NCBI GenBank assembly: GCA_021803035.1
Contig: JAJZME010000078.1
Span: 1-64,000, forward strand
Length of the DNA: 64,000 nt
DNA from: Acidobacteriota bacterium
Lineage (GTDB): Bacteria > Acidobacteriota > Terriglobia > Terriglobales > Acidobacteriaceae
Direction of reading: 5' to 3'
The position numbers and the translations under genes are program-made. Below, one piece after another: positions 1 to 64,000 of this stretch (position 1 is the stretch's first letter; each line of letters starts with the position of its first letter). Below the pieces are notes generated by a model. That model did not search any database. It was not told the origin of the DNA and worked only from the letters and a program-made list of their open reading frames with translations.

Positions 1-248
1 ACACGCGAATCCTTCAACTCCGCAAAATACCTCAGGGGTTTCTCCAGAGCCCCATCTCAGCTTGGATACCCCACCTGCATATAGCGATTAAGATGCGTTT
101 GCCCTGCGCTCGCTGCAGCCAGGCCCGGCAGCAACGGCTGATGGGCTCGGGCGAGTACCGGCCCTGGACGTCCGATCTGCGAAAATATAGGTATGTGCCC
201 GGCAGCAGAAGCAGAAAAGTGGAGTTGCCTGGCCGAGTAAACTTCACG

Positions 249-1199
249 ATGCGAAAAGTCGCGCTGATCTACAATCCAGCTTCTGGACAATATTCCACAA
301 AACGGGCGACCGCCATTCAAAAAGCCCTCAATGAGTTTCGCGAGGCTGGCATCGAAGCCGAGGCGTTGGTGAGCGACGGCCCGGGCGGCGCGACGGCGCA
401 TGCGCGGCAGGCTGTGAGCCGGGGTTGCGATGCCGTGATCGCCTGCGGCGGCGATGGCACGGTGCACGAGATTCTGCAGACGCTGGCGGGAACCGAAGTG
501 GCGCTGGGCGTGGTTCCGCTGGGGACCGCAAATGCGCTGGCGGCCGACCTGGGCCTGATTGGACCGCCGGCGAGCGCGGCGCGCAAATTGATCAGCGCGA
601 TCCCAACAAGGGTTCCCGTGGGACGCATCTATTTTCGGGACCGCGACGGCAAAGATGCCTCACGATATTTCCTGGTGGCGGCAGGCATCGGGGCGGACGC
701 GCTGCTGATGTCGCGAATGGACGCCGGCCTGAAACGGCGTTTCGGTTATCTCGTCTACCTGATCGAAGGCTTCCGCATCCTGGCCACCGATCCGTTTCCG
801 CCGTTCGAGGCGGCTTTCACGGTCAATGGCAGCGGCGTGAAGCGCGTGGAGGCGGTGTCGCAGTTGCTGGCGGTGCGGGTGCGGTCGTTCGGAGGGATTC
901 TGCGCGAATTGGCTCCGGGCGCGACGCTGCACAACGGGAATCTGCACCTGGTGGCCTTCAAGACGCGGGACCGCATGCGATGGCTGCAGTTCTTTCTGGC
1001 GGTGATTGCCGGGCGGCATACCTTTTCCCGCGATATCGAACATGTGGACGCACACGCGGCGGAGTGCCGCGCCCAGGACGGCTCGCATTACTCGCATTTT
1101 GTGGAGGCCGACGGCGAGGTGCTGGGTTCGCTGCCGGTCAGGATCGAAGCCGTGCCGGAGGCGCTGACGCTGCTAATTCCGCCGCACGCGCAGCCGTAA
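249..1199 (+). CDS. Diacylglycerol/lipid kinase family protein (YegS/BmrU-like)
   Basis: 316-aa protein of the DAGK catalytic-domain family, which phosphorylates lipid substrates such as diacylglycerol or sphingosine-like lipids with ATP. The N-terminus VALIYNPASGQ and the nucleotide-binding GGDGTVHE, followed by PLGTANALA, are the family's hallmark motifs. The length matches the usual 290-330 aa. The reading frame stays open upstream to base 93, but the ATG at 249 sits just before the conserved RKVALIYNP start of the family, so it is preferred. No strong Shine-Dalgarno is visible. The coaE stub follows on the opposite strand. The exact lipid substrate cannot be told from sequence. Confidence 0.88.
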   Translation: MRKVALIYNPASGQYSTKRATAIQKALNEFREAGIEAEALVSDGPGGATAHARQAVSRGCDAVIACGGDGTVHEILQTLAGTEVALGVVPLGTANALAADLGLIGPPASAARKLISAIPTRVPVGRIYFRDRDGKDASRYFLVAAGIGADALLMSRMDAGLKRRFGYLVYLIEGFRILATDPFPPFEAAFTVNGSGVKRVEAVSQLLAVRVRSFGGILRELAPGATLHNGNLHLVAFKTRDRMRWLQFFLAVIAGRHTFSRDIEHVDAHAAECRAQDGSHYSHFVEADGEVLGSLPVRIEAVPEALTLLIPPHAQP

Positions 1200-1246
1200 C
1201 AGCGCGCGGCCAAAGTCGAAATCTGGAAATTGCAGACCTTCAGCGG

Positions 1247-1336
1247 CTAACCCAAGTTCGTCACGAGTTCGCGCAGGACGGCGGCGACGGTGCTCTTGCC
1301 GCTGCCGAGCCCGCCCGTGAGGCCTACGCGCAGCAT
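1247..1336 (-). pseudogene. coaE: coaE 5' remnant (dephospho-CoA kinase P-loop stub)
   Basis: A 29-codon minus-strand frame beginning at the ATG whose complement is 1334-1336 encodes an N-terminus typical of dephospho-CoA kinase. It contains GLTGGLGSGKST, the Walker A loop at the extreme N-terminus, followed by VAAVLREL, and stops at 1247-1249. Intact CoaE is about 200 aa, and only 47 bp separate this stop from the end of the lipid kinase gene, so the rest of the gene is absent rather than frameshifted. CoaE catalyses the last step of CoA synthesis and is normally essential, so an intact copy should exist elsewhere in the genome. Recognition is by motif only. Confidence 0.7.
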
Positions 1337-1714
1337 GCGATGAGAGGCCTCGAAGGGGATTTTCCGCTGGCTCGGCACAGATCGGATTAGGGTTGAGCGT
1401 TTCCGGTTTTCGTGGAGAAATTTACCAGAATATGGGATTGGCGGAGGCTGAGAATGCCGCTTATGGCGGGAAACGAAATTGTCTGCAAAAAATCGGCGGA
1501 AAAGAAAAATATTTCGGGGGGGTGGGTATGCGGCTAGCCGGTGGTGGAATCCGGCGGGTTGGCAGCCCGCGAAGGCGCGCTTGATTCCGCATTCCGGCGG
1601 TCATGAGCACGTTTTTCATCTCTATTTGCATTATGCGTCATCGGATGGAAATTATCTGCAAATGGGTTGGCCGCTTGCGGACGGAAGATGCTGGTTTTGA
1701 TGAGGCGCCGGGGA
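1337..1714. other. Gene-poor interval with no supported gene
   Basis: The short open frames here (for example 1393-1584 and 1479-1700) have no recognisable domain and no ribosome-binding site. A small GGGGAT/ATCCCC inverted repeat lies at the cupin stop codon, around 1710-1725, and could be a weak hairpin. The interval may be debris from the event that truncated coaE. Confidence 0.4.
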
Positions 1715-2134
1715 TCAATATCCCCTGTTGCGGACGAAGGTTTCGGGAGTGCCGTCTTGCGGGTTCACGAAAATGATGTCTTTGGGATCGCGGCGCGGCG
1801 CATCGATGGCGAGAAAGATAACGGGAGATTCGAGGATGGCAGGCAGGGCGTGGACGGTGCGGCGCTTGAAGGTGAGAAAGTCGCCGGGGCCAAATTCACC
1901 ACTGTTCGCGGCGTCGCCGATCCAGAAGGTGCCTCGGCCAGAGAGCACGTAGAGGTATTCATCGGAGTTGGCGTGGTAGTGCGGCGGGGTTTCGCGGTAG
2001 ACGCGGAAGACACGGCTGCTTGCCGAGGGCTCGTCGGTGAGGTAGGTGTCGAGCAGCAGGGTTTCAGCCGTTGGGGGAAATTCGGCTGCGATCTGGGGAA
2101 TGTGGAAGCGACCTCCGGTTGCCTTCTCAGACAT
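1715..2134 (-). CDS. Small single-domain cupin protein
   Basis: 139-aa single cupin. The first cupin motif is clear at residues about 48-66: PPHYHANSDEYLYVLSGRG, giving the H-x-H-x4-E-x6-G metal-binding pattern. The second half reads GPGDFLTFKRRTVHAL, with a histidine in the expected metal position. The ATG whose complement is 2132-2134 is preceded by GGAGAAGACGA, an acceptable Shine-Dalgarno, while the longer open frame up to 2653 is unsupported. Small cupins bind a metal and may act as isomerases, dioxygenases or sensors; the substrate cannot be inferred. It stands alone between a degraded region and the VWA gene. Confidence 0.75.
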   Translation of the reverse strand: MSEKATGGRFHIPQIAAEFPPTAETLLLDTYLTDEPSASSRVFRVYRETPPHYHANSDEYLYVLSGRGTFWIGDAANSGEFGPGDFLTFKRRTVHALPAILESPVIFLAIDAPRRDPKDIIFVNPQDGTPETFVRNRGY

Positions 2135-2379
2135 TCGTCTTCTCCGTTTCTCCGGTGGGATGAGGTAACGTTGCGCGGAGCGCCGGAAGAGTGCGCTTCC
2201 GGCCTTACTTCTTAAAGCTATCATCGGGATGAGAACGGGGAATGGCGCACGCGATTGTTGGGGCAGCGCTCGTTTACCCGGGATTTGGGGTTGCGTTCTT
2301 CCGCGTTGCATGTTCACGATGCGCCGCGCAAGCGCTTCTTCCAGCACAAATGGAAAGGGCACAAAGGCTTCACGGCGCA

Positions 2380-2577
2380 CTACAACTGCGATCGGCTCAT
2401 CTCGTTCGAGTTGGAGACGGCAACCTTGTGCGCATCGAGAACCTGCGGCGGAACCGGTGCGGTGCCGCAGCCGGGCTGCTGGGCGGAGAGCGCCGGAACG
2501 AGGACCAGAAGGCAGAACAATCCAACACACAAGGTCCTGCGAACCTCGGAGTACCTCGTACCCCTCCAGCCGCTCAT
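2380..2577 (-). CDS. Short secreted-protein stub, possibly truncated
   Basis: 65-aa frame with a plausible signal peptide (LCVGLFCLLVLVPALSA followed by QQ) and only about 35 mature residues, including VPPQVLDAHKVAVSNSN. The mature part reads like the beginning of a longer secreted protein that then meets a stop. No good ribosome-binding site is visible, and I do not recognise a family with confidence. It could be the remains of a gene whose 3' part was lost in the 2135-2380 gap, or chance coding. Confidence 0.3.
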   Translation of the reverse strand: MSGWRGTRYSEVRRTLCVGLFCLLVLVPALSAQQPGCGTAPVPPQVLDAHKVAVSNSNEMSRSQL

Positions 2578-2699
2578 AGCGCAACAGCACAGCTATGGGT
2601 TGCAGGCTGCAGGGTTCGGCGGCGGGAATGACACAGCGATACCGGAGTTTCACCGTGTGCGGCCAACGTCGGAGGAAGGACGAAGCGAGATCCGGGCAG

Positions 2700-3947
2700 C
2701 TATTTGGCGCCGCTGCCCGGGGCGAAGTAGCCTTCCGGCGTATTCACCGTAAGCCCCTTCTTGTCGACCTTCAGATCGATGGTGTGGAAGATGCCGTCGT
2801 CTTTCAACTGATCAGGCGCATAGGTCAGCAGGTACTGATCTTGCAGGTCGCTGGCAATCTGGCTATAAATTTTGGCAAGCTCTGTGTCCCGTCCGGCAGC
2901 AAAGGCCAGCCCGCCGGTGCGCGTAGCAATCTGACCGAGGTTTCTTCTGCCGTCAATGGGGGCCGCAGGCATCCGTCCGCGCGGGCCGTTGCCGCCGCCA
3001 GGGTAGCCGCCGCCAGGATAGCGGCCGGGATAGCCACCGCCGGGATAGCCGCCGCCGGGATAGCCGCCGCCGGGATAGCCGCCGCCAGGGAAAGGACCTC
3101 CCATCACAGGGCCCTGCCCGCGGTTGCCCAAGATGTTGCGCCTGGAGAAGCGCTCATCGCCCCGAAAGTAGATGGTGTAGACCACCGTGTGGGTCCGCTC
3201 CGCGGCATCGACTGCCTCGTTGAAGGTCTCCTTGCTGCCGTTATCCAATCCGTTGGAGAAGATCACCAGCACCTTGCGGCCGTGTTTGGATTTCATCATG
3301 TCGTCTGAAGCGAGATAGATGGCGTCGTAAAGGCGGGGGCTGCTCCTGCGCATCCGGCTGGGTCCGCCGATTCCGTTGTCGCCGTCGTTGGTTTCCGGAC
3401 CCTCGACGTTTGCCGCCGCCGAGGTCGGCCCCATCTCCTGCAGATTCGACTGCAACTTATTGCGCGAGCCGGTAAAGCCCTGAAGCAGCTCAACTTCGCT
3501 GTCGAAGTGAATCAGAAACATCTGGTTGCCCGAGGTTGCACTGGCGGGATCGGCGGGCAGCATCAGATCGACAAACTTCTCGGCGGCCGCGCGCTCTGCA
3601 TCCATGGCCCTGGCCATGCCGCCGCTGGTGTCGACGAGCAGGCCAATCTGCACCGGCATGTTGCCGGCGAGAGTCAGGCTCTTGATGACCTGGGGGTGGC
3701 CGTTATCGGTGAGCGTGAAGTTGCTGGCGGTCAAATTGGTCACCGGCGCCCCACGCCTGTCACGGACGATCACCGGCAAAATGACGTCTTTGGTGAGCGA
3801 TTTCGAGGCTGTGGCGGGCTTTTTGGCCAGGACGGGCTTTTCGGCCGACGAGTTCTGCGCCACGCACACCGCGCCCAGGCAGGACACGGCTGCCGCAGCC
3901 AGGAAAAGAAGACGAGAGGATTTGCTTTGCATAGGCTTCGACGGCAT
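2700..3947 (-). CDS. Secreted VWA-domain protein (acidobacterial VWFA-related type)
   Basis: 415-aa secreted protein. A hydrophobic signal segment (residues about 12-30, ending near VCVAQ) precedes a conserved lead-in (DVILPVIVRDRRGAPVTNLT) and a von Willebrand A domain whose metal site reads LLVDTSGGMA, a variant of DxSxS. The layout matches the family described as VWFA-related Acidobacterial domain. After the VWA domain comes a Gly/Pro/Tyr low-complexity linker (repeats of PGGGY), then a conserved C-terminus (TGGLAFAAGRDTELAKIYSQ; DQYLLTYAP). Several in-frame ATGs exist (3959, 3947, 3932); 3947 has a nearby GGAAG. It is divergent from the cca gene. The role is probably extracellular adhesion or protein interaction; no enzyme activity is expected. 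Confidence 0.82.
   Translation of the reverse strand: MPSKPMQSKSSRLLFLAAAAVSCLGAVCVAQNSSAEKPVLAKKPATASKSLTKDVILPVIVRDRRGAPVTNLTASNFTLTDNGHPQVIKSLTLAGNMPVQIGLLVDTSGGMARAMDAERAAAEKFVDLMLPADPASATSGNQMFLIHFDSEVELLQGFTGSRNKLQSNLQEMGPTSAAANVEGPETNDGDNGIGGPSRMRRSSPRLYDAIYLASDDMMKSKHGRKVLVIFSNGLDNGSKETFNEAVDAAERTHTVVYTIYFRGDERFSRRNILGNRGQGPVMGGPFPGGGYPGGGYPGGGYPGGGYPGRYPGGGYPGGGNGPRGRMPAAPIDGRRNLGQIATRTGGLAFAAGRDTELAKIYSQIASDLQDQYLLTYAPDQLKDDGIFHTIDLKVDKKGLTVNTPEGYFAPGSGAK
2992..3090 (-). repeat. 15-bp tandem minisatellite coding for PGGGY repeats
   Basis: Inside the VWA gene a 15-bp unit (gatagccgccgccgg on the + strand, with small variants) is repeated about six times in tandem. It encodes PGGGYPGGGY-type linker sequence, with one interrupted unit (PGRY). 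Because the unit is a multiple of three, copy-number change would alter linker length without breaking the frame. Confidence 0.9.
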
Positions 3948-4106
3948 ACACTTCCGCATTTTTAGACGTGACAGTGTGCCGAAAGTTGACGCGCGCGGAG
4001 CGACTGCGGAGAATCCCGCCGGGCGGCGCCGATTCCAGCGGATGGCTGACCCGGCGGTTACCCCGCTGAGCGGGTTGGGTCCGATTGGGCGAGAATGGAG
4101 GCAGCC

Positions 4107-5459
4107 ATGCAAACGGTGTCGCGCCAATTCGAAGAAGCTTTGCGGATTGTGGGAGTTCTGCGCCGGGCCGGGTATGAAGCGTACTTTGCCGGAGGGTGCG
4201 TGCGCGACCTGGTGCTGGGCCGCGAGCCAGCCGATTACGACGTGGCCACCAGCGCCACGCCGGATGTCGTGCTGGGGCTGTTTGAGCGCACCTTCGCCGT
4301 GGGCGCGCACTTCGGGGTGGTGCTGGTGGCGGCTGAGGACGCGGGCTTGGTGACCGAAGTGGCCACCTTCCGCTCGGATGGAGCCTACTCGGACGGACGG
4401 CATCCGGATGTGGTGCAGTACACGGCGAGCGCCGCAGCGGACGTGCGGCGGCGCGACTTCACCATCAACGGGCTGTTGCTCGATCCGCTGCGCGAAATGG
4501 CCCCTCCACGCGAGGCGGTTATCGATCATGTGGGTGGGCTAGCGGACCTCGACGCCGGGGTGGTGCGGGCCATCGGGCGGGCGGAGCTGCGCTTCGAGGA
4601 AGACCGGCTGCGGATGCTGCGCGCGGTGCGCTTTGCCGCGCGCTTCAACTTCCAGATCGAGCCGGAGACACTGGCGGCGATCCGCCAGTTTGCATGCCGC
4701 ATTCACGCCGTGAGCAGGGAGCGCATACGCGAGGAGCTGACCAAGATGCTGACCGAGGGACGCGCCCGGCGGGCCTTCGAGCTGCTGGATGCAACCGGGC
4801 TGCTGGCCCAGGTTCTGCCCGAGGTGGAGCGCATGAAGGGCGTGGAACAACCGCCGCAGTTCCACCCGGAAGGCGACGTGTGGGTGCATACGCTGATGCT
4901 GCTGGAGCAACTGGAGCCGGGCTGCCCGATGACGCTGGCCTGGGGCGCGCTGCTGCACGATGTGGGCAAGCCTGCCACCTTCCGGCGGGCGCTGGACCGG
5001 ATCCGCTTCAACGGGCATGTGGAGGTGGGCATGGCCGTGGCGGCGGAGATCGGCCGGCGGCTGCGCTTCTCGAACGACGAAACGCGGCAGATTCTGGCGC
5101 TGATCGAAAACCACATGCGCTTTATGCACGCCGCGCAGATGAAGGCCTCGACGCTGAAGCGGTTTTTCCGGCTGGAGGGCTTTGAGGAGCACCTGGCGCT
5201 ACACCGCATGGACTGCCTGGCCGCGAGCGGCAACCTGGAACACTGGGAGTATGTGCGCCAGCGCTGGCAAGAGACGCCGGAAGAGGATGTAAGGCCGCCT
5301 AAGCTTATTACGGGAAGGGAGTTAATTGCGGCCGGCTATGAACCGGGAGCGCGCTTCCGGGAGATGCTTCAGGCCGTCGAGGATGCTCAACTGGAGGGAG
5401 CGATCGGGACGGCCGAAGAGGCGCTCGAACTGGTGCGAAGCCGCTTTCCGCTGCATTGA
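4107..5459 (+). CDS. cca: CCA-adding enzyme / tRNA nucleotidyltransferase with HD domain
   Basis: About 450-aa class II CCA-adding enzyme, which builds or repairs the 3' CCA of tRNAs. The nucleotidyltransferase head shows FAGGCVRDLVLGR and the catalytic DYDVAT pair of aspartates, then RRDFTINGL and the RFEEDRLRMLRAVRFAARF neck motif. A C-terminal HD phosphohydrolase domain is present (WVHTLMLLEQ; LLHDVGKP; NGHVEVG), as in bacterial multifunctional CCA enzymes. Two ATGs compete. 4107 is preferred because the GGAGG at 4097-4101 lies 5 nt upstream of it; 4095 would add MEAA. It is divergent from the VWA gene. Specificity for CCA as opposed to poly(A) is inferred from the HD domain. Confidence 0.9.
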   Translation: MQTVSRQFEEALRIVGVLRRAGYEAYFAGGCVRDLVLGREPADYDVATSATPDVVLGLFERTFAVGAHFGVVLVAAEDAGLVTEVATFRSDGAYSDGRHPDVVQYTASAAADVRRRDFTINGLLLDPLREMAPPREAVIDHVGGLADLDAGVVRAIGRAELRFEEDRLRMLRAVRFAARFNFQIEPETLAAIRQFACRIHAVSRERIREELTKMLTEGRARRAFELLDATGLLAQVLPEVERMKGVEQPPQFHPEGDVWVHTLMLLEQLEPGCPMTLAWGALLHDVGKPATFRRALDRIRFNGHVEVGMAVAAEIGRRLRFSNDETRQILALIENHMRFMHAAQMKASTLKRFFRLEGFEEHLALHRMDCLAASGNLEHWEYVRQRWQETPEEDVRPPKLITGRELIAAGYEPGARFREMLQAVEDAQLEGAIGTAEEALELVRSRFPLH

Positions 5460-5581
5460 CCATCTGGATGTGACCGGGCGCACTGTCAGGTGTGATGGCG
5501 GATGCGATAAAAGACCTGTGCCGTTCCTGGCCGTAGGCGGGATTTGAGCGCATATCGTTCCCCATAGAAAGCGAGAACAGA

Positions 5582-7558
5582 GTGACGACAACGGCCTCCA
5601 GAGGCACCACTCTTGTTGACTTCCAAACCCGCTGGCCGGAGTTGGAGCTGCCCGAAGCCGTGCACGAGGTCCTGAGCGCTGCGCCCAAGGTGCAAACGCC
5701 GGAGACCCGGCTGGAATTGCTCGACTGGGCGCTGGGAAGGCCGTCTGGAGCGACGAATTGGCTGCTGGGCAATCGCGACGACCACGGCGAGCATGAGGTG
5801 ATCTTTCAGACGCCGGGCGTGGGGCGGATCATGGAGGCGGTGATCACCAAGGCGCGGAACGGGTTGGCCATCAACTTTCCCGACCCGGCGATGCGGCGGC
5901 GCGATCCGGATGCCATGGTGATCGGCGACAGACTGCCGACCGACAAGCTCACTTACGAACAACGCTTTGGCGAGGGATTTGAGAAGACGCGGCAGCAAAC
6001 GCTGGACTGGTTGAAGAACCAGGAACTGGTAGCGATGCCGTTTTACGCGGGAACCGACACGCTGGGGTACGGCAGCCTGCTGATTGTGCCCCTGCAGGCG
6101 GCGTTTTTTGCTGCGGCGCTGGCCGACCTGCAAGGCATGATCCCGCGCAGCCGCGTTCCGGAGGGGTTCAGCATCACGGGCGGCGTACTGTTTGTGGCTC
6201 CGCCATTCCGGCATACACACTTTGGAGGACGGCAGGTCGTGGTGCACGAGCGCCTGGGAACGCACCAGGAGGTGTGGGCGTACAACCTCTATCCGGGACC
6301 GAGCGCAAAAAAGGGCGTCTACTCCATGCTGCTGGACAAGGGCGAGCGCGAGGGCTGGACCACCAACCATTGCGCGGCCGTGGCCGTGGTTACGCCGTAT
6401 GAGAACCAGCTGATCCTGATGCACGAAGGCGCCAGCGGCGGCGGCAAGAGCGAGATGACCGAGCACATCCACCGCATGGAGGATGGGCGGCTGCTGATCG
6501 GGCGCAATGTGGTGACGCAGGAAGAGCGAACGCTGAATCTTCCCGAGGCCTGCCACCTGCGGCCCATCGCCGACGACATGGCCTGCGCGCACCCCAGCTA
6601 CCAAGGAAACTACAAGCGGCTGATGGTGGCCGATGCGGAGAATGGGTGGTTTGTGCGCGTGGACCATATTCATGCTTACGGCACGGCGCCGAATCTGGAG
6701 CGGCTGTGCATCGAGCCGCCAGAGCCGCTGATCTTCCTGAACCACTACACCGTGCCCGGCGGCACCTGCCTGACATGGGAACACGTGGAAGATGCGCCGG
6801 GAAAGCTGTGTCCCAATCCGCGCGTTATTTTGCCACGGCGGCTGCTGGAAGATGTTCTGGATGGGCCGCAGCGCGTGGATGTGCGCAGCTTTGGCGTGCG
6901 CTGCCCGCCGACGCATCGCGAAAGCCAGCTCTACGGCATCCTGGGCATGCTGCACGTGCTGAGCCCGGCGCTGGCATGGTTGTGGCGGCTGGTGGCTCCG
7001 CGCGGGCACGCCAATCCCAGCATCCAGACGCAAAAGAGCAAGGAGATGCAGTCGGAGGGCGTGGGATCGTATTGGGCGTTCGCCACGGGACGGCGCGTGG
7101 ACCAGGCCAACCTGCTGCTGCGCCAGATGGTGGAGACGCCGGATACGCGCTACGTGCTGCTGCCCAACCAGCACATCGGGGCGTGGAAGGTGGGATTCAT
7201 GGGCGAGTGGCTGGCGCGCGAGTACCTGGCCCGGCGCGGCAGCGCGCGCTTTGCCCGCGAGCAGGTGACCGAAGCGCTGTGCCCCTTGCTTGGCTATATT
7301 CCCAACCAGTTGCGCATCGAAGGATCGATGCTGCCCCGGGTTTTCCTGCAAGTCGAGGAACAGATCCAGGGAGGCATAGATGTGTACGAGGAAGGCGCAC
7401 GGCAGTGGCGCGAGTTCTTCGCACGCGAACTGAAGGCGTTTCTGGTGCCTGAGCTTGATCCGCTGGGAAGGCGGATCATTGAGGCATGTCTGGATGACGC
7501 GCACCAGGAAGACTATCGCCGCCTGATTCCGCACCCCATGTTCCGCGACGACGCGTGA
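5582..7558 (+). CDS. DUF4914-like protein with PEPCK-like P-loop
   Basis: 658-aa cytoplasmic protein with a GTG start and no signal peptide or membrane segment. At residues about 281-290 it carries EGASGGGKSEM, a glycine-rich phosphate-binding loop of the kind seen in PEP carboxykinase-like ATP-binding folds. Conserved-looking blocks around it include GVLFVAPPFRHTHFGG, HCAAVAVVTPYENQ, RPIADDMACAHPSYQGNY and FLNHYTVPGGTC. The overall size and this motif order match my recollection of the uncharacterised DUF4914 family, which I could not check. It stands alone between cca and the response regulator. A nucleotide-dependent carboxykinase or kinase activity is plausible but unproven. Confidence 0.6.
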   Translation: MTTTASRGTTLVDFQTRWPELELPEAVHEVLSAAPKVQTPETRLELLDWALGRPSGATNWLLGNRDDHGEHEVIFQTPGVGRIMEAVITKARNGLAINFPDPAMRRRDPDAMVIGDRLPTDKLTYEQRFGEGFEKTRQQTLDWLKNQELVAMPFYAGTDTLGYGSLLIVPLQAAFFAAALADLQGMIPRSRVPEGFSITGGVLFVAPPFRHTHFGGRQVVVHERLGTHQEVWAYNLYPGPSAKKGVYSMLLDKGEREGWTTNHCAAVAVVTPYENQLILMHEGASGGGKSEMTEHIHRMEDGRLLIGRNVVTQEERTLNLPEACHLRPIADDMACAHPSYQGNYKRLMVADAENGWFVRVDHIHAYGTAPNLERLCIEPPEPLIFLNHYTVPGGTCLTWEHVEDAPGKLCPNPRVILPRRLLEDVLDGPQRVDVRSFGVRCPPTHRESQLYGILGMLHVLSPALAWLWRLVAPRGHANPSIQTQKSKEMQSEGVGSYWAFATGRRVDQANLLLRQMVETPDTRYVLLPNQHIGAWKVGFMGEWLAREYLARRGSARFAREQVTEALCPLLGYIPNQLRIEGSMLPRVFLQVEEQIQGGIDVYEEGARQWREFFARELKAFLVPELDPLGRRIIEACLDDAHQEDYRRLIPHPMFRDDA

Positions 7559-7647
7559 GAATCGCCATGGCAAGCTGACCGGTACAGGCGGAACTTGCCA
7601 GTGATGCCAGCCGTGCAGTATGACGGAAGGGGGCTCAGGGTGAATCC

Positions 7648-8349
7648 ATGCGCGTACTTGTGGTGGAAGACGAGGAAAGGCTGGCGCAGAATATCGCCAC
7701 CATTCTGCGTGATAATGCCTTGTGCGCCGTGGACATTGCGCCCGATGGCGAAGAGGGGCTGTTTCTGGCCCGATCGAATCCCTATGACCTGCTGGTTCTG
7801 GACCTGATGCTGCCCAAGCTGACCGGCCTGCAGGTGCTCAAAAGCTACCGGGCCAGCGGAAAGAACTCTCCGGTGCTCATTCTGACCGCGCGGGATGAAA
7901 AGGAGATCGTGGTCAGGCTGCTGAATGCCGGAGCGGACGATTACCTGACCAAACCCTTCGACCTGGGAGAATTCGTTGCCCGCTGCAAGGCGCTGATGCG
8001 GCGCGGCAAAGGCGAGCCTTCCCCGGTTATCCAGGTGGGACCGCTGGAGATCAACACCAGCACCCGCCGCGTGCAGGTGAATGGCACGCGCATCGTACTC
8101 ACCGCGATGGAACATCGTGTGCTGGAGTATCTGGCGCTGCGGCGCGGGGCGCTGGTTTCCAAGATGGAGTTGCTGGAACACCTCTACGACTACAACTGGG
8201 AAAAGTTCGGCAACGTGATCGAGGTGTACATTTCCGGGCTGCGCCGCAAGATCGAGAGCGTGGCCGGAGAAAAGCTGATCCAGACGGTGCGGGGTCTTGG
8301 CTACGCGCTTCGCCTGGAGGACGAGCCTGTCACGAAGGATCGCGACTGA
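7648..8349 (+). CDS. OmpR/QseB-family response regulator
   Basis: 233-aa DNA-binding response regulator. The receiver domain has the acidic pocket (VVEDEE), the phosphoacceptor D52 in LLVLDLMLPK, the switch Thr in LILTARD and Lys in YLTKPFD. The C-terminal winged helix shows LTAMEHRVLEYLALRRG and the end motif VEVYISGLRRKI...TVRGLGYALRLE, as in OmpR/PhoB. No kinase gene follows it; the next gene is convergent. The nearest unpaired kinase is at 13689, and its type fits this regulator. AGGGTG lies 6 nt before the ATG. A TGGCAAG/CTTGCCA inverted repeat at 7568-7600 lies upstream and could be a terminator or an operator. Confidence 0.9.
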   Translation: MRVLVVEDEERLAQNIATILRDNALCAVDIAPDGEEGLFLARSNPYDLLVLDLMLPKLTGLQVLKSYRASGKNSPVLILTARDEKEIVVRLLNAGADDYLTKPFDLGEFVARCKALMRRGKGEPSPVIQVGPLEINTSTRRVQVNGTRIVLTAMEHRVLEYLALRRGALVSKMELLEHLYDYNWEKFGNVIEVYISGLRRKIESVAGEKLIQTVRGLGYALRLEDEPVTKDRD

Positions 8350-8416
8350 GAAGAGCCGCGCAGGCGAAGTTCCCCGCTCCGCCGGTCCTTGCTCTTATTG
8401 ATCTTCAAGTCTGGTG

Positions 8417-9715
8417 CTAGCCTTCATGAGCCGCCTGCTCAGAGGCAAGAACAGGCTTGCCTTCCGCGCCCTCCGCTAAGCCACGGAAGTCCTTGCCTCG
8501 CTTTTCCGGACCAAAGATGAACAGCAGGAGGAGCGTGACAATCACGACGGTTTCGAAAAGGGTCAGCGCCCAGGGATATCCCAGGTGGTCACGCAGCGCG
8601 TACTCCACCGTCGGCGAAGACGCCGCGATCAGCACCCCGAGCTGATAGACAAATCCCGGGAAAAGGCTGCGGATGGAGTCCGGAGACAACTCGGTGAGGT
8701 GCGCGGGGATGACTCCAAATGCGCCCTGCACACCGGCCTGCATCGCGAACGACGCGAGCACCAGGACTCCCAGGGAGGCGCCGAAGGCCCATGCGGGAAC
8801 AGACAGCAGGCACAAGACCATGGCGATAATCATGGAGCGGCGCCTGCCGACTCTGTCGGAGAGGTGGCCGAAGAACAAGGTTCCCAGGATGGCGCCCACG
8901 TTGTAGATGATAGGAATGCCGTACACCATCTTCATGCCCAGCACCGTCTTGCCCACGAGAGCGGGAATGGTGCGCAGGAAGTTGGGATAGAGATCCTGGC
9001 TGCCGTGGGAGAGCGCATTCATGGCCGCCATCAGCACCAGCGTATAGATGAACAGCTTCATGTTGGCAAACAGCGTACGCATGATCTCGCCATAGCCGGG
9101 CGAGTGCTGCATCTTCCACGAGTCGGACTCCGGAGCGAACAGCGTCAGGACGATAATGATGGCCATGACCGGGACTCCGGCCAGGAACATGATGTGCCAG
9201 CCGAACTGCGTCACCAGAACCTGCATGGCCAGGGCCGCCAGCAGATAGCCGATGGGATAACCGCCCTGCATGAATCCGGAGACGATGCCGCGAGACTTCT
9301 GCGGGCAGCTTTCCATGGCGTAGGATGCGCCGACTCCCCAATATCCGCCCATGCCGATGCCGTAAAGCGCGCGCGTCAGAAGGAAGAACCAGTAATTCGG
9401 CGCGTATCCGCTCAGCACGGTGAAGAGGGTGAAGAAGATCACGCAGGCTATCAGCGGGAGTTTGCGGCCGTAGCGGTCGGCCATGGCGCCGAAGAAGAAC
9501 GCGCCCACCGGGCGCAGGGCAAGAGTGACGGTCAGCGAGAAGACGATGGCCGCTTTGGAGACATGAAACGTCGTCGAAAGAGGAACGAAGAGAAAGACGA
9601 CAACAAAGAAATTGAACGCATCCAGAATCCAGCCAAGAATGGCTGCACTCACGGCAAATTGCCAGCGGGGCGTTTCGCTGTTATTGGGAAGCGACTCTGC
9701 GGAAAATGTTGGCAT
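8417..9715 (-). CDS. MFS transporter (sialate/carboxylate:H+ symporter type)
   Basis: 432-aa integral membrane carrier with about 12 predicted transmembrane helices. Both halves carry the MFS loop motif: GAMADRYGRKLPL between TM2 and TM3, and GHLSDRVGRRRSM in the second half. N-terminal features (AILGWILDAFNFFVVV) and GMGGYWGVGASYAMES resemble the sialate:H+ symporter group, which also includes lactate and other monocarboxylate carriers. It is convergent with the response regulator and divergent from the propeller/MmgE genes, sharing a 758-bp upstream region with them, so co-regulation is possible. The substrate is not determinable; a small organic acid would fit the MmgE/PrpD neighbour. Confidence 0.85.
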   Translation of the reverse strand: MPTFSAESLPNNSETPRWQFAVSAAILGWILDAFNFFVVVFLFVPLSTTFHVSKAAIVFSLTVTLALRPVGAFFFGAMADRYGRKLPLIACVIFFTLFTVLSGYAPNYWFFLLTRALYGIGMGGYWGVGASYAMESCPQKSRGIVSGFMQGGYPIGYLLAALAMQVLVTQFGWHIMFLAGVPVMAIIIVLTLFAPESDSWKMQHSPGYGEIMRTLFANMKLFIYTLVLMAAMNALSHGSQDLYPNFLRTIPALVGKTVLGMKMVYGIPIIYNVGAILGTLFFGHLSDRVGRRRSMIIAMVLCLLSVPAWAFGASLGVLVLASFAMQAGVQGAFGVIPAHLTELSPDSIRSLFPGFVYQLGVLIAASSPTVEYALRDHLGYPWALTLFETVVIVTLLLLFIFGPEKRGKDFRGLAEGAEGKPVLASEQAAHEG

Positions 9716-10473
9716 AGGCGGGGATGGCCTGTTTCGCCTTTACTACTCTTTAACCGTATTCCAAAAAGATTAGGATTTCCTTAAGCTGAGGGCAAGTATT
9801 TTTGCCTATGCTATAGACAACAAGGTCCCGAAAAGGTCGCAAGAAGTGCATTCCGCGCACGCGTCAAAGATCGCGGGGCAGGTTACCGCGATCTTCTTAT
9901 GGGTGCGCCAAGCCTCTACTTCGGGATTTTCCCCTGCATCGGCGCCCCGAATCTCCGATTTTCAATGCTCGCCCAATTCCGCACTAAGGCGCGGCCGGCC
10001 TGCAATACGCGGCGACTCTGAGGGCTGTCGATGTTGTTAGAACCGACAGAGGAATATTTTCGCTATTAAGGTTTGCTTAACATCCAGACTGTTACCGTCT
10101 TAGCCGTGGTAAACCTCCTGATCTTCAGAGTGGCGGTACTTAGTCATGCGCAGCTTTTGGAAGGAAATGCTTAGCGGGCCCAGGTGATCGCGCAAGCCAG
10201 CATCCTCTCGGGGCCGGTGGCCTGGCCGTCATGTTACGGCAATTCCGGCTCACGCGGACGCAGGCTTTCCCATCGACAACCAAGTGCTCATCAGATCAGG
10301 AAAGGAACACTGGACCTGGAGCCGACAAGAGCGGCCAGACTCAGGCGCAGGAAATCCAGTTCATCCGAAAACTGATTTCCGATGCGAAGACGAACAAACC
10401 CGCAAGAAGCCCGAAACCGCCGTTTCGCGCGGCGCGCGGTAAAGAGACGCAGTTCATTAAGGAGATATCCATC
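9716..10473. promoter_or_regulatory. Long divergent intergenic region with a 10-bp-arm inverted repeat
   Basis: 758 bp between the divergent MFS and beta-propeller genes. Frames in it (9846-10040, and the 5' extension from 10231) lack coding support. It holds a perfect inverted repeat at 9867-9895 with arms AAGATCGCGG and CCGCGATCTT, and AT-rich stretches near 9740-9780 and 10045-10085 where promoters could lie. Convincing -35/-10 pairs were not identified. Confidence 0.45.
9867..9895. repeat. Perfect inverted repeat, candidate operator or hairpin
   Basis: Arms AAGATCGCGG (9867-9876) and CCGCGATCTT (9886-9895) are exact reverse complements around a 9-nt spacer. No T-run follows on either strand, so a terminator is unlikely. 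Its position between two divergent genes suits a regulator binding site. Confidence 0.5.
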
Positions 10474-11949
10474 ATGAGGAGACCCATTCATCTTGCTGTA
10501 GCCCTGTCCGCCGCGATGCTGCTTGGCGCTGTCCTGGCGGTTCCGGCCAATGCGCAAACTCCCCGCAGTCAGGCGCCTCTGAAGTATGTCCGCACATACC
10601 AGCTCTTTCCCGGCATTCCGGGCCTGTTCGATCATCTTAATGTGGACGCCAAGGGACATCGTCTCTTCATAGCGGCTGAGCAGTACAAGGCGGTGCTGGT
10701 GATCGACACCCGGACCGGCAAGGTGATCCACCAGATTCGCGGCATCGAAAAGCCTCACTCCATCTTTTACCGGCCCAAGCGCAATCTTCTTTACATCACT
10801 GATGGGCTTGCTGGCGCGGTGAAGGTTTACAACGCGACTACGTATAAGCTGGAGCACGTCATTCCGCTGCTCAAAGACTCGGATCCGATGCTGTACGACC
10901 CGGCCACGCATTATCTGTACGTCGTGAACGGGGGAGGCGACGTGAACGAGCCGTACTCGATGATCAGCGTGATCAACTCCAACACCTTCAAAAAAATTGC
11001 GGACATCAAGGTGCAGGGCAAGACGCTGGAATCCATGGCCATCGATCCCAATCGCCCCTACCTGTATGTCAACGACCGCGTTTTGAACAAGGTTGTTGTC
11101 ATCAACCGGTACACGCGGAGGATCGTTGCCAATTGGCCGATTAGCGGAGCAACGACGAATGTCACGATGAAGCTGGATGTACTGCATCATCGTCTCTTTG
11201 TCGGCTGCGAAAGCGGAAGAATGGTGGTGCTGGACACCAACACCGGGAAGCAGGTTGCGTCATTCCCCATCCCGAAGGTGAACGACGATACCAGTTTCAA
11301 TCCCGCCACCGACCGCATTTATGCCTCGGGCGACGGCTATGTCAGTGTCTACCAGGAAGTCACACCCAATCAATACAGGCTGCTGGGCAATGTGCCTACC
11401 GGACACATGGGCAAGAACTCGGTGCTGGTTCCGCAGACCAACCGGCTGTACGTGGCCGTGCCGCAAGACGGCAATAAAGTTGCGCACATTATGGTGTTCA
11501 AAACTGAGGGATTGAAGCAGACTGCGGATGCCGCGGCCGCGGCGCGCCACTGGCCGGTCTCGGCGCCGAACGCAGAGCAACTGGTCATGAATACACTCGG
11601 CAGGTATCCGGTTCTGGACAAGCTCGGCCTGCAGGCCATACCGCCCGGCGGCAAACGGAGCTTGCTTATTGCCAACGGAAACATGGGAAAGATCGGAAAG
11701 GCTTCAACGCCTGGGGACCTCGCCGCTGTGCGCAGCGGGGCTCCCTATTGTCAGCCTGTGCCGGATAGAGCGATCTATAACATGAAGCTTGCCATGATTG
11801 ATGCTTCGGGCCGGAAGATCGGCATTCTGGTTATGGAGATTCCATTCTCAGGGGTGCCTGATTCAGCAGGCGCCGTGAAGCTGGCGGAAAGTGTGCGCAA
11901 GGAAATGTCCGCGCAGATTCCCAATCTGCAATGGCTCTTCAAGGGCTGA
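10474..11949 (+). CDS. Secreted YVTN/NHL-type beta-propeller with C-terminal Cache-like region
   Basis: 491-aa exported protein. A signal peptide (LAVALSAAMLLGAVLAVPANAQ) is followed by propeller repeats, with strands such as RLFIAAEQYKAVLVIDTRTG, HYLYVVNGGGD, YLYVNDRVLNKVVVINRYT and RLFVGCESGRMVVLDTNTG, typical of YVTN/NHL periplasmic propellers. After residue about 360 a separate C-terminal part (AAVRSGAPYCQPVPDRAIYN; LAMIDASGRKIGILVMEIPF; KEMSAQIPNLQWLF) resembles a small extracytoplasmic sensor or Cache-like fold; that assignment is tentative. AAGGAG 9 nt before the ATG at 10474 fixes the start. The MmgE/PrpD gene begins 65 bp downstream, suggesting an operon. It may bind or sense a ligand; no catalytic residues were recognised. 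Confidence 0.75.
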   Translation: MRRPIHLAVALSAAMLLGAVLAVPANAQTPRSQAPLKYVRTYQLFPGIPGLFDHLNVDAKGHRLFIAAEQYKAVLVIDTRTGKVIHQIRGIEKPHSIFYRPKRNLLYITDGLAGAVKVYNATTYKLEHVIPLLKDSDPMLYDPATHYLYVVNGGGDVNEPYSMISVINSNTFKKIADIKVQGKTLESMAIDPNRPYLYVNDRVLNKVVVINRYTRRIVANWPISGATTNVTMKLDVLHHRLFVGCESGRMVVLDTNTGKQVASFPIPKVNDDTSFNPATDRIYASGDGYVSVYQEVTPNQYRLLGNVPTGHMGKNSVLVPQTNRLYVAVPQDGNKVAHIMVFKTEGLKQTADAAAAARHWPVSAPNAEQLVMNTLGRYPVLDKLGLQAIPPGGKRSLLIANGNMGKIGKASTPGDLAAVRSGAPYCQPVPDRAIYNMKLAMIDASGRKIGILVMEIPFSGVPDSAGAVKLAESVRKEMSAQIPNLQWLFKG

Positions 11950-12014
11950 TGTATGTAGAATCGGGACATTTCCGGGCTGCCGCACCATCAGCCCGCTTCC
12001 CCAAAGGAGGGAGC

Positions 12015-13502
12015 GTGAATCAATCTTATGAAGAAATTTTCACCCGCCGCAATTTGCTGAAAGGTGCAGGAGCAATTGCGGCTTCAACAGTATTTGCCGG
12101 GAAGACCGCGCAGGCGGCGGAACAGACAGCGCCGCCCGCGGCCAATCCGGATATAACAGGCATACTTGCCAGCTACATGAGTAAAGCTAAAGATCGCGCA
12201 CTGCCAGCAATGGTCGAGGAGAAAGCAAAGGAGCACATTCTGGATACGATCGCTGCCATGGTGTCAGGCACCCATCTGCCACCCGGCGCACTGGGCGAGA
12301 AATTCGCAAAGTTTTATGGCGGAGAGCCCATTTCCACAGTCGTGGGCACCAACATGGCGATTGGCCCGATTGAGGCGGCGCTGGCAAATGGCGTGCGGGC
12401 ACAATCGGACGAAACCGACGACTCGAATGCGCCTTCGCACTCTCACCCCGGCTGCTCGACGGTGCCGGCAGCGCTTGCCCTGGGCGAGCAGTTCGGGATC
12501 TCGGGGCCGCATTTCATTCGCGCCGTGGCCCTCGGCTACGATGTGGGCACGCGCGTAACGATCACGCTGGGTGGGCTCAATTATCAAATGCGCACGCATC
12601 GCGATTGTCACAGCATGGTCAGCACATTCGCGGCCTGCGCCGCGGCCGCCTCAGCCGCTTCGCTCAGCACACAGCAGATGCGATGGGTGCTCGACTACGC
12701 CGCGCAGCAGGATTCGGGCATTGCGGCGTGGGAGCGGGACACGCACCACGTTGAAAAAGCCCTGACGTTCGGCGGATTTCCTGCCCGCAACGGAGTCTCC
12801 ACCGCGCTGCTGATTTATCACGGCGGCAGTGGAGTCAACAACATTTTCTTTGGCCCAAATAACTTCTTCGACGCGTTCAATCCGCAAGCGGATCCGGAGG
12901 GCCTGATCCATAAGCTGGGCGTGTTCTACGAAATCGCAAACACCAACATCAAGAAGTGGTCGGTCGGCTCGCCGGTGCAGGCGCCGCTGAATGCGCTGGA
13001 GTACATCATGAAGAAGCATCCCTTCAAGCTGGCGGACGTGAAGAGGGTGATTGTAACGGAGGCCACCGACGAAGCGATGACGGTGAACAACCGGGAAATG
13101 CCCGATATCTGCCTGCAATACCTTGTCGCTTTGATGCTGGTCAAAGGAACGGTTTCCTTTCATGATTCTCACGACCGGGCCCTCATGAGCGATCCGGCCA
13201 TTGTTGCGGCGCGCGCCAAGGTGGATCTGGTCGGCAGCGCGGCCATGCAGAAGCTCTATCCGCAACTGGTGGCCAATGTCGAGGTGGTGCTGAACGACGG
13301 GACGACATACAGCCACCGCGTGAACGCGGTGCTCGGCACGACCGCGAACCCGATGACCCATGAGCAGATTGCGGATAAGGCGCGCGACCTGATGACTCCG
13401 TTTCTGGGCTCTGCGCAGACGGAGCATTTGATCGACGCGATTTATCACCTGGAGAATGTGAGCGATATTCGGACGCTGCGTCCACTGCTGCAGACGACGT
13501 AA
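12015..13502 (+). CDS. MmgE/PrpD family protein with Tat-like leader
   Basis: 495-aa member of the MmgE/PrpD family, whose characterised members include 2-methylcitrate dehydratase and cis-aconitate decarboxylase. Core features are HILDTIAAMVSG, the loop QSDETDDSNAPSHSHPGCST, where the family has its conserved His/Asp-rich active-site segment, RAVALGYDVGTR, and DAEITHRHR-like late motifs such as YSHRVNAVLG. The GTG at 12015 lies 4 nt after AGGAGG, which decides the start. Unusually, residues about 10-35 form a twin-arginine-like leader (TRRNLLKGAGAIAASTVFAG, then an AQA site), predicting export, whereas PrpD enzymes are normally cytoplasmic. It follows the secreted propeller gene directly. 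The substrate is unknown. Confidence 0.82.
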   Translation: MNQSYEEIFTRRNLLKGAGAIAASTVFAGKTAQAAEQTAPPAANPDITGILASYMSKAKDRALPAMVEEKAKEHILDTIAAMVSGTHLPPGALGEKFAKFYGGEPISTVVGTNMAIGPIEAALANGVRAQSDETDDSNAPSHSHPGCSTVPAALALGEQFGISGPHFIRAVALGYDVGTRVTITLGGLNYQMRTHRDCHSMVSTFAACAAAASAASLSTQQMRWVLDYAAQQDSGIAAWERDTHHVEKALTFGGFPARNGVSTALLIYHGGSGVNNIFFGPNNFFDAFNPQADPEGLIHKLGVFYEIANTNIKKWSVGSPVQAPLNALEYIMKKHPFKLADVKRVIVTEATDEAMTVNNREMPDICLQYLVALMLVKGTVSFHDSHDRALMSDPAIVAARAKVDLVGSAAMQKLYPQLVANVEVVLNDGTTYSHRVNAVLGTTANPMTHEQIADKARDLMTPFLGSAQTEHLIDAIYHLENVSDIRTLRPLLQTT

Positions 13503-13688
13503 GAAGAACCGGGGGCCCCGGCCAGGGCAGAAAGCGGACATGGGGCCTTTCCCGGTACGATTGTAGATGGAGAGTGCATGCGGCTCAGCGGGGCCAGGCG
13601 CACGGGCAAAGCGGCAGCGAAAAAGCTGTTTCGGAGCTAAGCGGGCGTTCGAATTTGCAACATGACCGAGCCGGGAACAGGTTGACCG

Positions 13689-15161
13689 ATGCAGAAATTC
13701 TCCCTCAACAAACGCTTGATCATCGCGGTAGTGGTGTCGCAGCTTCTGCTGGCAGCCATCCTGGTGATTGTAGGCGCTTCGTTTTCAGGCCACTATATCA
13801 ACTCGGCGTTCGATGTGTATCTCACCGGGCGCGCACGCAGTGTTGCGGCGCTCGTCTATTACCGGGATGACGGCATTCCGGGACTGCTGTTCAATGCGGC
13901 CAAAGCGCCCCCGTCGCCGCACCACATTCACAAGGATTTCTACCTGGTAACGAGCAACCAGGGCCATTACAAGTGGTACGCGCCCGGCTTCAATCCTCGC
14001 ATCTTCGACGCGATTCCGCCGGGCGCGAAGTTCTGGGACTTCCATCTGAACGGCGCGGGGTACCGGGCGATCATTTTGCGCCACGTCGTCATTCTGGATA
14101 CGGAAGAGGGCGAACCGCGGCCGCTGCCCAAGCTCACCGTGATCTACGCCGCGCCTACCATGGACATTGAACACCAGATTGAAGGGCTGGCGGTAGCCAT
14201 GGGGCTGATGGGCGTGCTGGTGCTGATTCCGACTTTGCTGCTTGCAATCTGGAGCTTGCGGCGGGCACTGGTTCCACTCACTGCGCTGGCCTCCGCGGCG
14301 GGCGCAATTTCAGTCGATAGCTGGAAGTTCGAGCCGTCCGAGGAAGCCCGATCCACCGAAGAGCTGGAGCCGCTGATCGGAGCCATCCAGACGGTGCTGG
14401 CGGAGCTGGAAGCGGCCTTCACGCGGCAGCGGGAGTTTCTGGGCGATGCCGCGCACGAGTTGAAGACGTCGCTGGCCATTCTGAAATCGACTTTGCAGTC
14501 GTTGCTCAACAGGCCCCGCCGGCGGGAGGATTACGAGCGCGGCCTGGCAATGATGAGCGGGGACTGCGACCGGCTGGAACGGCTGCTGAACCGGATGCTG
14601 CAGACGGCGCGGGCGGAGCAGCGGATTGCGAAAGGACATCAGAGCGAACCGGAGCCGGTGGATGTGGCTTCAACCTGCGAGGGAGCCATTGCGCGGCTGG
14701 CACAGTTCGCGGCAGAGCGGCAGATCGGAATCGATTTCGCCTCAGACGGCGAGGCACTGGTGCGCGCCGAGCCCGCGGACCTGGAGCTGATATGGCTGAA
14801 CCTGCTGGAAAACGCCGTGCAGTACAGCCCGCGCGACTCGGTGGTTTCGATGAAGGTGGCGGCCAACAACGGTTCCGTGCTGGTGTCGGTTGAGGATCAT
14901 GGCTGCGGCATCGATGCCGACCATCTGCCGCATATTTTCAAGCGCTTTTACCGGGCCGATTCCTCGCGCGCGCGAGCGACGGGAGGGTTCGGGCTGGGAT
15001 TAGCCATCGCCAAGTCGCTGGTGGATTTTTATCGCGGGACGATTCACGTTGAAAGCGAGCCGGGGCGCGGCACGCAGATCACGGTTGAGTTCCCGGTTGA
15101 GAAAGACAACGCCGGCAAAAAGCAGGAATTGGGCGCGGCTTCGCGGCCGGATTTGTCCTGA
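13689..15161 (+). CDS. Sensor histidine kinase (QseC/TctE-like), not adjacent to a regulator
   Basis: 490-aa membrane kinase. TM1 is at residues about 9-32 (LIIAVVVSQLLLAAILVIVG), an extracytoplasmic sensor about 33-165, and TM2 about 170-195, followed by a HAMP-like linker. The HisKA helix contains the phosphoacceptor H256 in GDAAHELKTSLA. The ATPase domain shows the N box LLENAVQYSP, G1 DHGCGID, F FKRFYRAD and G2 GGFGLGLAIAK. No response regulator adjoins it; the nearest lone one is at 7648, 5.3 kb upstream in the same orientation. All catalytic boxes are intact. The signal is unknown, though its place next to the propeller/MmgE-PrpD genes suggests that metabolite. Confidence 0.9.
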   Translation: MQKFSLNKRLIIAVVVSQLLLAAILVIVGASFSGHYINSAFDVYLTGRARSVAALVYYRDDGIPGLLFNAAKAPPSPHHIHKDFYLVTSNQGHYKWYAPGFNPRIFDAIPPGAKFWDFHLNGAGYRAIILRHVVILDTEEGEPRPLPKLTVIYAAPTMDIEHQIEGLAVAMGLMGVLVLIPTLLLAIWSLRRALVPLTALASAAGAISVDSWKFEPSEEARSTEELEPLIGAIQTVLAELEAAFTRQREFLGDAAHELKTSLAILKSTLQSLLNRPRRREDYERGLAMMSGDCDRLERLLNRMLQTARAEQRIAKGHQSEPEPVDVASTCEGAIARLAQFAAERQIGIDFASDGEALVRAEPADLELIWLNLLENAVQYSPRDSVVSMKVAANNGSVLVSVEDHGCGIDADHLPHIFKRFYRADSSRARATGGFGLGLAIAKSLVDFYRGTIHVESEPGRGTQITVEFPVEKDNAGKKQELGAASRPDLS

Positions 15162-15198
15162 GCGGTCGCTGCAATATTTGCTGCCACCAAGATAACTG

Positions 15199-18100
15199 CT
15201 AAACATGCTGTGGCCGCGGCTGAGGGCGCACCAGGGTTGCGCCGAGCAGGCCCAGAATGATTCCGTAAAGCGTGGCTTCAATTGCGAAAGAGTGCAGCTT
15301 ACGCTCGGGGTTGAGAGGCAGTTCGAGGATTGTGGCCGCGCCGCCTGGCACGGCGCGGCCGCGCCCGATGAAGTTGGCGTCAGTCAGCACGCGTACCTCT
15401 CCGGTGCGAAGGTCCACACGCGGCGGAAGCGGAGCCGCATCGCGGAAGAGGTAGTCGTCGAGCAGGTAATCGCGCTCGATGGGCCACCACGTTTCCGGAT
15501 TGCGCAGCACCAACTCCGCAGCGCCGCCATCGGCGTAGCGCACGGTGATGGTTCCGTGGTTCATGTGGCTGGCCTGAGGCAGCGTGCTGCCCGCCATCAA
15601 CAGGTAGAGGGAGTGGGCGCGGCCATTGAGCGGGATTTCCATTCTGGACTGGTCCTGTTCCCAGCAGGATATAAAGCGGCAGTTCGGCGCGGTGGCTTCC
15701 GCGGGCGTGCGGAACGGCACACCAAAGGGAGTGCGCAGCATGCCGCCGGCAGCGCGCAGGCCCGCGTCGTCGATCGTGGGCAGCGTATTAAAGTTGGCCC
15801 ATCCGCCGATTCCCTGCTCCGGAATGGCGAGCGAACAGTAGGGCGAACGCGGCGCAACATAGGAACGGCGAAAGATTGCGGTGATGTTTTCGTTGAGCCA
15901 TGGCTGCAGGTTGAGCGGCTCTGGATGCAGGTCCTGCGGAACGCGGGTGACGATGCTCGCAGGCTGCACTTGCCCTTTGGCTGCGAAGGAAATGGGCAGA
16001 GTCCAACGGCAATCGTGTTCATGCACGCGGGCAAAGACGGTGTGATGGCCGGCAGTGACCGCGCGGCCGTGGCGGAGGCAGCCTTGCGGATCATCGATAT
16101 TGCTGAGAGTCACCCCCGCGGGCCATTCGATGGCTTCTTCGAGCAGGTAAGTACGGTACTCCGGCACTGCGGTTGGAACAGCGCCACGCCAGTCGAGCTG
16201 TACGTCCCAGGCGGCAGCAACGGGAAGATGAATGAGAACAGCCGGATTGCCTACGGCCTCCGCATCGAAGGCGACAGGCACAACGGAGCCACCGGCGCGC
16301 ACGGTGGGCAGCGTGGTGGTGCGCGCAGGCAGAACCAGATGCAGAGCGACCGGCCTGGGTAAGCGCGAGATAACCTTGAGCTGCTCGTGCACGCCTTCGG
16401 CAGTCTGCTCACGCTGCCATTGCAGCGAGAGATCGGGATGATCGAGTGAGGCATGGTCCCACTCCGACGGGAAGCCGGGCCGAACGGTGAGCACGCCGTG
16501 CAACACGTCTGGCTGTATGCCGTAGAGGCCCTCAATCAATGCCCGCGAAGTGATGCCGATGGGGTCGCCAAAGTCGCGCTGTGCCTCCTGGCGATGATCG
16601 TCGAGTTGCGAGGACATGTGGAAGTTGCCGGGACAGAGTCCCTGATACATGGAGTCAAGCAGATTGCCTTTGAGCAGACAGAATGCCTCATCGGCCAGGC
16701 CAGCCTGCCACAAGGCGAGCGCAGTGGCCGTATTTTCAGCCAGCACCAGCAGATTCAGCGACCACTCATAAGGAAGCCAGTTGGAGCAGGAGAGCAGATA
16801 CCAGCCGCCTTGCGGAACGCCCGGGCCGTGGATAGGCACAGGGCGCAGCGCATGAAGCCGCTCAGTGGCCATCTGCCAGGCCTGGCGGCGGTTCGGGACC
16901 GCGGAATCGATGCTCTGATAGACGGTCCAGACAGCAGGCGCGGTGTAGACGGTTTGCCGCGTGAGAATATCTTTTGCTTCGGCGAAGGCTCCTTGTTGCT
17001 GTTGCCAGAGGAGCTGGTTCATCGCTTCGAGAATCAATTGGGCTTCATCTTCGAACGGCGTGGGGTCTTCGCCAAGCATCCGCGCAAGCTGAGCGGCGGC
17101 CCGATGGGAATAGTAGTTATAGGCGCTGGAGTGCGCCGCGCCGCCGCCGTTGTATTGCAGGTTGTCGCTGGCCCAGATGCACGCATAGGCCTCGTAGAGC
17201 GGAAGCTGCCGGCCATCGGCGGCGGTGAACGTGCGGCGGAAGAGGCGGCGCTCCCACGCCAGATGCAGGACAAACGCGGGCCACACCTGGCGGGCAAATT
17301 CGAGATCACCCGTCCAGCGCAGATGGCGCAGAAAACCGTCGAAGAACACCAAGTTCATGTCGTAGTGGTTATTCGACAGGTCGCCGGAGCTGTGCAGCAG
17401 GTGCTCGTGCCGCGTGAGATGCGTGCCGGGATCGGCGGGGCCGGTAGCGGGGCTTTCGGTGTCAACCGGCGAGGTGTTCTGGCGCGCGATCCAGTGGCGA
17501 AGGTTCTGGCGCATGCGCGCATGATCGCCGAAGTCATCAAGCGCGTAGGGACCGCGCCAGCCGACAAGCGGCACGCGCCACGCGACGGCACCATGCATCA
17601 GGCAGCCCAGCCGGTCGTCCCAGAGCGCATCGGCGGCGATTGCAAGCGCGGGCGCGGAGAGATTCACGTAAGGATCGGGCGTATCAAACCGCACGGACGA
17701 CGCAATGGCGGCCACCTGCCTGCTGCGCGCGGCAAAGGCCGTTGCGGCATTAAAGGCGGGAGGTTGCGCATCGGGCGATGCAAGTCGATCCAGGGTAATG
17801 AAGAACGGCTCGCTGCGATCGAGCGGCAAAGCGCCGGTAAGGACAGGCAAGCTGCCGGCGGTGGTGCGGCGCAGTTCGGCAGGCGTCTTGTACCAGGCGC
17901 GTCCGTCGGCGGTACGCAGCGTGGAGCCGGCCGGAAAGTTCAAGAAAAGATCCGCGGCGGGGCTGCGCAGGCGAGCCGTGGCGCCGTTGATTTCGTAATG
18001 GTTGTGGGCGCACTCTTCGGGGCGAACCTGGAAGAACTCGGACACCGGTTCCACTTCGCAGCCAATATCGCCGTTGCGCTGGCCCTTGCGTCCGCTCACG

Positions 18101-18669
18101 CCGCCGAACGCGCAGACAAGCATGACCGATGCAGGCACGCCGCGGGCTTCGGCCCGGACCAGAATGCCTGAGCCTTCGCCTCTCGTCAGCAGCTCCAGGT
18201 GAAGCGCGCCGTCGCCGAGCAGTGGATCGCGGATTTCATAGAGCATCCGGCCCGGCCGGTAGCGGGCGACGACTTCAGCGGTCTGCGAGAGCCATTTCGA
18301 TTCCGCAGGACTGGCAAGCCCGAGACGAAGATTGCCGCCGTGTCCGGGAAGATAAAGCGAGAACTCCGGCAGATCGCCAGCATCGACGCGAAAGGCATTG
18401 TTGGGACCGTAGATGGGCCGATTGAAATACTGCTTGCCATTGCGGATGAGGAAGCTGTCCGGTTCCGGCGTGTAGCGCAGCGGGCGGGCGGTGTTGGAAA
18501 CAAGCAGCGGGTGAACTTTGCCGGTGATGACTTTGGGCGCGGCGCGCCTGGACTGGGGCAGTGCGGGGTGCTCCTGAGCCATGAGGCGCGGCAACCGCAC
18601 CGTCGAGAGCGCCGCCGCGGCAGCGCCCTCGATCAGGAATTCGCGGCGTGTTGAATCGAAGATGGTCAT
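15199..18669 (-). CDS. Very large secreted DUF4450-type protein (glycosidase-like architecture)
   Basis: 1156-aa exported protein. The ATG whose complement is 18667-18669 begins MTIFDSTRREFLIEG, a Tat-like leader (RREFLIEGAAAAAL). The central part (residues about 340-730) reads like an (alpha/alpha)6-barrel carbohydrate-active enzyme: SNNHYDMNLVFFDGFLRHL, then YEAYACIWASDNLQYNGGGA, LSCSNWLPYEWSLNLL and GDPIGITSRALIEGLYGIQP, with beta-rich flanks. I place it in the DUF4450 group from memory; members are uncharacterised. The C-terminus has a single hydrophobic stretch (ATLYGIILGLLGATLV). It is convergent with the kinase gene and lies 118 bp downstream of another large secreted protein, probably the same transcription unit, suggesting joint polysaccharide or glycoside processing. 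Confidence 0.65.
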   Translation of the reverse strand: MTIFDSTRREFLIEGAAAAALSTVRLPRLMAQEHPALPQSRRAAPKVITGKVHPLLVSNTARPLRYTPEPDSFLIRNGKQYFNRPIYGPNNAFRVDAGDLPEFSLYLPGHGGNLRLGLASPAESKWLSQTAEVVARYRPGRMLYEIRDPLLGDGALHLELLTRGEGSGILVRAEARGVPASVMLVCAFGGVSGRKGQRNGDIGCEVEPVSEFFQVRPEECAHNHYEINGATARLRSPAADLFLNFPAGSTLRTADGRAWYKTPAELRRTTAGSLPVLTGALPLDRSEPFFITLDRLASPDAQPPAFNAATAFAARSRQVAAIASSVRFDTPDPYVNLSAPALAIAADALWDDRLGCLMHGAVAWRVPLVGWRGPYALDDFGDHARMRQNLRHWIARQNTSPVDTESPATGPADPGTHLTRHEHLLHSSGDLSNNHYDMNLVFFDGFLRHLRWTGDLEFARQVWPAFVLHLAWERRLFRRTFTAADGRQLPLYEAYACIWASDNLQYNGGGAAHSSAYNYYSHRAAAQLARMLGEDPTPFEDEAQLILEAMNQLLWQQQQGAFAEAKDILTRQTVYTAPAVWTVYQSIDSAVPNRRQAWQMATERLHALRPVPIHGPGVPQGGWYLLSCSNWLPYEWSLNLLVLAENTATALALWQAGLADEAFCLLKGNLLDSMYQGLCPGNFHMSSQLDDHRQEAQRDFGDPIGITSRALIEGLYGIQPDVLHGVLTVRPGFPSEWDHASLDHPDLSLQWQREQTAEGVHEQLKVISRLPRPVALHLVLPARTTTLPTVRAGGSVVPVAFDAEAVGNPAVLIHLPVAAAWDVQLDWRGAVPTAVPEYRTYLLEEAIEWPAGVTLSNIDDPQGCLRHGRAVTAGHHTVFARVHEHDCRWTLPISFAAKGQVQPASIVTRVPQDLHPEPLNLQPWLNENITAIFRRSYVAPRSPYCSLAIPEQGIGGWANFNTLPTIDDAGLRAAGGMLRTPFGVPFRTPAEATAPNCRFISCWEQDQSRMEIPLNGRAHSLYLLMAGSTLPQASHMNHGTITVRYADGGAAELVLRNPETWWPIERDYLLDDYLFRDAAPLPPRVDLRTGEVRVLTDANFIGRGRAVPGGAATILELPLNPERKLHSFAIEATLYGIILGLLGATLVRPQPRPQHV

Positions 18670-18787
18670 GAAGGCGTACCCCCGGCCTCGTGAACTTGAG
18701 CGCATCGAAGCTTCTGGAGCCAGTCTATGAGCAGGACTGGCAAGATGTCGCGCACCACTTCATTGCTCCGCCCACGTCATCGCGCAA

Positions 18788-20935
18788 TCATTGAGCGCTG
18801 ATCTGGACGATAGCCTCGCGCGATTTTGCGGGCGACACCTGCGCATTGAACATGTGCGTGGCCTGGTCATAGCTCACGCCTGCCAGCGTGCCGGAGAGAG
18901 CCTTCACGACCGGACGCCGGGACGCATATCCGGAAATCGTCAGCGCCGACTTCCGGCTTGCGAAGCGGATGGAAGCGGTGAGCGACTGGCCGTTTTGCCG
19001 CAGGGAACTGACGCGCGCCCTGCCCAGCGGGGTAATCTGCGCCGTATCGCCCAAGAGCGCAATGCCACCGCTGGTGATGGGTGAAAGCACCTCATAGGCC
19101 CAGCCGTCTTTGAACTCCATGTGCACATTGCCACCCACTGGAATGGGTTGTCCCTGATGCGTGACCCAGTTATAGGCGAAGACCGGGCCGGAGATGCCCA
19201 GCTCACGCAGCGGAACGCTTGTTTGCGCGCCGGAGCTTTGCCGCGGATAGGAGAAGACGTAGTGGACCTGCAGCTTGCCGAAGCGGGTTGTTGCCGATGC
19301 CACCATGGGCGCCTGTTCGCCCTCGGCGTCGCTCCGGTAAACCGCGTCGATGGGCAGCAGCGAGGTATCGGGCTTGACGATTACGCCGTCCGTTCGCTCG
19401 ACGGCCAGCAGGTTCTTCACATCGATGTTGCCGATGGCGTCTCCGACGCCGACCGGCCCGGCCGACAAGGTTGCAATCACCAGATTGCCCAGGTCATGGC
19501 TAAAGGACGCGTCGGTCCACGGCCACAGGCCCACCGCGCTGGCCAGGCGCGAGTCGTAGAGGAATGAATCCCACCTGCTGCGCGCAAAACCATCGTCACT
19601 GGGGCGAATCATCTGCACATTGGGATAGTGCGTGCTTGCCATGTAGTCGCCGGGCAGCGGCATGCAGTACATAATGCTGATGCCTTCGGCGGCCATGGCC
19701 TTCGACATGTTGCCAAGAAACAATGCGGGATCGGTCAGATTGGCGGCGGTTTGCGCATTGCGGTTGAGCCAGTCCTGCTCATAGGTCACCACGCCTGCCT
19801 GGTGCAGATAATGCGCGGTCTGCTGCCAGAAGCGGGGGTCGATCACGACATTGCCCGACATTTTGAACTCGTGACGATAGGGGCTGGCCGGCGCCACCCA
19901 GCGGGCATGCGTCACCAGGGGCAACCCGAGATCGAGATGAAAGTTGGCAAGTCCTTGCGGGAAGAGCTTCTTGTCGGCGCGATATTCGTCTTCGCCCCAT
20001 GCGATTGTGGAACCGCCCGCATTCCAGCGTGACTGCGGGCCCTTGGGATAGAACCAGCTATCCAACTGCATGTAGCCGAGGGCTACTCCAAGCTTCCTAT
20101 ATGCACCACGCACGGCCAGCAGAGTTCCGCGATAGCCAAGTTGCGGTTCAAACCTGTAGTAGTAAGTCGTCTTGTTGTCAGTCCAATAGCCAAGCCTGGC
20201 CAGAGTTACATCGGCATTGTTCGCAGGTCTCTGCTTTGCGCCCAGCGCCAGCAGAGCCGATCCCCATTTGCCAAAAACGCTGTTGATGCCGGTTCCGGCA
20301 GCGATAAGCGTGCTATGCACGAAACCAGCCGGCATCTGTTTGATGGCGGGATCGATGCCGCTGGTAGCCACGCCGTCCGGCTGGTCTTCCATGTCGGAGA
20401 CAAGGAAGTGATCGGCCGGCGAGATCACCATCGCGTGGCCCTGCCTATCGAAGAGACACCACGGGCCCTCCGGTCCAAGCTTTCCAAATTCATAGTAGCC
20501 AAAGGCCCTTTTCTGGTAGGAAAAGCGGAACGCTCCCTGCGGCAGGCTTTGGAAGGCTGGGAATGGCAGAGCGTTTTGACCCGCGCTCTTCCACACATCC
20601 CGGAAGAGGACCAGAGGCCGGACATCGTAGACGCGGATCTCGGCTATCCGCATTCCATTGTCAAAGGAGGCGCTGATCTGATGGTAGGCGCCGATTTTGT
20701 CGTTGCCCGCGGTGGAGTGCAGATCGCCTGCGTCTCCGGGCAGCTTGCCATCCAGCTTCCACCCACTGGCCGGAAAATCCAGCTCGTAGGTGCCATTGGC
20801 GCGGATGACTGCGCGCAATGCCTCATTCTTTGCGGCGTACTGTTTGGCATTCTGCGCGTGCGCGCGAATCGCAAAGGTGGTCATTCCCACCAAAGCCGCG
20901 ATCACCCATGAGCAAGTAGAGGGTGCATATTTCAT
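18788..20935 (-). CDS. Secreted TIM-barrel-like glycoside hydrolase candidate
   Basis: 715-aa secreted protein. The ATG at 20935 follows GGGAG by 8 nt, which is better than the TTG one codon earlier. The signal peptide (WVIAALVGMTTFAIRAHAQ) is clear. The middle region has a series resembling barrel strands of alpha-galactosidase/raffinose-synthase-like enzymes: LGYMQLDSWFYPKGP, ANFHLDLGLPLVTHARWV, GVVTYEQDWLNRN, GISIMYCMPLPGDYMA and SAVGLWPWTDASF; Asp residues in these strands are candidate catalytic acids. The beta-rich C-terminus fits a barrel-capping domain. Family assignment is uncertain and no exact GH family is claimed. It lies upstream of the DUF4450-type gene on the same strand. Confidence 0.55.
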   Translation of the reverse strand: MKYAPSTCSWVIAALVGMTTFAIRAHAQNAKQYAAKNEALRAVIRANGTYELDFPASGWKLDGKLPGDAGDLHSTAGNDKIGAYHQISASFDNGMRIAEIRVYDVRPLVLFRDVWKSAGQNALPFPAFQSLPQGAFRFSYQKRAFGYYEFGKLGPEGPWCLFDRQGHAMVISPADHFLVSDMEDQPDGVATSGIDPAIKQMPAGFVHSTLIAAGTGINSVFGKWGSALLALGAKQRPANNADVTLARLGYWTDNKTTYYYRFEPQLGYRGTLLAVRGAYRKLGVALGYMQLDSWFYPKGPQSRWNAGGSTIAWGEDEYRADKKLFPQGLANFHLDLGLPLVTHARWVAPASPYRHEFKMSGNVVIDPRFWQQTAHYLHQAGVVTYEQDWLNRNAQTAANLTDPALFLGNMSKAMAAEGISIMYCMPLPGDYMASTHYPNVQMIRPSDDGFARSRWDSFLYDSRLASAVGLWPWTDASFSHDLGNLVIATLSAGPVGVGDAIGNIDVKNLLAVERTDGVIVKPDTSLLPIDAVYRSDAEGEQAPMVASATTRFGKLQVHYVFSYPRQSSGAQTSVPLRELGISGPVFAYNWVTHQGQPIPVGGNVHMEFKDGWAYEVLSPITSGGIALLGDTAQITPLGRARVSSLRQNGQSLTASIRFASRKSALTISGYASRRPVVKALSGTLAGVSYDQATHMFNAQVSPAKSREAIVQISAQ

Positions 20936-21309
20936 CAAGCGATCTCCCTGAAAATCAATTCAACGCGTGCCGGCGCGACGCCGGGCAATGAAAGGCTTTA
21001 AGCCTGGTGGCTTGAAATTCGATCTCCAAATCGATTTACGCAGACACCATTGCGCCTGAAACTGAGGCAGAGAACATCTTATGCCATCGCATGGCGCGCA
21101 AGCATCCTTCGATGACTGAGGACGGTCTCAATTTTTGCGCTGACGGTGCGGACAGTGGGTGTGCGCCTGCGGAATGAGTTGGAGCCGCCGCGGAGTTGGA
21201 GCAACGCGGCGAACGAAAAGGCGGACTTCAGAAAGCCCGAGCGCACAATCGCGCAGGCCGGCGCGCGGGAGCATTCTCACGGGGAATGTGGAGGCTCGGC
21301 GCTTCGCCT
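20936..21309. other. Intergenic region with no supported gene
   Basis: 374 bp upstream of the TIM-barrel gene and downstream of the duplicated-module gene, both on the minus strand. It should contain the promoter of the glycosidase-like pair, but no convincing -35/-10 pair was identified. A short AAGGCTTTAAGCCT-type inverted repeat lies near 20992-21006. Confidence 0.4.
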
Positions 21310-22707
21310 TTACTGACCCACGGGCCTCAGTACCGGCACTCGCAGTGGGGTGGTTACAATTTCAATCCGCGTGTCTTTGGGGAAGACCACGTCGCGGCCG
21401 GTGCGCAGGAAGTTGTCATAGACGGATAGGCCGGCAGCGTAAAAGCCTATTCCAGTCGCAAGATTGGGAGCGCCTGACGCTACGCCGACGATGCGGCCGA
21501 CCAGACCGAGGCCATTGGCGGCGACACCAGAGTGGGCGGCGTTGGCGGCTGGGCTGCCATCCTGGTCCAGACCTTTGCCGGCCAGCAGGGTCAGCAGTAT
21601 GGGCCCAATCACGCTCGACTTGTTGCGCGGCGTGACGGTGCCTTCAGCGTCCAGTTGCAGGTCCTGCGTCTTTTGTGTCGATGCACCGGACAGCGACCCC
21701 TGAATGGGCTTGCCGTAGCCCTGAGGGAAGCGGATCTGCTGAAAGCTGAAGCGCAGCTTTCCGTTGCGGCCAAACGAACGGGCGGCTTTGGCCTCGGTCA
21801 CCTTTCCGATGAGAGTGGCACCCTGCGGAACCACGAGTTGCTTGTCCTTGTTGTATACCGGTTCCACGACCAGAGCTTTGACCGGATCGCCCGCGCGCGC
21901 GGTGGCCGAAGTCAAGCCGTGGGTGAGCAGTGCATCGACCGTCCAGGTTCCCTGCTTGTCGTGAGCGAATGCGGGCGCCGGCGGAGGCGGCACAGCTTTA
22001 GCCTCAGCGAGTTCAGGGAGGACAGCCGGAGAGGTCAGCTCAAACGACCAGGCTGTATGCGCGGGAATCCGCTGCGGATGATAAGGGAGCTGGTCATAAA
22101 GCATCTGCAACGCGCGGCCCCCCAGGCCCGGCTTGATAAACCAGGCAATCCGCTGGTGTATCTGGTGCGTGAACTGGCCCCACTGGCGACCGATAAAAGA
22201 GCGCTTGCGTATGGTGCCCGCTGTTAATTGCAACAACGGAGCGCCTTCATCGGCAGTGGCGGAAGAAATGGGCAGCGGCCCGCCGGGCAACATCAGCTTA
22301 TCGAATTGCACTTTTGCCTTATGGTAGGGCGTGAAATCCCCGTACATGCGAGCGCGCCAGCGGGCTTTCTTGTCCGGCACCAGGGCTACAACCCTGCCCA
22401 GCACGAGCGTGCGATCGGGAACAGCCAGCCGCCCGCCGACATAGATGGGATGGAGCAACTGCCCCTCGATGGATTCACCATCTTTCATGGGGTACTGCCG
22501 TGTAACCGCCACCTGCAGGCTGGTGCCTTTAGGCAGAACACTCCGCGATGGCGCCCGCTTTACAGCTCTTTGGGCCCGTGCAACGGTTGCGGCCGGCGCA
22601 CTATGACTGGCCGGAGGACGAAGAAGAAGCGTCTGCGCGGAGGCCAGCGTGGCAGCGCACAACGCTATGGCGACAAGCACGGAGGAGATACGGCTTGTGG
22701 AGCGCAT
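21310..22707 (-). CDS. Secreted protein with a duplicated TrbI-like beta module
   Basis: 465-aa exported protein. The ATG whose complement is 22705-22707 follows CAGGAG by about 9 nt; the longer frame to 22776 lacks a ribosome site. The signal peptide (SSVLVAIALCAATLASAQ) is followed by an Ala/Arg-rich stretch, then two copies of one module of about 75 residues. Copy one has KGTSLQVAV, LLHPIYVGGRLAVPDRTLVL; copy two has DALLTHGLTSATARAGDPV, EPVYNKDKQLVVPQGATLIG and GKLRFSFQQIRFPQG. The VPxG...LxG pattern recalls TrbI/VirB10 C-terminal folds, but no other conjugation gene is near. A C-terminal hydrophobic segment follows. I do not know its function; an envelope structural role is plausible. 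Confidence 0.6.
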   Translation of the reverse strand: MRSTSRISSVLVAIALCAATLASAQTLLLRPPASHSAPAATVARAQRAVKRAPSRSVLPKGTSLQVAVTRQYPMKDGESIEGQLLHPIYVGGRLAVPDRTLVLGRVVALVPDKKARWRARMYGDFTPYHKAKVQFDKLMLPGGPLPISSATADEGAPLLQLTAGTIRKRSFIGRQWGQFTHQIHQRIAWFIKPGLGGRALQMLYDQLPYHPQRIPAHTAWSFELTSPAVLPELAEAKAVPPPPAPAFAHDKQGTWTVDALLTHGLTSATARAGDPVKALVVEPVYNKDKQLVVPQGATLIGKVTEAKAARSFGRNGKLRFSFQQIRFPQGYGKPIQGSLSGASTQKTQDLQLDAEGTVTPRNKSSVIGPILLTLLAGKGLDQDGSPAANAAHSGVAANGLGLVGRIVGVASGAPNLATGIGFYAAGLSVYDNFLRTGRDVVFPKDTRIEIVTTPLRVPVLRPVGQ

Positions 22708-23226
22708 GGGGAAGACTCCTGCCAGATGGGCCCATAGCTTGAGACGCAGGCGCCAGTCAAACGAAAGCATTTTCAACAGATTGACCTAACGCACTGCGCT
22801 TTGCGCCGGGGATGTCTGGGTTGAATGATAACAATGTTCCGACGCGGCGCGCGTTGTTTTCGCCGTATCGTGAGATTTTCCCTCTATTCAAGCTTCCAGC
22901 CCGGTCTTTATTATTTGGATGCGGAAACCCGACCCACAAGGGTCAATTCGATGCCTAATACGCTGGCGATGCAGGTTAAAAAACAGTGCGTCGCCGCGCT
23001 GCATGACTTTTTGTTCATCTTCGGCAAGTAGCATCGCGGGGAAACTTAGGCGAGAAGAAGATTAGTTGAAGAGGCATTGCGAGCCGCAAAAATTCTATGG
23101 CGACTTATCCATGCGCAGGGTTCAGGCACCTGCCTGAGTTACATGGAGCACCAGAGCGCATCGACATGGACCGGGATCTGGTTGCTGATGGGAATACCCA
23201 AGAACGCGGGGCGGGTGATTTTGAAG
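22708..23226. other. Intergenic region with no supported gene
   Basis: 519 bp with only short frames lacking ribosome sites (for example 22825-23031 on the + strand). AT-rich patches near 22905-22920 could be promoter elements for the minus-strand gene at 22707, but none is convincing. Confidence 0.4.
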
Positions 23227-23451
23227 TCAGAACAGGTGGACGGCAGGAACCGGTGCGGTCGCGTTGGGCAAGCTCGACGAGTTGGACGAGGAGGGAGATT
23301 GAGCGGGCTTTGGTTTGGCGGGAGGTTGTTGCGAGGCCAGGGCCCGTTGCTTTTGGGGAACAGGGGTCTGCGCCGGTGAGAGTTGCGAAATCAGAGATGC
23401 GACCAGGGGCATCCCGGCTCCGAGAGCGCGCCTTGCAGCCTTCAGCATCAT
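23227..23451 (-). CDS. Small Pro/Ser-rich exported protein
   Basis: 74-aa frame starting at an ATG (complement 23449-23451) that is preceded 8 nt upstream by a strong AAGGAG, which is why I accept it. Residues about 10-28 form a modest hydrophobic, signal-like segment (GAGMPLVASLISQLSPAQ); the remainder is low-complexity and rich in Pro, Lys, Gln and Ser (QQPPAKPKPAQSPSSSNSSS), suggesting a disordered exported or cell-wall-spanning peptide. No family is recognised. It lies alone in a 1.2-kb gene-poor stretch, on the strand opposite the following two-component system. Confidence 0.45.
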   Translation of the reverse strand: MMLKAARRALGAGMPLVASLISQLSPAQTPVPQKQRALASQQPPAKPKPAQSPSSSNSSSLPNATAPVPAVHLF

Positions 23452-23924
23452 TCGACCTGCTCCTTACGCAAGCGGGTGAAGTCCATCTCGGCGGCAAATA
23501 CACTGGGCATTCGTGGCCTTCGGGAAGCACACAAGACATATCTTGCAGGCTTGTTGCAACACGCTGCGATTTCGCTGGATCAAGATTTACGGTAGTTCGA
23601 TTCTAAGCCGCACGCTCGCTGCGCGCCATTTTTTTGGAGCCTGGTCAATTGCCCATTTTCTCTGCCGAAAGAACAGAGAATCGCGGACCGGCGCGAACCT
23701 GCCGATCTTCAATTATCCACGGGACAGATAGCTGGGTTATCCGGGAAGAGTTTACGAATGCCGGCTCGATGAAGATTCATTCATCTTGGCGTTCCGAAAT
23801 TGTGGCACGCAGGAAGCCGGGCACTGCAATGGAACGGGGCTTAATCCCAAGCTGCTCTACTTTGCGCGATTGCACGGCCGGAGCAGTTCTGCAAAGAGAC
23901 CATCAAATGCACTAATATCCAGTT
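23452..23924. other. Upstream region of the two-component operon, no supported gene
   Basis: 473 bp between the divergent small minus-strand gene and the response regulator. Frames here lack coding features. The promoter of the regulator/kinase operon must lie within it; TAATAT at 23913-23918 is close to the ATG at 23925, but no matching -35 was seen. Confidence 0.4.
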
Positions 23925-24602
23925 ATGCGCCTCCTTCTGGTGGAAGACGAAATTGATATCCAGAGTTTCCTGCGGCGCTCGCTCGAGGAAACAGGATATG
24001 AAGTTGAAGTCGCGGGGGATGGCAAAACCGCCGAGCGGCTCGCTATCGACACACCCTTCGACATTCTGATCGTTGATCTTGGGCTCCCCGATCAGGATGG
24101 AATCAGTTTGATTCTGCGCCTGCGCCAGTTGGGTCTGAGCGCACCGGTGCTGATTTTATCGGCGCGCAGGTCAGTGGACGACCGGGTACGCGGGCTCGAA
24201 CAAGGTGGAGACGACTATCTGACCAAGCCCTTTGCGCTGGCCGAACTGCTGGCGCGGCTGCGCAACCTGCTCAAGCGCAACAGCCCGGCGACCAAAGAGC
24301 CCACCCGGCTGCATGTGCAGGATTTGGAGTTGGATCTTCTGCGGCGGGAAGCAATGCGGGGCGGGCGCGTGCTGCAACTTACGCAGCAGGAGTTTGTCCT
24401 GCTTGAGTATTTGTGCCGGAATGCAGGGCGCGTGGTCACCCGTTCGATGATTCTCGACGAAGTCTGGGGCATGCGCATTCAGCCCGACACCAACGTGGTG
24501 GACGTCCATATTTACCGCCTGCGCGGCAAGGTGGACGGCGCCGGACAACAGCCCCTGATTCGTACCATGCGCGGGGTAGGCTATGTCCTCAGAGACCGGT
24601 AA
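23925..24602 (+). CDS. OmpR/PhoB-family response regulator
   Basis: 225-aa regulator. The receiver has VEDEI, the phosphoacceptor D51 in ILIVDLGLPD, LILSARRS and YLTKPFALAELLAR. The winged-helix effector has LQLTQQEFVLLEYLCRNAG and VVDVHIYRLRGKVDG...TMRGVGYVLRDR, close to the CusR/CopR/QseB type. Its last 20 bp overlap the start of the kinase gene, so the two are translationally coupled and almost certainly partners. No clear Shine-Dalgarno precedes the ATG. Confidence 0.92.
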   Translation: MRLLLVEDEIDIQSFLRRSLEETGYEVEVAGDGKTAERLAIDTPFDILIVDLGLPDQDGISLILRLRQLGLSAPVLILSARRSVDDRVRGLEQGGDDYLTKPFALAELLARLRNLLKRNSPATKEPTRLHVQDLELDLLRREAMRGGRVLQLTQQEFVLLEYLCRNAGRVVTRSMILDEVWGMRIQPDTNVVDVHIYRLRGKVDGAGQQPLIRTMRGVGYVLRDR

Positions 24603-26058
24603 GCGACGCATCCATAGCGCCGCTTGGCGCATTTCGCTGCGGGCAACTTTTGCCTTTGCCTGCGGAACCCTGATTCTTTTCGTCTATCTTCAGCACTTCA
24701 TCGCCAGCAATATTCAGCGCCGCAGCGATGCCTGGCTCTCGGGCGAGATCGAGACCCTCGGCCACGTGGCTGAGGAGACACCCAGGAATGCATTCTATGA
24801 ACGCGTGGTTGGAGAGGTGGCGGAGTTGGCGACCCGGGAGGTGCCGCACCGATTCAAGCCGACAGGCAATGCCAACGACTCAGTGTTCTTCGCCCAGATT
24901 GGAAGCGACGGCGCACTCAAACTCTGGGTAGGCGTAGGCAGTGGCACCGCTGACTTGAGCGCCATCAAGGCGATACGGATAGTTTCCGACCGCCCCACCG
25001 ATCTGCGCCTGCCCGGCTTTGCGATTCCTTTTCGCGTTGCATCTCTACGCCTCAAGGACGGCAACCATGTCTATCTGGGCCTTTCCGAGCGCGACGATCT
25101 TCGCTTGCTGAGCAATCTCCGCCTGCGCTTTTTCATTCTGTGGCTGCTGCTGGTCATGCTCGGATTCGGTATGGTGTTCTTCTCCACCCGGCGCATGTTG
25201 GGCCACGTTCGCAAGATTACGGAGGCAGCTTCGAGGATCGGCCACTCCGATCTCACCGCCCGGGTGCCGATCATCCGCCGCAACGACGAAGTCAGCCACC
25301 TCGCGCTGACACTCAACAACATGCTCGACCGCATCGAGCGATCGATGCACCAGTTGCACACCATCACGGACGCGCTGGCTCACGATCTGCGCAGCCCACT
25401 GACGGCCATCCGCGGAAAGCTTGAATCATCACTGTCGACGGCGGATGGAGACCAGGCGGAGCCGATTGTCTCCGCCATCGAAGAACTGGACCGGCTGACG
25501 GAGTTTCTCAACAAGTCCCTGGACGTTGCCGAAGCCAAGGCCGACGCGCTGCGGCTGACACGGAGCGAAGTGGATTTGGATGAACTGCTACGGGCGATGA
25601 TCGATCTGTACGAGCCTTCCATGTCGGAGAAAGGGTTAAAGGTCAGAATGCGCAGCGCCGGCGCGGTCAAAGTTTTTGCGGATGCCGCGCTGCTGCATCG
25701 CATGGCTGCCAATCTTCTGGACAACGAACTGAAACACCTGCCATCCACATGCACAATCGATATTGAGTTGCTGAGCGGAGAAGATGCGGCCTCGTTGATT
25801 CTGGAGGACGATGGACCGGGTTTCGACTCCGAGGTGCTTCCCCACCTGTTCGAGCGGCGCGTAAAGGGGCGCAAATCGAACGGTCACGGGCTTGGCCTGG
25901 CGTTTGTCGATGCCGTTGCGCGCGCTCATGGCGGCACGGTCGCGGCATCCAATCGGGAAAGCGGCGGGGCGCGAATCGCCATTACCCTGCCGCTGGCTCC
26001 CAAGGTTCCGGCAGGCGCCTTGGCCGCAACAGCGCCGGGCTCCAATTCATTCCATTGA
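24583..26058 (+). CDS. Sensor histidine kinase paired with the preceding regulator
   Basis: 491-aa membrane kinase. TM1 is at residues about 22-42, an extracytoplasmic loop runs to about 175, and TM2 (FFILWLLLVMLGFGMVFF) is followed by a HAMP domain (RMLGHVRKITEAASRIGHSD). The HisKA helix has H267 in DALAHDLRSPLTAI. The ATPase domain shows an N box LLDNELKHLP, in which the usual second-half residues are shifted, then G1 DDGPGFD and the G2 loop GHGLGLAFVDAVA. The architecture resembles heavy-metal-type or QseC-like kinases. The start overlaps the regulator's 3' end. The C-terminus is an Ala/Pro tail. It is convergent with rel. Confidence 0.9.
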   Translation: MSSETGKRRIHSAAWRISLRATFAFACGTLILFVYLQHFIASNIQRRSDAWLSGEIETLGHVAEETPRNAFYERVVGEVAELATREVPHRFKPTGNANDSVFFAQIGSDGALKLWVGVGSGTADLSAIKAIRIVSDRPTDLRLPGFAIPFRVASLRLKDGNHVYLGLSERDDLRLLSNLRLRFFILWLLLVMLGFGMVFFSTRRMLGHVRKITEAASRIGHSDLTARVPIIRRNDEVSHLALTLNNMLDRIERSMHQLHTITDALAHDLRSPLTAIRGKLESSLSTADGDQAEPIVSAIEELDRLTEFLNKSLDVAEAKADALRLTRSEVDLDELLRAMIDLYEPSMSEKGLKVRMRSAGAVKVFADAALLHRMAANLLDNELKHLPSTCTIDIELLSGEDAASLILEDDGPGFDSEVLPHLFERRVKGRKSNGHGLGLAFVDAVARAHGGTVAASNRESGGARIAITLPLAPKVPAGALAATAPGSNSFH

Positions 26059-26062
26059 AAGG

Positions 26063-26088
26063 TTGTGCCGGACCGGAACCGGCAACAA
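26063..26088. terminator. Hairpin between convergent kinase and rel genes
   Basis: TTGTGCCGG (26063-26071) pairs with CCGGCAACAA (26079-26088) with one bulged base, just after the kinase stop and before the rel stop on the other strand. There is no strong T-run, so bidirectional terminator function is an inference. Confidence 0.4.
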
Positions 26089-26111
26089 TCAAAGCGGGCG
26101 CATCACGGCTC

Positions 26112-28412
26112 TTATATCTTTTGCGCTCTCTGCACCGTGCGGACGCCGGGAACGCGCCGCAAGCCCAGCACCATGCGGTTCAGGTGGGCCAGGTCTTCGG
26201 CTTCAACCACAAATTCAATGATGGCTTCTCCGTCTTCGTCGTGGTTGATCTCGACACCGCGGATGTTGGCGTTCTCGTCGGAGATGATGGCGGTCAGCTC
26301 CTTCAACATGCCCGGACGATCGGCGCAAAAGATCGTGATCTTGACCGGATAGCGCTGCGTGACTCCGGCCTGTCCGCCGGTGCGCGACCACTCAACGGCG
26401 ATGCGGCGGTCGCTCTCATAGAGCAGGTTCTGCACGTTGGGACAACTGCGCGCATGCACGGCCACGCCCTTGCCGCGAGTGACATAGCCAACGATCTCTT
26501 CGCCGCGGATGGGATTACAGCAGCGCGCGCGATAGACAAGCAGGTCGTTTTGGCCCTCCACCTGGAGCGAATCCGAGCCGGTGAGGTGCAGCTTGCGCAC
26601 CGCGTCGGACATGGCGGCTTCGGCGCCGGGTTTGGCTTCCACACCCGCCTCTGCGCCGGGCTGATTCGGTAAGCCAGGAGCCAGCTTGTTCAACACCTGA
26701 TGGGCCGAGTGCTTGCCCTGGCCGAGGGTCGCCAGAAGGTCTGCAGCCGTGGCCACGCCGTATTCTCCGGCGATGCGCCCCAGATCCTGATCACCGATTT
26801 GGGCCATCGGCACCTTGAACCGGCGCGCCTCTTTTTCCAGCAGCTTGCGGCCGATCTCGACCGCGCGACGGCGCTGATCCTCGTTGAGCCAGTGCTTGAT
26901 CTTGTTGCGCGCGCGCGGGCTTTTGGCAAAGGTGAGCCAGTCACGGCTGGGCTTGTGATCTTTCTGGGTAACGATCTCGACAATGTCTCCGGTGCGCAGC
27001 TTGGTACGCAAGGGCACCATGCGGCCGTTCACTTTGGCGCCTACGCAGGTGTGGCCGACTTCGGTGTGAATGGTGTAGGCGAAGTCGACGGGCGTGCCTT
27101 CGGCAGGAATCACCACAACCTTCCCCTTGGGCGTGAAGGTGTAGACCTCATCGGGATAAAGGTCCATCTTCAGGCTGGAGAGGAACTCGTTGGGGTCGGT
27201 CATCTCCTTCTGCCACTCGACCAGTTGCCGGATCCAGTTCAGCCGCTCCTCGTCGCGTGCGGTAACGGTGCTTTCGCCCGCCTTGTACTTCCAGTGCGCC
27301 GCAATGCCTTCTTCAGCGATGCGGTGCATCTCTTCGGTGCGAATCTGCACTTCGAACTGATGGCCGCCTTCGCCAATGACGGTGGTGTGCAGCGACTGGT
27401 AGCGGTTGGCGCGCGGCATGGCGATGAAGTCCTTGATGCGGCCTGGCACCGGACGCCACAGCGTATGGATCAGGCCGAAGACTGCATAGCAGGAGGTTAC
27501 GTCCTGCGTGATGACGCGGACGGCAAGGAGGTCATACACCTGGTCGAAGGAGATCTTCTGGCGCTCGATCTTCTGGAAGATGGAATAGAGGCGCTTGATG
27601 CGCCATTCGACGCGCGCCTGAATGCCGTTTTCGCGGAGTTGCTCGACAAGAATGTCTTCGACGCCGCGCAAAAACTGCTCGCCCTCCATGCGCCGGGCTT
27701 CGACCGCCGCAGACACGCGCTCATAGCTCACCGGATCGGTGTAGCGGAAGGCCAGGTCCTCCAGCTCGCCGCGTACCTTGCCCATGCCCAGGCGATGGGC
27801 GAGCGGCGCATAGATGTCGAGGGTTTCGCGGGCAATCGCCTCCTGCCGGTCGGGCTTGAGGTGCTCCAGGGTGCGCATGTTGTTCAGCCGGTCGGCCAGC
27901 TTGATCAGCACCACGCGCACGTCCGACACCATGGCCAGCAGCATCTTGCGCACGTTCTCGGCCTGGCGGTCCTCGCGATTGGCGAACTGGATCTTGTCGA
28001 TCTTGGTGACGCCATCGACGATGTGGGCCACCTGTTCGCCAAATTGCGCTTCCACCTCTTCGTTGGTCGCCGATGTGTCTTCAACGGCGTCATGCAGCAG
28101 GCCGGCCGCGATGGCCGTCGAATCCAGCTTCATCTCGGCCAGCACTTCAGCTACTTCAAGGGGGTGAATAATGTAAGGCTCGCCGGAAGCCCGCATCTGC
28201 CCCTCGTGATGCTTGACGCAGAAATCCCAAGCCTTGCGAATGAGCGAGATGTCGTCGTTGGAGCGATTGGCCTTCACGCGTATAAGCAGCGCGTCAAAGC
28301 GCTCTTTGATCGAGCGCTCATCGGCTTCGCGCGGAGCGGTCTGTGTCTTGGCGGGGAAAGAGACAGACGTGCCGTTCAGCTCCGCCGGCACCGGATTCCG
28401 GACAGTCGCCAT
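26112..28412 (-). CDS. rel: Bifunctional (p)ppGpp synthetase/hydrolase (Rel/SpoT)
   Basis: 766-aa long RSH protein controlling the stringent-response alarmone (p)ppGpp. Domains in order: an HD hydrolase with YIIHPLEVAEVLAEM and intact HDAVED at residues 107-112; a synthetase with RIKDFIAMP and NRYQSLHTTVIG; a TGS domain (VYTFTPKGKVVVIPAEGTPV); a zinc-finger-like region (ARCCNPIRGEEIVGY); and a C-terminal ACT domain (ITIFCADRPGMLKELTAIIS). The RxKD signature (RIKD) is that of bifunctional enzymes, in contrast to the ExDD of synthetase-only RelA. The length is typical. The ATG lies only 5 nt after a TATAAT box, so the transcript may be leaderless. It is convergent with the kinase gene. Confidence 0.95.
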   Translation of the reverse strand: MATVRNPVPAELNGTSVSFPAKTQTAPREADERSIKERFDALLIRVKANRSNDDISLIRKAWDFCVKHHEGQMRASGEPYIIHPLEVAEVLAEMKLDSTAIAAGLLHDAVEDTSATNEEVEAQFGEQVAHIVDGVTKIDKIQFANREDRQAENVRKMLLAMVSDVRVVLIKLADRLNNMRTLEHLKPDRQEAIARETLDIYAPLAHRLGMGKVRGELEDLAFRYTDPVSYERVSAAVEARRMEGEQFLRGVEDILVEQLRENGIQARVEWRIKRLYSIFQKIERQKISFDQVYDLLAVRVITQDVTSCYAVFGLIHTLWRPVPGRIKDFIAMPRANRYQSLHTTVIGEGGHQFEVQIRTEEMHRIAEEGIAAHWKYKAGESTVTARDEERLNWIRQLVEWQKEMTDPNEFLSSLKMDLYPDEVYTFTPKGKVVVIPAEGTPVDFAYTIHTEVGHTCVGAKVNGRMVPLRTKLRTGDIVEIVTQKDHKPSRDWLTFAKSPRARNKIKHWLNEDQRRRAVEIGRKLLEKEARRFKVPMAQIGDQDLGRIAGEYGVATAADLLATLGQGKHSAHQVLNKLAPGLPNQPGAEAGVEAKPGAEAAMSDAVRKLHLTGSDSLQVEGQNDLLVYRARCCNPIRGEEIVGYVTRGKGVAVHARSCPNVQNLLYESDRRIAVEWSRTGGQAGVTQRYPVKITIFCADRPGMLKELTAIISDENANIRGVEINHDEDGEAIIEFVVEAEDLAHLNRMVLGLRRVPGVRTVQRAQKI

Positions 28413-28417
28413 GCTTT

Positions 28418-28444
28418 ATTATAGGCCCCTTGTATTCGAGTCAC
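28418..28444 (-). promoter_or_regulatory. Candidate rel promoter giving a leaderless mRNA
   Basis: On the minus strand a perfect TATAAT (complement 28418-28423) is followed by only AAAGC before the rel ATG. GTGACT (complement 28439-28444), four of six matches to TTGACA, lies 15 nt upstream. Normal spacing from a -10 box would place the first transcribed base at or next to the A of the ATG, and no Shine-Dalgarno is present. Confidence 0.55.
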
Positions 28445-28710
28445 ATGCGGTGGATTTAACCGTGGTCAGCAAGAACAACCATGGCAAGTATCCTACGGAC
28501 CCTGTGATCAAAGTGCTGGAGAACGGCTCCTCTCCGAATTCGGCCATGCCTGAACGGAGCTCGGTCTTTGCTAAGATAGACGGGATCGATTCCGCGGCCA
28601 GGACGATGAGAATCAGCAATTTGAACCGCTACCTGGAGAGCATTCAAGCCAGATAGGGAGGCAGGCGGCAACGTCTGCCCCGGCCCGCGCTGCGGGCGTT
28701 CAGGGAGAGA

Positions 28711-30048
28711 ATGACAAAGCCGCACAAGCCGCAACGAAATCGGGGGCGGGAGGCGCATGAAACATCCCGGCCCCCAGCGCCTGTTGCGCCCCCATCAGCC
28801 CCTGCAGCATCGGTTGTTGTCAATCGCCGCGCCTCTGACCGGCTGCGGCACGGCCATCTGTGGGTCTACGCCTCCGATATCGATTCGGCTGCCTGGCCGG
28901 AAAGCGGCACGGCCGCGGCGCCTGCCTTGCGGCAGGTGATCGACACGCGCGGGATCCTGCTGGGAACGGCGCTTTACAGCCCGTCTTCGCAGATTGCGCT
29001 GCGCATGGTTTCATCGGAGGCCCTCGGCGAGGCGCAGTGGCTGGAACTGCTCGCCGAACGCCTTCGGCGGGCCATTGCCCGCCGCAAGCCGCTGCTGGAC
29101 GCGGAAAATGACGCCTGCCGCCTTTGCTTCAGCGAAGCGGACGAGATTCCCGGGCTTGTCATCGACAAGTACGGCAGCCTGGTGATTCTGCAACTGCTGG
29201 CCAAAGGGCTGGACTCCACTGCGGTGCGCGAGGCCTGCGTAAGCGTGTTGCGTGAAGAGCTGGGACTGGCCGGCATCGCGCCCGCGGCCATTCTGGAGCG
29301 GCCCGATCCGCGCATACGCGAGCTGGAGGGCCTGCCGGCGCCCAGTCCAGAGCCTCTGTGGCCGCCCGGCGCCGGCGCGGCAGCCGCGACAACGCAGTTC
29401 CGGCTCAACGGGCTCATCTTCCACTACGACGCCAACGCCGGCCAGAAGACAGGCGCATTCCTCGACCAGCGGACAAACTATGCGGCCGCCCGCGAGTGGG
29501 CGCGCCAGCTCGCCGCAGATGGACGGGCGCTGGATATGTTCTGCTACCAGGGCGGCTTTGCGCTGCACCTGGCCGAGGTTTGCCGCACCGTAACGGGCGT
29601 GGACGCATCGCGCGCCTCGCTGGAAGTGGCGGACCAGAACCTCGGAGCCAATCGCAGCCGGATCTCCGCGCAGGTGGACTGGATTGAGGCCGACGCCTTT
29701 GAGCTGTTGCGTGGCTGGTCGGATGCGGGCGAGCGCTTCGATGCGATCATCCTGGACCCGCCCGCTTTCGCCAAGACGAAACGCGCTGTCGAAGGCGCCC
29801 TGCGCGGCTACAAGGAACTAAACCTGCGCGCGCTGCGCATGCTGCGCCCGGGCGGATTGCTGGTCACCTGTTCCTGCTCGCACCATGTCGGCTGGGCCGA
29901 TCTGGAAGCGGCCGTAGCGTCAGCCGCGGCCGACGCGCCACGCCGCGTGCGCCTGCTCGAACGTCGAGGCGCGGCTCCCGACCACCCCGTGGTGCTCACC
30001 TTGCCCGAAACCGAATATCTGAAATGCCTAGTGCTGGAAGCGGAGTAG
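28711..30048 (+). CDS. RlmI-like class I rRNA methyltransferase with PUA domain
   Basis: 445-aa SAM-dependent methyltransferase of the RlmI/YccW group, which methylates a cytosine in 23S rRNA. The N-terminal PUA-like part shows RLRHGHLWVYASDID and GTALYSPSSQIALRM; the middle has DEIPGLVIDKYG; the Rossmann domain has TGAFLDQRTNYAAAREW, ALDMFCYQGGFALHLA (motif I), ILDPPAFAKTKRAVEGAL (motif IV) and LLVTCSCSHHV. GGGAGAG directly precedes the ATG. The first 30 residues are Pro/Arg-rich and probably disordered. Naming as RlmI itself would need the modified base confirmed. It is convergent with a small DNA-binding-like gene 10 bp away. Confidence 0.85.
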   Translation: MTKPHKPQRNRGREAHETSRPPAPVAPPSAPAASVVVNRRASDRLRHGHLWVYASDIDSAAWPESGTAAAPALRQVIDTRGILLGTALYSPSSQIALRMVSSEALGEAQWLELLAERLRRAIARRKPLLDAENDACRLCFSEADEIPGLVIDKYGSLVILQLLAKGLDSTAVREACVSVLREELGLAGIAPAAILERPDPRIRELEGLPAPSPEPLWPPGAGAAAATTQFRLNGLIFHYDANAGQKTGAFLDQRTNYAAAREWARQLAADGRALDMFCYQGGFALHLAEVCRTVTGVDASRASLEVADQNLGANRSRISAQVDWIEADAFELLRGWSDAGERFDAIILDPPAFAKTKRAVEGALRGYKELNLRALRMLRPGGLLVTCSCSHHVGWADLEAAVASAAADAPRRVRLLERRGAAPDHPVVLTLPETEYLKCLVLEAE

Positions 30049-30058
30049 AAGGCCGGCG

Positions 30059-30682
30059 TCACGCCGGAGCCGGCTGCCGGCCGGCGTGCGGCCAAACCCG
30101 CGTCCACCACGAGCGCGCTGGTTCCGACGGCATTTCCGCATACGCTGGCGGACGCATTTGCGCCAGCGCCTCTTTGACTTGCGCCCGCAGGGCTTCCACT
30201 TCAAACACGCAGGAGCGCAAATACGCAGAGACGGTGAGCCCGGCTTCAGCAGCACGCATGCGCAACTGTTCGCATTCGGCCTGGCTTATACGAATCGTCA
30301 CGCTGGCCAGCTTCAGATTGCGCTCCTCAGACGGCGGCTCGCGCTTCTGCCGGCGCATGTCATTCCCGCCTCCATCGGTAGCAGTTGTGCGCCCCGGCGC
30401 CTTCTGGCCGGCTGCCGGCTCAAAGCGCGAAGATTCTTCTCCCGGCTGGCTCGCTCTCGTCGCCAATGGCCGACTGTCCGGCGCGGCCGGCCGATAGCGG
30501 GCGTGGGCGCGCAGCGCGCGCTCATAGCTGAGAGTGGCCACATCGTCGGCCAGACCATCGTCGTTCCACGCGGGCAATGTGTTTTCTTCAGGCTTTTCCT
30601 GTGCGGCCAGCGAGGCCAACAGGCTGGCAAAGCTTTTGGGCGCGGGTACGGCTTCAGCGATTTGCGGCATGATTCGGAGCAT
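30059..30682 (-). CDS. Protein with C-terminal ribbon-helix-helix-like segment
   Basis: About 207-aa protein of unknown role. The first 120 residues are low-complexity and probably disordered. The C-terminal 75 residues contain LASVTIRISQAECEQLRMRA, then AAEAGLTVSAYLRSCVFEVE, a pattern of one beta-strand followed by two helices as in CopG/MobC-type ribbon-helix-helix proteins, and then a coiled-coil-like helix ending in a basic, Pro-rich tail. The start is uncertain: ATG complement 30682 is chosen; a TTG at 30727 is possible. No toxin or relaxase gene is adjacent, so the usual RHH contexts (antitoxin, mobilisation) are missing. A chromosomal DNA-binding role is a guess. Confidence 0.5.
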   Translation of the reverse strand: MLRIMPQIAEAVPAPKSFASLLASLAAQEKPEENTLPAWNDDGLADDVATLSYERALRAHARYRPAAPDSRPLATRASQPGEESSRFEPAAGQKAPGRTTATDGGGNDMRRQKREPPSEERNLKLASVTIRISQAECEQLRMRAAEAGLTVSAYLRSCVFEVEALRAQVKEALAQMRPPAYAEMPSEPARSWWTRVWPHAGRQPAPA

Positions 30683-30810
30683 ACTGCTGCGGAGGCGGCC
30701 AACTTGAGGGATTTTTCGCAGCGTCAATCATCTGCTTCCCGAACAGGGAGAGACATGGCGCGGCGCCCGAAATGGATCGGGACGCCAGGCTGGCGATCCG
30801 CGCATCCGGC

Positions 30811-32196
30811 TCAGTCGCAGGGTAGTTCCGACGGCGCCGGATCGGGCAGCACCCGCCCTGGAAGCCGCAGCAGTTCAGTCATGCGCTCGGCGGGCAAGGG
30901 CGGCGCGAAGAGAAAGCCCTGGCCCAACCGGCAGCCGAGCTTGCGCAGCAGCGCGTACTGCTCGCGTGTTTCGATGCCCTCGGCGACCACGTCCATGCCC
31001 AGCACCCGCGCCAGCTCGATAATGGTGCGGACGATCTGCAGGGGTTGATCTCCCTGCGCCATTCGTCCCACAAACGAGCGGTCGATCTTGAGAATGTCAA
31101 AGGGAAACGCGTGGAGGTGGTGGAGTGAGCTATAGCCGGTGCCGAAGTCGTCCATCAGCAGCGAGACGCCCAGGCGGCGCAGTGCACCCAGCACCTCGCT
31201 TGCTGTGTCTGGATCGGGCGTCAGGCTGGATTCGGTCATTTCCAGGCCGAGTTGCCGGCTGGAAATGCCGGTCTGGCGCAGCAGCGCGCCGATGTGGTCC
31301 GTAAGCCCCTCGCGCGAGAACTGCAGGGCGGAGAGATTCACGCACACGCGCAAGGAGCCATGGCGCGGATCCTCGGCGCGCCATCTCTGAATCTGCGCGC
31401 AAGCCTCTGCCAGGCCCCAGTCGCCGATGGGCAGGATCAAACCGCTCTGTTCAGCCAATGGAATGAAGTCCATGGGAGCAATGACTCCCCGCTCGGGATG
31501 CACCCAGCGGATCAGCGCTTCCAGTCCGGCGATGCGGCGGGTGACGAGATCGATCTCGGGCTGGTAGTAGAGCACAAACTGGCCCTGATCGAGGGCGCGG
31601 CGCAGCTCCGGCTCGCGCAGCCAGCCGCCCGGAGGGTTTTTGCGGGGACGTTGAGAGCGCGATGCATGGCACCGGCAGTGCCGGCGCAAGCGGTGCAGTT
31701 CCACCTGCTCGGCCGCCATGTCGGCTAGGCTTTCCAGCATGCGCAGTTCGTCAAGCGTCATGGTGCGGCGGGGCTGGCGCGCAAAGACCGTCAGCATGCC
31801 CAGGATCCTGCGATCGGGAGAGCACACCGGCACACTGGCAAACGAAGCCGGATTGAGCCGCCGCAGAGGCAGATCGCGCTCCCTGATTTCGGGGCGCAGC
31901 GAGAGATCCGGCACAACCACGGGGCCGCCCTGGGCAAGCACCATCTCAAAGATGGAGCCTTTGCGGGGCAATTCGCGCACCGGTTCGCCCCAATAGGACT
32001 TGATCCACACGCGGCTCTCGTCCGCAAAGCCTAGCAGGACGGTGTCGGCGCGGAAATATTGCGCGGCCAGCCTTGTAATGGCATCGAAGATTGGCTCCGG
32101 CTCCGTGTCGAGGATGCCCGTCGAGGCCAGCGCCCTCAACCGGGCATTCTCTCGATCCGAATTGCCCTGATCGGTTTCCAGTTCTGCGTGCGGCAT
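30811..32196 (-). CDS. GAF-EAL cyclic-di-GMP phosphodiesterase
   Basis: 461-aa soluble protein. Residues about 18-165 form a GAF sensor (TGILDTEPEPIFDAITRLA; LLGFADESRVWIKSYWG). After a basic linker, an EAL domain (about 195-450) follows with YYQPEIDLVTRRIAGLEALI, NLSALQFSR, LGLEMTES, LLMDDFGTGYSSLHHL, ILKIDRSFV, VVAEGIET and the ending GQGFLFAPPLP. All metal- and substrate-binding motifs of active phosphodiesterases appear present, and there is no GGDEF domain. The ATG at complement 32194-32196 follows GGGAG by 7 nt; an extended frame to 32256 is unsupported. It probably hydrolyses c-di-GMP in response to a small molecule or redox signal. Confidence 0.88.
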   Translation of the reverse strand: MPHAELETDQGNSDRENARLRALASTGILDTEPEPIFDAITRLAAQYFRADTVLLGFADESRVWIKSYWGEPVRELPRKGSIFEMVLAQGGPVVVPDLSLRPEIRERDLPLRRLNPASFASVPVCSPDRRILGMLTVFARQPRRTMTLDELRMLESLADMAAEQVELHRLRRHCRCHASRSQRPRKNPPGGWLREPELRRALDQGQFVLYYQPEIDLVTRRIAGLEALIRWVHPERGVIAPMDFIPLAEQSGLILPIGDWGLAEACAQIQRWRAEDPRHGSLRVCVNLSALQFSREGLTDHIGALLRQTGISSRQLGLEMTESSLTPDPDTASEVLGALRRLGVSLLMDDFGTGYSSLHHLHAFPFDILKIDRSFVGRMAQGDQPLQIVRTIIELARVLGMDVVAEGIETREQYALLRKLGCRLGQGFLFAPPLPAERMTELLRLPGRVLPDPAPSELPCD

Positions 32197-32383
32197 TTCA
32201 ACTCCCGGCCCGGCGGAATCCTGCGGCAACTCCCTGGCCGTCCAGCGATTACACAAGGAAAGCCAGGCTTTTCGCCTGTCGCAAGGGTTCCATTTTCCTT
32301 ATCGGAAAGGTTTACGGAACCCAACACATTACGCAGGGAGCGTCGTCGTTGATGAGTTTTTCCGGCCGGTGTCTGGAAATGCG

Positions 32384-34519
32384 TCACTTTTTCGCGGCGG
32401 GCTGTCCGGTTTCGGTCCAGAGGAAGGTCAGCATGTCGGTGTCGTCGCGGATCTGCTGGTTCACATCCACCCCGGAGGAGTGCCCGTTGTCGAGGCCGTA
32501 GTGGAGCAGAATGGGCCGCCCGCTGGAGGAATCAGCCTGCATCAGGGCGGTCATCTTGCGCGCGTTCATGGGGTCCACACGCGTGTCGTCGGCGCCGGTG
32601 AAGAACATGACCGCCGGGTAGGCCGTGCCGGGCTTCACGTTCTGGTAGGGCGAGTACTTGAGCAGGTACTTGAATTGCTTTTCGTTGGCCGATGAGCCGT
32701 ACTCGGTGATCCAGTGCTGGCCCTGCTCGAACTTCTGGTAGCGCAGCATGTCGAGCAGCGGATAGCCGCAAACGACGGCCGAAAACAGGTGCGGCTCCTG
32801 GGTCATGGCCGCGCCCATGAGCAGGCCGCCGTTGGAGCGGCCGTAGATGGCAAAGTGCTCTGATGAAGTGTATTTTTGAGCGATCAGGTACTCAGCCGCG
32901 GCGTAGAAGTCGTTGAAGACGTTTTGCTTGTTGGCGAACATGCCTGCTTCGTGCCACTTTTCGCCGTATTCGCCGCCGCCGCGCAGGTTGGGCAGCGCGA
33001 ACCAGCCGCCCTGCTGCATCCACCAGGCAAACAAGGGATTCCATTCCGGCGTCATGCTGATGTCGAAGCCGCCGTAGCCGGTCATCAGCAGCCGTTCCGT
33101 GCCGTCCTGCTTCAGGCCTTTTTTGCCGGCGATGAACATGGGAACCCTCGTGCCGTCTTTCGACGTGAAGAAAACCTGCTTCAGCTCGTACTGGCTGGAG
33201 TCAAAAGAAGTTCTGGTTCGAGCAAAGACTTCGCGCTTGCCGGTTGCCGTGTCGAGCCGGTAGATGACCGGCGGCACGATGGACGATTGGAATCTGTAAA
33301 AGGCGTAGCGGTCGATCGTCCGGCCCGCGATTGCGGACACCGTTCCGAAGCCGTCGACGGGAACCGTGCCAAGCTGCTTGCCGTCGAGCGAGAAGATGGA
33401 GATCTCCGGTTTCACGTTATCCAGCCGCTGCACATAGAGCTTTCCGCCGACGATCGAAAAGTTCTGGATGGGATCAGGGCCCTGCGGCACGATCTGCTTC
33501 CAAACGTCCGGCATGATGCCGGGATAAGCCCGCAGGATGCAGCCGTCTGGCGCCTTGTAATCGGTCCAGACATACCACTGGCCCTGGTCCTCGATGGCCG
33601 AGAAGCGCGAATCGACGCCCCAGGTCAGAATCTCGAAGTAGGCATGGGGCTTGGTGAGGTCGCGGTAGACGATATCGACGCGCTTGGCCGGCACGCCATG
33701 GTCGATCTCCAGCTCCAGGTAGCGCCCGTCGTCGGTCACGCTGGACAGAATGATGTCATTGGGGCCCAGCGTCTCTCCGCGAAACTTGTAGCCGAAGATC
33801 AGCTTGTCAGGCTGCTCGTTGAATGTCCCAAACGTGTGCAGAAAAACGAGCGATCCCTGGCTGGTGGTGCGCGTGTAATACAGGCCTTTTCCGTCCGGCG
33901 CGAAGCTCACCGACCAATAAAGCCCCAGCGGCAGCGTATCCATGAGCGTCTTGCCGGTCTTGACGTCGTAGACGTGGATGGTGGTCTGGTCCTGGCCGCC
34001 CTGGCGCACGGCATAGGCCACCAGCGACCCATCGCGCGAGACATCCATCAACTCGACGGAGGTGTTGGGGTTGCGGCTGAACTGTGCCGGATCGACCAGC
34101 CGCTGATCCTTGCCCGTCCAGCCGTGGCGCACCCAGATCGACGCCTGCTCTTCGCCGGCCAGCCGCTGCATAAAGAAATAGTCGTCCCCGCGCTGGATGG
34201 GCAGGCTCCAACTGGAGGTCTGCACCAGCCCCACCAGAGCGCCGGCAATCTGCGGCCGGATGCGCGCCTGTTGCAGGTAGAGCTGCGTGTAGGCGTTTTC
34301 CTGGCTGATGAAGGTCCTGGATGCGGGGCTGTTGGCGTCTTCAAGCCAGCGGTAGTCGTCGGTGATTTTGGTCCCGAAGTAGTCGTTCGTGACCGGAATC
34401 TTGCTGACTGCCGGTGGTGGCGGCAACTTGATGCCATCGCGTCCGTGAATCGTCTGCGCGGACGCAAACGCCGAAGCAAGCACGCAAATCAAGACGCCCC
34501 AACCGCAACGCCGCCGCAT
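32384..34519 (-). CDS. Secreted prolyl oligopeptidase (S9 family)
   Basis: 711-aa serine peptidase cleaving after proline in short peptides. The ATG at complement 34517-34519 follows GGGAGG by 6-7 nt, and a signal peptide ([16 protein letters not shown]) predicts export. The N-terminal [12 protein letters not shown] and the seven-bladed propeller region (about 90-440) are followed by the alpha/beta hydrolase domain: [33 protein letters not shown], catalytic Ser in [10 protein letters not shown], Asp in GADDTRVDP and His in LDNGHSSG. Size and motif order are typical. It is divergent from murJ. It probably feeds on peptides in the periplasm. Confidence 0.93.
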
Positions 34520-34640
34520 GGAATGCCTCCCATGAGAGTATGCACGGAAGCATACCACGCTCAGCGGCTCTGGCTTCGGCACGCTTTTTTGTGGAAAGTG
34601 CGGGAATCCGCATCGAGAACCCCTTATAGAATCGACTCAA

Positions 34641-36287
34641 GTGGAAGGATCGTCCTCAACTCAGCCTTCGGCGCGCCCGCAGTCGTGGTGGGAACGCGGC
34701 TTGGGAATGCTGCGGCCTTCGCACGCGCACAATGTTTTTTCAGCCACCGTCATCCTGATGGTGTCCACGTTGCTGTCGCGCATCATCGGGCTGGTGCGCC
34801 TCAAGTACATTGTCTGGCTCCTGGGCAGCGGCATTCAGGCCGACGCGTGGAATGCGGCTTTTGTGCTGCCGGACAAGATCTCCTACTTTCTCGTGGGCGG
34901 TGCGGCCTCCATTACCTTCGTCACTATCCTCACGCGCTATCGCGAGACGGGCCGCGAGGCCGAAGGCGAGCATTCGCTCTCGGTCATCCTGAGCACCATG
35001 TACCTGGTGCTGGGCGGTGCTGTCGTCATCGCCGAAATCATTGCGCCCTGGTACATCCATTGGTGGTTCCACGGCTTCAGTCCGCAAAAGGCCGCACTTG
35101 CGGTCATGCTCACGCGCATTCTGCTGCCGGCGCAAGTGTTCTTTTTCGCCGGCGGCGTCTTTGCCGCGGTGCTGCTGGTGCGCAAGCAGTTCAGCGTGCA
35201 GGCGGTGGCGCCGCTCATTTATAGCTCAGGCCCCATCGTGGGCGGCCTCCTGCTGTTCAAATACATCGGCGTCTCTTCGCTGGCTTTGGGTTCGGTCGGC
35301 GGCGCGCTCTTCGGAATGTTCCTGTTGAACTGGTATTTCGCCCGCCGCGCCGGCATGCGCTACCGCTTCATTCTCGACTGGCATGACGAGGGGCTGCGCG
35401 AGTGGGTGCGCCTCACGCTGCCGCTGATGGCCGGAATCTCGCTGGTGAGCGCCGATAGCTGGATCATCGACTACTTTGCCTCTACCACCAGCGGCGCGGT
35501 CTCACTGATGACCTATGCCAAGCAACTCTTTAACGCGCCCGTGGGCCTGTTGGCCCAGGCCGCCGGCGCGGCCTCCATGCCTTTCTTCGCCAGTCTGTGG
35601 ACGCAGGAGCGGCGCTACGAATTCGCCACCAACGTGGCGGACTCGGTCTCGCGCGTGGCTTCTCTGGGCTTGCTGGCTGCCTCGGCCATGATTGCTTTGG
35701 GCAGGCCGGTGATCGAACTGATCTTTGTCGGAGGGCGATTCAATTCCGCCGATGCGAGCCAATGCGCGGCGTACTTCGCGGTCTTCTCCATCGCGCTGTT
35801 TCTCTGGTCGGCGCAGGCCATCTACGCGCGGGCATTTTATGCGGCCGGCAATACTTTTGTCCCCATGATCGCGAGCACGATTGTTACCGCGGTTTCGATC
35901 TTCATCTATGCTTCGCTGCACGCCTGGCTGGGAGTGATGGGACTGGCAGTGGCGTCGGATATTGGGATTACGCTGCAGGCGGGAACGATTGCCGTGCTGC
36001 TGCACCAGCGGCGCATGGTCTCGATTGCGAGCCTGGATTACGCGGAAATGGGCCGCTGCCTGCTGGCCGGGTTAGCCGGCGGCGGAGCCGTGTGGGTGGG
36101 CATCGTGGCGCTGCGCAACATGCTGGCTCATCTGCCCGCTACACCGTTTACGAGAAATCTGCGCCTGATCGACCTTGTGATCGTGGCCGCAGGTTCGACC
36201 ATCTGGCTCTTTGCGGCCAAGTGGGTGCTGGAGAAGACCGGCTCCGCGCTGCCCCGCGTTGCCAGGAAGCGGCTGCGGCTGGGGTGA
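34641..36287 (+). CDS. murJ: Lipid II flippase MurJ
   Basis: 548-aa MviN/MurJ protein of the MOP superfamily that flips lipid II across the inner membrane for peptidoglycan synthesis. About 14 transmembrane segments are visible. The first helix, LLSRIIGLVRLKYIVWLLGS, carries the conserved arginines of MurJ; other typical parts are LPDKISYFLVGGAAS, VPLFxxx-like interior helices and FYAAGNTFVPMIAS. The GTG at 34641 gives an N-terminal cytoplasmic extension of about 20 residues; an ATG at 34707 is an alternative start. It is divergent from the peptidase gene and convergent with the bactofilin gene, with a hairpin between. Confidence 0.9.
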   Translation: MEGSSSTQPSARPQSWWERGLGMLRPSHAHNVFSATVILMVSTLLSRIIGLVRLKYIVWLLGSGIQADAWNAAFVLPDKISYFLVGGAASITFVTILTRYRETGREAEGEHSLSVILSTMYLVLGGAVVIAEIIAPWYIHWWFHGFSPQKAALAVMLTRILLPAQVFFFAGGVFAAVLLVRKQFSVQAVAPLIYSSGPIVGGLLLFKYIGVSSLALGSVGGALFGMFLLNWYFARRAGMRYRFILDWHDEGLREWVRLTLPLMAGISLVSADSWIIDYFASTTSGAVSLMTYAKQLFNAPVGLLAQAAGAASMPFFASLWTQERRYEFATNVADSVSRVASLGLLAASAMIALGRPVIELIFVGGRFNSADASQCAAYFAVFSIALFLWSAQAIYARAFYAAGNTFVPMIASTIVTAVSIFIYASLHAWLGVMGLAVASDIGITLQAGTIAVLLHQRRMVSIASLDYAEMGRCLLAGLAGGGAVWVGIVALRNMLAHLPATPFTRNLRLIDLVIVAAGSTIWLFAAKWVLEKTGSALPRVARKRLRLG

Positions 36288-36370
36288 AAATCGCGCGCAT
36301 TGTTTCGTCATTATCGCGCAAAGAATCTTGAATTTCCCAGCCTTTAGAGGCCGGTCTGCCTCGAAAGCAC

Positions 36371-36402
36371 ACAAACGCCCCTGCCGACGCAGAGGCGCTT
36401 GT
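36371..36402 (-). terminator. Bactofilin gene terminator hairpin
   Basis: In the minus-strand RNA, ACAAGCGCCTCTGC and GCAGGGGCGTTTGT form a 14-bp stem (two G-U wobbles) with a GTCG loop, 24 bp after the bactofilin stop. On the plus strand the same wobble positions become mismatches, so the structure belongs to the minus transcript. The following T-run is weak. Confidence 0.6.
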
Positions 36403-36425
36403 GAAGAGAGCAATCTTTTACCGTA

Positions 36426-36950
36426 CTACGCCTGAACCGCCTTCGCCTGAGCAGTCTTCGCTGCTTCAGGCGCAGCTGCCGAGTTGGCAGATGCCGGCTT
36501 GGCCGCTTCGGGTTTGCGGATGTCGATGCCGCCCTTGAAGTACGCGCCATCTTCGATGCTGATGCGCGCCGCCGCCACGTCGCCGGCCAGTGATCCCTCG
36601 GCACGGATATCCACGCGGTCAGAGGCCGAGACATTGCCGCGAATCTTGCCGAGAATGACAACCTCGCGCGCGGTGACGTTGGCCGCGACCTGACCGTTGC
36701 GGCCCACGGTGACGCGGTTGCCGGGAAGATTGATGGCGCCGTCGACCTTGCCGTCGATAAATAGAGATTCGGAGCCGGTGATTTCGCCCTTGATAAACAG
36801 GCCCTTGCCGATGGTGGCCTGATCGGAGGTGGATGCAGATGCAACCGGCGTACGGCTGGGCGTCTCCATGACCGGGCTGGCCGGTGTGGGACGGGGGGGT
36901 TCCGGGGTAAGATTTGGGGTCGTCGTTCCAGTCTGGCTGGGCTTCCACAT
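36426..36950 (-). CDS. Bactofilin (polymer-forming cytoskeletal protein)
   Basis: 174-aa bactofilin. Residues about 50-150 hold the beta-helical core with its regular short repeats: ATIGKGLFIKGEITGSESLF, IDGKVDGAINL, VTVGRNGQVAANVTAREVVI, GKIRGNVSASDRVDIRAEGS and GDVAAARISIEDGAYFKG. The Pro/Thr-rich N-terminal tail and Ala/Lys-rich C-terminal tail are typical disordered flanks. Bactofilins self-assemble without nucleotide and organise cell shape, stalks or peptidoglycan enzymes. The ATG at complement 36948-36950 has only a weak ribosome site; the longer frame to 37037 is less likely. The proximity to murJ fits a cell-wall role, though the genes are convergent. Confidence 0.9.
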   Translation of the reverse strand: MWKPSQTGTTTPNLTPEPPRPTPASPVMETPSRTPVASASTSDQATIGKGLFIKGEITGSESLFIDGKVDGAINLPGNRVTVGRNGQVAANVTAREVVILGKIRGNVSASDRVDIRAEGSLAGDVAAARISIEDGAYFKGGIDIRKPEAAKPASANSAAAPEAAKTAQAKAVQA

Positions 36951-37254
36951 TGCGCTCAAGAGTCTATTCCTTTTCTGTCCTTTCAAGGACGGGGGGTTGC
37001 CAAGGCGAGGGCACTTGCCTGGACCCGAACCAATCATTCGACCGCGGCGCGCCCGATTTTTTCCCAGGCTCTGCCGGCGGCCATTTTGCTGCTCGTCTTT
37101 CGCGGTCCGCTAAAATGCTCCGTCCCGACTATTCTAAGCCGAAGAACCGCGATTGAACGAGTGGCGGAATCGATCTTCTAAACGCGCGGCCCGGGCAAAT
37201 AACGCTGCAGCCGCCGAAGTGTCCATATTTGTGCAGATAGCCTACTCTTAGCGT
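36951..37254. other. Divergent intergenic region between bactofilin and RNase R genes
   Basis: 304 bp that must hold both promoters. Frames in it are not supported. No convincing -35/-10 pair or ribosome site before the RNase R ATG (37255) was identified. Confidence 0.4.
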
Positions 37255-39837
37255 ATGACAGACCGCGAACTGGTGTCCCGCATCGCACGCTCGCCCGGCG
37301 GCAAGGCTGGGTACAAGCAGCTTGTGCGCGAACTGGGCCTGGGCGGCGGACGCGAGCGCCGTCTGCTGCTGGAACAACTGGCGCGGCTCACCGCGCGCGG
37401 AGCGCTGGTCAAGCTCGACCGCGAGCAGTGGGGCATTCCGCGGCCCGCGACCGCGGCGGGCGATCTGGTCGCCGGAGATCTTGACCTGCACCGCGACGGT
37501 TACGGTTTTGTGCGGCCCAGCCGGCGCGCGGGCGCAACGCGCGCCGAGAGCGAAGACATCTTCATTCCGCCCAACGAGACCGGCGGCGCCATGCAGGGAG
37601 ACCACGTACTGGTCGAGCTCGATCCGCCGCGCGCCGATGGCCGCCGTCTGGGCCGCATCGTGCGCGTGCTGGAGCGGCGCAACCCCACTGTTGTCGGCAT
37701 CTTTCATTACGCCCAGGCCGAACGAGCCCAGGGAAATACGGTTGTGCCGTTTGACGAGCGCATGACCCAGCCTATCGTGATCCCATTCGGGCAGGAGATG
37801 CCTGCGGCAGGGGCCGCTGCAACGCCTCATCGCGTGCTGGGCAAAGAAGCTGCGGCCGCTGCGGCGCACGCCGATCTGGAGGGCCTGGTCGTCGATGTGG
37901 AGATCACGAGCTGGCCCACGCCCACGCGGGCGCCGGTGGGCCGCGTCATGGAAGTGCTCGGCTCGCCGGACGATTTCGGCGTGGACGTGGAGATGATGAT
38001 CCGCAAGCACCGGTTGCCGCGCGTCTTTCCTGAAGGCGTGCTGGCCGAGGCGCGCCGCGTGGCTCACCTGGATAAGGCCGAAGCCGCCCGCCGCCGCGAC
38101 TTCCGCGCGCTGCCCATCGTCACCATCGACGGCGAAACCGCGCGCGACTTTGACGATGCCGTGCTGGTGACCGAGGTGGCCGGCGGCTACGAACTGCAGG
38201 TGCACATCGCCGATGTGTCCGAGTACGTGCGCGGGGGCACGGCTCTGGACATCGAGGCGCGTTTGCGCGGCACCAGCGTCTATTTTCCCGATCGCGCCAT
38301 TCCCATGCTGCCGCAGGAGTTGTCGACCGGCATCTGCAGCCTGCGCCCGGCCGAAGACCGCCTGGTGCTGAGCTGCATCATGCAGCTTGACCCCGCTGGC
38401 AACATCCAGAGCTACGAGATTATCGAAGGCGTCATCCGCTCGGCCGCGCGCATGACTTACACCGCGGTCCACGCCATCCTTGATGGCGACGCCGCAAGCC
38501 GCGCGTTCTACGCGGAGCTGGTCGCGAATTTCGAACTCATGCACAAGCTGGCGGTACTGATGAACAAGCGTCGCGAAGAGCGCGGCAGCATCGACTTCGA
38601 CCTGCCCGAGCCGGTGATCGAGTTTGACGAGCAGGGACAGATGCGCGGCGTGACGCGCGCCGAGCGCACCTGGGCCAACCGTCTCATCGAGGAGTTCATG
38701 CTGGCGGCCAACGAGTGCGTGGCCACATGGCTCGAAGACCTGCAAGTGCCTTCGCTCTACCGCATCCACGAGAAGCCCGAGCCGCGCCGCGTCGTTCAGT
38801 TTGAAGAGCTGGCCGCAAGCTTCGGCTACACGCTGGGCCTGGGCGCGCTGCCGGTCAAGCGCATTCAGACACGAGCCGAGCGGCGCGAAGTACGGGGCAT
38901 GGGCCGTCCAGCCCGCGTGCATGAGGTGCCGGAAGACATCGCCGTCACGCCGCGCATGTATCAGAAGCTGGCCTCGCGCATCGAAGGCAAGCCGGAAGAG
39001 CGCATCCTCAGCTACCTGATGCTGCGCTCGCTTAGGCAGGCGCGCTACTCGGAGATCAATGAGGGCCACTTTGCCCTGGCCGCGCCCACCTACACCCACT
39101 TCACTTCGCCCATTCGCCGCTATCCTGACCTGATCGTGCACCGCATCGCCAAAACGCTGCTCCGCGCCGGCGTGCCCGGCAGGGGCGTGGTGGGCAAAGG
39201 CCGCCTGGATTCGCCGTGGACGCATCCGAATGAGGGCCGTTCCTCCGCCTTAGCGGCCTCCCATGTCGCAAAATCGGGCCCCGGGGCGCTTACGCGCACG
39301 CTTGCGGGCGGCGGCAAATTCGATGGCAACCCGCCGATTCCCGAAGCTGAACTGGCGCAGATCGCCGATGAGTGCAGCCAGACCGAACGCCGCGCCGCCG
39401 AGGCCGAGCGCGAACTGGTGGAGTGGAAGAAAGTGCGTTTCATGCAGGAACGTCTGGGCGAGGAATTTGCCGCGCTGGTGCTGAATCCCACCAAGTTCGG
39501 CCTCTTCGTGGAGCTGACTGATCTCTTCGTCGAGGGACTGGTGCCCATCGACACGCTAACCGGCGACCGCTATACCTGGCGGGAAAACACGCATGAGATT
39601 GTGGGCGAGCGGTGGGGTCGCCGCTTCCGCGCCGGCGACCACGTGCAGGTCGTTCTCGACCGCATTCTGGCCCAGGAGCGAAAGCTGCAATTCTCCATCG
39701 TCGAGAAAGAAATTCGTCTTGCCGGCAAGAAGCCACCCAAGCCGTCGGCCAAAGCAAGAAAGAAGCAGAAAGACGAAAAACACTCCTCCTCTGCGCAACC
39801 GAAGAAGCGCAATGCGGGCAGGCGCAAGCGGCGCTGA
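37255..39837 (+). CDS. rnr: Ribonuclease R (RNB family 3'-5' exoribonuclease)
   Basis: 860-aa processive exoribonuclease degrading structured RNA. Domains: N-terminal winged-helix (residues 1-62), cold-shock OB folds (about 65-240, for example HRDGYGFVRPS), the RNB catalytic domain with TIDGETARDFDDAVLV (catalytic aspartates near residue 296), STGICSLRPAEDRLVLSC, TRAERTWANRLIEEFMLAAN and TYTHFTSPIRRYPDLIVHR, then a C-terminal S1 domain (FVELTDLFVEGLVPIDTL) and a Lys-rich tail. Between VHRIAKTLLRAG and QIADECSQTERRA there is an unusual Gly/Ser-rich insert of about 50 residues (about 641-693). No Shine-Dalgarno precedes the ATG. Catalytic residues look intact. Confidence 0.93.
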   Translation: MTDRELVSRIARSPGGKAGYKQLVRELGLGGGRERRLLLEQLARLTARGALVKLDREQWGIPRPATAAGDLVAGDLDLHRDGYGFVRPSRRAGATRAESEDIFIPPNETGGAMQGDHVLVELDPPRADGRRLGRIVRVLERRNPTVVGIFHYAQAERAQGNTVVPFDERMTQPIVIPFGQEMPAAGAAATPHRVLGKEAAAAAAHADLEGLVVDVEITSWPTPTRAPVGRVMEVLGSPDDFGVDVEMMIRKHRLPRVFPEGVLAEARRVAHLDKAEAARRRDFRALPIVTIDGETARDFDDAVLVTEVAGGYELQVHIADVSEYVRGGTALDIEARLRGTSVYFPDRAIPMLPQELSTGICSLRPAEDRLVLSCIMQLDPAGNIQSYEIIEGVIRSAARMTYTAVHAILDGDAASRAFYAELVANFELMHKLAVLMNKRREERGSIDFDLPEPVIEFDEQGQMRGVTRAERTWANRLIEEFMLAANECVATWLEDLQVPSLYRIHEKPEPRRVVQFEELAASFGYTLGLGALPVKRIQTRAERREVRGMGRPARVHEVPEDIAVTPRMYQKLASRIEGKPEERILSYLMLRSLRQARYSEINEGHFALAAPTYTHFTSPIRRYPDLIVHRIAKTLLRAGVPGRGVVGKGRLDSPWTHPNEGRSSALAASHVAKSGPGALTRTLAGGGKFDGNPPIPEAELAQIADECSQTERRAAEAERELVEWKKVRFMQERLGEEFAALVLNPTKFGLFVELTDLFVEGLVPIDTLTGDRYTWRENTHEIVGERWGRRFRAGDHVQVVLDRILAQERKLQFSIVEKEIRLAGKKPPKPSAKARKKQKDEKHSSSAQPKKRNAGRRKRR

Positions 39838-39851
39838 TTGTTGGCGCTCCA

Positions 39852-39897
39852 GGCACAGCCCCCGGCGCGCAGCGTGGTGGCGGCGGCAGGCTGTGCC
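39852..39897. terminator. Possible shared hairpin between convergent rnr and DUF4870 genes
   Basis: Exact arms GGCACAGCC (39852-39860) and GGCTGTGCC (39889-39897) flank a 28-nt GC-rich spacer in the gap between the two convergent genes. There is no T-run, so terminator function is uncertain. Confidence 0.35.
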
Positions 39898-39927
39898 CGT
39901 CGAGCTGCGCCAAGAGGCGCGCCGTTG

Positions 39928-40347
39928 TCAACCCTGGTGAAAGCCCTGTGAGTTGGCCTGCTTTTCCGCCAGATCGCCCAGCACCGGCAGCTTGAACATC
40001 TTGCCGCTGAATGCGTTGACCAGCGCGATCAGCCAGATCACGAAAAAGCCGAGGCCAACCAGCGGGCTAAGGACAAGGTCGATCACCCTGATGAACGGGA
40101 TGAATCCGATCACCACAACTGCCGCCCAGGCGATGAAGCCGGCAATGGAAAGGAAAATACACTGCCATGCGTGGAAACGCACAAACGGATTCCGGCTATA
40201 CGGATCGACGATCAGGAAGATGATCGCCGGAATGATGGTGACATAGGCGAGTCCTCCAGCGGCGCTGTCGGAAAGCCCGGGATGGGATGCGGCGGGGTGG
40301 TATGGGGGTGGCTGGTATGGAGCTTGCGGATGCATCGGGTCTGACAT
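39928..40347 (-). CDS. DUF4870/Tic20-like small membrane protein
   Basis: 139-aa protein whose ATG (complement 40345-40347) follows AAGGAGGGGTT, an excellent ribosome site. A Pro/His/Tyr-rich cytoplasmic N-terminus (about 28 residues) is followed by AAGGLAYVTIIPAIIFLIVD and three further hydrophobic stretches, giving about four transmembrane helices. The segment NPFVRFHAWQCIFLSI is the signature of DUF4870/Tic20-like proteins. Members are widespread and uncharacterised. It is convergent with RNase R. Confidence 0.78.
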   Translation of the reverse strand: MSDPMHPQAPYQPPPYHPAASHPGLSDSAAGGLAYVTIIPAIIFLIVDPYSRNPFVRFHAWQCIFLSIAGFIAWAAVVVIGFIPFIRVIDLVLSPLVGLGFFVIWLIALVNAFSGKMFKLPVLGDLAEKQANSQGFHQG

Positions 40348-40712
40348 AACCCCTCCTTGCGATATCCGGACCGACCGCCCCCACTGCCAGCCTGGGGAAG
40401 CAAGCCCTGGGATGCGAATCAACGCAAGAGCGGGCCCAAAGTCAGAAAAACTGCAATTCAGCAGAACCCACCCGCCTTCGAAGAAATTCCCTCACGAATA
40501 ACTGCCGGAGGGAAAAAGCGCGGCACATGTGTTTCCGGGACCGGTCTTGCGCTCAAACTCACCCTGGGCCTGGATACACGGAGGTCCGTGAATCTTTCGA
40601 TTTGCCACCAATAGAAAAGCCCGAAACCGGGCCAATGTCAAGAGGAAGCGTTGCCAGGATTGGCCGGTTTTCGGTATTTGAATGCAAATGCATTGGAAAG
40701 CCCAGGCGCGGC
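40348..40712. other. Intergenic region holding the cmk terminator
   Basis: 365 bp between the DUF4870 gene and cmk, both on the minus strand. Apart from the terminator at 40613-40633 and an unidentified promoter for the DUF4870 gene, nothing was recognised. Confidence 0.45.
40613..40633 (-). terminator. Rho-independent terminator after cmk
   Basis: In minus orientation GCCCG-GTTT-CGGGC is followed by TTTTCTAT, a compact GC stem with a T-run, about 80 nt past the cmk stop. This is a classical intrinsic terminator for the cmk transcript. Confidence 0.7.
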
Positions 40713-41438
40713 TCAGGGCATCGATTCGGCCAGTCCCAGCCTCTTCTCGACGATATTCTCGGCTGCCTTCACAACTTCGTCCAGCGTCATGCAGGTCGAA
40801 TCCAGCAGCACGGCGTCGGGCGCCGGCCGCAGCGGGGAATCGGCACGGTTGCGGTCGCGCTCGTCGCGCTTGTGCAGTTCGCGGATGACCTCTTCCGGCT
40901 GCGCGGCGGCTTTGGGGCCAAGCTGATCGAAACGGCGCTGGCCGCGCACCTCCGGCGCCGCATCCAGAAAGATCTTTACATCCGCGTGAGGAAAGACCAC
41001 GGTACCGATATCCCGGCCCTCCATCACCACGCCGCCGTTGGCGCCCATTTGCTGCTGCATACGCACCATCCAGGCGCGAATCGCCGGGAAAACACTCACC
41101 CGGGAAGCGGCATCGGTGACGGTGGGATTGCGGATTTGCCCGGTGACGTCCTCGCCGTCCAGCAAGACCCGGTTCTCGTCGTCTCCCGGCTCCAGGCGAA
41201 TGGTGGTTTCGGCGGCCAGGGCTTCCAACACGCCGCACTCATCCAAAGGCAGCCCCTTGCGGAGCACTTTGAGGGCAAATGCCCGGTACATGGCGCCTGT
41301 TTCAAGATTGAGCAGTCCGAAGTGCCGCGCCAGATGGCGCGCAATAGTGCTCTTGCCCGCCCCAGCCGGGCCGTCAATCGCGATGATCGCCCTTTCGGGC
41401 AAAAGACCTGCGCGTACAGGGCTGCCGTCCGGGCTCAT
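40713..41438 (-). CDS. cmk: Cytidylate kinase
   Basis: 241-aa CMP/dCMP kinase of nucleotide metabolism. The P-loop is IAIDGPAGAGKSTIARHLA at residues about 20-37; further hallmarks are LETGAMYRAFAL, the (R/D)-rich VVMEGRDIGTVVFP, KIFLDAAPEVRGQRRFDQL and the C-terminal DSTCMTLDEVV. The ATG overlaps the stop of the upstream gene (stop complement 41435-41437, start 41436-41438), so translation is coupled. The length matches the family (about 225-240). An intrinsic terminator follows. Confidence 0.95.
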   Translation of the reverse strand: MSPDGSPVRAGLLPERAIIAIDGPAGAGKSTIARHLARHFGLLNLETGAMYRAFALKVLRKGLPLDECGVLEALAAETTIRLEPGDDENRVLLDGEDVTGQIRNPTVTDAASRVSVFPAIRAWMVRMQQQMGANGGVVMEGRDIGTVVFPHADVKIFLDAAPEVRGQRRFDQLGPKAAAQPEEVIRELHKRDERDRNRADSPLRPAPDAVLLDSTCMTLDEVVKAAENIVEKRLGLAESMP

Positions 41439-42931
41439 CCGTGTTTCTTGGGCCGCTGCTTCGAGGGGGCCGTAAAGTTGTAGCGTTTGCTGTTTCCGGC
41501 TTTGGCAGTGGCTGCCAAAACCGGCTTCCGGCCGCGCGCATCCGGCTTCGCAGTTGTCCGGGCGCTGCCGCCGTTCCTTGAGACGGAGCTGGCGCCGTTC
41601 GCCGGCTTTCCCCCGTGGCCATTGTGATTGGCCCACGCCGTGTGGGACGAATTTCTGTCCCGGCTCAGAGCGCCGCTGGCAGGCCGGCCTGCACGAGCGC
41701 CGTTGCCGTTGCCGTTGCCGTGATGCCGGCTGGCCGAGCCTGTTGCAGAGCTTGCGCGGGATGCCGCCTTGTGCATATCAGGACCGGAACGTCTGGCAGA
41801 GCGATTGCCGGAGGCGCCTTGCGCCGGCTTGCGATCGCGGGGATGAGCAGCGCTGCGGCTGAAATGAGAACGCGCCGCCGGCTTTCCGTTGGCGGCTGGC
41901 TTGCGCGGAGCGGCAGCACGGAAAGAGTGCGGCTCGTCTGCCGGCACAGGCGCATGCTCCGCAGCCGGTTCCGGCGTTTCTTCCACGTGATGGTCAAAGT
42001 GGGGGTGCTCATACGAGTCGTGGTCATACGAGTCGGAGAAGTAGGACGAGGACGCCATCGCGGCGCTCGCATAGCCTAGAGCCGGCGGAGCAAACTCCGG
42101 CAGCGTGCCGGCAACATAGAAGTGCGGCGCATGGCCGAGCTGGATGGTGTGAACCTGCCGCGTCGCCAGCAGCCCGCGCAACACTTCCCGCACCTTGCTG
42201 CGCGCCGTCAGCGGCGCAAGGAACAGTTCCACTTCTTCCATGCTGGCCGCAATGACAGCCTGCAGATAGATGGAAGCCAGCACCGAGATTGCCGTCACCT
42301 GCGAGGTGGAAGCGCCTTCGGCAATTGCCTTTTGAAAACGATTCCGCAATAGCTGCCAGTGCATCGGCTCACCCGGCGCCGAAACCACCGGAATAATGCG
42401 AAGCTGCTGCCAAAGCTCGGTAATGGCGCGCACAACGGCGGCTTCGCTCACTTCCCTGCCCAGGGCGTGCTTCAATCTGGGAATGGTGGCGTCGCCCGCT
42501 TCAAGCAGCTTGTACGCCTCAACGGCCAGGGGCGAAACCTGCCGCGAACCGGTCAGTTGCGGGCTGCGGCGCCAGTCGCGGTCACCGCGCAGCGCGTAGA
42601 CGTAGGGCAGTACCCAGCTCGCCACCACATAATCGGCCTGCTCACCCGGCTGGCCCAGCAGATTGAGCCGCACCGCAACGTCGTCGCGCTCCAGACGCAC
42701 CAGCAGTTCCTCGGCCAGTGCGATGTGTCTGGCGTCGGGCGCCTGATCATGGCGGCCCGCCACGGCTTCAACGAACGAAGGTGCGGTAAAGGTAGAAAAC
42801 TGCTTGCGCGGAGCGAACGGACACAGGCCCGTCTCTTCCATCCACGTGCGGGCGTCCTCCAAGGTCAGGGCACCATTTCCGTCTTGGCGCATCCTTTCGG
42901 CGCGCGATGCTTCCAATTGCTCGGCTGTCAA
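41435..42931 (-). CDS. Two-part protein: winged-helix-like core and basic low-complexity tail
   Basis: About 498 aa. Residues roughly 1-310 are globular with several helix-turn-helix-like stretches (for example TIPRLKHALGREVSEAAVVR; SKVREVLRGLLATRQVHTIQ) and a conserved-looking GLCPFAPRKQFSTFTAPSF; this recalls proteins annotated as AlkZ-related, though no QxQ active-site motif was seen, so I do not assign glycosylase activity. The C-terminal 190 residues are low-complexity and rich in Arg, Ala, Ser, Gly, Asn and His, probably disordered and nucleic-acid binding. The start is uncertain: TTG at 42931 has CGAGG 7 nt upstream; TTG at 42967 is possible. It sits between mutL and cmk and overlaps cmk by 4 bp. 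Confidence 0.55.
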   Translation of the reverse strand: MTAEQLEASRAERMRQDGNGALTLEDARTWMEETGLCPFAPRKQFSTFTAPSFVEAVAGRHDQAPDARHIALAEELLVRLERDDVAVRLNLLGQPGEQADYVVASWVLPYVYALRGDRDWRRSPQLTGSRQVSPLAVEAYKLLEAGDATIPRLKHALGREVSEAAVVRAITELWQQLRIIPVVSAPGEPMHWQLLRNRFQKAIAEGASTSQVTAISVLASIYLQAVIAASMEEVELFLAPLTARSKVREVLRGLLATRQVHTIQLGHAPHFYVAGTLPEFAPPALGYASAAMASSSYFSDSYDHDSYEHPHFDHHVEETPEPAAEHAPVPADEPHSFRAAAPRKPAANGKPAARSHFSRSAAHPRDRKPAQGASGNRSARRSGPDMHKAASRASSATGSASRHHGNGNGNGARAGRPASGALSRDRNSSHTAWANHNGHGGKPANGASSVSRNGGSARTTAKPDARGRKPVLAATAKAGNSKRYNFTAPSKQRPKKHG

Positions 42932-43133
42932 AGAAAAACCTCGCTTCCAGGCTGGCGTTTGAAGCAAAATCAGGGCTGTCCCTACGGCCGTCCCCTCAAA
43001 ATTCGCCCTTCACACTACGACAACTCTTTTCGAATCAACTGTCGCAGCTTCGGAATGCGTCGTCCCCGATTTTGCCAATATCGCCGGGCAACCCTCGTCT
43101 CCTGAGAGGACGGCTGCCGCCTTCCAGACTTGC

Positions 43134-45203
43134 TTACATACGATGGAAGGCCCGCTGGATCTCATTCCAAGAATACAGCAAAGCTATTGGACGTCCATGC
43201 GGGCAACTGGTTGGGTGACTGGTTCTTGCAAGTTCTAACAATAGCCATTCCATACGTGCCGGGTCAAGTGGGGTGTTCACCTTGATGGCGGAATGGCAGG
43301 CGATGGAAGCGGCAATCCGCGTGCGCAGAGTCGTAAGATCCTCATTCCCAATGGGATTCTCATCATCGGCGCTGGACTGGTCGATGACCTCGCCGAGCAT
43401 CCGTTCCAGGCCTGCACCCTCCAGCCCCACCGGCGCCGCCTTCACCGCCAGAGTCTGCGGCCCAAAGGGCTCTACTTCAAAGCCGTTCCGCTCCAGCTCC
43501 TCGGCAATGCGCGCGAATACCACCATATGGTCCGGCCGCAGCTCCACCAGCAATGGCATCAGCAGCCTTTGCCGCTGCACGCGCTCCACCTGCCGGTCGC
43601 GCAGGATCTTCTCAAAAAGCACCCGTTCGTGTGCAACGTGCTGGTCGATGATCCATAAGCCGTCTTCGCCGGTGGCCAGGATAAAGGACTCGCGCAACTG
43701 GCCCAGAGGCTTGAGCGAGCCCAGGTGGTTCAGGGTCGTGGCCGCCTGTCCGGCTTCCACCTGCGCAGTTCCCGCCGTCGGGTTGTGTGCACTACTAGCT
43801 CCATTGCATGGATTTGACGCAGATTCCTCCGGGCCCGTCGACTCCGCGGGCCGGAAGATGGCGGCGGCGGCTTCACCCCATGCCTTCAGATCGAAACTCC
43901 CCACATCTCGCGTCTGTTCCCGCCCCCGGGCGTCGAAAGGCAACCGGCCCGGAACCGGCGTGGATGAACGCGGGGCCAGCCGGAATGGCTCTGCCTCGCC
44001 TTGCGCGCTCTTGAAGGCTTCCGGGTCCGAGTCCGGCAGGGCGCCATCCGGCGCGCCCGGCAGCGGCGAGGCTGCCGGCGGCATCAGCGAAGAGCTGGCC
44101 GTGGGCTGTGCGTCGAGCGCCGCCAGAAACCCAGCCGCCGGACGCGCCTGGACCAACGCCGTGCGCAGGCTGTCACGCACAAAATCGTGCGCCAGCGACT
44201 GCTGGCGGAAGCGCACTTCCGTCTTGGCCGGATGCACGTTTACGTCCACCTCTTCCGGCGGCATCTCCAGGAAGAGCAGCACCACCGGAAAGCTGGTGGG
44301 CGGAATCACGTTCCGGTACGCCTCGGTGATGGCGTGCATCAGCAGGCGGTCGCGTATAAGGCGTTTATTTACAAATATGTAGATAGAATTTCGGTTCAGC
44401 TTTTGCAGCTCCGGCTTGGAATAGAAGCCGCTCAGCCGCAGCGAGCCCGGATCGCGGGCTGGCTCGTCGGGATCTTTCTTCCACGGCGGCGGCTCCGGCA
44501 GTCCGGCCCGTTCCAGGCGCGTTTCGGCGGCTACCGGCAGCAGTTGCCCCAGCGTCTCCTTGCCGAAGATCTGGTAAATCCGCTCGGCGGTGCGAGTCAC
44601 GGGCGGAGCCGCAACGATCGAGTGCGTCGCCGAGAGCAGCTCGAAGTGTTTCTCCGGATGCACGAGCGCGTAGTGGGTCACCAGCGCTGTAACGTGGGCC
44701 AACTCGGTCGATTCAGCGCGCAGAAACTTGCGCCGCGCCGGGGTATTGAAGAACAGATCGGCCACGGTGATCGTGGTTCCGCGGGGCAAGGCGGCGTCTT
44801 CCACGCGCAGCATCTTGCCGCCGGCGATCTCGACGCGCGTCCCGGCAGAGTCTTCGCCTGTCGCCGTTTCCAGCGTGACCCGCGCCACCGAGGCGATGGA
44901 GGGCAGCGCCTCGCCGCGAAAGCCGAGCGTGGCGATGGCGAGCAGATCGTTGGCCGTGCGCAGCTTCGAGGTGGCGTGGCGCTCGAAGGCCAGCAGCGCA
45001 TCGTCGCGGCTCATCCCGCAGCCGTCGTCAGCAATGCGGATCAGCCGCCGTCCGCCCGCCTCCACCTCCACGCGAATGCGCGTGGCGCCGGCATCGAGCG
45101 CGTTTTCCAGCAACTCCTTCACCACCGAGGCAGGCCGGTCCACAACCTCGCCCGCGGCAATCTGGTTGGCCACCTGGTCAGAAAGTATGCGAATGCGCCC
45201 CAT
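43134..45203 (-). CDS. mutL: DNA mismatch repair protein MutL
   Basis: 689-aa MutL. The GHKL ATPase half shows IAAGEVVDRPASVVKELLEN, DDGCGM, HATSKL and GFRGEALPSI. After a long Pro/Ala-rich linker (about 340-500) the dimerisation domain carries the endonuclease signatures: DQHVAHERVLFE (DQHA-type, with Val for Ala), ACHSAIK, CPHGRP and C-terminal FHR. This marks the nicking type of MutL found in bacteria lacking MutH. The ATG at complement 45201-45203 is the family's conserved start (GRIRILSDQVANQIAAGEV), though no good ribosome site precedes it. It may lead a run with the winged-helix-like gene and cmk; the gap to the next gene is 202 bp. Confidence 0.95.
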   Translation of the reverse strand: MGRIRILSDQVANQIAAGEVVDRPASVVKELLENALDAGATRIRVEVEAGGRRLIRIADDGCGMSRDDALLAFERHATSKLRTANDLLAIATLGFRGEALPSIASVARVTLETATGEDSAGTRVEIAGGKMLRVEDAALPRGTTITVADLFFNTPARRKFLRAESTELAHVTALVTHYALVHPEKHFELLSATHSIVAAPPVTRTAERIYQIFGKETLGQLLPVAAETRLERAGLPEPPPWKKDPDEPARDPGSLRLSGFYSKPELQKLNRNSIYIFVNKRLIRDRLLMHAITEAYRNVIPPTSFPVVLLFLEMPPEEVDVNVHPAKTEVRFRQQSLAHDFVRDSLRTALVQARPAAGFLAALDAQPTASSSLMPPAASPLPGAPDGALPDSDPEAFKSAQGEAEPFRLAPRSSTPVPGRLPFDARGREQTRDVGSFDLKAWGEAAAAIFRPAESTGPEESASNPCNGASSAHNPTAGTAQVEAGQAATTLNHLGSLKPLGQLRESFILATGEDGLWIIDQHVAHERVLFEKILRDRQVERVQRQRLLMPLLVELRPDHMVVFARIAEELERNGFEVEPFGPQTLAVKAAPVGLEGAGLERMLGEVIDQSSADDENPIGNEDLTTLRTRIAASIACHSAIKVNTPLDPARMEWLLLELARTSHPTSCPHGRPIALLYSWNEIQRAFHRM

Positions 45204-45599
45204 CAGCGATAAGGGTAACGCACCGGCGGGGCCTGTGAATTCACAGTCGAAAGGTTGCCGGTTTTCCGAACGCGCGGCAAACGCGCAACAGCCTCCCTGT
45301 CCCGTGTCAGACAACTGCACAACGCTCAACGCCGGATGCGGCGCGCGGCGGTCTTTCACGGATCTTTCATCCTGGCGCTCCCGCGCGCGAGCGCACATGA
45401 AGATTCATCGCTTGTTCACAGCGTCTTGACTTGCCGTTAACGGCAGCCGCCGAACGTAGGTGTTGACGGTCGTCTGTGCGATCGTGCCGAACTTCCCCTT
45501 GCCCCACGGAATCGGGGCCATCCTTCACTAGCAAAAGTAGCCTTTTTCCCCAAGCACGAGATGGATATAGCCCGCCAAGTTCAAAAAGGAGAGTGCCGC
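45204..45599. promoter_or_regulatory. Divergent upstream region of mutL and the TonB receptor
   Basis: 396 bp between divergent genes. It contains the 14-bp palindrome at 45432-45445 and TTGAC-type sequences at 45426 and 45462, but no confident -10 partner. No riboswitch was recognised. Confidence 0.4.
45432..45445. promoter_or_regulatory. 14-bp perfect palindrome, candidate operator
   Basis: TGCCGTTAACGGCA is a perfect palindrome about 155 bp before the TonB receptor ATG and immediately after a TTGACT sequence (45426-45431), a typical place for a dimeric repressor site. Confidence 0.4.
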
Positions 45600-48281
45600 A
45601 TGTTCCGCAAGTGGATTGTCTGTCTTTGCATGACGCTGCTCGGTTGCAGCATTGCCTTCGCCGCCGGTACGCAGGTGCAAGGAACGGTTGTAGACTCCTC
45701 CGGAGCCGCAATACCGGGGGCCACCGTTTCATTAACGGATCTGTCAACCAACCAAGTGATTCATACGACGACAAGCGCTAAAGGCCAGTTTGCCTTCAAG
45801 GATGTGGCCCCCGAACCACAGCTCATCAACATCAAGAAGCCGGGGTTTCAGTCATTCACGAAGCGGGTTTTGCCGACGGTAAAAGCCCCGGCCACCGTCA
45901 AAGCCACGATGAACGTGGCGAATTTAGCCCAGAATGTCACCGTGCTTGGCACGGTAAACCCCGCGGCCCGGCCCGTGCCCAGCCGCGAGGATGTCATGCT
46001 GAAACCGGAAACGCTTGTCGTCCTCGACCGGAAACAGTTGGAAACCGCTGGCCCGGTGGCCGGCGGGGCACAGATGGTTTCGTCCACGCCGGGCGCGAAC
46101 GTCATGGGCTACGGAGAGACCGGCAGTACGAAATATACGATCATGCTGAACGGAATCCAGCAGGGCTATGCAGGTGAAGCGTCGGGCTTCACGGCTCCCG
46201 GCTCGCTGGGCGTGACCTTCGACGGAGTTCCGATCAGTGACCCGGCAACCGGGCTGTGGCAGTCGGCAACCATGCCGCAGAACCTGGTCATGCAGAACCT
46301 GGCGGTTACTTATGGCCCCGGCCAGCCAATGAACCGGTGGTACAACAGCGTGGGCGGATCGATCGAGTTCACTCCGGTGCAGCCGACAGAAGGCCACCAC
46401 CTGAGCGTCGCCGCCACCGAGGGCCCCTTCGGCCAGCAGAATTTCGCTCTAGTGGCCAATACGGGCAACCTCTTCGGCTGGTCCACCGTGGTCGGCGGCG
46501 GCGTGGGCCGCGGAGACAACTACCTGCAAGGTCCCGACGGCTTCGGAAACCACTCCAAGAACGGCTCCGTATTCGGCAAGACGCTGAAGACCTTCTCCGC
46601 GGGAAGCATCGAGCTGGGGCTCTTCTACGCCAAGGCGGGAGGCTATCGTCCCACCACGATTCCCACCACGTACGTGGGCCTGAACGAACCGAGCGGCATA
46701 CAGTTCAGCCAGGCGACGAGCGGGTTCTATAACGTCCTGCCCTATGCCGACTACAACAAGTACGACACCAATGAAATGTTCCTGGCCTACGGGCGCGAGA
46801 CTCTCTTCCTGGGCAGGAACAGCACGCTGCAGAATTTGACCTGGTACAACCACATCCGCCGTTTTCACCGCCGCACCACCGATGCTCTTGCCGGAGGTCC
46901 CACGCTGGACGAGTGGAACAACCCGCACAGCAACATCTTTGGCGACCAGGTCAACATGGCCGAAGACCTTCCCTTCAATACGATCAACTTCGGCGGTTTC
47001 CTGCTGCATGAGCTCTATAACACGCGCAACATCTTCTTTAACGCCGCGGATGGAGGCAGTGGCGCCGAACAACTCATCGGCCTCCATTCGAAGTTCCGCT
47101 CGGGCTACTTCCATTACGATAATGTGGCCTTCTACGCCCAGGACGATATTCACCCCGTGCCGCGCGTTCACATTATTCCCGGTGTGCGCGTGGTGGGATT
47201 CTCCACCAGCTATGGAGACCAGGCATTTCGTGATTTCAAGCTCGCCCCGGGCGTAATCCCATCCACCCACTGCTCGTTGTATCCGGTGGTGCCGAGCGGG
47301 ACATCGCTAGCCGCCGGCCGGAAGATCGATCCTTTCTACGACATCTTTGGCACTCCCAACGCGACCGACCAGGGATCGATATGCGGCGAGCACAGAAGCA
47401 CCTCGGCGGTCGAACCCTCGATCGACGCCTCCGTGATGCCCACCAACTGGCTGACCATCTATGGCGGCTATGACACCATCTACCACTCGCCCGCGCTCGG
47501 CGGCGGCGGCGGCATGTTCCAGAAAGTGGACCCGATCTACTACATGCTAGCCAAAGGCGCCTACACGCAGTTCGGCGGCAAAGTTCACTTCACCCATGCG
47601 CCGGGCCTGGGAAACTTCATCGCCGGGCTGGATTACTTCCATCTCAGCTACACCAACCAGGAGCTTGATTTCGAGACGGCGACCGGCATAGAGGGCACCT
47701 CCGGTGGCAATTCCGCCTACCACGGCGCGGATCTCTTCTTTGACGCCGATCCGGCGAGTAACATCCACATCTTCCTGGACTACGCGGGAGAAGCGGCGAA
47801 CTTCACCACCTACGTCCTGGGCAACTCCCTGGCCGCGTGCGAGGCGAACCCCTCCAGTTGCACGTTCCTCAACAACCTGCCCGTCACGTACGTTCCAAAC
47901 TACACCCTGAATACGGGCATTTACTACGGCTTCGAGAAGCACAATCACGAAATAATCGAGCCGCGCTTCTGGATTGATTCAACCGGTTCGCAGAACATCT
48001 GGAACAACAACACCGGCGAGCCCTCGAATCAGGCCATCCCGTCCTACACAACGGTGAACCTCGGCTTGACCGCCCCTGTGCGCCTGGAAAAGCAGTCGTT
48101 CAATTTGCAGGTCGATATGCTGAACCTTGCGAACTCGAAGTACAACCAATATGCGTACATCTCCAGCGGCGGTTATTTCGCTTCGCTCGCACCGAATCCA
48201 AACAATCCGCCCAGCGGTTACACCAATGCCTACCCCGGGGCCCCTTTGTCGATCTACGGCACGGTCGCGTATCACTTCTGA
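45600..48281 (+). CDS. TonB-dependent receptor with carboxypeptidase-regulatory-like N-terminus
   Basis: 893-aa outer-membrane receptor. AAGGAGAG lies 6 nt before the ATG. A signal peptide (WIVCLCMTLLGCSIAFAAG) is followed by a CarboxypepD-regulatory-like beta domain (TVVDSSGAAIPGATVSLTDL; AKGQFAFKDVAPEPQLINIK), a plug-like region (about 140-260; TKYTIMLNGIQQG; VTFDGVPISDPATGLWQ; NSVGGSIEFTP) and a beta-barrel ending in an aromatic residue (YGTVAYHF), the usual BamA recognition signature. This layout is typical of large acidobacterial TonB receptors. The plug contains a good VTFDGVPISDP motif. The substrate is unknown; no binding lipoprotein or enzyme cluster is adjacent. An intrinsic terminator follows. 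Confidence 0.9.
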   Translation: MFRKWIVCLCMTLLGCSIAFAAGTQVQGTVVDSSGAAIPGATVSLTDLSTNQVIHTTTSAKGQFAFKDVAPEPQLINIKKPGFQSFTKRVLPTVKAPATVKATMNVANLAQNVTVLGTVNPAARPVPSREDVMLKPETLVVLDRKQLETAGPVAGGAQMVSSTPGANVMGYGETGSTKYTIMLNGIQQGYAGEASGFTAPGSLGVTFDGVPISDPATGLWQSATMPQNLVMQNLAVTYGPGQPMNRWYNSVGGSIEFTPVQPTEGHHLSVAATEGPFGQQNFALVANTGNLFGWSTVVGGGVGRGDNYLQGPDGFGNHSKNGSVFGKTLKTFSAGSIELGLFYAKAGGYRPTTIPTTYVGLNEPSGIQFSQATSGFYNVLPYADYNKYDTNEMFLAYGRETLFLGRNSTLQNLTWYNHIRRFHRRTTDALAGGPTLDEWNNPHSNIFGDQVNMAEDLPFNTINFGGFLLHELYNTRNIFFNAADGGSGAEQLIGLHSKFRSGYFHYDNVAFYAQDDIHPVPRVHIIPGVRVVGFSTSYGDQAFRDFKLAPGVIPSTHCSLYPVVPSGTSLAAGRKIDPFYDIFGTPNATDQGSICGEHRSTSAVEPSIDASVMPTNWLTIYGGYDTIYHSPALGGGGGMFQKVDPIYYMLAKGAYTQFGGKVHFTHAPGLGNFIAGLDYFHLSYTNQELDFETATGIEGTSGGNSAYHGADLFFDADPASNIHIFLDYAGEAANFTTYVLGNSLAACEANPSSCTFLNNLPVTYVPNYTLNTGIYYGFEKHNHEIIEPRFWIDSTGSQNIWNNNTGEPSNQAIPSYTTVNLGLTAPVRLEKQSFNLQVDMLNLANSKYNQYAYISSGGYFASLAPNPNNPPSGYTNAYPGAPLSIYGTVAYHF

Positions 48282-48310
48282 TCCAGCGCGCCAACGGCAA
48301 CTCCAACGCG

Positions 48311-48345
48311 ACAAGGCCCACCCCACGGGGTGGGCCTTGTTTTTG
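48311..48345 (+). terminator. Rho-independent terminator after the TonB receptor
   Basis: A perfect inverted repeat (arms ACAAGGCCCACCCC / GGGGTGGGCCTTGT, tiny loop) ends in TTTTTG, 30 bp after the receptor stop codon. Confidence 0.9.
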
Positions 48346-48481
48346 CTTGAAGCTTCGGTCATCAGCCGGGTCTCACGGCAATCGGCAACATCTGGTGTTG
48401 TATGCGCACGGCTGCACACGCTACCGAACATCGACAGTCCGGTCTCCGCCTCACAATTTCGATTTTTTTGCGGCAGGCCGG

Positions 48482-48718
48482 TTAGATGCCCACGCCAAAT
48501 TCGCTGACGGGCTTTTCACCGGCGTTGGAGTAGAAATCGTAGGGGGTGCGCTTCTTGAAGCGATAGCGGCTGCGCAACTCGACGCCCAGGTAGACGCTCA
48601 ACACGGCCACCACCATGCCCATGGAGAACCAGCCGACCACCTGCAGGGCGCTGGAAGACTTCTTCGCGCTGACGACATTATCCAACTCGGGCAAGAGTGG
48701 AACTGGATCGGTGGACAT
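48482..48718 (-). CDS. Small single-pass membrane protein
   Basis: 78-aa protein whose ATG (complement 48716-48718) follows GGAGG by about 9 nt. One transmembrane segment (VVGWFSMGMVVAVLSVYLGV) is followed by a basic stretch (RSRYRFKKRTPYDFY), so the C-terminus is probably cytoplasmic. No family is recognised. It lies 81 bp downstream of the adenosine deaminase-like gene on the same strand and may be cotranscribed with it. Confidence 0.6.
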   Translation of the reverse strand: MSTDPVPLLPELDNVVSAKKSSSALQVVGWFSMGMVVAVLSVYLGVELRSRYRFKKRTPYDFYSNAGEKPVSEFGVGI

Positions 48719-48799
48719 CAGCAAAAGCCTCCTATTGGCATGATAACCCAGTTTTGTTTTCGCGGGGTGAAACACGGATAAACGGAAGCGGACGAGTGT

Positions 48800-49831
48800 T
48801 TACCGGATTGAGTCAATTCGCGCAAGCCACGCTGCTTTCTCTGTTTCGGGAAGAAAACTGGCACGGAATGAGTTGCGCGCCAGTTCCCGCAGCTCGTCGC
48901 GGGTGAAATTCTGGTGCGTGTGCGCAAGCAGGTATTCGTGGGCCACATCGGAGCCGAAAAAGGCGGGATCGTCGGAATTGAGCGTCACCAGCAGCCCCCT
49001 GTCGAAGTAGCGGCGCAGCGGGTGCGCGGCAAACGAAGGACAAATCCCGGTGCGCACGTTGGAGGAGGGATTCAGTTCCAGCGCGATACCGCGCAGCTTC
49101 AGTTCATCCATGAGCCTCTCGTCTTCGACGGCCGAAAGCGCATGTCCGATGCGCTCCGAACCGATCGAAAGCGCCTCCCGGATCGCCTCCGGCCCGGTGG
49201 TTTCGCCGGCATGGTTGGTGAGCCGCAGGCCCGCCTGGCGAGCCTGCGCATACAGCGCGCGGAAGGGCTCGGAGCCGCAGCGGCGCTCGTCGCCGCCCAG
49301 GCCGATGCCGACGACTGCGGGTTTTTCGGCGCGCATCTGGGCCGCTTTGAAGAAGACGCGCTCGGCCTCCGGTACGGAAAAGTGGCGCACGGCGTCGAAG
49401 ATCCAGTAAAGCGACAACCCCAGTTCGCGCCGGGCACGTTCGCGCGCGCGCTCCAGGCCCGCGAAAACCGGCTCGAATGCCCCGGGATCGTGGTTGCGCC
49501 ACATATAGATGACGCCAACGGAGATGTAGACCTCGGCATGGACCACGCCCTGCGCGGCCAGTTGCTGCATCATACGCCAGGCGGCCAGTTCGTAGTCCTC
49601 GGGCTTGGTCAGCAGCCTGGTCACTTCCCGGAAGGCCTGAATGAAACCAGTGAAGTCGGTGAATTGGTAGAGGGCTTCGGCTGCGGCCAGGGGAATGGGC
49701 TGCGCGTCGTGCCGCGCGCTCAGCTCCACCAGTGTCGCCGGCAGAATCGTTCCTTCGAGGTGCAGATGCAGCTCGGCTTTGGGCAGGCGGCGGATGAAAT
49801 CGGTGATGGAGCCGGTGCGATCGCTCAACAT
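48800..49831 (-). CDS. Adenosine deaminase family protein
   Basis: 343-aa amidohydrolase that converts adenosine (or a related purine such as adenine) to the 6-oxo form. Metal ligands and catalytic residues are present: KAELHLHLEGTI (two His), TNHAGETTGPEAI (His and catalytic Glu), RIGHALSAVED (His) and TLNSDDPAFFG (Asp pair). The length fits Add-like enzymes; substrate choice between adenosine and adenine cannot be decided from motifs alone. The upstream open frame toward 50329 is a shadow of the next gene. The ATG at complement 49829-49831 precedes LSDRTGSITDFIRRLPKAEL, the family start. Confidence 0.88.
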   Translation of the reverse strand: MLSDRTGSITDFIRRLPKAELHLHLEGTILPATLVELSARHDAQPIPLAAAEALYQFTDFTGFIQAFREVTRLLTKPEDYELAAWRMMQQLAAQGVVHAEVYISVGVIYMWRNHDPGAFEPVFAGLERARERARRELGLSLYWIFDAVRHFSVPEAERVFFKAAQMRAEKPAVVGIGLGGDERRCGSEPFRALYAQARQAGLRLTNHAGETTGPEAIREALSIGSERIGHALSAVEDERLMDELKLRGIALELNPSSNVRTGICPSFAAHPLRRYFDRGLLVTLNSDDPAFFGSDVAHEYLLAHTHQNFTRDELRELARNSFRASFLPETEKAAWLARIDSIR

Positions 49832-49893
49832 AGGATCGTTTTCAGTATTCCATGCGACCCTGTGGTGTGCGCCTTGCCCAGGGATTGCGGCGG

Positions 49894-51018
49894 CTAAGGA
49901 ACGGGATAGACGCGGTTCTTCCAGCCACCGCCGCGGCCGGCGTGGTGGCGGAACGCAGAGGCAAGCGTGGCGCCAAGGTAGAACAAGGCGATCAGAGGCA
50001 GGGCGATTCCCCAGATGGGCGTAATGCGGTAGCGGCGCAGGGTGGGTTGAAAAGCGAGAGTCATGGCCGCCCAGGCAAGCAACCCGAGCAGGCGCGCCAG
50101 CCCGTGGGCGCAGACGGCGAGCAGCGGCGGCACAGCGTAGAGCAGCCCCATGCCGGCCAGGCAGCCCAGCAGCACCAGCGGCGAATGACCAAGCTGCACG
50201 TAGGCGGTGCGGGCAATCATGTTCCAGATCTCGCTCCAGTTGCGGTAGACGCGAATGGACCGGGCGTGGGAGGCGTGGCCGAGCCAGATGCGGCCGCCCG
50301 TGGACTTCACTGCGCGGGCCAGGGCACAATCATCAATCAATTCGCCGCGGATGCGGGAGACGCCATCGATGCGGTTCATCGCCGTGCGCGCCACCAGAAT
50401 GGTTCCACCCGCGGCTGCGGCAAGACCCCGGCCAGGATCGGCCGCCCAGGCGAAGGGATACAGCATCTGGAAGAAGAAGACGAAGGCGGGGATCAGGGCG
50501 CGTTCCGCCGGGGTCTCGCAGTGGAGGTGGACCATCTCGGAGACGAGATCGAGATGGCCGGATTCGGCCTTGGCAACCAGAGAGGAGAGATGGCCGGACG
50601 CATGCTCGATGTCGGCGTCAGTCAGCAAAATATAATCGGCGGCCTGCGCCGCGGGCCGCGCAAGTCCCTGCTGGATGGCCCAGAGCTTGCCGCTCCAGCC
50701 GGGTGGCAGCGGCTGGCCGGCAACGATGTCGAGCCGCGGAGCCGGACCGAGTGAGGCGGCAAGGGCAGCGGTGCCGTCCGTGCTGTTGTCGTCGACCAGG
50801 ACCACTGAGAATTCACCGCGATAGTCCTGTGCAAGCAGGGAGCCGATGCTCGTAGCGATGTGCGCGGCTTCGTCGCGCGCGGGGACAATTGCGACGACCC
50901 TGGCGGCCCCGGAGGGCGCCCCGGCGCCAAGCTCCGGCGAAGAATGCCAGAACCGGCCGTGGAACCCAATCAGGTAAACCCAGGCGGCGATGGCGAGCAA
51001 TGAGAGAAGAGCAATCAC
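49894..51018 (-). CDS. hpnB: HpnB-like glycosyltransferase (hopanoid-associated family 2)
   Basis: 374-aa membrane glycosyltransferase. A GT-A domain is evident: VVAIVPARDEAAHI, VVLVDDNSTDGT, ILLTDADIEH (DxD-type metal site). The segments PLPPGWSGKLWAIQQGL and FVFFFQMLYPFAW, plus LIDDCALARAVK, match the hopene-associated HpnB group as I recall it. TM segments lie at the N-terminus and about 280-360. The GTG at complement 51016-51018 is the first codon, overlapping the broken GGDEF reading frame by 4 bp; GAGAATGAACAA gives a weak ribosome site. It probably acts in hopanoid side-chain modification; no other hopanoid gene is in view. Confidence 0.7.
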   Translation of the reverse strand: MIALLSLLAIAAWVYLIGFHGRFWHSSPELGAGAPSGAARVVAIVPARDEAAHIATSIGSLLAQDYRGEFSVVLVDDNSTDGTAALAASLGPAPRLDIVAGQPLPPGWSGKLWAIQQGLARPAAQAADYILLTDADIEHASGHLSSLVAKAESGHLDLVSEMVHLHCETPAERALIPAFVFFFQMLYPFAWAADPGRGLAAAAGGTILVARTAMNRIDGVSRIRGELIDDCALARAVKSTGGRIWLGHASHARSIRVYRNWSEIWNMIARTAYVQLGHSPLVLLGCLAGMGLLYAVPPLLAVCAHGLARLLGLLAWAAMTLAFQPTLRRYRITPIWGIALPLIALFYLGATLASAFRHHAGRGGGWKNRVYPVP

Positions 51019-51118
51019 TTGTTCATTCTCGAAGATCCATTCCGATTGCGACGGGAAAAATGCTGCTGAATAGAAGGCAATCTCCGTCTTTCAACACTCC
51101 CGGGGAATGCCTGACCGA

Positions 51119-52195
51119 CTACCGGGCGCTTGCCGAGATCAAAGCAGTCATCTGAATCCCACCACTGCGCGAAGCCTTCTTGTGTGCATACATCGCCGCG
51201 TCGGCGCGCGCCAGCAATACCGTCATAATTCTCATCCGCGGCGTGCTCGGCCAGCCCGATCGCCGCATTCAGTTCGAGATTTTTCGGTCCCGAAGACGAG
51301 GAAACGGTGTAGCTGCCGCAGACCCATTTGCGCACCCGCTCAGTTTGCGCGCTGGCCTCGGCAAGGCCGCAGTCGAGCAGGATAAGGAGCTCATCGCCAC
51401 CCCAGCGGCCGATGATGTCCGTCGAGCGGCACGCCGACTTGAGCTCGCCTGCAAATTGCTTCAGCGCTTCGTCGCCGACGACGTGCCCGAGTTCATCGTT
51501 CACCTTCTTGAACCCGTCAATATCGAGAACGGCAATGCAAAAAGGGCTCGATTGGGCGATGCGCTTTTCGATCTGGCGTTCGACGTAGAGCCGGCTGCGC
51601 AATCGGGTGAGCGTGTCACGCGAAGCCAGCTCTTCGGCCGCCTCGAGCCTGGCCTCGTAATCCGAAACCTGCTTGCGGAGCTCTTCCATGGCCGCCTTGC
51701 CCTCTTCAGTCATGCGCTGGATCGAGATCTTCAACTCCGCCGTGCTCTTCTCGATCGAGACGCGAATTTCGGTGAGGTCCTCAAGGCTGGCGATGGCCCG
51801 CAGGCGGTGACAGCGTGCATCTGGACCGCGCTGCGCTGATCGCGCACACCCACACTCTCGGCGGTGTGCGCTACGGTGAGCAACCGTTTCCTCACCTCAT
51901 CGGCTTTCTCACGGTAGTGCTGTGCGCCGGCCCCGCAGTTGCTCCGGCGCCTCCAGGTCAGTGGCTTGGACGGCCTCGCTGCTTATCGTCGCGCTGAGGC
52001 CTTCTTCGAGCTTGCGCAGACGCAGCTCAGCTCGCCGCCCAGAGCGGGACAAGCTTCCAGGCTGCAGTTGCCGATCTCCACCAGCGCCGAACCGTAGGCT
52101 GCCAGCGCCGCCGCCAGCGTCCCCATCCGCGGCTGCCCTTCTTCACAAGCCGGCAGAACGAGTTGCCCGTCAAGATATCTTTTCAGCGAGATCAT
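51119..52195 (-). pseudogene. Decayed diguanylate cyclase (GGDEF) gene with at least four frame lesions
   Basis: Read across frames, the minus strand encodes a protein starting MISLKRYLDGQLVLPACEEG, with an N-terminal helical sensor (KADEVRKRLLTVAHTAESVG), a coiled-coil (IRVSIEKSTAELKISIQRM) and a GGDEF domain (ASRDTLTRLRSRLYVERQIE; IAVLDIDGFKKVNDELGH; RWGGDELLILL; ARADAAMYAHKKASRSGG), ending at TAG 51119-51121. Four lesions break it: a 5-bp tandem duplication (AGCTC twice, 52024-52033), a one-base change near 51930, another near 51807 and an inserted base near 51216. The longest surviving frame (51734-51015) has the domain's first two-thirds including GGDEL, but lacks the correct C-terminal part. 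Confidence 0.8.
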
Positions 52196-52510
52196 GGGCG
52201 ATCCAGGCGAGCGTACTTGCAAAGCGCACGCCAGCCTTTCTATCGGCAAATTTTGCGGTCTCTTTAGTGATCCCGTCTCGGAGAGGGCTGAACAGGCCGA
52301 GTAGATAATGTTCGGAGGGATCTTCCGGGGTGAGGCTGGCGGCGAGTTCGCGAAAGCATGCGCGCATGAGCGCCATGCGGAGGATCTCTGCAGGCCGTCC
52401 GGAGATGAGACCACTGACCACGGCGAGCGTAGCAATACGCCGAAAGGCCTGATCGCCTGCCATGATGAGCGCAGACTCCACGGAGCGCACCTCCCGACTC
52501 CCATGCCTTC
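52170..52510 (-). pseudogene. C-terminal HDOD fragment of a YuxH-type signalling protein
   Basis: The minus-strand frame with REVRSVESALIMAGDQAFRR, then IATLAVVSGLISGRPAEIL, ALMRACFRELAASL and HYLLGLF is the middle of an HDOD domain as found behind an EAL domain in YuxH-like proteins. The N-terminal EAL part and start are absent: the frame closes upstream just after the tRNA gene's 3' end, and the C-terminus diverges after LLGLFS into unmatched sequence (ITKETAKFADRK). It overlaps the start of the decayed GGDEF gene. The fragment therefore seems to be truncated at both ends. Family call is from motif memory. Confidence 0.6.
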
Positions 52511-52535
52511 AGATCCAGACCGTAAATTGTTGATA

Positions 52536-52610
52536 TGGTGGGCGCTGTAGGATTCGAACCTACGACTTCCACCGTGTGAAGGTGGCACTCTACCGCTGAG
52601 TTAAGCGCCC
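52536..52610 (-). tRNA. tRNA-Val (anticodon CAC)
   Basis: The minus strand folds as a cloverleaf: acceptor GGGCGCT/AGCGCCC, D arm with AGCGGTAGAG, anticodon stem CCACC/GGTGG around loop TTCACAC (anticodon CAC), T arm GTAGG-TTCGAAT-CCTAC, discriminator A and an encoded CCA (complement 52536-52538). The 5' end is 52610. Confidence 0.97.
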
Positions 52611-52994
52611 TTGCAGGAATGGAGATGGACGGGAACGTCCCGTCGGTTAGAGTAACACCAGCGGGGCTTTAGGGCCAAACCTGCGGTGGCGGCGCCTTGC
52701 AAGCCTTTCCCGCATCGATTTGCCATGGGCTGGAGCATCAAACCGGGCGGTTGCGCTGGCAACTTTCTCCCCGATGGGGTGGAGGAATGGTGTCTCCGCC
52801 GTGCGCCGGGAAGCTTCGCTCTGGCGCCGGACCTGGGCGGCATTCCGCCCGTCGGGCGGCCGGGTTACACGCTTGCCTTCGGCAGGATCCCTGGTGCCGG
52901 AGCCGGCGCGGGACGCAAGGGCGCGCGGCGAAAATCCAGCCCGGAAACCGCGCCGGCGGCGCAACCTTCCGACCCGGCCGGTGTTCCAGAAGAT
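52611..52994. other. Upstream region between tRNA-Val and the sigma gene
   Basis: 384 bp holding the tRNA promoter (minus) and the sigma promoter (plus), neither identified. The sigma frame stays open upstream to 52686, but that N-terminal part is Pro/Ala/Gly-rich without domain support. Confidence 0.4.
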
Positions 52995-53675
52995 ATGGCG
53001 ACCATGGTCCTGGACAACCCGGCCCTGGGCGCGACGTTGGCGCAACGGCCCGAAGTGAAGTCCAACAGAGGAATGGGAGCGCAAGCGGAATTGGATCCCG
53101 CCAGCGACGCAGCCATGATGCTGCGTCTGGCCGCAGGCGATGAGGCGTGTTTCAGCTACCTGGTGGGAAAATACCATCGGGCCATGATTCACTTCCTGTT
53201 CCGGATGGTCCGCAACCAGGCGGTTGCCGAGGAGCTGGCGCAGGAAGTGTTCCTGCGTGTCTACCGGTCCAGGGAGAGCTATCGGGCGGAAGCCAAGTTC
53301 ACGACGTGGCTTTACCGGATAGCCACCAATCTGGCGGTGAACTATGCGCGCGACACGCGAAAGGAACGAGGAGCGCAGACAGTTTACCTGGACGCAGCGG
53401 ACGGAGAGACGGGCGCCATGCCCGACGTTGCCGACGACAGGCCAGGCGTGGAGCAGCAGTTGCTGCGCAATGAGCGAATGGAAGCCATCCGCGCCCAGGT
53501 GATGGCCTTGCCCGAGCGGCAACGGGCGGCGGTGCTGATGCACAAGTACCAGGGGTTGGATTATCGCCAGATCGGGGAGGTGCTGAAGTTGAGCGAATCG
53601 GCGACCAAGTCGCTGCTCTTCCGCGCCTACCAAACGCTGCGCGATAAGCTAAAGGGCTTTGTGGAAAGGGACTAA
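52995..53675 (+). CDS. ECF-type RNA polymerase sigma factor
   Basis: 226-aa extracytoplasmic-function sigma factor. Region 2 shows FSYLVGKYHRAMIHFLFRMV, then AEELAQEVFLRVYRSRESY and FTTWLYRIATNLAVNYARDT; region 4 shows ALPERQRAAVLMHKYQGLDY, RQIGEVLKLSESATKSLLFR with its helix-turn-helix. The ATG at 52995 gives an N-terminal extension of about 40 residues before region 2; longer starts (52725) are possible. It is followed by an anti-sigma-like membrane gene, the normal partner order. Target promoters are unknown. Confidence 0.92.
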   Translation: MATMVLDNPALGATLAQRPEVKSNRGMGAQAELDPASDAAMMLRLAAGDEACFSYLVGKYHRAMIHFLFRMVRNQAVAEELAQEVFLRVYRSRESYRAEAKFTTWLYRIATNLAVNYARDTRKERGAQTVYLDAADGETGAMPDVADDRPGVEQQLLRNERMEAIRAQVMALPERQRAAVLMHKYQGLDYRQIGEVLKLSESATKSLLFRAYQTLRDKLKGFVERD

Positions 53676-53709
53676 AGCCGGATTACACCGGCGAGGATCG
53701 GGGGAAGCG

Positions 53710-54225
53710 ATGAGAGCGAGACGCATAAATTGCGCTGGAATGGAATCGAAGCTGGCTGGCCTGCTGCTCGATCCGAACGCCGCGCCTGCCAAGGTTCAAG
53801 GGCATGTTGAGCAGTGCGGTAACTGCAAGTCCGAACTGGAGGAGTTGAAGGCCACGATGGCGTTGCTGGACTCCTGGGAGGGTCCGGAGCCGAGTCCTTA
53901 TTTTCTGTCGCGGCTCGAGGCGCGCATGAAGGAAGAGCGCGAGGCCGCGCCTGCCGGGTGGCTCAAGAGGAGACTGTCCGGATGGTTCGCTGCCTTTGTC
54001 TACGGGTCTCATGCTCGGGTGCGTCCGCTGGCGGCTATGGCTTTAACGACTTTGCTTTTCCTGGGGGGAGGAGCATATCTGGGGCTGACCAACTGGGATC
54101 AGGTGCCCGCCCCGGCAAGGGAGACCGCAGTTGTGCAGGATTTGCAAACGCTGGCGAACAACGCGCAGCTCCTGGACCAGTTGGAAGCACTTTCGACCAA
54201 TGACACCAATAACAGCGGCAACTAG
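53710..54225 (+). CDS. Anti-sigma factor with zinc-finger-like (HC2) N-terminus
   Basis: 171-aa single-pass membrane protein. The N-terminal segment CAGMESKLAGLLLDPNAAPA...HVEQCGNCKSELEEL contains the HxxxCxxC pattern of anti-sigma zinc-binding domains. A TM helix (LAAMALTTLLFLGGGAYLGL) lies at residues about 112-131, with a short periplasmic tail ending in NDTNNSGN. GGGGGAA precedes the ATG at 53710, which lies 34 bp after the sigma gene; an earlier GTG at 53659 is less likely. It should hold the sigma factor inactive at the membrane until an envelope signal arrives. Confidence 0.8.
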   Translation: MRARRINCAGMESKLAGLLLDPNAAPAKVQGHVEQCGNCKSELEELKATMALLDSWEGPEPSPYFLSRLEARMKEEREAAPAGWLKRRLSGWFAAFVYGSHARVRPLAAMALTTLLFLGGGAYLGLTNWDQVPAPARETAVVQDLQTLANNAQLLDQLEALSTNDTNNSGN

Positions 54226-54267
54226 CGGTACGTACACCTTCGGCTGAATGCCGTGTGAGCAAAGCCT

Positions 54268-55164
54268 GTGACCTGCATAGCCAATGCGGGACGAGCGCGC
54301 GTTGCGGCTTTGGCCGCAGCCATCCTTGCCGTGTGTCTGACCGGGGCCCTGGCTTATGGCCAGCGGGGCGGCCGCGGGCATGCGCCCGCCCGGCACTACG
54401 CCGCGCCACGCCGTGTTGAAAACCGCGGTCCCGGAAATCGGGGTTTCGAAAACCGCCGACGATTCCAGAATCGTGGACCGGAAAACCGGAACTTCAGGAA
54501 CCAGCAGCGCCGCCAGGCGGCAAAGGAACAGCGGCTGCGTAATGAGCGGCGATTCGGCACGCCGCGGCGCGGGTTTCCCAGCGCCGGTCCGCAGCGCCCT
54601 CGGGGTTATCCCGGAACCGGCCGGCGGCCGTCTTATCGCCCCGCGTACCGGGATTCTTACCCGGGCAGAGGCAAGCCCGGCGCTCATGCACCAGCCTTGC
54701 GCCAACCCTACAACTATCCGGGGGGCGGCCGTCCGGGACACCTTGAACAGTGGCTCAACAAGCATCAGGGCCTTTCCATCCAGCAGCAGGAACGCGTGCT
54801 GCGAAGAGATCCAAGCTTCAAAGCGCTGCCACCGGGCGACCAGAAGCGCCTGATGCAGCAGTTACGCCAAGTCGACCGCATGCCTCCGGCGCAGCGCCGG
54901 CTCCGCCTGGCGCGCAATGCGATGCTGGAGCGCCTGTCGCCCGAGGAGCAGATGCGCATCAACCGCTCTGCGATGCAGTTGCGCCAACTACCCCCGGCCC
55001 GCAAGGCGCAGGTCAAACAGGCCTTCCAGGAACTGCGCTCTGTCCCTCTTGACCAGCGCCAGACGGTGCTTGACTCGGCGCGCTACCGGCGCATCTTCAC
55101 GCCGGAAGAGCGCCGCATCCTCACCAACCTGCTGCGCGTCGAACCCTACGTGCCGCCACGCTAG
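54268..55164 (+). CDS. Secreted Arg/Gly/Pro-rich DUF3106 protein
   Basis: 298-aa protein beginning with GTG. An N-terminal hydrophobic segment (VAALAAAILAVCLTGALAYG) predicts export. Residues about 30-160 are strongly biased to Arg, Gly, Pro and Asn; from about 160 on, repeated helical blocks with LSIQQQERVLRRDPSFKALP, LPPGDQKRLMQQLRQVDRMP, LSPEEQMRINRSAMQLRQLP and VPLDQRQTVLDSARYRR are the DUF3106 pattern. It lies 43 bp after the anti-sigma gene and is often found in this context, so it probably belongs to the same regulon. Function is unknown. Confidence 0.75.
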   Translation: MTCIANAGRARVAALAAAILAVCLTGALAYGQRGGRGHAPARHYAAPRRVENRGPGNRGFENRRRFQNRGPENRNFRNQQRRQAAKEQRLRNERRFGTPRRGFPSAGPQRPRGYPGTGRRPSYRPAYRDSYPGRGKPGAHAPALRQPYNYPGGGRPGHLEQWLNKHQGLSIQQQERVLRRDPSFKALPPGDQKRLMQQLRQVDRMPPAQRRLRLARNAMLERLSPEEQMRINRSAMQLRQLPPARKAQVKQAFQELRSVPLDQRQTVLDSARYRRIFTPEERRILTNLLRVEPYVPPR

Positions 55165-55220
55165 CGCTACCGCTTCACTGTGCGGCCCGTCTCCAGATCC
55201 GGCAGACGTAAACTGAATTC

Positions 55221-55769
55221 ATGACGCTGAATTTCACCACTTCCTATCTCGAAGATTCGCTGTCGCTCTTCCGCTACTACAAAACACTGGCCGAGCGCGC
55301 CATGGAGCAGGTATCTGATCAGGATCTCTTCACAACCCTCGACAAGGAAGCCAATTCCATCGCCGTGATCGTCAAGCACATGGCGGGCAACATGCGGTCG
55401 CGCTGGACCGACTTCCTGACCACGGACGGAGAGAAGCCCAGCCGCGACCGCGACCGCGAGTTCATCGACCCGCCAGAAACGCGCGCAGCGCTCATGGATG
55501 CATGGGAAAGTGGCTGGGCGTTGCTCTTCGGCGCGATCGAGCCCCTCACCGACGCCGATCTGACGCGCACTGTCACCATTCGCGGCGAAGCTCACTCGGT
55601 CATGCAGGCAATCAACCGGCAGTTGGCCCACTACACACACCACGTTGGGCAGATTGTGCTGCTGGCCAAGCATTTTGCCAGCGGCCATTGGCAGCCGTTG
55701 AGCGTGCCGCGCAACCAATCGGTAGCCTTCAACCGCAGCGTGGCCTCCGGAGAAGCCAGCCAGCGATAA
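55221..55769 (+). CDS. DinB-like / DUF1572 family protein
   Basis: 182-aa four-helix-bundle protein. A triad of metal-binding His can be seen: one in AVIVKHMAGNMRSRWTDFL and two in NRQLAHYTHHVGQIVLLAKH. The N-terminus SYLEDSLSLFRYYKTLAERA and the length match DUF1572 members of the DinB superfamily, whose relatives include thiol-dependent transferases; the substrate is unknown. It is convergent with the DUF4340 gene. Confidence 0.82.
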   Translation: MTLNFTTSYLEDSLSLFRYYKTLAERAMEQVSDQDLFTTLDKEANSIAVIVKHMAGNMRSRWTDFLTTDGEKPSRDRDREFIDPPETRAALMDAWESGWALLFGAIEPLTDADLTRTVTIRGEAHSVMQAINRQLAHYTHHVGQIVLLAKHFASGHWQPLSVPRNQSVAFNRSVASGEASQR

Positions 55770-55825
55770 ATGCCGGCGCCCGGCAACATCGAGTCCTGCT
55801 TCGGCTCAATCGCCGTGCGCTTCCC

Positions 55826-57145
55826 TTATTTCTTGGCCGTGTGCATCGCCGTCGCCGCGCTGCGCAAGCCTTCCACCGCTCCGGGATCGAGCACATAGAG
55901 TGTGGGCTCGCCGGCGCGCTTGGCCAGATACTCGCTGCCCGACTTGGCAATCGCCACCCGCTCTACGCGGCTACCGCCGTTGGAGATTACGGTGACGTGA
56001 ATCTCCGGCTTTGTAAAGCCGGTGGTGGCGAACTTCGTGGCTTTCAGGGCGCGAAGACTCGAAATCATGCCCTCCACGCTGCTGCCGTTCATCTTCTTCC
56101 CATCCAGCCACCAGTTGCCGCCGCTCCGCTTCAGGTACCAGGACTGCGTGGCGCCGTTCTTGCCGCCCGCGATGTGCAGGTTAACCTCATTGGGCTCGTT
56201 GAAGCCAAAGTCGAAGACCACCTTGTTGCGGAAGCTGATCAGCGTCTTCTGCAGTGCAGAGGCAAGCGAAGGATCCACCAGGTACGCGCCCTTCGTCACG
56301 CTCGATTGCGCATAGTAATTGCCGTTGTCTTCGCGCAACACGAGAGTCTCGGTTCCGACGGGGGCTTTTACCTTTGCCGTGGCCACCGGAGTGCCGCGGG
56401 CAAAGGCCGCATCGGCATCCTGGCTGCCTGGGCCTGTCAGATCCATGCGCGCCTCCGACAGCGCGTCCGCTACGGCGTCTACGGCCATTGCATTGGCGCG
56501 ATAGGGGCCCGGCTTCTGGATCTCCCAGTTCCCATTTCTGCGGGCAAACTGAATCGCCTGGCCGCCGGTAGACAGCTCGATCTGCGTCATCTTTCCAGGT
56601 GTGGCGTAGATCAGCCGTGTATCCCGGAGCGAATTCAGGCTCATGCCCAGATCAGTCTTGTTGAAACCGTATGTGGTAAAGATGCGGGGATCGCCGGCCA
56701 CCATCGCGTACGCCGAATCGCCTGTGGGCGTGTTGTCGCCGAACAGCAGCTTTTGCTTCGCGTGGTTATCTTCGGCGATGTCAATGACGACCGGCGGATG
56801 GTCGAGGCCGAACGGCGCCAAGTCCGATGCTTGCTTCTCAATCACCCGCTGGGCTTTGAGCGGCGACAGCTCCGAGATCATCTGCTTTACCGTCGGCTGG
56901 TCGGCGGGCAGAGACTTGGGCGCGGTGATGCGCCAGACGCCCGTCGATTGCTTCTCCAGGGTTACCGGCGCCGCGCCTGTCTTATGAATGGTAATCGAGG
57001 TGATCGTTGCCGGGTTCACGTTGAAGATAACCGGCAAGGAGTTCGCGGAACTCTTCTTCGACGCTTTATGATGTCCGGACCAGTAAAGGACTCCGGAAAG
57101 CACCAGCAGCACCGCGCATGCGATCGCCAGACCGCGAAATTTCAT
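55826..57145 (-). CDS. DUF4340 periplasmic protein of a Gld-type ABC system
   Basis: 439-aa protein. The N-terminal TM anchor (LAIACAVLLVLSGVLYWSG) is followed by repeated beta-rich modules, for example ITSITIHKTGAAPVTLEKQS, VWRITAPKSLPADQPTVKQM, AQRVIEKQASDLAPFGLDHP and KLLFGDNTPTGDSAYAMVAG, which are the DUF4340 hallmark. The ATG at complement 57143-57145 is preferred; TTG at 57157 is possible. It follows the GldG-like gene by 39 bp and is the last gene of the ABC cluster, so it is probably an extracytoplasmic accessory of that system. Confidence 0.82.
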   Translation of the reverse strand: MKFRGLAIACAVLLVLSGVLYWSGHHKASKKSSANSLPVIFNVNPATITSITIHKTGAAPVTLEKQSTGVWRITAPKSLPADQPTVKQMISELSPLKAQRVIEKQASDLAPFGLDHPPVVIDIAEDNHAKQKLLFGDNTPTGDSAYAMVAGDPRIFTTYGFNKTDLGMSLNSLRDTRLIYATPGKMTQIELSTGGQAIQFARRNGNWEIQKPGPYRANAMAVDAVADALSEARMDLTGPGSQDADAAFARGTPVATAKVKAPVGTETLVLREDNGNYYAQSSVTKGAYLVDPSLASALQKTLISFRNKVVFDFGFNEPNEVNLHIAGGKNGATQSWYLKRSGGNWWLDGKKMNGSSVEGMISSLRALKATKFATTGFTKPEIHVTVISNGGSRVERVAIAKSGSEYLAKRAGEPTLYVLDPGAVEGLRSAATAMHTAKK

Positions 57146-57184
57146 TACGCTTTTCAACTCCCCATAGGCAGGCTATAAGCCCGG

Positions 57185-58561
57185 TTAACGCCTCTTCCAC
57201 CAAATGAACACGCCACAGATCACCACCAGCAGCGGCAGGAGGAACTGGCTGGTAAGACGCACCAGGTTCAACTGCGCCTTGGTCATGGTGATGTGCTGAT
57301 CGAGCGGCGGTTTGGGACGAATCGAGATCAGATCTTCGTCGGACGCAAGCCAGTTGATCGAATTCAGGGCCAGGTCGCTGTTACCGTTGAAGTTGATGAA
57401 GCTGTTGGATGCCCATGTGGAGCTGCCCACCACAACAAAGCGTCCCTGGGAATTTGGCTTGCCGGTATTGTAAGTGCCGGCAGCCGCCAGCGCCATCGGG
57501 CCCTTCTTGTTACCTGGGCTGTTGACTTTGATCTTGGGCGAACTCAGGTCCGTCGTGGCCAGACTTGTGTTCGATGAGTCAAACAGCGCATGCACCCTGG
57601 TCTTGGCGGTATCGCTGACCGTGAGGGAACGCGTCAGCGGAAACCCGGTTAACGAACCACTCATTCCGGCCACGATGGGCTGCGTCTTGTAGCTCGTAAC
57701 CAATGCGACAGAAGCTCCCAGGCCGGTAAGCTCCCCAATGGGATTCAGATCGAGAATCAGATCCTTCTGGAGCGTCACGCCCCAGCCCGCCAGCATCGCG
57801 GCCAGCGCCGTGTTCGTGGAGATGTCGTCATTCCCAAGCTGCAGCGGCGGATCCATCATGAACATCGCGCGTCCGCCGTTCTCCACGTACTTCTGGATCG
57901 CATTCACTTCAGGCTGATCGTAGCTGTGCGTGGGGCCGGCGACTACCAGCACCGTGCAACTGGGCGGCACAACCGCCTGGGTAATCAGATCGACGGTCTC
58001 GGTCTGATAGGTATCCTGCTCCAGCCGGCTCTTGAAATCGGACATGCCGTTGCGGCCGCTGTCGTCGATCTGGTGCTCGCCGCTGCCGCTCACAAAGCAC
58101 ACCGTACGCGTGCTGGTCTTGATATCGCGGATAATGGCGCCGGTGATGCCGAGTTCGTTAAAACTGCTGGCGACTTCCTTCCTGGTGCCCACCTGCACAA
58201 CCGCGGTGTTCAGATTATGCACGCCGTCTTCGCGCGCCAGTTGCGGGTCTTTATCCGGATCGACGTACTTGATGCGCACCCTGGGCGAGAGGTTCTTGTA
58301 CTCGTCGAGGAGGCTCTTGCCCTGTCCAAAGCGCGTGCTCTGGTTGAAATAGGTGATGGTGACCGGCTGTTTCTGCTCCCTGACAATCTTCTTCGTTTCC
58401 TGCGAAAGGCTGTACTGCTTGTTCTTCGTCATGTCCCAGGACTTGTCGTACCGGTCGGCGAGCACATTCGCCACCACGACGGCCACCAGTACCACCAGGA
58501 TGTAGATGCCCGAGTAAGCCGCATACCGGGTCTGCCGTGCCTTTAACCATTGACCTGCCAT
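57185..58561 (-). CDS. GldG-like ABC-associated membrane protein
   Basis: 458-aa protein with an N-terminal TM helix (IYILVVLVAVVVANVLADRY), a C-terminal TM (FLLPLLVVICGVFIWWKRR) and a large extracytoplasmic part. DKSWDMTKNKQYSLSQETKK and CTVLVVAGPTHSYDQPEVNA with NGGRAMFMMDPPL are typical of GldG/DUF7088-type proteins, which have a GATase-like fold without enzyme residues. It lies 9 bp from the permease gene, clearly one operon. In gliding Bacteroidetes GldG works with GldA and GldF; here a gliding role is not implied. Confidence 0.82.
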   Translation of the reverse strand: MAGQWLKARQTRYAAYSGIYILVVLVAVVVANVLADRYDKSWDMTKNKQYSLSQETKKIVREQKQPVTITYFNQSTRFGQGKSLLDEYKNLSPRVRIKYVDPDKDPQLAREDGVHNLNTAVVQVGTRKEVASSFNELGITGAIIRDIKTSTRTVCFVSGSGEHQIDDSGRNGMSDFKSRLEQDTYQTETVDLITQAVVPPSCTVLVVAGPTHSYDQPEVNAIQKYVENGGRAMFMMDPPLQLGNDDISTNTALAAMLAGWGVTLQKDLILDLNPIGELTGLGASVALVTSYKTQPIVAGMSGSLTGFPLTRSLTVSDTAKTRVHALFDSSNTSLATTDLSSPKIKVNSPGNKKGPMALAAAGTYNTGKPNSQGRFVVVGSSTWASNSFINFNGNSDLALNSINWLASDEDLISIRPKPPLDQHITMTKAQLNLVRLTSQFLLPLLVVICGVFIWWKRR

Positions 58562-58570
58562 GCTCTCGCC

Positions 58571-59338
58571 TTATGACCTCCCTCGCATGGATTCCAGGGA
58601 GCGCGCCGTGAAGAACAGCCCCACAAAGATGACGGTGAGATAGTAAATCGCATCCTTCGATTCGATTACTCCCTTGCCGAACGAGTTGAAGTGAGTCACG
58701 ATCGAAAGATAAGCAAGCACCTTGGCCCAGAGCGCCGAGTTATAGCCGCTGACCCAGGCAAAGACCCAAAGCAGCAGACAGACTCCGAACGTGGCCGCGC
58801 CGGCAATAATCTGGTTGCGCGTCAGCGTGGAAATAAATGTGCCCACCGCCAGCAGCGCGCCGGCCTGCAGCAGCAGCCCCAGGTAACCGACCGCCACCGG
58901 CGGCCAGTCCGGATTGCCGTAGCGGAACAGGAACGCGAAGTTGACCGCCGTGAACAGCAGCAGGCATGCGTACAGGCCCATGGCAGCCAGCCATTTTCCG
59001 AGGATGATCTCCACATCGCGCACCGGCGATGTGGCCAGCAGCTCAATGGTGCCCGCGCGCTTTTCTTCAGCGAACAGGCGCATGGTGATCATGGGAATGA
59101 AGAACAAGCCCAGCACACTGACGTTCGACAACAGCGGCCCGATGACCTGCTGGTTGATATTCATGGGAATGTTCTGGCCGCTCATCTGCATTTCTGCGCT
59201 TTCCACCAGAAAGACCGCCAGCGCGTTCCAGAAAAAGAACCCGAAGATCACGGCAAACATGGTCAGCAGAAGATAGGCGACCGGGGATGCAAAGTAGCTT
59301 TTCAACTCCTTGCGGCAAATGATCCAGATATTTCTCAT
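58571..59338 (-). CDS. ABC-2 type permease (GldF-like)
   Basis: 255-aa membrane protein with about six TM helices. The start MRNIWIICRKELKSYFASPV and AEEKRAGTIELLATSPV are the ABC-2/GldF signature. It overlaps the ATPase gene by 4 bp, the usual translational coupling, and precedes the GldG-like gene by 9 bp. The transported molecule is unknown. Confidence 0.9.
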   Translation of the reverse strand: MRNIWIICRKELKSYFASPVAYLLLTMFAVIFGFFFWNALAVFLVESAEMQMSGQNIPMNINQQVIGPLLSNVSVLGLFFIPMITMRLFAEEKRAGTIELLATSPVRDVEIILGKWLAAMGLYACLLLFTAVNFAFLFRYGNPDWPPVAVGYLGLLLQAGALLAVGTFISTLTRNQIIAGAATFGVCLLLWVFAWVSGYNSALWAKVLAYLSIVTHFNSFGKGVIESKDAIYYLTVIFVGLFFTARSLESMRGRS

Positions 59339-60402
59339 GCCTGCGGCTCCTCGGCTTGTGGCTCTTCGCTTTCGGCCGGCTCCGTAGTGTCTGCTCCCGG
59401 CGCGGCTTCCGCCTGCTCCGCCGCGGGCGCAGCTTTGTCTTCCGCCGGCTGCGCCGGATCGGTTCCGGTAAGCTGCAGGAAGATCTCTTCCAGGCTCATG
59501 GATGCGGGGCGCAACTCGTTCAGGTCCCAGCCGCCTGCGATGATCGCGCGCGCCAGGTCGCCGCGCACCAGTTCACCCTTGCGGCTTTCGGTCTCGAAGA
59601 GCAATGCGCCTTCGCGGCGATCCTTCACCTGCACGCGATCGACGCCCGCCACGCTCTGCAGCTTGCGCTGCACCGGCTCGGCTTCGAGCGTGCCCCCGCG
59701 CGGCGCAACTTCAATCAGCATCACTTCGGCATTGCGCGCGCGCGCCTGCAGATTGCTCACCGAGTCAGTGGCCACCACGCGGCCCTTGTTGATGATGATC
59801 ACCTGCTCGCAGGTCTGCTCCACTTCAGGCAGAATGTGCGTGCTGAGAATGATGGTGTGCTCGCCGGCCAGATCCTTGATCAGGTCGCGTGTCTCGTTGA
59901 TCTGCTTGGGATCGAGGCCGGCCGTCGGCTCGTCAAGAATCAGCACGTCGGGATTGTGAATGATGGCCTGCGCCAGCCCCACGCGCTGCCTGTAACCCTT
60001 GGAGAGCTTGCCCAGCAGCTTCGTTCTGACGTCCGCCACGGCGCAGCGGCCAACAACGTATTCCACACGCTTGTCCAGCTCCGCGCCGCGCAGCCCCTTC
60101 AGCCGGCCCACGAAGCGGAGATACTCGACCGTCTCCATTTCGGGATAAATCGGCGGCGTTTCAGGCAGATAGCCGATGTGCTTCCGCACATCCAGCGACT
60201 GGTCCAGCACATCAAACCCGGCCACCGTGGCCGTGCCCGACGTAGGTGGCAGAAAGCACGTCAGCATACGCATCGTGGTTGTCTTTCCCGCTCCGTTGGG
60301 ACCGAGGAAACCTACAATCTGACCTTTGTCCACGGAGAAGGAAATGTGATTGACTGCTGTCGTGCGAGCGTATTTGCGGGTAAGGTCCTTTACTCTGATC
60401 AT
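59335..60402 (-). CDS. ABC transporter ATPase (GldA-like)
   Basis: 355-aa nucleotide-binding subunit. Walker A GPNGAGKTTTMRML, Q-loop PETPPIYPEMET, signature LSKGYRQRVGLAQAI, Walker B VLILDEPTAGLDP and the switch His in ILSTHILPEVEQ are complete. About 110 residues follow the ABC core, with a C-terminal Ala/Glu/Pro-rich tail that is likely disordered. The ATG at complement 60400-60402 is the family start (MIRVKDLTRKY); the longer frame to 60594 is not supported. It heads the four-gene minus-strand cluster and is divergent from an ABC-F gene. Confidence 0.92.
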   Translation of the reverse strand: MIRVKDLTRKYARTTAVNHISFSVDKGQIVGFLGPNGAGKTTTMRMLTCFLPPTSGTATVAGFDVLDQSLDVRKHIGYLPETPPIYPEMETVEYLRFVGRLKGLRGAELDKRVEYVVGRCAVADVRTKLLGKLSKGYRQRVGLAQAIIHNPDVLILDEPTAGLDPKQINETRDLIKDLAGEHTIILSTHILPEVEQTCEQVIIINKGRVVATDSVSNLQARARNAEVMLIEVAPRGGTLEAEPVQRKLQSVAGVDRVQVKDRREGALLFETESRKGELVRGDLARAIIAGGWDLNELRPASMSLEEIFLQLTGTDPAQPAEDKAAPAAEQAEAAPGADTTEPAESEEPQAEEPQA

Positions 60403-60524
60403 CTTCTGACTTTGGGTTGGACTTGAGTGTTTGGGGAACGTCAACAAATCCCGCGGCCTTGCACACGGAGCCGGTGCATGACGAACACAAAGCCATCTTA
60501 CTACCTGCGGGCCCCTCTGCGAAA

Positions 60525-62519
60525 ATGGAAGCAATGCTATCGCTGCAAAATGCCGGCAAGCGGTTCGGGCCGCGAACTCTGTTTCTCGAAGCAAACTGGC
60601 TCATCCGAAGCAATGAGAAGACCGCGCTGGTAGGAGCCAACGGCACCGGCAAAACCACGCTGATGAAAGTGCTCGCCGGGTTGGAAACGCTCGACTACGG
60701 CGCCATGCAGCAGACGCGCGGCATGACCATCGGCTATCTGCCGCAGGAGGGCTTGCGTCTGACCGGGCGTACCGTCTTCGACGAGTGCCTCACGGTTTTC
60801 GACGGCATCCGCGACATGGAACGCGAGATCGAACAGCTTGCCGGGCAGCTATCCGAACTCGATCACGGAAGCGCCGGATACGAGGCCGCAGCCGAACGAT
60901 TCTCGCTTGTGCAGGATCGCTTTCACGCGCTCGACGGCTACGCCCTCGACGCGCAGGTGGGCAGCGTGCTCACCGGGCTGGGCTTCGGCAAGGAAGACTG
61001 GAAGCGCCCGACCGGCGAGTTTTCCGGCGGCTGGCAAATGCGCATTGCGCTGGCCAGGCTGCTGCTGGCCAAACCCAATCTCCTTCTGCTCGATGAGCCC
61101 ACCAACCATCTGGACCTTGAGTCCCGTAACTGGCTGGAGGACTATCTCCGGACTTATCCCTTCGGCTACATTCTCACCTCGCATGACCGGTATTTCCTCG
61201 ATGTAACCATCGACCGCACGGTGGAGATATGGAATAAGCGGCTCACCATTTATCAGGGTAACTTCACCAGGTATCTCAAGGAGAAAGACGAACGCCGCGC
61301 GCAGTTACAGGCGGCTTATCGCAACCAGCGCGACCAGATCGAGCATCTGGAGGCATTCATCAGCCGCTTCCGCTATCAGGCCACAAAAGCCAAACAGGTG
61401 CAGAGCCGCATCAAGGAACTGGAAAAGATCGAGCGCATTGAGGTCCCCGAAGAAGAGCCGGTGATTCACTTCAGGTTTCCTCAGCCGCCGCCCTCGGGCC
61501 GCATCGTTGTGGAAGCCGAAGAACTCGGCAAAAGCTATGGAACGAAGCCGGTCTTTGCCGGCGCGCGCTTTTCCATCATGCGCGGCGACCGCGTGGCGCT
61601 GGTGGGCGTAAACGGCGCCGGCAAATCCACGATGATCCGGCTGCTCACCGCGACCGAAGCGCCCACCGCCGGCACGGTGAAGCTGGGCCACAACGTGGCG
61701 TGCGAGTACTTCGCGCAGGACCAGTACAAGGTGCTCGATCCCGAAGCGCGCATGCTGGACGACATCGGCCGCGTGGCGCGCAAGGTTCCCGAGGCGGAGC
61801 TGCGCTCGCTGCTCGGCTGTTTTCTCTTCTCCGGCGATGATGCATTCAAGCCGCTGGGCGTGCTCTCGGGCGGCGAGCGAAACCGCTACGCGCTGGCGCG
61901 CATTCTTGTCTCACCGTCGAACTTCCTACTGCTCGACGAGCCGACCAACCACCTGGACATGCGCGCGAAGGATGTGCTGCTGGAAGCGCTGGAGGCCTTC
62001 ACCGGCACGGTAATCTTCGTCTCCCACGACCGTTACTTCATCGACGGCCTCGCCACGCGCGTGCTGGAAGTGGAAAACGGCGCGGTGACCATGTACGAAG
62101 GCGGCTACGAGGATTACATGCGGCGCAAAGAGGCGCTGTCCGCTGCCGCCGCTCCTCAGCCGGAACGGAGTCCGGAATCCCCGCCCGGCAGAGATTTCGA
62201 GCGCCTCCAGGAAGCCGCGCCGCAAGCCGATTGCGCACCCGAACCCGCGGCCGGCTCAAACGGAACACCTTCCGCCGGCGTCCGTCCGCGCCGCCTCAAT
62301 CCCATCAGGCAAAAGCAGATGGAAGACCGCTGCGCATTCTTGGAAGAAGAGGTCCCGCGCGTTGAATCTTCGCTGGCGCACACCGAAGAGCAACTGGGCG
62401 TGTATGTATCGGCAGCCGAGACACAAAGACTTACCGAGTTAGCCGAGCATCTGCGCGCGCAGTTAGCTGCGCTGACCACGGAGTGGGAAGAGTTGATGAT
62501 GCAGTTGGAATCGTGCTGA
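60525..62519 (+). CDS. ABC-F family ATPase
   Basis: 664-aa soluble protein with two ABC domains and no membrane segment. Domain one has GANGTGKTTLMKVL, signature FSGGWQMRIALARLL and LLLLDEPTNHLDLESRNWLE; domain two has GVNGAGKSTMIRLL, LSGGERNRYALARIL and LLLDEPTNHLDMRAKDVLLE. The linker between them (residues about 240-330) is the charged helical ABC-F interdomain segment. A C-terminal coiled-coil-like tail (about 560-664) is preceded by a Pro/Ala-rich spacer. Members act on the ribosome as translation factors or antibiotic-protection proteins; which one applies is undecided. It is divergent from the Gld-type ATPase, sharing a 122-bp region. Confidence 0.9.
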   Translation: MEAMLSLQNAGKRFGPRTLFLEANWLIRSNEKTALVGANGTGKTTLMKVLAGLETLDYGAMQQTRGMTIGYLPQEGLRLTGRTVFDECLTVFDGIRDMEREIEQLAGQLSELDHGSAGYEAAAERFSLVQDRFHALDGYALDAQVGSVLTGLGFGKEDWKRPTGEFSGGWQMRIALARLLLAKPNLLLLDEPTNHLDLESRNWLEDYLRTYPFGYILTSHDRYFLDVTIDRTVEIWNKRLTIYQGNFTRYLKEKDERRAQLQAAYRNQRDQIEHLEAFISRFRYQATKAKQVQSRIKELEKIERIEVPEEEPVIHFRFPQPPPSGRIVVEAEELGKSYGTKPVFAGARFSIMRGDRVALVGVNGAGKSTMIRLLTATEAPTAGTVKLGHNVACEYFAQDQYKVLDPEARMLDDIGRVARKVPEAELRSLLGCFLFSGDDAFKPLGVLSGGERNRYALARILVSPSNFLLLDEPTNHLDMRAKDVLLEALEAFTGTVIFVSHDRYFIDGLATRVLEVENGAVTMYEGGYEDYMRRKEALSAAAAPQPERSPESPPGRDFERLQEAAPQADCAPEPAAGSNGTPSAGVRPRRLNPIRQKQMEDRCAFLEEEVPRVESSLAHTEEQLGVYVSAAETQRLTELAEHLRAQLAALTTEWEELMMQLESC

Positions 62520-62617
62520 TCCGACAAACAATCATCGGACTGTAACCCGGCCTTGACAGCTCGATGCACTACGCGATTTCGCGCTCCCTGCATTGGCTCG
62601 TGCATAATCAAGACAAG

Positions 62618-64000
62618 ATGGCACCACTTTGGAACCCCAAAAGCTGGGCGCAACGGCTGGCCGAACTCCAGGCGCAATCCGGCGAGTTGAAGGAAGCTCC
62701 CCTGCGCCGCGACGTGCGCTCCCTGGGCATGCTGCTAGGCGAAGTGCTGCGCGAACAGGCGGGCGAAGAATTGTTTTCGCAGGTCGAGGCGTTGCGCCAG
62801 GGCACCATCCGCCGGCGTGACGCCGAGGCCTGCGGCCAGAACGACGAAGCCGCGGCCAATGCCGCCGCCGCACTGGAGCTGGTGCGTTCGCTCTCGCCCG
62901 AGCGCGCCACTTTTCTCACCCGCGCCTTTGCCTTTTACTTCGAGCTGATCAACCTGGCCGAAACCAATCACCGCAAGCGCCGCCGCATGGCGCTGCGGCT
63001 CAGCGGCGAGGCGGACCGGCAGCGCGGCTCGCTCGCCGGCACGCTGGCCGAGATGCGCCGCGTCGGCATCAGCGCGGAAGAAGCTCTCGACGATCTGCGC
63101 CGCGTGCTCATCGTGCCCGTCTTCACCGCGCACCCCACTGAAGCGGCGCGGCGTTCGGTCATGTTCAAACGCCGCCGCGTCGGCGATTTTCTGGCCATGC
63201 TCAACCAAATTCCTGTCCCGGCACAGGAGATGATGCGCCTCGAAGAGCTGATGCTGGCCGAGATCACCAGCCTGTGGCAGACCGACGAGGTGCGCTCGCG
63301 CCGGCCCACGGTTTATGACGAGATCAAGATGGGGCTGGACTACTATGACGTCTCCATCTTTGAAACGCTGCCCGTGCTTTACCGCGAGATCTCCAACGCG
63401 CTGCGCGCCACCTACGGCGTGCACATTGAGCCGCACCAGCTGCCGCAGGTGTTGCGCTTCGGCTCCTGGATCGGCGGCGACCGCGACGGCAATCCCTTCG
63501 TCACGCCGCAAGTGACGCGCGACGCCATTCAGCTTGCGCGCGGCCACCTGTTCGTCTACTACCAGGGACGGCTGCAGGAAATCATCGACCTGCTCACCAC
63601 CAGCGCCCAGCAACGGCCCGTGAGCCCGGAGCTGCTCGACCGGCTCAACGCTTATCTGGCCAAAGTGCACACCACGGAAGCGCAGGTCTTCGGCGAACAG
63701 TACGAGTTCGAGTACTACCGCCGCTACGTGATCTGCCTCAAGGCGCGCATCCAGCGGACCATGCTGCATCCCGGCCCGCGCGGCGCCGAGCTGCCGGTGA
63801 TGCCTTACACCCTGGCGCAAGGCCAGGACGAGCTGGCGCAGGTGTTGCCGCCCTACTGCTCCGCCCAGGAGTTCCTCGACGATCTGGAGACTCTGCGCGC
63901 CTCGCTGGCCGCCAATCGCGGGCTGCGCATCGCGCGCACCCTCGTCGATCCGCTCATCCTGCAAGTGCGCACCTTCGGCCTCCACCTGCACACGCTCGAC
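62618..64000 (+). CDS. ppc: Phosphoenolpyruvate carboxylase, 5' part
   Basis: Incomplete at the window's right edge: 461 codons of an enzyme usually about 880-960 aa that carboxylates PEP to oxaloacetate. The catalytic motif VFTAHPTEAARRSV (with its active-site His) and the RFGSWIGGDRDGNPFVT substrate loop are present, so the frame is a true PEPC. The ATG at 62618 is chosen from the start APLWNPKSWAQRL; the ribosome site is weak (AAGACAAG). A CATAAT sequence at 62603-62608 could be a -10 element, though no -35 partner was found. Confidence 0.93.
   Translation, partial: MAPLWNPKSWAQRLAELQAQSGELKEAPLRRDVRSLGMLLGEVLREQAGEELFSQVEALRQGTIRRRDAEACGQNDEAAANAAAALELVRSLSPERATFLTRAFAFYFELINLAETNHRKRRRMALRLSGEADRQRGSLAGTLAEMRRVGISAEEALDDLRRVLIVPVFTAHPTEAARRSVMFKRRRVGDFLAMLNQIPVPAQEMMRLEELMLAEITSLWQTDEVRSRRPTVYDEIKMGLDYYDVSIFETLPVLYREISNALRATYGVHIEPHQLPQVLRFGSWIGGDRDGNPFVTPQVTRDAIQLARGHLFVYYQGRLQEIIDLLTTSAQQRPVSPELLDRLNAYLAKVHTTEAQVFGEQYEFEYYRRYVICLKARIQRTMLHPGPRGAELPVMPYTLAQGQDELAQVLPPYCSAQEFLDDLETLRASLAANRGLRIARTLVDPLILQVRTFGLHLHTLD

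Follow-up and report, generated by a model that had tools for sequence, protein, structure and literature searches.

The window, a stretch of 64,000 nucleotides from an Acidobacteriota genome, carries the gene of an MmgE/PrpD-fold enzyme directly downstream of a gene for a secreted beta-propeller protein, flanked by genes for a carrier, a response regulator and a sensor kinase. The MmgE/PrpD observation that an earlier note had made at 10474-13502 was confirmed as real. The features of the locus are:

7648-8349, forward: OmpR-type response regulator (Response_reg 94.3 bits, Trans_reg_C 72.8 bits)
8417-9715, reverse: MFS carrier; the SHS (sialate:H+ symport) model comes nearest, with a score under the cut-off
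9716-10473, no strand: divergent intergenic region between the MFS and propeller genes, with no clear operator repeats
10474-11949, forward: secreted YncE-type beta-propeller protein, 491 aa
11572-11946, forward: 125-aa domain at the C-terminus of the propeller protein, resembling Cache domains only weakly, of low model confidence
12015-13502, forward: MmgE/PrpD-fold enzyme, predicted to be exported, 495 aa, GTG start, Shine-Dalgarno at 12003-12011
12015-12116, forward: twin-arginine leader of the enzyme, residues 1-34, with a cleavage-like AQA-A, conserved in the family
13689-15161, forward: sensor histidine kinase (HATPase_c 100.4 bits, HisKA 38.1 bits)

Enzyme, propeller and paralogous locus

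The list of open reading frames opens the MmgE/PrpD frame mechanically at 11931; the GTG at 12015, which has the Shine-Dalgarno sequence aaaggaggg ahead of it, was preferred as the start by eye and leaves a gap of 65 bp after the propeller gene. The protein passes both superfamily Pfam models (MmgE_PrpD_N at 140 bits and MmgE_PrpD_C at 93.5 bits; cut-offs 32.1), and these domains and the fold agree with the solved MmgE/PrpD members on its membership in the superfamily. In the AlphaFold2 model (pLDDT 90.4), most of residues 1-40 are of low confidence and the core helices begin at residue 47; the best PDB fold is iminodisuccinate (IDS) epimerase. Residues 10-29 of the leader are TRRNLLKGAGAIAASTVFAG, followed by the AQA-A read by eye. 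The genome's own prpD is leaderless and lies elsewhere, in a cluster resembling prp whose genes were assigned by eye, and the PrpD equivalog models miss the window's enzyme by far (TIGR02330, 21.7 against a cut-off of 458; NF042438, 41.1 against 950), ruling out ordinary propionate metabolism.

The propeller protein begins with MRRPIHLAVALSAAMLLGAVLAVPANAQ, Sec-like by eye. Its model is confident across about residues 36-344 and has E. coli YncE as its best PDB matches, while the YncE equivalog NF052280 gives 92.5 bits, below the cut-off of 400, so that only the fold agrees. The C-terminal domain recurs family-wide and in some relatives is a stand-alone protein near the exported PrpD; no second copy of the extension was found elsewhere in the window's genome. 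Searches of Pfam, PDB profiles and NCBIfam with this domain returned weak matches only, with no Cache match in Pfam for the window's copy. Among the stand-alone relatives, 3/8 match sCache_3_2 (E 0.0017-0.046, all below cut-off), and DcuS sensor chains come up at E 0.4, ranked behind unrelated chance matches.

For the MFS protein, encoded divergently from the propeller, the SHS model TIGR00891 is the best-scoring MFS model, at 308.3 bits against a cut-off of 552.9. The intergenic region between the two genes holds no direct repeats and only distant imperfect inverted pairs when searched for operators. The sensor part of the kinase is 2CSK_N-like (22.5 bits, just under the cut-off of 23.2). A second locus in the same genome (L013) encodes an exported-PrpD paralogue about 59% identical to the window's, in a set of cytochrome c, Tat-PrpD, propeller, response regulator, histidine kinase and MFS genes; identity between the two loci is 56% for the MFS carrier, 46% for the response regulator and only 28% for the kinase.

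Gene neighborhood of the family

Neighbors were counted in 69 family regions and 20 control regions, using a range of 6 kb for propeller and carrier. Propellers lie near the enzyme in 31/69 regions (p=5e-5) and carriers in 28/69 (p=2e-4; 26/69 without two weak MFS matches at 24%, L136 and L137), and two-component genes were found in 18/69 (p=0.006), each against 0/20 controls. All p values from these region counts are optimistic, since some of the loci counted had also served to pick the neighbor classes, a single family supplied the controls and relatedness is uncorrected. The earlier note had held that the lack of a conserved neighborhood would count against its proposal, yet one was found, and the control regions rule out chance for propeller and carrier. 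As to whether MFS, propeller and PrpD genes stay together, a check that it had proposed, they do so in a single clade, which supplies all 6/69 regions with the exact trio, including this MFS type; 38/69 regions have no propeller within 6 kb. Outside that clade the carrier, where present, is DctA or another MFS, and 26/69 regions have neither propeller, carrier nor tartrate enzyme within 6 kb. Chance was not rejected for Cache-like proteins (10/69, one being the window's own fused domain, against 0/20; p=0.067). The main count gives no enrichment of TonB receptors (32/69 against 7/20, p=0.26); after an identity filter they number 29/69 against 1/20, a result not used as evidence because the filter favors regions that supplied references.

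Both exported-PrpD copies of this genome directly adjoin a propeller, 0/20 control regions have this propeller type (a cytochrome-propeller occurs in 1/20), and in relatives the propeller's extra domain is also encoded on its own close to the enzyme gene. These observations argue against a propeller that merely scaffolds or binds in a general way outside the cell and has no specific tie to the enzyme, a reading that we consider doubtful even though the genome has YncE-like matches at four more sites outside the window and the paralogous locus, so that such propellers are common in it, and many family regions have no propeller nearby.

D-tartrate dehydratase, tartrate dehydrogenase and DctA adjoin some family members, mostly in one acidobacterial genus, and homologues of D-tartrate dehydratase are next to the enzyme both in Acidobacteria and in 5/7 Bradyrhizobium loci. 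When one representative of each neighbor was scanned, tartrate dehydrogenase (551 bits; cut-off 470), DctA (625; 513) and an oxalate decarboxylase family protein (479; 254) exceeded their curated cut-offs. Tartrate enzymes adjoin the family in five parts of its tree, including Bradyrhizobium, two of the parts being a tandem pair that shares loci. By region, TTC or TarD is near the enzyme in 13/69 against 0/20 (p=0.03), or 12/69 (p=0.04) without one 31% match (L140); 9/12 of the firm regions come from one genus, so this p value does not reflect 12 independent events. By genome, TTC or TarD occurs in 14/22 with the exported enzyme and 31/178 without it (p=1e-5). No tartrate enzyme adjoins the enzyme in the window or in the window's own clade; the window's genome does encode TarD, next to a DctA-type carrier on another contig and 85.5% identical to a Bradyrhizobium copy.

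The exported enzyme may have a different acid or conjugate as its substrate (for example N-substituted aspartates or hydroxy-acid esters), with the tartrate neighbors explained by clustering of organic-acid genes. The closest solved relative, IDS epimerase, uses iminodisuccinate, other neighbors of the family are varied (amidohydrolase-like, phosphodiesterase-like and hydrolase genes), and both the concentration of firm tartrate regions in one genus and the lack of an adjacent tartrate enzyme in the window's clade fit this account as well. It is nevertheless a minority view for us, as tartrate enzymes lie beside the family in several parts of the tree and co-occur with it genome-wide.

Active site and leader

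In the family alignment E133, D135, D136, H144, K248 and K313 are identical in 78/78 covering rows, the catalytic His among them, H199 is kept in 74 rows, and R241, D242 and H245 are nearly invariant. The presumed dicarboxylate-binding position 130 is His in 75/79 rows and Gln in 3, and the window's protein has Gln (Q130). H144 and K248 were compared with IDS epimerase by alignment; the other equivalences were drawn by eye. Y190 aligns with IDS epimerase Tyr145, the second base; of the 79 rows, 30 have Tyr there, 26 have Phe and 17 have a gap, in a part where the alignment is uncertain. A simple two-base epimerase call from His and Tyr, for which Y190 was initially taken as support, was dropped, since a residue that varies in this way cannot make such a mechanism general to the family; with this key tyrosine not conserved, the reaction is only a guess.

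The variable tyrosine also lends some weight to an exported lyase or dehydratase working in the periplasm in the manner of PrpD or cis-aconitate decarboxylase: it would dehydrate or decarboxylate a di- or tricarboxylate (tartrate, citrate, methylcitrate or aconitate), the product then being imported. Such an enzyme would share the superfamily and the conserved carboxylate-binding set, and an oxalate decarboxylase-family gene, whose examined copy carries an RR-type leader, adjoins the enzyme at L050-L052, L116 and L122 (5/69 regions, p=0.27; chance not rejected). We regard this as rather unlikely, as the PrpD equivalog scores fall far under their cut-offs and the fold and sequence are nearer IDS epimerase than PrpD or aconitate decarboxylase, by a small margin over the decarboxylases.

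R11 and R12 of the leader are kept in 76/76 aligned rows covering those positions. By our own rule (an RR motif plus a hydrophobic stretch, not a trained predictor), an N-terminal leader is present in 76/76 testable rows and in 86/87 of a second, overlapping set, across phyla, which puts its conservation level with that of the active site. The homologues that depart from this are L253, L055, which is interrupted, and, on L257, a distant relative without a leader. Scored with TIGR01409, a generic Tat model, the window's leader gives 14.3 bits, below the 16.7 cut-off, and it is the conservation of the two arginines that places the leader beyond chance. The genome encodes TatC, and the enzyme is very likely exported. 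A leader that does not work in export, on an MmgE/PrpD protein that stays in the cytoplasm as usual, is highly improbable, for all the low TIGR01409 score and a leaderless relative on a Pacificitalea plasmid with the same DETDD and IKKW motifs, since a cytoplasmic enzyme has no need of an RR and hydrophobic stretch kept in nearly every row. The twin-arginine-like leader proposed in the earlier note is thus borne out family-wide, and the leaderless homologues starting downstream that would have spoken against it were mostly not seen.

Proposed function and relation to known systems

Taken as a whole, we lean slightly toward a Tat-exported C4-dicarboxylate isomerase within a module for the regulated uptake of tartrate-type hydroxylated C4-dicarboxylic acids. 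The enzyme would fold in the cytoplasm before Tat export and, outside the inner membrane, most likely take and give back a proton at C2 of the dicarboxylate, yielding the other stereoisomer, which carriers and cytoplasmic enzymes could use. The role suggested for the propeller protein and its C-terminal domain, possibly of Cache type, is to bind the acid or to provide a docking site for the enzyme; the genes would be turned on by the neighboring regulator and kinase, and import of the product would fall to the MFS carrier, or near other family members to DctA or another MFS. A C4-type dicarboxylate is the probable substrate, and tartrate itself a tentative candidate for the window's copy; the case for an isomerase over a lyase or dehydratase is evenly balanced. 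For the extracytoplasmic organic-acid system suggested earlier, export and an acid theme gain support (paralogous locus, DctA and tartrate enzymes near some relatives, possibly Cache-like domain) while the trio is of limited spread, and modifying the acid outside, sensing it and importing it is a tentative scheme.

More speculatively, the family could be an extracytoplasmic tartrate epimerase interconverting L-, meso- and D-tartrate, with the propeller as its ligand-sensing partner, which we think unlikely. If so, any tartrate isomer in soil could be imported and channeled to TarD and tartrate dehydrogenase through an acidobacterial module that senses, converts and imports the acid and has related counterparts in Bradyrhizobium, and the family would supply a candidate gene for EC 5.1.2.5, to which we know of no assigned gene.

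Many soil bacteria carry an uncharacterized MmgE/PrpD branch with a conserved export signal, frequently near genes that sense, import and degrade tartrate-like acids, which suggests that they rework such acids outside the cell ahead of uptake. To our knowledge, the characterized MmgE/PrpD enzymes all act inside cells, and a widespread branch with a near-universal leader would shift organic-acid stereochemistry to the periplasm. It would also give a testable function to many proteins annotated merely as 'MmgE/PrpD family protein' and open a genetic route to the use of tartrate and related plant acids by soil bacteria. A literature search, partly by queries that miss the usual slash form of the family name, found no description of an exported branch and listed no paper that names both MmgE and tartrate; the passage of PMC10924467 that came up for MmgE, PrpD and twin-arginine is a figure legend listing genes for a different topic.

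Among known systems, E. coli YncE (PDB 3VGZ) shares the secreted propeller fold (target TM 0.82) at 19% identity, whereas the window's protein adds the C-terminal, possibly Cache-like domain and an enzyme locus. The known enzymes of the tartrate pathway of TarD (Bll6730) and tartrate dehydrogenase (TTC) are cytoplasmic; they neighbor the exported enzyme in several clades, but no exported MmgE/PrpD step was found in the pathway in the literature searched. The 2-methylcitrate dehydratase PrpD and MmgE share superfamily and fold, but their folds are more distant (target TM 0.64-0.74) and the equivalog cut-offs far off. According to the parts of PMC12290011 drawn on here, known superfamily members perform C2 proton chemistry on a 1,4-dicarboxylate C4 backbone. 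The (S)-(R)-methylsuccinate isomerase Msi, likened here by description rather than alignment, has the MmgE/PrpD fold, epimerizes C2 of a C4-backbone diacid and carries a His-x-x-Glu pair (H88/E91, against 130/E133 here, equated by spacing alone); in contrast, it lies in an itaconate/methylsuccinate degradation cluster with CoA-ester enzymes, and those parts of PMC12290011 mention neither leader nor propeller for it. IDS epimerase (PDB 2HP0/2HP3) differs in its 23% identity over the structural alignment, in having no counterparts of R241, D242 and H245 in the aligned sequence and in its Tyr145, opposite Y190 in the window but unconserved in the exported family, yet it is the closest in fold (target TM 0.85-0.86) and the closest PDB sequence to the enzyme, with the catalytic His and Lys aligned.

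The window locus and the predicted export leader

The window covers the opening 64 kb of contig C50 in a genome of 83 contigs and 3.86 Mb. The following genes form the locus of the MmgE/PrpD enzyme.

Genes of the window locus
7648-8349, plus strand, response regulator
8417-9715, minus strand, MFS carrier
10474-11949, plus strand, propeller protein
12015-13502, plus strand, MmgE/PrpD enzyme with both Pfam domains found
13689-15161, plus strand, sensor kinase

The enzyme gene opens with a GTG codon preceded by a good Shine-Dalgarno sequence and separated from the propeller stop by 65 bp. Directly upstream of the regulator lies a full-length DUF4914 protein (5582-7558, plus strand, 940 bits). Adjoining the kinase is a 1168-aa DUF4450 protein with a TRREFL-type N-terminus (15199-18705, minus strand), then a 716-aa protein with no Pfam match (18788-20938, minus strand); another response regulator/kinase pair occupies 23925-26058 (plus strand).

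A generic Tat model scored the enzyme slightly below its cut-off. In a 79-row family alignment, where one split gene makes two rows, R11 and R12 are kept in 76 of 76 covering rows, and all 76 rows with sufficient N-terminus have a hydrophobic stretch after the arginines, defined by our own rule as 13 residues with 10 or more drawn from AVLIFMWCGST. The three rows left out of this count are L075, cut by a contig end; L074, the second half of the split gene; and L055, whose open frame starts past the leader while homology extends to residue 9 across an in-frame TGA. The split gene (L074, 9066-10608, minus strand) lies in two overlapping reading frames, by frameshift or sequencing error. A separate scan of named genomes, overlapping the alignment set and with some contigs identical, found the leader by the same rule in 86 of 87 loci, the sole exception being L253 from a Hyphomicrobiaceae MAG. 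In the structural model the first core helix begins at residue 47, placing the predicted leader outside the fold. The genome encodes TatC. It also has a prpD gene without a leader, in a prp-like cluster whose genes were named by eye. Judged by conservation, the predicted leader is real.

The DETDD and IKKW motifs are also present in a more distantly related protein from a Pacificitalea plasmid, whose N-terminus has no leader; export therefore seems, from sequence, to be the distinguishing mark of the window enzyme's subfamily. This leaderless gene is among five MmgE/PrpD genes on the plasmid (L257, 1976-14856), where a tripartite tricarboxylate transporter is also encoded and another gene bears the annotation tartrate dehydrogenase.

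Matches to the exported enzyme were found at E <= 1e-40 in 6 of 247 genomes from the phylum. At E <= 1e-60 they were found in 22 of 200 from the family and 38 of 250 from the class; the samples share members. A one-genome-per-species scan gave at least 536 stretches encoding a relative, the best 79 loci of which include Acidobacteria, seven Bradyrhizobium isolates, Acidisphaera and several proteobacterial MAGs. A second MmgE/PrpD group with RR-type leaders is about 24-25% identical to the window protein; at L050 and L052 a single gene of the oxalate decarboxylase family lies between it and the first group.

Second-group MmgE/PrpD genes
L014, 7544-9070, minus strand
L050, 5776-7329
L052, 6399-7952
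L054, 3376-5004

Fold and probable substrate

The best fold match of the modelled enzyme was iminodisuccinate (IDS) epimerase (target TM 0.85-0.86), followed by aconitate decarboxylases and B. subtilis IRG1 (0.78-0.83) and then, partial chains excluded, 2-methylcitrate dehydratases (0.64-0.74). According to PMC12290011, substrates of known MmgE/PrpD members are diacids with a C4 1,4-dicarboxylate backbone undergoing C2 proton chemistry, and IDS epimerase and methylsuccinate isomerase use a His and a Tyr. In the 79-row alignment E133, D135, D136, the catalytic H144, K248 and K313 are identical in every covering row, and H199 is kept in 74. Y190, aligned to IDS Tyr145, is not conserved in the family, and residue 130, H in 75 rows, is Q in the window protein. 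R241, D242 and H245 are nearly invariant in the exported family; the aligned IDS epimerase and aconitate decarboxylase sequences lack equivalents of them. The fold and the kept residues give good grounds for a dicarboxylate as substrate, but they do not single out one reaction.

Neighbours of the exported enzyme

A paralogous locus in the same genome (L013, contig C13) carries a cytochrome c, the exported enzyme (about 59% identical to the window copy), propeller (42%), regulator (46%), kinase (28%, partial) and MFS carrier (56%). Up to about 20 kb was fetched around each family member, and neighbours within 6 kb were compared with those in 20 control regions placed arbitrarily in seven of these genomes. 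A propeller occurred in 31 of 69 regions, any of four carrier types in 28, two-component genes in 18, and a tartrate dehydrogenase or D-tartrate dehydratase in 13, each against 0 of 20 controls. The case regions span the phylum, the small control set only the window's family. Omitting weak labels leaves 26 regions with carriers and 12 with tartrate enzymes, and counting per gene copy (78, the split gene once) agrees. Enrichment was not significant for TonB receptors (32/69 against 7/20) or oxalate decarboxylase (5/69 against 0/20), and a related cytochrome-propeller was not enriched (11 of 78 copies against 1 of 20 controls). Neighbour classes were mostly defined from the first 30 regions, the dehydratase and one MFS type coming from later ones; contig ends cause undercounts, and the region statistics ignore kinship. 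The earlier note had proposed that MFS carrier, propeller and enzyme form one extracytoplasmic organic-acid system; this trio holds in six of the 69 regions (the window, L013, L057, L060, L061 and L062).

Residues ~36-344 of the propeller protein model as a YncE-like propeller, and its last 125 residues have low model confidence. This C-terminal domain occurs in 26 of 200 family genomes, fused to propellers or standing alone. The stand-alone form, mostly 156-201 aa with N-termini that look secretion-like by eye, is found at most 2 kb from the exported enzyme in L056, L059, L061 and L062. The domain's matches to Cache domains and the DcuS sensor are weak, below significance; a Cache-like protein was found within 6 kb in 10 of 69 regions against 0 of 20 controls (p=0.067). 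A Cache-like identity, if right, would agree with the suggestion that the propeller senses or binds.

The tartrate link and a possible pathway

Of the 12 regions with a firm tartrate-enzyme label, nine come from one acidobacterial genus (g214) and the other three are L069, L072 and L073. Gene orders typical of this genus are, as at L112, tartrate dehydrogenase, MFS carrier, exported enzyme, D-tartrate dehydratase, exported enzyme and the C4-dicarboxylate carrier DctA, and, as at L118, exported enzyme, dehydratase, exported enzyme and propeller. Against PDB 2DW7 (Bll6730), which we take to be the D-tartrate dehydratase of Bradyrhizobium japonicum, the dehydratase homologue at L118 reaches 605 bits; the best-scoring chain for this homologue, 4KEM (648 bits), was deposited under a general name. 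A Bradyrhizobium neighbour (L238) matches Bll6730 over its full length with 866 bits. A B. japonicum D-tartrate dehydratase is named in PMC10079672, and EC 5.1.2.5 in PMC8358386. Among 20 loci classed as non-acidobacterial from their record titles, eight have a tartrate enzyme within 6 kb: five of seven Bradyrhizobium loci and three MAG contigs, possibly misbinned.

In the enzyme tree, tartrate-enzyme neighbours appear at five places, two being a tandem pair common to the same loci. The window copy groups as sister to the L013 copy (support 0.973), and their clade, with propeller, regulator and MFS carrier, has no adjacent tartrate enzyme. On contig C31 the window's genome encodes a D-tartrate dehydratase, 85.5% identical to a Bradyrhizobium copy, adjoining a DctA-type carrier. 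The two genes (L169, 8935-11422, minus strand) are 10 bp apart on the same strand, likely an operon. This type of dehydratase occurs in only 7 of 200 family genomes, and at the thresholds used the seven other sampled genomes of the window genome's genus had no dehydratase, tartrate dehydrogenase or exported enzyme. Of the 22 family genomes with a match to the exported enzyme, 14 have a tartrate enzyme; of the other 178, 31 do (p=1e-5, ignoring kinship). Since the dehydratase occurs in four family genomes that lack the exported enzyme, the two are not obligately paired.

An acid may enter the periplasm via a TonB receptor or porin, and the kinase and regulator, from their gene position, may respond to it. 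The exported enzyme, given its fold and residues, would change the acid, and the propeller protein, by its linkage and fused domain, may bind acid or enzyme. The gene-linked carrier would then bring the product in, and cytoplasmic tartrate enzymes, which co-occur with the exported enzyme, could complete the breakdown. No description of an exported MmgE/PrpD system was found in the literature searched, where most subscription journals lay outside coverage. We rate the window system as a known enzyme fold within an export-linked organic-acid module.
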